From a virus: a DNA stretch of 27,869 nt. Location: the IMG/VR virus record IMGVR_UViG_3300007276_000230, positions 1 through 27,869 of that record; one strand, written 5' to 3'. Positions 1 to 27,869 of the stretch are shown in pieces. Numbering within the stretch: the stretch's first letter is position 1; each line of letters opens with the position of its first letter. A program made the translations under genes and the position numbers. The notes under the pieces were generated by a model. That model did not search any database and was not told the origin of the DNA. It saw only the letters and a program-made list of their open reading frames with translations.

Positions 1-206
1 ACTGCTTCTGCAACACTACCTGTTGGGGCGATGACAGTCATTTCATTACAGTTGATTATCACAGCATTATCGTAATTTGCTGCTTGTGCTTGTTGACCAG
101 GACTTAGATCTGTGATACGCAGTTTTCGTCTTGGCTTACCTCGTGCTGTCGCTGGTAGATCATTGAATAAAAAAAGTTTTATCGATTTATGTCCGTCTCT
201 ATGCAT
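1..206 (-). CDS. Unknown phage protein, N-terminal part (cut by window edge)
   Basis: An open frame starts with ATG at 206-204 and runs off the left edge after 68 full codons. It begins MHRDGHKSIK and continues with a basic stretch (KPRRKLR) and a hydrophobic strand-like segment. The start is supported by a good Shine-Dalgarno sequence (AAGGAAGAG) ending a few bases upstream and by its position 11 bases after the stop of the candidate tape-measure gene, in the same orientation. It is therefore probably the next gene of the minus-strand late operon. I do not recognise the family. In T4 the genes around the tape measure encode hub components, so a hub or tail role is possible, but that is inference from position only. 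Confidence 0.7.
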   Translation of the reverse strand, partial: MHRDGHKSIKLFLFNDLPATARGKPRRKLRITDLSPGQQAQAANYDNAVIINCNEMTVIAPTGSVAEA

Positions 207-217
207 TATGCTCTTCC

Positions 218-1501
218 TTATCCACGTATGCGTTTCGTCGGTTGATCGTTACTAGCATCTATTTTACCACCCAATGCAAGAGTCGAATTTGAAGAAGTGT
301 TTTGCGTAGAACTGCTTGAGGCATCCACGACAACTGTTGGGTTACTTGCATTAGATCTTTCTTTTTCCATTTCTCCAGTCATCGCTTTAGTTTGGTCTTC
401 TCTTTTACCGTAAGTTTTTCCGTTACTCATTTTGAAATCGTCAGCACTAGCATCACCACTGATCAGGTCCATGAAAGAAAAATTCTCCCACCATTCAAAA
501 AAGGAATCCGTTATGCTATTCCAGAACTCACTAAATTTTGCACCGATATCTAAAAAGGCATCTGTAAATGAAGCACCATCGATTGCTGCCATAATCGGGT
601 TTTTAGATTTATCAAAGTTACCCTCATCGTCCATTTCAATACCAAACATCTTTGCTATCAACCACATGATACCGTCTTTGATCATGTCTACAAACGTGCC
701 TATAAAAGAAGCAAAGAACCCTGTTATAAAATTGACCCCAGCAGAAACAACACTTTCGTTTTCTTTGAAATCCTCTGATGCTACCATGAACCCATCGAAA
801 GCAGACATCAACAAACTGATAGGATAAAAAACCTTACCCATCACCGCGACGATCTTACTACCCATACCCTTGATACCCTGAAAGATTTTTGCAATGAACC
901 CTTCACCCTGAAGAGAAAATACTCCTCTCAAAGTTTTCATTGCCTTGTCTATCGCCGTTCCTAATTTACCGCTAGAAAAGAATTCTCTGATAGCAACGAC
1001 ATACTTGCTTTCTTTGAATGCTTTTGCTAACTCTCCGACTTTTGTTGCCCACCAACCGCCTGAAAAGAAATTCTTGACACTTTTGAGCATTGCGAATTCT
1101 TTTCCGGTAAACCCCAAGTTTGATAAACCTAATGACGCAATGAGTGCAGGAAGAATTGTACCAACAAACCCTGCAAGTGCTACAGCAAGTTGTTTGAAAA
1201 ATCCTACTAGAGAGAATGCGTCATTACCTTCTTCTGCGGTTGGTACTTCACCGGGTGAACCGGCCGTGATGTCTTCAGGATCAGTTGCTTCGCCAGCAGC
1301 AAATGCTGCCTTTTGTTCCATACCTTCAAAATACTCTGTCATTCCAACCCAAATTTCAAGCAACGTATCGTTGATACTCGCAAGATATTCAGTTGACTTT
1401 TCAGAGTACTCTGCTTGGATCTCGCTCCAAGTATTGATATCCGCCAACATCATACCAGCGTTGGATGAACCCATACTTGCAATTGCGCTATCGATTGCCA
1501 T
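218..1501 (-). CDS. Candidate tail tape-measure protein (gp29-like role)
   Basis: The 427-aa product is rich in Ala, Gly and aromatic residues. It has long hydrophobic helical stretches at about residues 95-125, 210-240 and 255-292 separated by amphipathic helices, a Gly/Ser/Asn-rich C-terminus and a basic end (TKRIRG). Tape measures have this character and usually follow the tail assembly chaperone genes; here gp26 and the gp51-like ORF lie directly upstream and overlap it by 14 bases. The ATG at 1501 has a GAGAGG ribosome-binding site eight bases upstream. It is shorter than T4 gp29 (590 aa), which would predict a shorter tail if it measures length. There is no diagnostic motif, so the assignment rests on composition and position; a membrane-interacting hub protein is the alternative. 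Confidence 0.55.
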   Translation of the reverse strand: MAIDSAIASMGSSNAGMMLADINTWSEIQAEYSEKSTEYLASINDTLLEIWVGMTEYFEGMEQKAAFAAGEATDPEDITAGSPGEVPTAEEGNDAFSLVGFFKQLAVALAGFVGTILPALIASLGLSNLGFTGKEFAMLKSVKNFFSGGWWATKVGELAKAFKESKYVVAIREFFSSGKLGTAIDKAMKTLRGVFSLQGEGFIAKIFQGIKGMGSKIVAVMGKVFYPISLLMSAFDGFMVASEDFKENESVVSAGVNFITGFFASFIGTFVDMIKDGIMWLIAKMFGIEMDDEGNFDKSKNPIMAAIDGASFTDAFLDIGAKFSEFWNSITDSFFEWWENFSFMDLISGDASADDFKMSNGKTYGKREDQTKAMTGEMEKERSNASNPTVVVDASSSSTQNTSSNSTLALGGKIDASNDQPTKRIRG

Positions 1502-1673
1502 TTGATCGCCTCTCGTTTTCTTCTTTTATTCTTTGGGTTAGCAACGTCACGTAAATTTCCCTTTCCCAAGGTAACATATTTTCTAACTCGTTCAACGAGT
1601 ATTTGTCAGCATACATCAGTTCAAAATTAGTCTTGTAATAATTCACAAGAGACTCATGAGAAAGGGAAATCAA
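1488..1673 (-). CDS. 51: gp51-like hub assembly protein, probably made by -1 frameshift from gp26
   Basis: This 61-codon frame encodes an acidic/basic helical protein with a central segment (ENMLPWEREIYVTLLTQRI) that I recall from the short proteins labelled gp51 (baseplate hub assembly catalyst) in marine T4-like phages. It is much shorter than T4 gp51 (249 aa). It has no ATG at its start: the first usable codon is TTG at 1673-1671, which overlaps the gp26 stop codon, and the first internal ATG (about 1616) lacks a ribosome-binding site. The frame is -1 relative to gp26 and is entered at a run of eight U residues, so it may be expressed mainly as the C-terminal part of a 296-aa gp26-gp51 fusion. 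Its location just before the tape measure fits a tail chaperone. Confidence 0.6.
   Translation of the reverse strand: MISLSHESLVNYYKTNFELMYADKYSLNELENMLPWEREIYVTLLTQRIKEENERRSNGNR
1631..1650 (-). repeat. Small stem-loop downstream of the slippery site
   Basis: TCTTGT at 1631-1636 and ACAAGA at 1645-1650 form a 6-bp perfect inverted repeat with an 8-base loop. It lies inside the gp51-like frame about 20 bases after the U8 run. It is weak and further away than usual frameshift stimulators, so its role is uncertain. Confidence 0.25.
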
Positions 1674-2377
1674 AAAAAAGATTGCATTCCTTCTATTACT
1701 ATTTCGTTATGATGCTCACAAGATTCACAATCAAAAATGAGTGTATGTGAAAGTTTTGGCATCGCCTCTACAAAAGATGATATAATTTTGAATTGTTCCG
1801 TAGTCATAGACTCCAAAAACTCTTGCATTTCATCTTCGGTAATATCTTGGTTAGATGTTCTCTCATCATCGTATATTACAGCAGACACACATTTTCCCGC
1901 TAACTGAAACGATCTTACCGAATTTGGGGTATCGTCTTCAAAATCATATTCTGTCAACACAGTATAAGGTGGGTATCTCAACTCGATGCTTACATCATCA
2001 TTCAGTTTATGATTCTTCTTTACTTTGGGCATATTAATTTTCAGTTCATCGAGTTTTATCACCACATCATTCAATTGATCACAACCCTTACATTTCATTC
2101 CTAGTCGTGCAGTCTCTCCTGCTGATTTGGATCTGATCTGAGTAAATAGATATTCGATGTCAAATGTTGTCAAACTATCAAAATCAACTTTATCGTAAAC
2201 ACAAGACTTGATAGTATCCATAACCGCTTCAATCGCAGTTCTTGTGTCTTGAGATTCTACTGCCATCAACAAAACCTTTTCTTCTTTTACTAGATAAGGT
2301 CTATATTTTACTTTCTTTCCTGTTGATGGAATTGTAATACTATACTTCGGTACATCATTTAGTTTAGGTAAACCCAT
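1670..2377 (-). CDS. 26: Baseplate hub subunit / tail chaperone gp26
   Basis: The 235-aa protein matches the T4 gp26 family (PF12322, T4_baseplate) by its layout: an N-terminal segment on a short beta sheet (PSTGKKVKYRPYLVKEEKVLL), a helical middle with an SAGE turn, two Cys-x-x-Cys pairs (C96/C99 and C217/C220) that could bind one zinc, and the strand RYPPYTVLTEYDF. In T4 gp26 takes part in building the central hub. It starts 16 bases after the gp54-like gene. The last codons (Ser-Phe-Phe) lie on a U8 run directly before the UGA stop, the layout of a -1 slippery site into the following frame. I am fairly sure of the family; a chaperone role is inferred from the gene order. Confidence 0.8.
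   Translation of the reverse strand: MGLPKLNDVPKYSITIPSTGKKVKYRPYLVKEEKVLLMAVESQDTRTAIEAVMDTIKSCVYDKVDFDSLTTFDIEYLFTQIRSKSAGETARLGMKCKGCDQLNDVVIKLDELKINMPKVKKNHKLNDDVSIELRYPPYTVLTEYDFEDDTPNSVRSFQLAGKCVSAVIYDDERTSNQDITEDEMQEFLESMTTEQFKIISSFVEAMPKLSHTLIFDCESCEHHNEIVIEGMQSFF
1672..1679 (-). promoter_or_regulatory. Putative -1 ribosomal frameshift site (U UUU UUU UGA)
   Basis: On the minus-strand transcript gp26 ends in codons UCU UUU UUU UGA, giving the perfect slippery heptamer U-UUU-UUU in the zero frame. An SD-like AAGGA (1692-1688) ends eight bases upstream, similar to the spacing that stimulates dnaX frameshifting. A -1 slip replaces the stop with UUG AUU and joins gp26 to the 61-codon gp51-like frame. 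A weak 6-bp stem-loop lies about 20 bases downstream. The alternative is that AAGGA serves a TTG start for gp51, but its spacing there (14 bases) is long. Confidence 0.5.
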
Positions 2378-2393
2378 AATTTAAAATCCTATA

Positions 2394-3122
2394 TTAGAAA
2401 AATTTACTCGCCAGTTTCGCAATTGCGTTATCTACTACTTTCTCAGTGAATCCTTTTATTTTCGACTCTTCTGTTGTTCGTGTGTAAGATGATTTGAAAT
2501 CACGATAAGTCATCGTTACACTTAATTCCATAAAAGCCGCACCCGGTTCGTTTGCTAAATTTACTCCTATGAACGAATTAGGATATGCGTCCAATAATTC
2601 ATAGGAATAGATTACTTTATCGTCTCGTGATATATCAATGTCAATCTCGCCTTGTCTAAAATTGATTGGACCGATATTAGGAAGACTGTTTTTTATGAAC
2701 GATGGAATTTTTAGATCAAACGATTTATTGAATACAGGATAAGAGGTTCCCTTTTTCAATACGTCAATTTTGACAGTACGAATGTAATCGGCATAATAAC
2801 CAACTTCATAAGTTTCTTGATTGACCATTAGAGATTGCCACTTCTCAAAGTATTCTAAAACGTAAGGATCGTTCAAAACCAAAAAGGACATGGTTATAGG
2901 AGTAACCCCATAACCGTTAGCTATCTGTTTTCTATTCAGACCTATCGTCAGTTCTGTCTGGTTTATATTCCTGCCGGGTGTTTGTGCAGATCTACACAGC
3001 AGATTCAACCCTCTGGTAGAATAACCACCCAATGCGGGTAACGTTACTCGCCACATGTTGGTTTTTGCTGCTCCATCTCCCCCAGAAATTTCTGCTTGAA
3101 GATCGTCGATACGGTTTGTCAT
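2394..3122 (-). CDS. 54: Tail-tube-fold protein, likely baseplate tail tube initiator gp54
   Basis: The 242-aa protein has features of the tail-tube/gp54 family: an N-terminal strand (MWRVTLPALGG), a segment ending in RSAQTPGRN, the conserved ITMSFLVLNDPYVLEYFEKW stretch, and a C-terminal LLDAYPNSFIGV ... ELSVTMTYRDF, typical of the strand that closes the tube barrel. In T4 gp54 is the first ring of the tube (320 aa), so this one is shorter. I chose the ATG at 3122 over the one at 3146 because it forms an ATGA overlap with the upstream stop and has AAGGAAAA seven bases before it. The T4 partner gp48 is encoded on the other strand at 4245. gp19 (the tube itself) has the same fold and cannot be fully excluded. 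Confidence 0.65.
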   Translation of the reverse strand: MTNRIDDLQAEISGGDGAAKTNMWRVTLPALGGYSTRGLNLLCRSAQTPGRNINQTELTIGLNRKQIANGYGVTPITMSFLVLNDPYVLEYFEKWQSLMVNQETYEVGYYADYIRTVKIDVLKKGTSYPVFNKSFDLKIPSFIKNSLPNIGPINFRQGEIDIDISRDDKVIYSYELLDAYPNSFIGVNLANEPGAAFMELSVTMTYRDFKSSYTRTTEESKIKGFTEKVVDNAIAKLASKFF

Positions 3123-3700
3123 ATCATTTTCCTTGAGTCTGCCCAAACCTTACTCTGACTTGAACGACTAAAACTTTGTGTTGGTAAGAACGTTGCTATT
3201 TCCCATTCTGGGGCGGGTACCATTGCTAATCGACCTTCGACATGAGAGGTGAGATACTTTTTAAAACACGGTTTGAAATACTTTGTTTTCGCTGCGGATT
3301 TTAAATAAGAATATGTAATGTCGAACCTTGTCGATTCGTCAAATTTGTTATTATTAGTCTGATCCATCAATCCATCCAAAAACCTTGCTCTCAATGTCAT
3401 AGGAAGGTAATGAAGATTCAAACCATAGAAACCGCCTTTGGTTCCTTCGACAAAAATGATCAATGGGAAGTTGTCCCAATAAGGTAGGGTGTCTTTTGTT
3501 TTGGGATCGTAAAAGAACATGTACATTCCCCCTGCCCCACCACGGTTCCGTAAAATAATTTCTTCTTCTCGCATTAAACTGCGCCTATTTACCGACATAT
3601 TCGACACTTTCTTGCGGAACCAATCACGAGATTGTCTAGTGCGCGGTGTAATACCAGCACGAAATGCTTCTTGCTCTACAGTTTTAAATAAATTGCTCAT
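3119..3700 (-). CDS. Conserved T4-like virion protein, possibly DNA end protector gp2
   Basis: The 193-aa basic protein carries the stretches FFYDPKTKDTLPYWDNFPL, GLNLHYLPMTLRARFLD and YFKPCFKKYLTSH, and ends in SKVWADSRKMI. I recall this block from a core protein of marine T4-like phages, annotated in some genomes as the DNA end protector gp2, but I cannot confirm that name. In T4 gene 2 lies next to gene 4, and here this gene directly follows gp4 with a gap of five bases, which agrees with gp2. It overlaps the gp54-like gene by four bases (ATGA), so translation is probably coupled. T4 gp2 (274 aa) is longer. Basic charge would suit DNA binding. The family is certainly phage structural; the number is a guess. 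Confidence 0.45.
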   Translation of the reverse strand: MSNLFKTVEQEAFRAGITPRTRQSRDWFRKKVSNMSVNRRSLMREEEIILRNRGGAGGMYMFFYDPKTKDTLPYWDNFPLIIFVEGTKGGFYGLNLHYLPMTLRARFLDGLMDQTNNNKFDESTRFDITYSYLKSAAKTKYFKPCFKKYLTSHVEGRLAMVPAPEWEIATFLPTQSFSRSSQSKVWADSRKMI

Positions 3701-3705
3701 AATTC

Positions 3706-4197
3706 TTATTTAGTCTTTTTACGTGAATACGGTTTCATTTTTTTGAGAGGTTTCAGAGGTTTTGGTAATAACCCTTTAGTTCTCAACTCAATTTCGGTCC
3801 AGATTTCGAATTTCCAACCACGATCTTTGGCATACTCGTTTGCTGCTTCCCACTTGTTCATATTTTTCACATAAGTGAGTGCTTCGTTCAAATATTTTTT
3901 ATTACGTGTGTTGATTTTCTTTGGGGGTGTAGTCTCTTTATTAGGTTTCACTTCGATTAGACTGGTTTTACCGTCTGCCCAAGTTACCTTGAAGTCCATA
4001 AAGTATCGATGATATCTTTTATCGACATCGTATATGTAAGGAATAACAACTTCTTCACTTGACCATGATTTGATTTCATTTGACTCGTCGAAATGTTTCA
4101 TGCAGTTTCGTTCCCATAACGAACGATACACTACTGTTGATGCGTCACCTTGGTACTTCTCTTTATTTTTTACTTTGTAACGCCCAGAGTATGCCAT
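3706..4197 (-). CDS. 4: Head completion protein gp4 (nuclease-like fold)
   Basis: The 163-aa protein begins MAYSGRYKVKNKEKY and continues with VVYRSLWERNCMKHFDE and WSSEEVVIPY, the hallmark of T4 gp4 (also called gp50/65), which finishes the DNA-filled head before tail joining. It shows a PD-(D/E)xK-type pattern: E30, D68 in RYFMDFKV, and E82-V-K84 in SLIEVKP, as in MutH/TnsA-like nucleases, so a metal-dependent nuclease activity is plausible. The C-terminus is very basic (KPLKPLKKMKPYSRKKTK). It is the first gene of the minus-strand operon; a perfect late promoter box lies at 4233-4226, giving a leader of about 23 bases without a clear Shine-Dalgarno sequence. Confidence 0.9.
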   Translation of the reverse strand: MAYSGRYKVKNKEKYQGDASTVVYRSLWERNCMKHFDESNEIKSWSSEEVVIPYIYDVDKRYHRYFMDFKVTWADGKTSLIEVKPNKETTPPKKINTRNKKYLNEALTYVKNMNKWEAANEYAKDRGWKFEIWTEIELRTKGLLPKPLKPLKKMKPYSRKKTK

Positions 4198-4204
4198 AAT
4201 TTAC

Positions 4205-4212
4205 TATAAATA
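4205..4212 (+). promoter_or_regulatory. T4-type late promoter (TATAAATA) for gp48 operon
   Basis: A perfect TATAAATA box. By T4 rules (box at about -13 to -6) transcription would begin near 4218, 27 bases before the gp48 ATG. This rules out the in-frame GTG at 4215 as the start. It faces the minus-strand box at 4226-4233. Confidence 0.8.
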
Positions 4213-4225
4213 AAGTGACTAGGTT

Positions 4226-4233
4226 TATTTATA
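4226..4233 (-). promoter_or_regulatory. T4-type late promoter (TATAAATA) for the gp4-to-hub operon
   Basis: The plus strand reads TATTTATA, a perfect late box on the minus strand. Its predicted start is near 4220, 23 bases before the gp4 ATG. It is the only perfect late box I see for the six or seven minus-strand genes, so they are likely one transcript. Its predicted start falls within 2-3 bases of that of the opposite promoter. Confidence 0.75.
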
Positions 4234-4244
4234 CGGAACTAATA

Positions 4245-5399
4245 ATGGCGACACGCGGAACACTAAAAGCACGTGCTAAAAGAGAAGCAGAGGCAGCATC
4301 GCAATCGTTACGTGAAGCAACCTCAGAAGGTAATACTGTTGCCGACAGTAATCCAAAACCTGAAGCAGTGGCGTCTAATGAATCAGCACAGTTCAATAAA
4401 AACAAACAGGACAAGTTACGTTACCCTCTAAGAGACCAAGATCTTTATCAAGGTCAGATCAAATTTAGAGTAGTAGAGTTATCTCCACTTACTGCTAGTG
4501 CTCTTTCCAACTTAGGGTTTGTTGATGAATTGTTTTCTGCTGACTCGTTTTCAAAGTTAGATGAAAAAATAGACAAAGATGAATCTAATATCAGCTCTGA
4601 AGAAAAACAAAAGCGTCAAGTCCAAGGAAGTAAAACTTTACAGAAATTGAAAGGTAGTGATTCGAAAAGTTATGATAATCCTGCTGCTCAGAAAAAATAT
4701 GCTGGAAGTGTTATTTTATATTTACCGCAACAACTTGCTATTCAAGACGGGGTTACTTACAACTCATCTGCCGCACTCGGTACTATTGGTGCAGGGGTAG
4801 AGGGTGGTCTAAAGGGGGGTGCTTCTGCTCTCAATGCCGTTGGTGCTGGATTGACTCAAGGATTAGATTCGTTTACGGATTTGTTCAAAGGTGCTGGTTT
4901 AGATAAAGACGCTTCTGCTCTTGCTCTAACAAAAACTGCCGAAGCATTAGGTACTCAAGAAATTGCTGCTGGTGTAAAATCTGCAACACGTGTGTCTGTG
5001 AACCCAAACCTTAGAACTTTGTTAGAAAGCGTTCCTATTAGATCTCAAGCATTTTCATTCAGGTTAGTTGCACAGAGTCAAGACGAAGCAAAAGAGATCG
5101 AACAGATTATCAAATTCTTCCGGTACCAAATGTATCCAGATGAGATCACTGGACAGATTGGCGGCGCATCGGTTTCTTTAGGGTATAAGTTTCCTGACCC
5201 TTTTGAGATTACTGCTACATATAAGAACAAGCAGGTAGGAACAAAATTCTTAGATGCTTACCTATCCCAAATGTCTGTGACTTATAATGAAAACTCTGCT
5301 GCTTTTCATGCAGACGGGTACCCATCCGATGTTACAATGTCTCTGACTTTCCAAGAGAGTAAAGCACTTACTAGAAAACTTGTTGAGGAAGGATTCTAA
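4245..5399 (+). CDS. 48: Baseplate tail tube cap gp48
   Basis: The 384-aa protein has the gp48 layout: a basic, Ala-rich N-terminus, the segment LRYPLRDQDLYQGQIKFRVV, the strand SVILYLPQQLAIQDGVTYN, a Gly/Ala-rich low-complexity middle (about residues 175-245), NPNLRTLLESVPIRSQAFSF with the following RLVAQSQDEAKEIEQIIKFF, and a C-terminal barrel strand (DGYPSDVTMSLTFQESKAL). In T4 gp48 sits on the hub with gp54 and nucleates the tail tube. The ATG at 4245 is preferred over the GTG at 4215, which would lie upstream of the predicted late transcript start. Its stop overlaps the gp53 start by one base (TAATG). T4 gp48 is 364 aa, close in length. Confidence 0.8.
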   Translation: MATRGTLKARAKREAEAASQSLREATSEGNTVADSNPKPEAVASNESAQFNKNKQDKLRYPLRDQDLYQGQIKFRVVELSPLTASALSNLGFVDELFSADSFSKLDEKIDKDESNISSEEKQKRQVQGSKTLQKLKGSDSKSYDNPAAQKKYAGSVILYLPQQLAIQDGVTYNSSAALGTIGAGVEGGLKGGASALNAVGAGLTQGLDSFTDLFKGAGLDKDASALALTKTAEALGTQEIAAGVKSATRVSVNPNLRTLLESVPIRSQAFSFRLVAQSQDEAKEIEQIIKFFRYQMYPDEITGQIGGASVSLGYKFPDPFEITATYKNKQVGTKFLDAYLSQMSVTYNENSAAFHADGYPSDVTMSLTFQESKALTRKLVEEGF

Positions 5400-6652
5400 T
5401 GACTTATTTCAAGAATTTTGGATTAGTAGAATATCGATTTGGAGACGAAGACGAATCTACTCGTGTATTAGTAGAAGACCTTTCTATTTACGTAGATCTT
5501 CTTGATGGTGTTGATGATCAAGTCTCTATCTACGATTTTTACAATATTATTGATGGTGATAGACCCGATACCCTTGCATATAAATTTTATGGTACCACTG
5601 ATTATTACTGGACCTTTTATTTGATGAATCCAGATCTAAAAGAAAACGGATGGCCGTTGGATCGCAATCAGTTAGACAAGTACACTTTAAAATTATACGA
5701 TGGTGCTGCATTTTTCCCTTCGAGAGGAAGGGATATGGACGACTTCGACGAGGTGTCAAAACAGGGTCCGTGGAAATATAGTATAGGAACCTTCGCTGCT
5801 AATGCTACTAACTATCCTGTACTTACCACTGTAACCAGCGTACAAGATCCCTTGTTAGACAATAAAGTTGCGGTTACCACCACATCAGGTATTGTGGAAG
5901 GTATGAACATCTCGGGTTTGAATATAACAGCAGGAACAACCATAACTAATGTTGATCGAGATCTGAACATTCTTACCTTGTCTGTGAACCCTGAAGATGA
6001 TTATGAAATCGTCGATGGGTCGTTCCCAACAACTTTTACAGTTTGGGGTGGAAACGCATACGAGGTATTTGTAGATTCTTTTACCAATGATGCGAGGGTT
6101 GGCGATTATATTACCGGAACCGGTATTCAGAATTATACGACAATTACTAAAATTGAAGACACTAAGATAACACTAAGTCTGCCGACTACGCAACCTTTCC
6201 TAACAGGATCTTTGCCGACATGGAATGTTTGGGGTTCTGTAAAATTGTATAGGAATTGGGATTTAGGTTTTGTTACAATGAAAGATAATGTAAGAAACGG
6301 TCCTCAATTTCATGCTGTAGCACCTAGTATCACAACCTTATACATTGCCAGTTTTAGTTCTTCGTATACGGGAACCACTGTTATAGAACCGAACGTGGTA
6401 CATCATTACGAAAACGCATCGGGCGAATGGATTGACCCTACTTATACTTCTAATCCTTATAGTTCTGATTTGACACCAGTATCACCTAATTATAACGATC
6501 CCATTGGAATATCTGCTCCAGTCGGCACAAGTATTATAACCAATGCTGAATATTTGGAACAGCAGAATGAAGATCAAAGGAAAATTCGTGTTATAAAAGG
6601 AAGTATCATATCACGTTTGGTAACTGAATTCCAGAGAATAGTGAAAGGCTAA
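5399..6652 (+). CDS. 53: Baseplate wedge protein gp53, with long beta-repeat insertion
   Basis: The N-terminal 100 residues (VSIYDFYNIIDGDRPDTLAY, YYWTFYLMNPDLKENGWPLD) and the last 35 residues (RKIRVIKGSIISRLVTEFQR) match T4 gp53, which helps join wedges into the baseplate. T4 gp53 is 196 aa; this protein is 417 aa because about 200 residues lie between the two conserved ends. The insertion holds two tandem copies of a beta-rich motif: a Gly-x-x-Ile-x-Gly turn, T-x-I-T strand, TLS strand, and ending in VWGG or VWGS (about 5866-6050 and 6051-6239). Long gp53 versions are, as I recall, common in marine T4-like phages. AAAGG at its 3' end serves as ribosome-binding site for the next gene. Confidence 0.85.
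   Translation: MTYFKNFGLVEYRFGDEDESTRVLVEDLSIYVDLLDGVDDQVSIYDFYNIIDGDRPDTLAYKFYGTTDYYWTFYLMNPDLKENGWPLDRNQLDKYTLKLYDGAAFFPSRGRDMDDFDEVSKQGPWKYSIGTFAANATNYPVLTTVTSVQDPLLDNKVAVTTTSGIVEGMNISGLNITAGTTITNVDRDLNILTLSVNPEDDYEIVDGSFPTTFTVWGGNAYEVFVDSFTNDARVGDYITGTGIQNYTTITKIEDTKITLSLPTTQPFLTGSLPTWNVWGSVKLYRNWDLGFVTMKDNVRNGPQFHAVAPSITTLYIASFSSSYTGTTVIEPNVVHHYENASGEWIDPTYTSNPYSSDLTPVSPNYNDPIGISAPVGTSIITNAEYLEQQNEDQRKIRVIKGSIISRLVTEFQRIVKG
5866..6239 (+). repeat. Tandem duplicated beta motif inside gp53
   Basis: Two protein-level copies of about 62 residues each share the order G-x-x-I-x-G, T-x-I-T, TLS and a closing VWG. DNA identity between the copies is low, so the duplication is old. Boundaries are approximate. 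Confidence 0.55.
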
Positions 6653-6655
6653 ATC

Positions 6656-7981
6656 ATGGCAGGTCAAGACCAGCAATTTAAAATCGCGGAAGCGTTTATA
6701 ACTTCGGATAGATTTCTTGAAAAGGAAATAGAAGTTTCGACCAACATCTATGAAATTGTCATATACGAAGATTTAGAAGCTGCTTGGTTGTCTGGTTCTG
6801 TTGTTATAACCGACAGCACTGGATTCATGAATAAAATTCAGTTCAAAGGTAGCGAATATTTGACCATTCGTTTAGCAGGGGCAGAAGAAAATTCTGAACC
6901 AATAATCGACAAAACTTTCCTCTTGTATCAACTTGTGAAAAACGTCAAAGCAAACGATGCTAGTTCAACTTATCTTTTCAACATGATTGAACTTCATGCT
7001 TTTGAAAGCGCGATGAAACCTTTTAGTCGAGCATATAAAGGATCCATTGAAAAAATTATCTCACAAATTCTAAATGGTGAACTGAACAAAACAGTTGATC
7101 TTTCTTACCTTACTAATGGTGTTACCGCGCAAGGTGAAAGAAGATATGTTGTTCCTTACCTAACTCCATTAGAAGCATGTGAAACCTTGGTTGATAGAGG
7201 AACCACTACGTTAGGTTCTCCGTTGTTTCTATACTCTTCGATACATGATGAAAACATAAGACTTGGTGATCTGGACAGAATGCTGACACAAGAAGCGTTC
7301 AATAAATCTGTTCCGTACATTTACTCACAATCTGCCACTCAATCAGCATCTTCATTAGATCAGAGTTTAGCATCGACTCAGATTTTAGGAATAGATTTGA
7401 AATCTAACGTGAATGCTATGAATCAGGTTGAAGAGGGTGTGTTGGGTAGTTTTTATACCAATACTGATGTGTCAACCGGTGTTTCTTATAGGGCAAGAGT
7501 ATCCTTCAAAGAAACCTTTGCGAACTTGCAGAAAAACGAAATAATTGATCCTTCGGATAAGCAAGACGTATATGATGTTGATCAACTTATAGACGGGGAA
7601 AGTTTAGATACCTATAATTCAATTTATTGGCACCAAGTCTCCTCATCTAATTTATATTTGGATTATAAATCTTACCATGATGATAACACCAATTCGGAAT
7701 TTGCGCTAAAGGTAAAAAATACGATTCTCCGACAAACCTTGCTTTCAAACATGATTAGTATCGTGGTTCCCGGAATTGCTTTCCTTTTCGCAAAAGCAAC
7801 TGTTGGAGATATACTAAGTATGAATATGCTTTCTCCGATTGATGACCCCAATGAAATTTATGACGAGAAATTATCAGGGGATTATTTGGTGTATAGAACT
7901 AAGCATGTTTTTAGAGAGACCACACATAATATTACATGTGACATAACTAAGATCTCTCAAGCAACAGGGCAAACATCGTGA
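6656..7981 (+). CDS. Baseplate hub protein, gp27-like candidate
   Basis: The 441-aa protein starts MAGQDQQFKIAEAFI and is mostly beta-strand in character, with ISTNI-like and WLSGSVVITDSTGFMNKI segments that resemble the first tail-tube-like barrel of hub proteins, a helical part (LTPLEACETLVDRGTTTLGS), and a C-terminal barrel with GDILSMNMLSP and KLSGDYLVYRTKHVFRETTH. The last motif (a plateau ending in a statement of what is wanted at the interface, followed by antiparallel strands) is what gp27/gpD-type hubs show. It directly precedes an OB-fold/lysozyme protein, just as gp27 pairs with gp5. Its stop overlaps the next start (GTGA). T4 gp27 is 391 aa. Family assigned from order and secondary-structure feel, not from a clear signature. 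Confidence 0.5.
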   Translation: MAGQDQQFKIAEAFITSDRFLEKEIEVSTNIYEIVIYEDLEAAWLSGSVVITDSTGFMNKIQFKGSEYLTIRLAGAEENSEPIIDKTFLLYQLVKNVKANDASSTYLFNMIELHAFESAMKPFSRAYKGSIEKIISQILNGELNKTVDLSYLTNGVTAQGERRYVVPYLTPLEACETLVDRGTTTLGSPLFLYSSIHDENIRLGDLDRMLTQEAFNKSVPYIYSQSATQSASSLDQSLASTQILGIDLKSNVNAMNQVEEGVLGSFYTNTDVSTGVSYRARVSFKETFANLQKNEIIDPSDKQDVYDVDQLIDGESLDTYNSIYWHQVSSSNLYLDYKSYHDDNTNSEFALKVKNTILRQTLLSNMISIVVPGIAFLFAKATVGDILSMNMLSPIDDPNEIYDEKLSGDYLVYRTKHVFRETTHNITCDITKISQATGQTS

Positions 7982-8844
7982 TTTATCCTTTCTCTTTACC
8001 TAAAGAATATTACGGCGACGATTTTCGTTGGTTTGTTGCAACGGTAGTCAACTCTACACCCCCCGCAGGTTTTGAAGGACGTGTTAGAATACGTGTCTAT
8101 GGTGTTCATAATCTTTACACCGGAGATGTTTCTGAAGCAGATCTTCCATGGGCACAGGTTTTGATACCTACTACCGAGGGTGGTATTTCTGGGTTGGGAA
8201 GAATATCACAACTTAGTGCTGGAAGTTTTGTGTTCGGTGTTTTTTTAGATGGTAAGACTTCTCAGGTTCCTTTGGTATTAGGCAGTTTCCCACGAATTGA
8301 ATTACCGTCAGAGGTACAGAGGAAGGATGGTAATCGTGAGTTTTCATTCGACTATGATCAAGAGAAACAGCAAAATGTTGTGGCGATAAAGATAGACAAT
8401 GATGAATCAAGAACTGGTAGATCAGTAGCAAGAAGAAGAAGTCAGTCCTTGAGATTCTTTATTGATAATGGTTACACTCCTTTACAGAGTGCCGCAATAA
8501 CAGGAAATTTAGAATCTGCTTCTAATTTTGAAACCTACGAAAGTACTGATAACGCAGACGCTATTGGTATTGGTCAATGGAGTGTGTTGAAAGACAATCG
8601 TTATAACAGACTAATTCAATTTGGTGCATTATTTGGTCCTACACAAACGTGGAAGTTATATTCGGTACAACTTCAATTTGTAATTTATGAACTAAGAACT
8701 ACTATGAATCTAGCAAACAAGAAATTACTTCAGGCAAAAACTATTGAAGAAGCATCAGAAGCAATCACCAAATATTATGTAAGAAAACCATTAGGCGGTG
8801 CAACAGAAAAATCACAATCCGCTTATGAAGAGGTTCTAGCATGA
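7978..8844 (+). CDS. Hub OB-fold protein with tail lysozyme domain (gp5 N-terminal analogue)
   Basis: The 288-aa protein has two domains. Residues about 14-105 look like the gp5/VgrG OB barrel (FEGRVRIRVYGVH, LPWAQVLIPTT, LSAGSFVFGVFLDG, VPLVLGSFP). Residues about 155-285 match the phage tail lysozyme family (PF18013): LRFFIDNGYTPLQSAAITGN followed by LESASNF with the likely catalytic E179, then AIGIGQWS and a C-terminal EEASEAITKYYVRKP. The family cuts peptidoglycan during infection. The start is GTG at 7978 overlapping the previous stop; the stop overlaps the next ATG. In T4 the OB, lysozyme and needle parts are one chain (gp5, 575 aa); here the needle is encoded two genes downstream. Confidence 0.8.
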   Translation: MIYPFSLPKEYYGDDFRWFVATVVNSTPPAGFEGRVRIRVYGVHNLYTGDVSEADLPWAQVLIPTTEGGISGLGRISQLSAGSFVFGVFLDGKTSQVPLVLGSFPRIELPSEVQRKDGNREFSFDYDQEKQQNVVAIKIDNDESRTGRSVARRRSQSLRFFIDNGYTPLQSAAITGNLESASNFETYESTDNADAIGIGQWSVLKDNRYNRLIQFGALFGPTQTWKLYSVQLQFVIYELRTTMNLANKKLLQAKTIEEASEAITKYYVRKPLGGATEKSQSAYEEVLA

Positions 8845-10727
8845 CTCTAACTAAAGATAGTCTAAAACAAAAAGCAGCAACAGGTGTCAAATCCTCTGCT
8901 GCTGGTTATGCTAGTGATGTCACTGCAAAAGCAGATAATCTGAAAACATCTTTTGCCAACGCTGGAGAAACTAAAGTCGGACAAGTAGCAGGTGCTGTTA
9001 CTGGCGGCGTAGAAAGCATCAGTGCACTTTCTAAAGATGTTACTGGTAAACTGAATGCGGGTGCGGTTGAAGGTGTTATCACTGATAAACTAACAGGGTT
9101 GACTGGTGGTATCAATGATGCCGGTGAAGGTATTTTAACTGGGGGTGTAGGGGGTAAAAAAACTTCTGGTATAAAACTTGCTCTAACATGGAGCGACCCG
9201 GATGAAGACGGAAATGTACGTTTGGAACAGGCATCTGCCGATGTAGCATCCCAAGTCGATGAATCTATAAATGCTGTTCTTGCCAAAGTAACAGGGTTGA
9301 ATGTTTTTAGTGGATACGTACAGAAGATTGCGGGTAATGTTGTACCTAAAGGTATTCCGAGTCTTTTAGAAAAAATGAAAGACGGTATAGGTGCTTTTCC
9401 TTCTATCGATAAACTAAATGAACTTACCGCCAAAGCAAACGACATTGCTGATACTGCAAAGGCAGGTATTGAAGGTGCTGTTTCGAGCGTGGTCGGTGCT
9501 CTCCCCACTGGTGCCGGTTTAGCGGGTGATGTTGGTAAGAACTTAGCGGGTGCTCTTGGGGGAGTAGCAGACGCACAAACCAAATTAGCGAATTTAGGCG
9601 ATTCAATTACAGGTGCCGTATCTGGCAGTGTCGATGAGGTTGCGAACAGAATTACTACTGGCATCGGTATTGATAATACTAACCTGAAAGACGATCTTGC
9701 AGCACAAACTGGTAAGATCGGTGATGATGTTTTGAAATCAGTTTTAGGTGGTGTGACAGATGACCTAGACAAACTTGGGGCAGGTAGAGACAAATACGAT
9801 AAACTTGTTGGATCCGTTTTGAGTGATTCTAAAACAGGTGTTCTTCAGGGGTTCACTCAAAAACAAGATCAAGAAGCAACTAGAATCTTAAAAGATCTTG
9901 CACCAAATCTTACCGATAAAGACAGAGATGAAATTCTCGCTCTGTCTCAAGGCACAAAAGAGGAAAAGGATAGAGCGATAGATATTGTTGCTAAATCGTC
10001 TGGCAAAACCCCAGAAGAAGTCAACGCAAGTTTATCTGAACTAAACACAACTATTGCTGGAACTGTTTTAGTTGAAAACGAAGAATCGTCTTTCACAGAT
10101 CCGTTCGATCTCAGTTCAAGTGAAAATGAAGTGAAAACAAAAACTTCGAAGTTTACGTATATCTCATCTGTTGAAGAATTGGAAGCAGAATTCAAAAAGA
10201 TTGTTCGAGAGGTTACTGAAGTAGTCGTACATTGGACAGACACGTACACAAATAAAAATATTGGTTCAGAAGAGATCAACGAATCACATATAGATCTTGG
10301 ACATTCGTCTATAGGATATCATTATGTTATAAGAAGAGATGGTTCTTTGCAAAGAGGCAGACCTGTAAACGTTGTAGGCGATCATTCCTTGATAAACGGG
10401 CACGATCAGTATAGCATAGGTCTTGTATTTGTGGGCGGCATTCAAGCACCGTCTGGAACGGAATTTGCTGAAACCTACAGAAGCGCGTCTTCGTTGACTA
10501 TAACTCAAATGAACACGTTTAGAGATTTTTGTCAAGCAATTTATAACAGATTTCCAGGCGCACAAATCTTGGGTCATAATGATGTCGATCCTATAGAACA
10601 AGATCCTGGGTTCGATGTTCGAGATTACGTAGAAGATGTTTTCAATAAGAAATCCTTGTTCGCTGACCCTTCTTCGAGAGGTCCGTTTTCACCAAAAGAA
10701 TTAGTTACCACACAGGTTCCGTCATGA
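8841..10727 (+). CDS. Linker-rich tail protein with C-terminal N-acetylmuramoyl-L-alanine amidase
   Basis: The 628-aa protein has about 430 residues of Ala/Gly/Lys/Asp-rich, mostly helical low-complexity sequence, then an amidase_2/T7-lysozyme-like domain (about 450-612). The zinc ligands can be read as H464 (VVVHWTDT), H579 (LGHNDVDP) and D588 (QDPGFDV); Y493 in GYHYVIRRDG matches T7 Tyr46, and SIGLVFVGG matches the core strand. The Lys that normally lies two residues before the last ligand is E586 here. Such enzymes cut the bond between MurNAc and the stem peptide. The gene is coupled by ATGA overlaps to the lysozyme gene before it and the spike gene after it, so the enzyme is probably carried in the hub rather than used for lysis; I see no holin nearby. 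Confidence 0.8.
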   Translation: MTLTKDSLKQKAATGVKSSAAGYASDVTAKADNLKTSFANAGETKVGQVAGAVTGGVESISALSKDVTGKLNAGAVEGVITDKLTGLTGGINDAGEGILTGGVGGKKTSGIKLALTWSDPDEDGNVRLEQASADVASQVDESINAVLAKVTGLNVFSGYVQKIAGNVVPKGIPSLLEKMKDGIGAFPSIDKLNELTAKANDIADTAKAGIEGAVSSVVGALPTGAGLAGDVGKNLAGALGGVADAQTKLANLGDSITGAVSGSVDEVANRITTGIGIDNTNLKDDLAAQTGKIGDDVLKSVLGGVTDDLDKLGAGRDKYDKLVGSVLSDSKTGVLQGFTQKQDQEATRILKDLAPNLTDKDRDEILALSQGTKEEKDRAIDIVAKSSGKTPEEVNASLSELNTTIAGTVLVENEESSFTDPFDLSSSENEVKTKTSKFTYISSVEELEAEFKKIVREVTEVVVHWTDTYTNKNIGSEEINESHIDLGHSSIGYHYVIRRDGSLQRGRPVNVVGDHSLINGHDQYSIGLVFVGGIQAPSGTEFAETYRSASSLTITQMNTFRDFCQAIYNRFPGAQILGHNDVDPIEQDPGFDVRDYVEDVFNKKSLFADPSSRGPFSPKELVTTQVPS

Positions 10728-12187
10728 CAACTACTAAAGATAACATTGAAAAAAGAAGACAGGTTTTTGGCGAAGGTAAAGAAGAGACCCAAGGAATTCC
10801 GCGAACAGGATTTTCTGATGCGTCTGGTGAGTACCCTTCTCAAGAATACTATTTCGCAACCTCTACGAATAAAGCAGCAAAAGGCGAAACAACTACCAAG
10901 TTATATTCTAGTGGTGGCGATCTCGGTGTCTCGATAGAATTACCGGATCAAAAACCTTCTCAATATCCTTTCAATCAAGTTCAGCAAACTGCTACTGGTC
11001 ACTCTTGGGAAATAGACGATACTCCGGGCGGTGAAAGAATTATTATGAAACATCGCACAGGTTCAGGTCTTGAACTTAGAGCAGATGGGTCTATATTGTT
11101 CTCGGCAGTAAATAAAAAGGTTGAGGTTACCGGTGGTGACCATACTGTTATTGTAGAAGGTGAAGGTAATCTTGTTTACAAAGGAAATCTAAATGTTCGA
11201 GTTACCGGAGATTACAATCTTCAAGTAGATGGAAATGTAAACGTCACTTCTGCGGGAAATCGTGAAGATATTACTCATGGTAATTATACAACGAATGTAG
11301 ACAAAAACAGTAACCATACTGTCAAAGGATCTAAGCGAACTCAAGTAGTAGGAGAACATACCCATACTATTCTTGGAGGGAACAATCTATTTGTCAAGGG
11401 CGATCAACGGAACTGGGTTCAAGGTGATGTTGAACTTACCTCGGGCGGATCGCTTATCACCACTGCTGAAAAAGAATGGGCAGCATCATCCGAAACAACT
11501 AATATCACAGGTCTTACTGTATCTGTTCTTGGCACCAAAGGCACCATTGGTGGAACTTTGGTAGATCACTATGGCAAAGCATATTCAGGACCACCAGACG
11601 GAGAAGGAAACGGCGGCACAACGTTTTATGGAACTCTGGTAGGTAAAGCAGCAGAAGCAATCACGGCAGACTTCGCAAATTTAGCAGGGAATTCTGCTTA
11701 TGCTAAAGTAGCACCTGCGAAACTCGGCACTGCCGCCGAGGCGACAGCAACAGGAGAACCTAAGAAATACGAAACCATTTTTCCGTTCATTGAAACCGCA
11801 CCATCGGCACCGGAACCAACATCGGAACTTATCGTTCCTCATCTTGCCGTCAGTAATTTCGGTATCCGTAAAGTGGTTATAGATACAGACATTGATGATC
11901 CTAATTCTTTGATTGCGAAAATTCTAAAGACTGATGACTATGAAAAACTTTTTGATCGTGATCCTACCATCGATGAAATCAGATCTAAATTGAGAGACGA
12001 AGCGAACTTCAATAATAAAGCATTCACTGGTAAGTTAGTTGCTGCTGGTTTATTATCATCAGAATTTGCTAAAGCTACAGATGGGAAGATAGGAAGATCT
12101 TCTAATAACCGTAGACAGAAAAAGTTTGGTAATAAACCTATGGGTAACAACCCTGCTGATGTGAAAAGCAAGAGGTTTTGGATATGA
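10724..12187 (+). CDS. 5: Beta-helical membrane-piercing spike (gp5 C-terminal / VgrG-like)
   Basis: The 487-aa protein contains GHSWEIDDTPGGERIIMKHR and SGLELRADGSILFSA (about 85-130), which mark the spike neck of gp5/VgrG proteins. From about 130 to 270 follow short repeats with an alternating valine/glycine/asparagine pattern (VTGGDHTVIVEG, LVYKGNLNVRVTGDYNLQV, TVKGSKRTQVVGEHTHTIL), typical of the intertwined triple beta-helix. The rest (FYGTLVGKAAEAITADFANLA onward) has a Gly/Ala linker and a helical, basic C-terminus. In marine T4-like phages this type is usually labelled gp5. No lysozyme domain is present in this chain. It overlaps both neighbours by four bases. Confidence 0.8.
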   Translation: MTTTKDNIEKRRQVFGEGKEETQGIPRTGFSDASGEYPSQEYYFATSTNKAAKGETTTKLYSSGGDLGVSIELPDQKPSQYPFNQVQQTATGHSWEIDDTPGGERIIMKHRTGSGLELRADGSILFSAVNKKVEVTGGDHTVIVEGEGNLVYKGNLNVRVTGDYNLQVDGNVNVTSAGNREDITHGNYTTNVDKNSNHTVKGSKRTQVVGEHTHTILGGNNLFVKGDQRNWVQGDVELTSGGSLITTAEKEWAASSETTNITGLTVSVLGTKGTIGGTLVDHYGKAYSGPPDGEGNGGTTFYGTLVGKAAEAITADFANLAGNSAYAKVAPAKLGTAAEATATGEPKKYETIFPFIETAPSAPEPTSELIVPHLAVSNFGIRKVVIDTDIDDPNSLIAKILKTDDYEKLFDRDPTIDEIRSKLRDEANFNNKAFTGKLVAAGLLSSEFAKATDGKIGRSSNNRRQKKFGNKPMGNNPADVKSKRFWI

Positions 12188-12768
12188 TATATTTACCAGA
12201 TCCTTATTATAACCCGAACTTCGCTGGCACAATAACATCTTCTACAGAACTTGCGCCTGGAATTCGTGTTGCTAAATTTCTAGGAGCAAGAGGAAGCAGG
12301 AACCAATTTGAACGTATCAAAGGCGACACAGCACAGATTGCTCGTAACCTATACATGCATGCGGAACTTATGCGGAAAACTATTCAGAACTCAGATTTTG
12401 ATGATTACCGTCTTACTGTAGCAGAAGGTCTGTATGTTCCTGCTGAAGAAGAAACCCCTACTGCCGATAGTATAAACGATTACAGGCAAACAGGGAAGGC
12501 AGTTGTGTACCAACTGATAGCACCCAACGGTAAAATAGATTTGTCAAAATCATATGATCTTGCGGTTTACTGGAAAGATTATTGTAACTACGATCTTATC
12601 TGTCTTGACTATGATAAGTTTGATCCTAACGGATCTGTTTCATGTCAGATTGCTGTTGTGATGCCCACTACTCCAGTATCCTTTGACTTACATTTTCAAT
12701 ATAAGATCGAAACTCGATTTAATACTAAACTTCAATCCTCAAACGAATTGGTTGAAATTTTAGTATAA
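12184..12768 (+). CDS. Unrecognised structural-operon protein, possibly a degenerate M15-type peptidase fold
   Basis: I do not recognise the family with confidence. The 194-aa protein has a helical segment (IARNLYMHAELMRKTI), then YRLTVAEGLYVP and later YRQTGKAVVYQLIAPNGKI. The order L-x-V-x-[S/E]-G-[Y/L] followed by Q-T-G-x-A-V resembles the SGYR and S-x-H-x-x-G-x-A-x-D motifs of M15/VanY-like peptidases, but the metal-binding His and Asp positions appear as Arg and Tyr, so it would be inactive. The ATG at 12184 is preferred over the TTG at 12178: it gives an ATGA overlap with the spike gene and has AGAGG eight bases upstream. Its position between spike and gp25 suggests a spike or hub accessory part. 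Confidence 0.75.
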   Translation: MIYLPDPYYNPNFAGTITSSTELAPGIRVAKFLGARGSRNQFERIKGDTAQIARNLYMHAELMRKTIQNSDFDDYRLTVAEGLYVPAEEETPTADSINDYRQTGKAVVYQLIAPNGKIDLSKSYDLAVYWKDYCNYDLICLDYDKFDPNGSVSCQIAVVMPTTPVSFDLHFQYKIETRFNTKLQSSNELVEILV

Positions 12769-12771
12769 ATA
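12764..12771 (+). promoter_or_regulatory. T4-type late promoter (TATAAATA) before gp25
   Basis: A perfect late box that overlaps the stop codon of the preceding gene. T4 spacing puts the start at about 12776-12778, at the gp25 ATG itself, so the transcript would have almost no leader. Confidence 0.75.
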
Positions 12772-12777
12772 AGTTAC

Positions 12778-13221
12778 ATGGCAAAATTACTTTCGACAGA
12801 AGATAAACAAGCACAGGGCGCATCGCTGATCACTAGTCGGCAGCGATTGTATTCTGATGTAGATCTGTCTTTAGAAGCAAATCCAAATACTGGCGATGTA
12901 TATAAGAAAACAGATGCTGCTGCTGTGAAACAAGCAATAAAAAATTTATTACAGACTAATCGATTTGAAAAACCGTTTAGACCTGATTTTGGGGCAGACC
13001 TTAGAGGATTATTATTTGAACTAGCAGATACGGACACTTCTGATGAATTAGAAGAACAGATTCGTGGATCTATTTTGAGATACGAACCTAGAGTCAATCT
13101 TATAAAATTAGATGTGAACACTTCTCTTGATCAGAATAGGTTAGATGTTAGAATAGAATTCTCTATTATAAACACAGATCAAAACATAACATTAGAGACA
13201 ACAGTTTCGAGGTTGAGATAA
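12778..13221 (+). CDS. 25: Baseplate wedge protein gp25
   Basis: The 147-aa protein matches the gp25 family (found in all contractile tails and type VI secretion as TssE): AVKQAIKNLLQTNRFEKPFR, PDFGADLRGLLFELAD with the EPR motif (RYEPRVNLIKLDV). gp25 ties the sheath start to the wedge core. Length is close to T4 gp25 (132 aa). There is no Shine-Dalgarno sequence before the ATG, and a late promoter box ends only six bases before it. The gp6 ATG follows its stop without a gap, with GAGG for gp6 inside the end of gp25. Confidence 0.93.
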   Translation: MAKLLSTEDKQAQGASLITSRQRLYSDVDLSLEANPNTGDVYKKTDAAAVKQAIKNLLQTNRFEKPFRPDFGADLRGLLFELADTDTSDELEEQIRGSILRYEPRVNLIKLDVNTSLDQNRLDVRIEFSIINTDQNITLETTVSRLR

Positions 13222-14994
13222 ATGGCAACAACAATCAATAGCACAGGTTTAGATTTCGATTCGATCCGAAATAATTTGAAAACTTGGTTAGAGCAGAAAC
13301 CTGAATTTGCAGACTATAACTTCGAAGCGTCAGGATTGTCTAATATTCTCGATGTACTTGCATACAACACACATTATAATGGGTTGATAGCTAACTTTGC
13401 TCTCAACGAATCTTTCCTGAGTACCGCTCAGTTGAGATCTTCGATGATTGGTCTCTCAACTGCTATTGGGTATATTCCAAACTCGAAAATATCTTCGATT
13501 GCTGTTATCAACGTAACCGCTAGTGGTACAGCTACTACTAGTAATTCTTTGAAACTTCCTGCTAACACCAAATTTACCACAACCGTTGATGATGTTGCAT
13601 ATACCTTTCAAACGACTAAGGACGCTACTGCTTTCAAACAGGGGTCTGGTCCATATTCTTACACGTGGGAAAATGTTACTGTTAGAGAAGGTATTGAAAA
13701 ACAAAAAACCTTTATTGCTGGTACTACTTCAGAAATTGACACCTACGTTATTCCTAACCAAGACATTGATATCAATACAGTCGAAGTGACTGTTGGTTCA
13801 ACTAATAAACAGTTTTATAATGTGAGTACAGTATCCGAGTTAGATCAGTTTTCAAGAATTTTTATTATCAAAGAAACCCCTAACGGATATTACGAAGTTG
13901 CTTTTGGTAACGGTGCTAGTCTGGGCGAAGTCCCTGTCTCAGGAGATAAAATTGTAGTGACCTATAACTCTTGTGCTGGTACTGCTGCGAATGGCGCGAG
14001 AACTTTTACTACTACCACTTCAATTCCAGGTGGTGATGGATCAAATCTTTCGATAATTCCAATAACCATTACAAATTCGTATGCTGGTGCTAACAAAGAA
14101 AGCATCGAATCTATTCGTAAAGCAGCGCCTTTTTTATATGCTGCACAGAATCGAATGGTAACCGCAGATGATTATGCTGCTCTTATCCGTAGAAATTTTT
14201 CAAGTCAAATTTCTGATATCCTTTGTTGGGGCGGTGAAGATAATATTCCTGCTCAGTATGGTGCTGTTTATGTTTCTATAACACCATCACCAACAGAATC
14301 GCTCAAAGCAGATATTCGTAAATTAGTGAAGAACTTAGCAGTAGTTGCTTTTGATGTAGTCTTCATAGATCCTATCACTACTTATGTAGAAGTCGATCTT
14401 ACTTTCCAATACAATCAAACGCTATCTTCGTATGCTACAATTCCAGAAATCGAGACTGTTGTCGGTAATGTTGTTTCTTCATATCTTGATACGGTAACCG
14501 ACGAATTTAGTGAAACCTTTAGACGATCTAACTTATTGACCCTTGTAGACGCTTCGGATCCCGGTGTATTGTCTAGTCAAGCAGCAGTAAAAATTCAACA
14601 ACGTTTTGTGCCTGTACTTGGGATTTCGACTGCTTACACACTTGCGTTCCCTGCTTCTATTACAGCACCTTCCGTAACTTCATATGCAATATCTTCATCA
14701 GAATTTATTGTCAGGGGAACAACGTGTATCTTGAGAAATCGATTAGGTTCAAATGTTCTTGAAATACTTTCTGTAGTGACAGGTAAAATAATTATTGATA
14801 ACGTAGGTAATTATGACGCAGCATTAGGAACGGTAAATATTTCCGGTTTCACTCCATCTGCGTTTTCTGGAACTTCAATAAAAGTTACGGTGGTTCCTGC
14901 TAATCAAGGAAACATTTCTACTCTTCGTGAGAATAAATTAGGTAAAGACCCAATTGCAATAACAACGAATGCAATCGAAACAACAACCCTATAA
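13222..14994 (+). CDS. 6: Baseplate wedge protein gp6
   Basis: The 590-aa protein starts with the gp6 signature (LDFDSIRNNLKTWLEQKPEF, NILDVLAYNTHYNGL, ALNESFLSTAQLRSS). It carries the gpJ-like domain found in all contractile-tail wedges (KAAPFLYAAQNRMVTADDYA, ISDILCWGGEDNIPAQYGAV, VAFDVVFIDPITTYVEVDL). gp6 forms the inner iris-like ring that opens during contraction and binds gp25, gp7 and gp53. T4 gp6 is 660 aa. It is in one transcription unit with gp25. The gene ends shortly before a late promoter that drives the next wedge genes. Confidence 0.92.
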   Translation: MATTINSTGLDFDSIRNNLKTWLEQKPEFADYNFEASGLSNILDVLAYNTHYNGLIANFALNESFLSTAQLRSSMIGLSTAIGYIPNSKISSIAVINVTASGTATTSNSLKLPANTKFTTTVDDVAYTFQTTKDATAFKQGSGPYSYTWENVTVREGIEKQKTFIAGTTSEIDTYVIPNQDIDINTVEVTVGSTNKQFYNVSTVSELDQFSRIFIIKETPNGYYEVAFGNGASLGEVPVSGDKIVVTYNSCAGTAANGARTFTTTTSIPGGDGSNLSIIPITITNSYAGANKESIESIRKAAPFLYAAQNRMVTADDYAALIRRNFSSQISDILCWGGEDNIPAQYGAVYVSITPSPTESLKADIRKLVKNLAVVAFDVVFIDPITTYVEVDLTFQYNQTLSSYATIPEIETVVGNVVSSYLDTVTDEFSETFRRSNLLTLVDASDPGVLSSQAAVKIQQRFVPVLGISTAYTLAFPASITAPSVTSYAISSSEFIVRGTTCILRNRLGSNVLEILSVVTGKIIIDNVGNYDAALGTVNISGFTPSAFSGTSIKVTVVPANQGNISTLRENKLGKDPIAITTNAIETTTL

Positions 14995-14997
14995 ATA
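14990..14997 (+). promoter_or_regulatory. T4-type late promoter (TATAAATA) before the gp8-like gene
   Basis: A perfect late box overlapping the end of gp6. The predicted start is near 15003, leaving an 18-base leader before the ATG at 15021. It probably drives the genes up to 23123. Confidence 0.8.
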
Positions 14998-15020
14998 AGA
15001 AATTATACCGGTAGAAAATA

Positions 15021-16466
15021 ATGACAGCAATAGTAACAGAACAATTTATTAGTCAACTTATAAAAGACACGAAAGAAAGTTTATCTGGCAATGTCTATAT
15101 TGGGTTAGGTAGGTCTTTGACATGGAACAATGTTGCTGAATTGGATCCAGAAACGCCTTTTGCTCCAACGAATGATTTTGAATATGCTAGAGAAGCACGT
15201 TCTGCTTGTCAACACGTAAAGATTGCGACTGGAATATCTGCTGCAATTACTCGACAAGATTGGGTTGCAGATACTAAGTATTCAGCGTATGATGATGCTC
15301 CTTGGACTTCTATACCTTTCGATGCAGAAGCAATACCTTACGTAATGAATTCAAACTACGAAATCTTTTTATGTGTACAACAAGGAGTTGACGCAAGCGG
15401 TAACGTTATTCCTAGCACAGTAGAACCGCTGAAAGCAAATTTACCAGCACCTCTTTCGAACCCTGTTCTTGCCGGTGAAAACGTACTTGTCACCCTCGAC
15501 GATGATGGTTCACCTGGATATACTTGGAGATATTTGTTTACGCTTAGTCAGGTGGCAGTAAATCGTTTTCTGACTTCTAACTTTATTCCGGTAACAACTT
15601 TTACTGCTGATCCGTTAGATCAACTTGTTCAGACAGAACAATGGCAAATCCAACAGATTTCACAACCGGGTCAGATCTTGAATATCAAGGTTATTGACGG
15701 TGGTGCAGGTTATGCTAACGATGTGTCTTCAAGTGTCTTAGGTAACGCTGTTGCCCCTAATCTCGCAACAACGATTACTAACAATATTGGTGGTGTGATT
15801 GCATCTATAGAAGTCCCTGTCACAGGTTTAGGTTACGACTATGCTTCTGTAAAAATCAATCCTGGTTCGAATAACCCTACCGAAGATGCGACTGTCAGAC
15901 CTGTGATTGGTCCTAATTTAGGAATCGAAGCAGATCCTATTGTTACCCTAAAAGCAAATTCAATTATTGTCACAACAGATTTCGAAAACGACGAGTTTGA
16001 TACTCTTTTGACAGAGAACGATTTTCGACAAATTCTTCTTTTGAAAAGTCCAACCGTTTATGATGGTTCTACTGCCTTTTTACAATCTACGGGTAAAGCA
16101 AACCGCGCATTGATTTGTACTGGTGCACCTCCTGTAGGAACTGTAGATGAAGATCTGGTCATGACGGGTCAAACTAGTCAAGCACAGGGTATAGTCGATT
16201 ACTTCGAAAATAGCACAAATCTTTACTATCATCAGACTCCTACCACAGGGTACGGAACTTTTTTACGCGGCGAACCGGTAGAAATTGCTGGTTCTGGTGG
16301 GGCGGTTGTAACACTTACTGGTGCCGCATCATCAACAATTGCAGCAAATCAAGTCGATCCTGCTCTAGATATTTTCTCTGGCGAATTGTTATACATAGAC
16401 AATATTGCACCAATTTCCAGAGACCCTAACCAAACCGAAGATATAAAAATAGTTATAACTTTCTAG
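15021..16466 (+). CDS. 8: Baseplate wedge protein, gp8-like
   Basis: The 481-aa protein has the N-terminal pattern of marine gp8 homologues: VYIGLGRSLTWNN, a helix with ARSACQHVKIATGIS, ITRQDWVADTKYSAYDD, then YEIFLCVQQG, STVEP and GYTWRYLFTLS. The C-terminus ends in EDIKIVITF. The middle contains two Gly-rich beta motifs (VIDGGAGYAND and VTGLGYDYASVKI). T4 gp8 (334 aa) is a wedge part that contacts gp6, gp7 and gp10; this one is longer because of the middle. The following gene starts eight bases later with AGGATAAG as ribosome-binding site. Confidence 0.75.
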   Translation: MTAIVTEQFISQLIKDTKESLSGNVYIGLGRSLTWNNVAELDPETPFAPTNDFEYAREARSACQHVKIATGISAAITRQDWVADTKYSAYDDAPWTSIPFDAEAIPYVMNSNYEIFLCVQQGVDASGNVIPSTVEPLKANLPAPLSNPVLAGENVLVTLDDDGSPGYTWRYLFTLSQVAVNRFLTSNFIPVTTFTADPLDQLVQTEQWQIQQISQPGQILNIKVIDGGAGYANDVSSSVLGNAVAPNLATTITNNIGGVIASIEVPVTGLGYDYASVKINPGSNNPTEDATVRPVIGPNLGIEADPIVTLKANSIIVTTDFENDEFDTLLTENDFRQILLLKSPTVYDGSTAFLQSTGKANRALICTGAPPVGTVDEDLVMTGQTSQAQGIVDYFENSTNLYYHQTPTTGYGTFLRGEPVEIAGSGGAVVTLTGAASSTIAANQVDPALDIFSGELLYIDNIAPISRDPNQTEDIKIVITF

Positions 16467-16474
16467 GATAAGTC

Positions 16475-19400
16475 ATGCCAAATACGTATAATAACGAAAC
16501 ACTGTCTACCGTCTATAATGACGATTTTTCGGAAACAGACGGTTATCATAAGATTCTTTTTAATTCTGGTCGTTCTCTACAAGCAAGAGAACTAAACCAA
16601 TTACAAACCATAATTCAAGAAGAACTTACTCGGTTTGGTAAAAACATCTATAAAGAAGGTGCAGCAGTTTCTGCTGGTGCGATTGAAATTGATAATAACT
16701 ATCGATTCGTTAGGGTTACTGGTACCGGTGTTGAAGATCTTGCTGTAGGTTTAGAACTAACTGGTGCTACTACTGGTGTAACGGCAAAAATATTAGAAGT
16801 GGTAGAACTGGGCAGTGGTGATGCCAGATTGTATATTAGATATACGGGTTCAGGCACTGTAGCAGTTGGTACAACTGAAATTACTTTTGCTTTGACAGAG
16901 ACTATATCTGCTGCTGGGTTTACTGGTACAGTGGGATCTTCCTCATCCGATATTGGTGCTGGGGTAAGAATTATTGTAGACACCGGTGACTTTTTCGCTG
17001 CTGGAAGGTTTGTACATGCAACTAAGCAAAGTCTTATTGTATCGGCAACAAGCAGAGTTTACACCGGAACCGTTGGGTTCAAAATTGTTCAAGATGTCAT
17101 TACAGTAAATGACACTCAGGCGTTATATGATAATACTGGTGGTACTCCTAATGTATCAGCACCAGGTGCTGATCGATGGAGAATTCGTTTAGTATTGGTA
17201 GACAAGGATCAAGCATTACAATTCAATCCGACTGACGATTCTTTTATATTTCTGTGTAGAGTAGTAAACTCGCAGATCGTACAACAAATTGATGAACGCG
17301 ATAATTTCAACGTTGTCAACGATATGCTCGCGCAGCGCACATATGAAGAGTCTGGTAACTATATCGCAGAACCTTTTCAACTTACCTTTGAAGATGATGA
17401 TAGTACAGATTCAGATATCTTCGCAGTTGTTGGTCCTGGTCTTGCCTATGTGAAAGGGTTTAGAGTAGAAAACGAATATCCGATGAAACTGAAAACTCCT
17501 CGCCCACAGGCATACGAAACAGTGCCTAGCGATTTTGTTGCGGTTGACTACGGAGCATATGTTATTTCAAAAGCATCTGCTTTCAAATTCAATCCTTTAT
17601 TGCAATCTGAAAACGGCGAAAGACAAGTCAATTTACGAAATGCTGTTGCATACGGTGGGTCAACCATCGGAACCGCTCACATAAAGGCAATAGAAAAAGA
17701 AACTTCTACTACGTTTAGAGTGTATCTGTCTAATATTGAGATGACTTCTGGTCAAGACTTTGACGATGTTGCGTCTATAGGTACTAGTGCTAGTAGTGTA
17801 TTTGACCTGAAAGATGTTGGCAGAATCTATAAGAACGATAAGTCTACTTCGTTATATCCTCTTCCGACTATACGTCCACAGTCTCTCGAAAACTATGAGT
17901 TCACTTACACTTTAGGTTTCACCATTGTAGCAGGTTCGAGTCAACTTTCTTCGGGTACTGTTTTATCGGGTACAGATGCTTTTGTCAATGTTGATGCATG
18001 GATTCTGACTAAAATTTCAGACGGTGCAATAGTTTCTCTTACGACTGGTAATATTACTAACAATGGTCAGAGTTTTATAATCCCTTCAAATGCAGCAACG
18101 GTTGTCAATGGTGATAGTTATCATGTCACTGCTCAAGTTAGTAGAAACAATGCGACGAGACGTATCAAAACTTTGACAACTGCAACGGTATCAGGCGGAT
18201 GGTCTATAACCGAAGGCGTGATCTACAAAGATTTAGGTTACTATGATGTGTATGAACTAGTTAGTGTTACCTCAGACGGGACCGATATTACTGACCTTAT
18301 TCAACTTGATAATGGTGCCCGAGACACGCATTTTGAAACAGCAAGGGTTATAAAACAAGGGCCATTCGATACCTCCGGACCAACCTTTTCTTACACCTTT
18401 ACTTATTGGGACTGGTCTAATGACGAGTTTGATGGCGGCACCGGTTTATATGCGGATGCCTTTTCCTATGCTGTAGATTACACACAGGTTCCAAAACATA
18501 AATTATCTTCAGGCGAAATTATCTCCCTAACAGATTTTGTAGATTTTCGCGGAAAGAAAACTGCAACACATATTGAGGCACGTAATCCTGTAGAGGGAGT
18601 GCCTATTCAAGTAGATGCTTCCTACTATTATTCTCGTGCTGATAAATTGATCGTAACAGAAGACGGAGATTTTCAAATTCTTCTGGGTCAACAAGCAAGA
18701 GAACCTTTGTTCAAAAAGACTCCTAATAACTCGTTAGAATTGTATAAGATCGTAATGAATCCGAACACTCTTAGTCCGGAAGATATCAATACAACTTTCA
18801 TCGAACATAAACGTTATACGATGGCAGATATTGCTAAACTCGAAAGGAAGTTAGATAATCTTGAAGAATTGTATCAACTTAGTTTTGCCGAATTGGAAGC
18901 TAAACTCAATCCTAAATTAGATCCGGTATCCGGAGAACCTAAAAACGAAACCGGATTGATGATTGATGATTTCACTGATCATACAGGATCAGATGTAAAC
19001 GACGATGATTTCAAAGCATCTATTGATCCGGAAAATAAAGTTTTGAGACCAATGATTGATGACAACAATATTAGATTGATCTATAGACCTTTCGATGCTG
19101 CTGATACTTCTCCGAATGGACCTCAGTACAGTTCACAGAACACCATCAAGAAAGGCGACAATGTCTATATCAATTATACAGAATCGGCGTGGGTAAGTCA
19201 ACCTTTGGCAACCGAATCTATTGCTATCAATACTAACGGTAAAGTAGATTATGTTGGAGATATTACCTTATCCCCATCATCAGACGAATGGAAATCTAGA
19301 GCGTATGGCACACGTGCTGTTGGTGGTGCGTCAAGACTTTCTACGAATGAAGCATTCCTTTACAACTCACATCAATGGAATTGGTTGGGTCGAGGTGTTG

Positions 19401-21859
19401 AATCGCAAGAAGTTGGTGGATCAAACTTCGGCGGATGCGGTAAATCCTTGGGGCGTAAAGGTAATCTAGAGCGTAATAAAAGAAATACTAGCACCGGAAG
19501 ATTCTCTGGTCGAGGCGCAACGGGTGGTCATGTTCAAAGAGTAGTATCCAGCGAGTCTATTAGGACTGTAAGTGGTCAGAATCGAGTAGTTGATGTTGCT
19601 ATTGTCCCTTGGTTGAGATCACGTAAAATTTATTTTACTGCAAAGGGTCTGAAACCGAACACCACCTTTATTCCGTTCTTTGACGGTAAAAACGTGTCTA
19701 CGTGGTGTAAATCAGAATCCTTTGTAAGATATGCTGATAGAACAGACGCATCTGCCGATTTAGGGAATAATGGGGAACAGTATTCTCAACATCCTGACGT
19801 TCCGTCTGCTTTGATCTCCGATGCCAACGGAGAAGTTTCGGGTTCTTTCTTTATTCCTAGTATTAGACAAAGTTTTATTAGAACGTCTAATGGTTTACCT
19901 AAAATCAGTAGTAACGTACCAGTAAGATTCAAAGCAGGGAAACGAGAATTCAAATTGATGGACATAAATGTTCCAGATCATAATCAAGCGGGTAGTTATG
20001 CTATCGGCACTTATAATGCGTCTGGCATGATAAGTACCACGAACGATAATATGACCACAACACGACACCCAAGAAAATTGAATATGGGAAAAATTCTGCG
20101 TATGGGTGCTGGCAGCATTGCTGGGGTTAACCAAAAAGAAACTAAAGCGTATCTTGATGCCATTCCCAGTTCATCCGTAAACTTTATTGCTCCTCATGTG
20201 TCTGGTGGATGGGGTGGAGATTTTCCTGGCGATATCAACCTCGGTTCTATAGCAAATATGTCAACAGTTTTGTCTGATTATATTGCAGTAGATCAAAATT
20301 CACAAGCAGGTACATCATCATCTCCAAATAGCGATGTGTCTCTACCGTTTGCACAGACGTTTACGATTGATAATCAATTTGGTGTGGTCCTCACAAAAAT
20401 TGATTTGTATTTCGAGCAAAATGATGGGGCAACGGGTTTGCCAGTTTCAATTGAGATCGTTCCTATGGAAGGAAATGTTCCGGGATCTAATGTCGTGCCC
20501 GGATCTACGGTTACTCTCAATTCTTCACAAGTCGCAACTAGCACCACTGCTGCTACCGCTACTACATTTGCTTTTGATGAACCCGTATATCTGAACCCTA
20601 AAACAACTTATGCTTTAGTTGTTCGAACTCAATCAGAAGCATATAAAATATGGATTGCAAAATCTGGCGATTATGCTGTTGGGTCTCAGGGTAAGATTGT
20701 TTCATCGCAAGCAGCGTCAGGGCAATTATTTCTTCCATCATCTAAGGCGACTAAATTCTCTAAAGAATTGGACCTTTCGTTTGTTATGCATAGAGCAGTT
20801 TTTGAGACTAACGCATCTGTAGTATTACGTAATGCTGAACTGCCAGGAAACTTATTGGATAAAAATCCTATTGTTCTAAACAGCGGTTCCGCATATGTGT
20901 ATGTAAGACATGACTGTCATGGTCTAAACGTTGGCGAGAGTGTTATTATCAGTGGGGTACCGGTTGGTTCTTATGGTTCTCTCAGTGAAGCAGATCTGAA
21001 CGGTACTAAAACTGTTACTGCTATAGACGCGGCAGGGTTCAGGTTTGCGACTAGTGATCCTGGTATTGATGCTAACGTAGGCGGAACTGCTGTTATATCT
21101 TCAAGGAATTACAATTTCGTAACCTGTAATCCACAACTTGAAACTATTATTCCTAATAAATGTTCGATTGATGTGACTGCTAGATTCACTACAGGTAAAT
21201 CTAACGGTGGGACTGAGACGAAATTTATCAAAGATACTGCTTACTCACGAATTGTACCCGACGAAAATAATGAATTCACCGCACCTCGTATTATAGCACA
21301 GCGCATTGAAGAAACTACTCAAGCTTCGATTGGTGCTTCTGGTTCAGGTGGTTATTCAGTAGATGTGAAAGTAGATCTGAAATCGTCTAATGATTATGTT
21401 TGTCCTATTGTAGATTTGCAACGAGCATCTTTAGTTATGGTTCAAAATTGTATCGACGATGAAAATGCTGTTTATCTTACTGGTGCTGGTGACGGTGAAA
21501 CAAATTCAAAAAATACAAGTGGTCCGTCGAAACATATTACTGCACCACTTGAAACTGTCGAACCTTCTAAATCATTAGAGGTTGTAGTAGAAGCACAGGT
21601 TCCAAAAATTGCGAATCTGGATTTTTACTATAGAGCAGCTCTGGCAGGTCAGAACATTTTAGATGTATCATGGACACCTGTTACACCGGTTTTACCTGTA
21701 GTAAAAGACAACGATAAGACCGCTATGAGACCTATAAAAATCGAAGCGTTGGACATTCCTGCCTTTACGACATCACAGGTCAAGACTGTTTTCAAATCTC
21801 CTAGTATGGCAGAGGTTCCTCAGATTGGAAGAATTCAACATAGGACATTCCTTCAGTGA
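16475..21859 (+). CDS. Giant baseplate structural protein with DUF4815 (gp7/gp10-like role)
   Basis: The 1794-aa protein is the largest complete gene here. Residues about 1-770 fit DUF4815 (PF16075): HKILFNSGRSLQARELNQLQ near the start, YYSRADKLIVTEDGDFQILL near 715, and a closing coiled coil (MADIAKLERKLDNLEELYQL, about 780-800). Residues about 1015-1200 hold SGQNRVVDVAIVPWLRSRKI and related strands known from marine phage wedge proteins. About 1270-1400 looks like a jelly-roll (FAQTFTIDNQFGVVLTKIDL, VYLNPKTTYALVVRT). About 1478-1540 is a small beta domain (HGLNVGESVIISGVPVGSYG). It probably takes the place of gp7/gp10 and carries fibres, by inference. Its TGA overlaps the next start (GTGA). 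Confidence 0.7.
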   Translation: MPNTYNNETLSTVYNDDFSETDGYHKILFNSGRSLQARELNQLQTIIQEELTRFGKNIYKEGAAVSAGAIEIDNNYRFVRVTGTGVEDLAVGLELTGATTGVTAKILEVVELGSGDARLYIRYTGSGTVAVGTTEITFALTETISAAGFTGTVGSSSSDIGAGVRIIVDTGDFFAAGRFVHATKQSLIVSATSRVYTGTVGFKIVQDVITVNDTQALYDNTGGTPNVSAPGADRWRIRLVLVDKDQALQFNPTDDSFIFLCRVVNSQIVQQIDERDNFNVVNDMLAQRTYEESGNYIAEPFQLTFEDDDSTDSDIFAVVGPGLAYVKGFRVENEYPMKLKTPRPQAYETVPSDFVAVDYGAYVISKASAFKFNPLLQSENGERQVNLRNAVAYGGSTIGTAHIKAIEKETSTTFRVYLSNIEMTSGQDFDDVASIGTSASSVFDLKDVGRIYKNDKSTSLYPLPTIRPQSLENYEFTYTLGFTIVAGSSQLSSGTVLSGTDAFVNVDAWILTKISDGAIVSLTTGNITNNGQSFIIPSNAATVVNGDSYHVTAQVSRNNATRRIKTLTTATVSGGWSITEGVIYKDLGYYDVYELVSVTSDGTDITDLIQLDNGARDTHFETARVIKQGPFDTSGPTFSYTFTYWDWSNDEFDGGTGLYADAFSYAVDYTQVPKHKLSSGEIISLTDFVDFRGKKTATHIEARNPVEGVPIQVDASYYYSRADKLIVTEDGDFQILLGQQAREPLFKKTPNNSLELYKIVMNPNTLSPEDINTTFIEHKRYTMADIAKLERKLDNLEELYQLSFAELEAKLNPKLDPVSGEPKNETGLMIDDFTDHTGSDVNDDDFKASIDPENKVLRPMIDDNNIRLIYRPFDAADTSPNGPQYSSQNTIKKGDNVYINYTESAWVSQPLATESIAINTNGKVDYVGDITLSPSSDEWKSRAYGTRAVGGASRLSTNEAFLYNSHQWNWLGRGVESQEVGGSNFGGCGKSLGRKGNLERNKRNTSTGRFSGRGATGGHVQRVVSSESIRTVSGQNRVVDVAIVPWLRSRKIYFTAKGLKPNTTFIPFFDGKNVSTWCKSESFVRYADRTDASADLGNNGEQYSQHPDVPSALISDANGEVSGSFFIPSIRQSFIRTSNGLPKISSNVPVRFKAGKREFKLMDINVPDHNQAGSYAIGTYNASGMISTTNDNMTTTRHPRKLNMGKILRMGAGSIAGVNQKETKAYLDAIPSSSVNFIAPHVSGGWGGDFPGDINLGSIANMSTVLSDYIAVDQNSQAGTSSSPNSDVSLPFAQTFTIDNQFGVVLTKIDLYFEQNDGATGLPVSIEIVPMEGNVPGSNVVPGSTVTLNSSQVATSTTAATATTFAFDEPVYLNPKTTYALVVRTQSEAYKIWIAKSGDYAVGSQGKIVSSQAASGQLFLPSSKATKFSKELDLSFVMHRAVFETNASVVLRNAELPGNLLDKNPIVLNSGSAYVYVRHDCHGLNVGESVIISGVPVGSYGSLSEADLNGTKTVTAIDAAGFRFATSDPGIDANVGGTAVISSRNYNFVTCNPQLETIIPNKCSIDVTARFTTGKSNGGTETKFIKDTAYSRIVPDENNEFTAPRIIAQRIEETTQASIGASGSGGYSVDVKVDLKSSNDYVCPIVDLQRASLVMVQNCIDDENAVYLTGAGDGETNSKNTSGPSKHITAPLETVEPSKSLEVVVEAQVPKIANLDFYYRAALAGQNILDVSWTPVTPVLPVVKDNDKTAMRPIKIEALDIPAFTTSQVKTVFKSPSMAEVPQIGRIQHRTFLQ

Positions 21860-22098
21860 GCAATATTGATTGGAGTAATTACATACCAGTTGAAGGGTAT
21901 CCTCATCATTATCGAGATAAGCGAAATGGTGCTATCATAAATATGAATATGGATGAATTCGAACGTGCACGTATAAAAGAAAAACTTCGCCTTGAAAAAA
22001 TCGAAGAAGAAAAAGCACTGAAGACCCAAGTAAGTAAACTAGAAAATGATATGACAGATATCAAAAATATGCTGATGACACTGATGGAGAAAAACTAA
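21856..22098 (+). CDS. Small coiled-coil protein of the baseplate operon
   Basis: The 80-aa protein begins SNIDWSNYIPVEGYPHHYRD and has a short hydrophobic turn (NGAIINMN). Its C-terminal half is a charged coiled coil with heptads (IKEKLRLEKIEEEKALKTQV, then SKLENDMTDIKNMLMTL). I recall small proteins of this shape in marine T4-like genomes but know no function. The start is GTG at 21856, overlapping the stop of the giant baseplate gene by four bases; its TAA overlaps the next ATG by one base. The coupling suggests it is made together with the large protein and could be an assembly helper or a connector. It is too short for a real family call. Confidence 0.75.
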   Translation: MSNIDWSNYIPVEGYPHHYRDKRNGAIINMNMDEFERARIKEKLRLEKIEEEKALKTQVSKLENDMTDIKNMLMTLMEKN

Positions 22099-23123
22099 TG
22101 ACTGTTTTGTACAATATGGGACCACATCATCAGTGGAGATTTTCTACTGCCGCTGACCATGACTGGATGCAGGAATGTAGAGATGATTATTTTGATAAAA
22201 AAGTTCAAGGCGAAACAGATGTTGATAGTTTCACCAATGTGAATGTTACTGGACCTACAAATAATTTTATCTGGCAGTACCATGATCATTACCCCGATGA
22301 AACTGTGGACTTCGCTTATTTCAAAGACAAACATGGAATGGATGCTACTCAAATACTAGAGTTTCGAGAGAACTCTAAAATGCATCTTCTGGGCGTTATT
22401 TTTGTAGATAGAGCAACTGGTAATGATATTGGATGGGTTTACTTCGATGTTCGAAAATTTAGTTTAGAGGAATGTACATCTTGGAATGTTCCTGATTCTT
22501 GTGCGGGTAAGTGGTTTTATAGAAACCGGGCGATTGCCGTTCACCCTGATTTTAGAGGACAAGGGCAACTGTCATGGTTTTATTTTATGTGGGGTGTTGG
22601 TGCTCTAAAAAATATGAAACCATGGGGAGCAGATTTAGGTGGGCATATCATCCAAGTAGATCCATGGGACGAAAATCGGACGAAAAGCATACCCGGCAAA
22701 ACGAATTCTAATTACAATAAAAAGATGCTTCCGGACGGTACATTTGCTAGTAATAGGTTGGAATGGCATAAATCTCAACAGGTTATGGATATAACCGGTG
22801 ACGCTAACACGACTATCACTAGTATTCCAGATGTAGTAAATAGTCAAAGTATTGCAACATATGGTGCGGATAAATCACCTGAAATGTTAGTGGTTCGAAT
22901 TCCCTCCGCTGAAGTTAAAGCAGCATCAATCGAGAATGGTACTGCTGAAGCACATGCATGGTGGATGAACTGTGCGAATGATTTATCATTAGATCCTGAT
23001 ACCGGTAAATTATATTATAATGGACCAGAGCAAGATGAGACTAAAACTGTCCGATCATTGAAAAAAGCAGCACAGATACAACGACCAAATAAATTGAACT
23101 GGGCAGACGAAAACTTCTACTAA
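22098..23123 (+). CDS. GNAT-like fold protein in the structural operon
   Basis: The 341-aa protein is rich in Trp, Tyr and His near its start (MTVLYNMGPHHQWRF). Residues 143-163 (NRAIAVHPDFRGQGQLSWFY) match motif A of GCN5-related acetyltransferases, where V-x-P-x-[FY]-R-G-x-G binds acyl-CoA; the last glycine of the usual R-G-x-G-x-G is Leu. A preceding segment (LLGVIFVDRATGNDIGWVYF) fits the two strands that come before motif A. The C-terminal third has a Trp/Asp-rich stretch and no motif I know. It sits inside a late operon of virion genes, between a coiled-coil protein and the fibre, so it may modify a virion protein or be a fold reused for structure. Enzyme activity is not shown. Confidence 0.65.
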   Translation: MTVLYNMGPHHQWRFSTAADHDWMQECRDDYFDKKVQGETDVDSFTNVNVTGPTNNFIWQYHDHYPDETVDFAYFKDKHGMDATQILEFRENSKMHLLGVIFVDRATGNDIGWVYFDVRKFSLEECTSWNVPDSCAGKWFYRNRAIAVHPDFRGQGQLSWFYFMWGVGALKNMKPWGADLGGHIIQVDPWDENRTKSIPGKTNSNYNKKMLPDGTFASNRLEWHKSQQVMDITGDANTTITSIPDVVNSQSIATYGADKSPEMLVVRIPSAEVKAASIENGTAEAHAWWMNCANDLSLDPDTGKLYYNGPEQDETKTVRSLKKAAQIQRPNKLNWADENFY

Positions 23124-23128
23124 AAACC

Positions 23129-23136
23129 TATAAATA
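23129..23136 (+). promoter_or_regulatory. T4-type late promoter (TATAAATA) before the giant fibre gene
   Basis: A perfect late box between the GNAT-like gene and the fibre. The predicted start is near 23142, leaving a leader of about 24 bases before the ATG at 23166, so the fibre can be transcribed on its own. Confidence 0.8.
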
Positions 23137-23165
23137 GAAGGATAGTTTATAGATTTGATTGTTGA

Positions 23166-26100
23166 ATGTCATCACGTCCCCTAAAAAGTATTGGTACCGG
23201 CGCACTACAGGAGTTGTCTCTTTCTGAAGAGGATTATCTTGCGTATCGTGCTGGTATTCATTTGGGTCAGATTCAGACAACCGATGCTTCTGCTCTAACT
23301 TTAGATGACACTAAAAGTCCTATCGGATCTTTTTTCGATACCTTCTATACCGGCAGTGGTACAGTTGATACCAAGGTCTACGATCTAGGTAATGCCACCG
23401 CAGATGTTGATATTTCTGGGGGTGTTATATCTTCAAGTATAACTTCAAGTTCTCTTGCTCCTCCTCCCGATACTATTCAGATTGGCGATAAATTAACGTT
23501 TACCGCTACTATAAACCGTGATATTGAAGTAGGAGCAGACCTCGACAATCTCGGTTTGTTTGTTGAAGTCTTTACGAATGGTGTAGCAAACACAGGCGCA
23601 ATCGTATTAGTTGATAACCTTACTCCTTCTGGAATAACGCAAACTACCGGTGCTTCATGGTCTCCAGCGACAGGCGGGAACACCGGTACAGGCACTAACT
23701 CTGCTGATTTTACTATCATAGCAGAACAAGCAGGTTCGTTGGTTATATGGTTTACTGTTATAGGATCGGATAACGATATCGGTGTTTTCCCTGATGGATT
23801 TACGCAGTCTCAGCAAAGCAACTTTATCTTTGTTACAGTTGGAGACGCACCTGGTACATATAGAGAAGATGTCACCCTTGATATCGATACGGACACCACG
23901 GTAAATTTAGGCGATGTATTTACAAGCACTATAATCGATGTTGAAGTAACTAATGATTCTATAGTCTCTTATAACCAAGCAAGTTCTACTAATACTGCCG
24001 CATATAATTGGTATTGGCAAGGTGAAGGTCCATTTCCAAGTGCATTGAGAGGTCAAATTCTTGTAACCGGTACTGGATCATCTACTGCGCGTTTTGTAGA
24101 AGGTGTTGGCGGTGGGTCTGTTACGTTGCAGTGGAACGGTGTAGCTGCACCTGTCGATCCGAACGAAAACGTTGAATTGAATACTTCTGCTACAACGCTT
24201 TATCAAAATTTATCTTCTGTCGCGGCTCAAAGAAATGACAACGACTGGAGAGGTATTGTTCAGTGGGACACAACACAGTCTCCACCCGGCATCAAAGAAA
24301 TGTCAGATGCCGAGTTAGATATTCTGGTAGAGCGACTGGTCAAGACGATTATGGAGAACGAGTACCCAGGTACTTTCCGTCTTGCTTCTTCTGTACCTAG
24401 TGGGGATTGGACATCGTATCTCCCTAATGTTTTTACCGACACTCGAAACGATGGTACGGTTCAAACCTATTCTATTTACATAAAATCCGGAATGACTTCT
24501 CCTACACCAGCGAAACCTATTACGATAGAAAGATCGTCTGGCAGTACTGGTACTTTTTCAGGTCTAAAGCAAGGAAGTGAATCCGTAATATCTACCACTT
24601 TAGGCGAACGATCAAAAGAGATTATAAAATCAACAGGTATCGGAACTTATCAATTACGATCTTCTGCTCAAGGTGCTCCGACTGAGCCTGGTGTTTGGGT
24701 TCCCAGAGGGATAGCAGTAGACACAAGAAACGCTACAGTATATTCAGAAAACGTTGATAACTACTTTGCAGATTATGCACTTGATTATATTGGCAACTTC
24801 ATAGGTGATACAAATCCTACGATTAATTTTACTCAGCAATATGAAGACGATATATTTTATGAAGGCGACTTCATTCTAGACACTCCGTATGAAGGAGACT
24901 TCATCCTTGATATATTTTATGAAGGGGACTTCATCCTTGATATATTTTATGAAGGAGACTTCACCGCTGACTTCATCCTCGATACAGAGTATGAAGGCGA
25001 CTTTATAGCAGATTACATTCTCGATATAATTTATGAAGGCGACTTCATTGCAGATTTTATACTTGATATACTGTATGAAGGGGATTTCATAGCAGACTTT
25101 ATACTTGATATATTTTATGAAGGCGATTTCATTGCTGACTTCATTCTGGATATTCAGTATCAGGATGAAACCAATCCGACAATAGATTTTTTTGGTGAGA
25201 CTAATCCAACTATTACACCTGCAATACAGTTTTTTGGTGAGACTAATCCTACTATACAATATTTTGAGGAAACTAATCCGACTACGAATCCTACTATACA
25301 ATATTTCGGCGAAACTAATCCGACTACAAATCCTACTATACAATATTTTGAGGAAACTAATCCGACTACGAATCCTACTATACAATATTTCGGCGAAACT
25401 AATCCGACAATAGATTATTTCGGCGAAACTAATCCGACTACAAATCCTACTGAACAATACTTTGGTGACACGAACCCTACGGCAGATTACTTTGGTGAGA
25501 CGAATCCGACTACGAATCCGACAATACAATACTTTGGTGAGACGAACCCTACTATACAATACTTTGGTGAGACGAATCCGACTACGAATCCGACAATACA
25601 ATATTTCGGCGAAACTAATCCTACGATAAATTACGTAGGTGATGCGGATTTTATTGGTGACACTGATTACATTGCCAACTATGTTGGAACAAGTGAAACT
25701 AACTTTACTGAACCATATCTTGCAGAACCAAATGCAACAATAAATTATATTGGTAATGCTGATTTCATTGCTAACTACGCACAAGCAATTCCTTATATTG
25801 GTAACACTAATCCTCAGATAAATTATTTTGGGGAAATCAACTACATTGGTAATTTTGTTGGTAATGTAAATTATGTGGGCAACACCAACCCTCAGATAGA
25901 CTACATTGACAATGTAAATTATATTGGAGATTTTGTTGGTAATGTAAATTATGTGGGCAACACCAACCCTCAGATAAACTATCAGTATAACTTTGATTAC
26001 ATTGGTGATTTTGTACGAGATCTACAATACTTTGCGGAACCTAACAATGCACCACCTTACATATATGATTTTCCATACGTTGGGGATTTCATATACACTA

Positions 26101-27869
26101 TTAATTACATAGGAGATGGGTTTCAGGAAGTGCCGTACATTGGGGATATTATTACCAGTGTACCGTATAACGCAGAACCAACACCTAGCGCACCTTATGT
26201 CGGTAACACCAATCCACAAATAAACTACTTTGCTGAAGTAAATTATATTGGAGATTTTGTTGGTAATGTAAATTATATCGGTAACACTAATCCACAAATA
26301 AACTACATTTACAATCTAAATTATATTGGAGATTTTGTTGGTAATGTAAATTATATCGGTAACACTAATCCACAAATAAACTACATTGATAATGTAAATT
26401 ATATTGGTAACAGCCCCACAACAATAAATTATATTGGTGACGCAACATATTTTGCGGAAACGTCAAATCCTCAGTTAGATCCTGCAACTAAGCAGCTTGT
26501 AGATTATATTGGTAACGTTGGGTATACCAGGCAGACACCTTATATATTCAACACATCCATCGCTACACCATACGTTGATGATATTCCTTACGTTGGTGAT
26601 TTTGTACGAGATTTGCCATACTTTGCGGAACCTAACAATGCAGTACCTTACATATATGATTTTCCTTACGTTGGTGATTTTGTACGAGATTTGCCATACT
26701 TTGCGGAACCTAACAACGCACCACCATACATTGACGATGTTCCTTACCTTGGTGATTTTGTACGAAATGTAAATTACATTGGGAACTTTCAAGGTAACGT
26801 GCAATACTTTGCGGAACCAAACGCAACCACCGATTATATCGGTACTGTGAAAACGGCATTTCCTTATATCGGGGATTTGAACGCTACAATAAACTACATT
26901 TACAATCTAAATTATATTGGAGATTTTGTTGGTAATGTAAATTATGTTGGTAACACTAATCCGCAAATAAACTATCAGTACAATCTAGATTATATTGGAG
27001 ATTTTGTACGAGATCTACAATACTTTGCGGAACCTAACAATGCACCACCTTATATTGACGATATTCCATACATCGGTGATTTTGTTTTAGATCTTCAATA
27101 CTTTGCGGAACCAACAGCAGCGCCTCCTTACATTGGGGATACTCCTTACCTCGGTGATTTTGTACGAGATTTAGACTATATCGGAAATGCTGCGGGTTCT
27201 GCACCTTTCATTAGTGATATACCTTATGTCGGGGATTTTATTGGTAACGTTGATTACATTGGTGATTTTTTAGGAAGTGTAAGTTCTGCAAACATTTCGA
27301 TTTTTATTATATTTTTCCAAGGCTCGCAATCAAACGCAGAGAACGCTCCTCTTTCTGGTGGGTCTGTAACATATACAGGAGCCGCCAATGGTGGTGATAC
27401 AGTAACGGTTACATTTTCTAATGCTCTTGGCGCTGCTAATTTTCATAGTGGTATTATTGCTTCTTCTTCGAATGTTTTAAATATTAGTGGTAGTGCTGCC
27501 GGTAGTACTTCTCATGTTTTCAAAATAAATACTTTGTCGCCATGGTTTGTTACATACGTCCAAACTCAGACTGGAACAAAAGCGGGTACTTATTATGCAC
27601 ATCTTGAAGGGATAGCTGATAACGATTCTGGTGGTACAGATACTACTGCACCGTTTGTTCAAGCAACACCATATATTGAAGAGACAGATTATATCGGGGA
27701 CTTCATCCTTGATACTGATTATGTCGGCGACTTCATTGCTGACTTCATCCTTGATACTGATTATGTAGGCGACTTCATCCTTGATACTGATTATGTTGGA
27801 GACTTCATTGCTGACTTCATTCTAGACACTTTATATGTCGGGGACTTCATCCTTAATACTGATTATGTC
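23166..27869 (+). CDS. Giant repeat tail fibre/adhesin, 3' end beyond window
   Basis: One uninterrupted frame of 1568 codons runs from ATG 23166 to the right edge without a stop. The N-terminus (MSSRPLKSIGTGALQEL, EEDYLAYRAGIHLGQ) resembles that of marine T4-like virion proteins. Residues about 95-220 and 235-345 look like Ig-type beta sandwiches. About 375-530 holds DAELDILVERLVKTIMENEY and IGTYQLRSSAQGAPTEPG, a block I recall from fibre proteins of marine myoviruses. From residue 559 the chain is made of short aromatic-led repeats in blocks, with one beta-domain island (about residues 1374-1502). I see no Cys, and Lys is rare in the repeats while Asp, Asn, Glu and Tyr dominate. The likely role is a long fibre that touches the host; this is inference. 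Confidence 0.85.
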   Translation, partial: MSSRPLKSIGTGALQELSLSEEDYLAYRAGIHLGQIQTTDASALTLDDTKSPIGSFFDTFYTGSGTVDTKVYDLGNATADVDISGGVISSSITSSSLAPPPDTIQIGDKLTFTATINRDIEVGADLDNLGLFVEVFTNGVANTGAIVLVDNLTPSGITQTTGASWSPATGGNTGTGTNSADFTIIAEQAGSLVIWFTVIGSDNDIGVFPDGFTQSQQSNFIFVTVGDAPGTYREDVTLDIDTDTTVNLGDVFTSTIIDVEVTNDSIVSYNQASSTNTAAYNWYWQGEGPFPSALRGQILVTGTGSSTARFVEGVGGGSVTLQWNGVAAPVDPNENVELNTSATTLYQNLSSVAAQRNDNDWRGIVQWDTTQSPPGIKEMSDAELDILVERLVKTIMENEYPGTFRLASSVPSGDWTSYLPNVFTDTRNDGTVQTYSIYIKSGMTSPTPAKPITIERSSGSTGTFSGLKQGSESVISTTLGERSKEIIKSTGIGTYQLRSSAQGAPTEPGVWVPRGIAVDTRNATVYSENVDNYFADYALDYIGNFIGDTNPTINFTQQYEDDIFYEGDFILDTPYEGDFILDIFYEGDFILDIFYEGDFTADFILDTEYEGDFIADYILDIIYEGDFIADFILDILYEGDFIADFILDIFYEGDFIADFILDIQYQDETNPTIDFFGETNPTITPAIQFFGETNPTIQYFEETNPTTNPTIQYFGETNPTTNPTIQYFEETNPTTNPTIQYFGETNPTIDYFGETNPTTNPTEQYFGDTNPTADYFGETNPTTNPTIQYFGETNPTIQYFGETNPTTNPTIQYFGETNPTINYVGDADFIGDTDYIANYVGTSETNFTEPYLAEPNATINYIGNADFIANYAQAIPYIGNTNPQINYFGEINYIGNFVGNVNYVGNTNPQIDYIDNVNYIGDFVGNVNYVGNTNPQINYQYNFDYIGDFVRDLQYFAEPNNAPPYIYDFPYVGDFIYTINYIGDGFQEVPYIGDIITSVPYNAEPTPSAPYVGNTNPQINYFAEVNYIGDFVGNVNYIGNTNPQINYIYNLNYIGDFVGNVNYIGNTNPQINYIDNVNYIGNSPTTINYIGDATYFAETSNPQLDPATKQLVDYIGNVGYTRQTPYIFNTSIATPYVDDIPYVGDFVRDLPYFAEPNNAVPYIYDFPYVGDFVRDLPYFAEPNNAPPYIDDVPYLGDFVRNVNYIGNFQGNVQYFAEPNATTDYIGTVKTAFPYIGDLNATINYIYNLNYIGDFVGNVNYVGNTNPQINYQYNLDYIGDFVRDLQYFAEPNNAPPYIDDIPYIGDFVLDLQYFAEPTAAPPYIGDTPYLGDFVRDLDYIGNAAGSAPFISDIPYVGDFIGNVDYIGDFLGSVSSANISIFIIFFQGSQSNAENAPLSGGSVTYTGAANGGDTVTVTFSNALGAANFHSGIIASSSNVLNISGSAAGSTSHVFKINTLSPWFVTYVQTQTGTKAGTYYAHLEGIADNDSGGTDTTAPFVQATPYIEETDYIGDFILDTDYVGDFIADFILDTDYVGDFILDTDYVGDFIADFILDTLYVGDFILNTDYV
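24840..25157 (+). repeat. Fibre repeat block A: YEGDFI...LD units
   Basis: Nine consecutive units by hand parse: lengths 6, 10, 10, 10, 14, 14, 14, 14, 14. The 10-residue form is YEGDFILDIF; the 14-residue form is YEGDFIADFILDIF, made by adding one tetrapeptide of the ADFI type. The total (106 residues) fills the block exactly. Confidence 0.9.
25158..25631 (+). repeat. Fibre repeat block B: YFGETNPT units
   Basis: Thirteen units with lengths 10, 14, 10, 14, 14, 14, 10, 14, 10, 14, 10, 14, 10. The short form is YFGETNPTIQ and the long form YFGETNPTTNPTIQ, differing by one TNPT tetrapeptide. No unit has another length. Codon choice shifts between copies (act/acg, aat/aac), so copies are not all recent. 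Confidence 0.9.
25632..27284 (+). repeat. Fibre repeat block C: mixed 6- and 10-residue units with 26-residue super-repeat
   Basis: By hand parse 62 units, nearly all of 6 or 10 residues, starting with Tyr (or Phe). Main types are YIGDFVGNVN, YIGNTNPQIN, YVGDFVRDLP, YFAEPNNAPP (10) and YIDNVN, YIYNLN, YQYNFD, YIDDIP (6). They often follow the order 10-10-6, giving a 26-residue (78-base) higher-order repeat. Exceptions are one 16-residue stretch near 25668 and one 19-residue unit near 26448. Confidence 0.88.
27285..27671 (+). other. Non-repeat beta domain inserted between fibre repeat blocks
   Basis: About 129 residues without the aromatic-led repeat: SANISIFIIFFQGSQSNAEN, GGSVTYTGAANGGDTVTVTF, ASSSNVLNISGSAAGS and SPWFVTYVQTQTGTKAGTYY. 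It looks like an Ig-type or bacterial-adhesin-type sandwich, rich in Ser, Thr and Gly. The family cannot be named by eye. The frame continues on both sides. Confidence 0.6.
27672..27869 (+). repeat. Fibre repeat block D: YVGDFI...LDTD units
   Basis: After the inserted domain the repeats restart as YIEETD (6), YIGDFILDTD (10), YVGDFIADFILDTD (14), YVGDFILDTD (10), YVGDFIADFILDTL (14), YVGDFILNTD (10) and continue past the edge. It is a relative of block A with Val or Ile in place of Glu at the second position. Confidence 0.88.

Follow-up and report, generated by a model that had tools for sequence, protein, structure and literature searches.

The C-terminal triple-stranded beta-helix of T4 gp5 is built on the pattern VxGxxxxx, with an even repeat length of 8 and a ladder of Asn and Asp on its surface (PMC4576200). 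In the stretch of viral DNA considered here (IMG/VR record IMGVR_UViG_3300007276_000230, 27,869 nucleotides, hereafter the window), a giant gene encodes an apparent tail fiber that resembles the gp5 helix as a putative beta-type phage shaft with hydrophobic-x-Gly beside Asn/Asp and an even repeat length. It differs in having units of 6, 10 or 14 residues (multiples of four in many relatives), led by an aromatic residue rather than Val, in a far longer array and without a lysozyme. The VxGxxxxx octapeptide itself is absent as a unit from the window, where the 6/10/14 units begin with Tyr. Collagen-like phage fibers share the low complexity and, by analogy, may share hydroxylase or glycosyltransferase partners, but Gly gaps in the window protein are of 4, 6, 10, 14 and 16 residues rather than falling at every third residue.

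Two annotated phage proteins also bear comparison. The structural protein AON97608 of the Synechococcus phage S-RIM2 (Kyanoviridae; L087:1417-7155) contains arrays of an x-T-G-[ND] tetrapeptide (VTGN), although it has no Tyr, begins with an Mtd_N domain and lies next to neck genes instead of the gene trio described below; its similarity to the fiber is weak only, at E 8e-4. The PDB matches of the VTGN array to T4 gp5 were kept as a lead only, as they are at least partly driven by composition, because unrelated G-x-x-x proteins score higher. S-RIM2 also carries a 19-kb hypothetical gene with baseplate genes on either side (55138-74274; L169:15139-34275). The one annotated phage homologue found by tblastn, and a true one, is WJE88074 of phage C48C1 (Kyanoviridae), annotated as a hypothetical protein, with an N-terminal domain 42% identical, aromatic repeats, a C-terminal YTLYVRVA, the same downstream trio (d1-d2-d3), and tail chaperone and LtfC-like neighbors. 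It is unlike the window protein in spacing its repeats by multiples of four, in the repeats themselves (Y-T-R-x and x-x-G-N) and in its length of 3347 aa.

Against Pfam and PHROG the fiber protein matched no named family, the only hits being sub-threshold ones to DUF4562 and Nucleoporin_FG. PDB sequence searches with the whole protein, a profile of the N-terminal domain and the C48C1 repeats returned nothing relevant, a DNA-level search of phage records gave no match, and no host or prophage turned up when bacterial and archaeal genomes were scanned. The literature on Tyr-rich or tetrapeptide phage repeats, on C48C1 and on fibers with hydroxylases or glycosyltransferases, subscription journals being mostly outside its scope, held nothing on this family. 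The fiber is a new family within a known kind, the phage tail fiber, with a testable length law. Fibers determine which cells a phage binds, and some 80 marine phage genes, whose short repeats run into the hundreds, exceeding 3,700 aa at the longest and followed by a constant trio, are a large unexplained piece of ocean virus anatomy.

Gene context and parts of the fiber

The window is a contig of a T4-like marine myovirus, with genes for a DNA end protector, tail tube, head closure and baseplate. The features leading to and within the fiber gene are as follows.

12778..16466, + strand: baseplate wedge subunit genes
16475..21859, + strand: VrlC-like structural protein (DUF4815, phrog_358; the VrlC name is inferred from position and size)
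21856..22098, + strand: 80-aa gene, kept upstream of the fiber in 15 loci of the set
22098..23123, + strand: 341-aa gene directly before the fiber, of a family shared only with the L002/L003 relatives
23166..27869, + strand: giant tail-fiber-like gene, 1568 aa, running off the contig end
23166..24731, + strand: N-terminal globular region (AlphaFold2 model, family profile)
aa 60-330 (window clade): Ig-like beta-sandwich domains, as modeled
24207..24731, + strand (aa 348-522): family domain, the conserved part, from the profile
24840..27281, + strand (aa 559-1372, 814 aa): main repeat array (block 1), units of 6/10/14
24840..25160, + strand: sub-block YEGDFILDxx / YEGDFIADFILDxx (10 and 14), boundaries approximate
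25161..25630, + strand: sub-block YFGETNPTIQ / YFGETNPTTNPTIQ (10 and 14), boundaries approximate
25631..27281, + strand: sub-block YIGDFVGNVN / YIGNTNPQIN / YIDNVN (10 and 6), with a 26-residue super-period of 10+10+6
27282..27644, + strand: non-repeat insert domain, 121 aa, Ser/Gly/Thr-rich, also in L002
27645..27869, + strand (aa 1494-1568, 75 aa): second repeat array, reaching the contig end

In pelagimyophages, the genes following VrlC are tail fibers in most genomes (PMC7029224). Many relatives of the window have a Phage_tail_APC chaperone before the fiber and an LtfC-like gene for L-shaped-tail-fiber assembly after the trio. The VrlC-like and baseplate genes upstream, together with these neighbors, lead to a tail-fiber reading, the preliminary description having proposed a fiber, and the context is good evidence that the product would be a tail fiber with dedicated partners. 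In the window clade, the position taken by the tail chaperone in many relatives is occupied by the family of the 341-aa gene, whose members are of 325-352 aa, occur in one or two copies (5888-7859 in L002, 6896-7954 in L003) and have no family match above the cut-off. Elsewhere in the window, a protein of 628 aa (8841-10727) that carries an N-acetylmuramoyl-L-alanine amidase domain at its C-terminus adjoins a gp5-like gene (10724-12187); the pair may represent a tail lysin split over two genes.

The record consists of just the 27,869-base contig and the fiber reading frame is open at its end, cut before the C-terminal motif and the trio. The closest relative, L002, has both; it is complete at 2120 aa, and C48C1 is complete at the length given above. 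The preliminary description had taken everything from 24840 onward as fiber array; this stands for the repeats, but the 121-aa insert lies outside the array. Most of the N-terminal 520 residues could be modeled with AlphaFold2, the family domain largely at high confidence. Foldseek matched the N-terminal model mainly to Ig-like and cupredoxin beta-sandwiches, the TM-scores over the whole chain being low, and no match was recognized for the family domain. That domain, with its signature GxYQLRSS-QG-P---G-W, is found in the window, in L002-L086 and in C48C1.

Spacing of the repeats in the window and its relatives

Beyond the N-terminal domain, Tyr-Tyr gaps of up to 20 residues in the window protein are even in 96 cases and odd in 3, while shuffled versions of the protein average 48% even gaps, with a maximum of 61%. 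A dynamic-programming parse places 87% of block 1 in Tyr-led units of 6, 10 or 14 residues (shuffle maximum 36%, n=200); alternative unit sets of 5/9/13 and 7/11/15 cover 0% and 4/8/12 covers 18%. These 74 units (42 of 10 residues, 20 of 6 and 12 of 14) comprise 56 distinct sequences. Allowing Phe to lead as well raises coverage to 96% of block 1 in 81 units, and the last block adds 7 more, in good agreement with the roughly 90 units, nearly all of these lengths, counted in the preliminary description. The stretches left over from the Tyr-led parse include YFAETSNPQLDPATKQLVD, whose 19 residues contain a Tyr step of odd length, and a handful of units led by Phe. Position by position, a unit is a number of tetrapeptides like [YF]-x-G-[DNE] plus one dipeptide, as in YIGD-FVGN-VN, YFGE-TNPT-TNPT-IQ and YIDN-VN. 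The array is tandem at the DNA level, with a super-period that differs by block (10, 14, 26).

More direct support for a two-residue alternation than the unit lengths give comes from the placement of Gly and Asp/Asn. Counting from the preceding Tyr, Gly makes up 20.9% of the positions at even offsets (64 residues) versus 0.3% at odd offsets, while Asp/Asn makes up 39% at odd offsets and 4% at even ones.

Searching viral contigs with a profile of the N-terminal domain gave 80 loci, and aromatic arrays follow this domain in nearly all of those that are long enough, the longest stretches exceeding 3,700 aa. Between 72 and 98% of Tyr gaps are even in representative homologues, rather than spreading over odd and even values alike, and this evenness is common to clades with almost no repeat sequence in common. 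Gaps are mostly 6, 10 and 14 only in the window clade (the window, L002 and L003/L004); elsewhere the share of gaps divisible by four is 65-96%, with lengths mostly of 4, 8 and 12. The family-wide quantum is therefore a tetrapeptide ([YF]-x-[GR]-[ND]-like), and each unit of the window clade carries one extra dipeptide, so that the "6 + 4n" rule proposed at first applies to the window clade and gives way to 4n in the rest of the family. The evenness, although strong, has exceptions: the claim that the alternation is never broken agrees with the mostly even gaps but fails in L018, L079 and L017, where one 5-residue step, most often every 29 residues (six tetrapeptides plus five), breaks parity. 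Strong identity autocorrelation marks L020, L011, L026 and C48C1 at 12 residues and multiples of 12, and L010 and L056 at 28; in the arrays of L011, L020 and L026 the 12-residue super-period, three tetrapeptides, is very strong. Near the C-terminus of most complete relatives, by eye, is the motif xxYTLYxRxA (for example ETYTLYVRVA), a similar motif lying about 280 residues before the protein end in L002 (L007) and L010.

Insertions and deletions follow the same parity. In all close pairs, 106 of 106 well-flanked repeat indels are even; in disjoint pairs 28 of 28 are, 21 of them multiples of 4, bearing out the earlier suggestion of growth in steps of four. In the comparison set of neighboring genes, 3 of 19 indels are even. 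The parts of the fiber proteins classed as non-repeat have three single-residue indels and one even one (44), the latter being repeat sequence that fell under the density threshold. Such even-only indels are a rare length law, read from DNA, that predicts a testable two-faced beta strand.

The evenness could instead be a mutational relic, left where slippage or unequal exchange expanded 4-, 6- or 10-residue seeds without selection on the fold. The arrays are indeed tandem, as noted above, and indels mostly comprise whole units or their multiples. In-phase recombination accounts for part of the indel evenness, because most long indels are whole repeats. It leaves unaccounted for the evenness across clades with unlike repeats and the 2-residue indels that do not amount to a whole unit, of which four were seen in disjoint pairs (they come from two related pairs and are possibly two events counted twice), with none of 1 or 3 residues. 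The parity of Gly and Asp/Asn is also maintained, and the variety of sequence among the 74 units likewise speaks against a relic, which we consider unlikely as the explanation.

Possible folds of the repeats

We think it rather probable that the gene encodes the shaft of a giant tail fiber of a T4-like (Kyanoviridae-type) marine myovirus, consisting of a two-faced beta chain matured with the help of the downstream trio. The repeats would form a beta-stranded chain with two distinct faces, one of aromatic, Gly and aliphatic residues and the other mostly of Asp, Asn, Gln, Glu and Thr. Its winding is probably that of a trimeric beta-helix or beta-prism. If the facing must be kept, insertions would be tolerated only in pairs or fours, and recombination among repeats could change fiber length quickly with the fold intact. 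We infer the beta structure from the alternation of the sequence rather than from a model: the repeats, as a monomer, reached a pLDDT of 31-35 in AlphaFold2 with no confident model, the repeat segment (mean pLDDT 31) having been run with a pseudo-alignment of shifted repeats. Of the regular beta fold in the preliminary description, then, the two-residue alternation of Gly and Asp/Asn is supported, while its solenoid or zipper form received no confident model. In our judgment a trimeric beta-helix or beta-prism fits best, because three identical chains could take on a different unit length at each successive level.

A fixed-coil solenoid formed by a single beta chain, with for instance 12 residues per coil (three four-residue sides) or 28-29, appears improbable. 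The autocorrelation at 12 and at 28 and the 29-residue super-repeat of L018 suit such a coil, and it fits those relatives with 12- and 28-residue super-periods. It does not fit the window, where mixed unit lengths of 6, 10 and 14 and a super-period shifting between blocks would be hard for one coil to hold; AlphaFold, given the chain, returned no confident solenoid. Still less probable is a disordered, sticky aromatic polymer, like FG repeats or a hydrogel, acting as flexible glue or spacer. Low complexity, the low pLDDT of the repeats and the sub-threshold Nucleoporin_FG match (E 0.042) agree with it, yet a disordered chain has no need for parity of Gly, Asp/Asn and Tyr or for even-only indels. 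A chain of beta-hairpins, in which 6, 10 and 14 would be two strands of 2, 4 or 6 plus a 2-residue turn and growth by four would keep the register, fits the lengths (2+4k) and the recurrence of the turn-forming dipeptides NP, GN and GD in the window units, but is at odds with the 4n clades, whose spacing leaves no place for a 2-residue turn, and seems to us very unlikely.

The downstream trio

Returning to the two-faced shaft, the fiber in relatives is followed by three genes, d1 (about 150 aa), d2 (about 245 aa) and d3 (about 230 aa), found in 25, 25 and 24 loci, respectively, of those that reach far enough (14460-17206 in L002). The exceptions are L017 and L050, where the downstream genes differ or are cut. 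Starting the search from d3 instead, which has 488 relatives in viral contigs, d1-d2-d3 is present in 77 of the 80 best of these 488; in the same best 80, the reading frame before d1 has even-spaced aromatic repeats in 72 of 76, and nearly all such frames have an xxYTLYxRxA-like end. The trio also comes after frames in which such repeats are scarce or absent (L164, L128 and L167), those of L128 and L167 having neither even-spaced aromatics nor an xxYTLYxRxA-like motif. Among 50,697 phage records, the fiber domain, d1 and d3 all occur only in C48C1. That the same three genes nearly always follow the fiber marks an undescribed fiber system, not a mere sequence curiosity.

The d2 protein has an invariant D-x-D; 12 of 15 members match Glycos_transf_2, with weak scores (best E 4e-4), and no PDB match was found. 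It is a probable glycosyltransferase, GT-A-like. In d3, H127, N129, H188 and R196 are invariant in 39 sequences (H-x-N...H...R, with Asn in place of the Asp of the H-x-D...H...R active-site pattern of 2OG-Fe(II) oxygenases); no convincing match was found in Pfam, PHROG, NCBIfam or the PDB, and it is this motif, picked out by eye, that makes d3 appear hydroxylase-like. Collagen is modified by hydroxylases and glycosyltransferases. By analogy, the trio could help the fiber to mature, d2 and d3 perhaps modifying residues in the repeats, and it would open phage fiber modification to testing. A bolder version, which we offer tentatively and rather doubt, is a new type of beta fiber with a tetrapeptide step, free unit length at constant parity and collagen-like maturation by a dedicated glycosyltransferase and hydroxylase, in a four-gene cassette that would have spread among marine myoviruses and would tune length by in-phase recombination.

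Amid the tail-fiber genes of L002 there is also a gene for a subtilase-family protein (L002:19667-21472; Peptidase_S8, E 5.7e-13).
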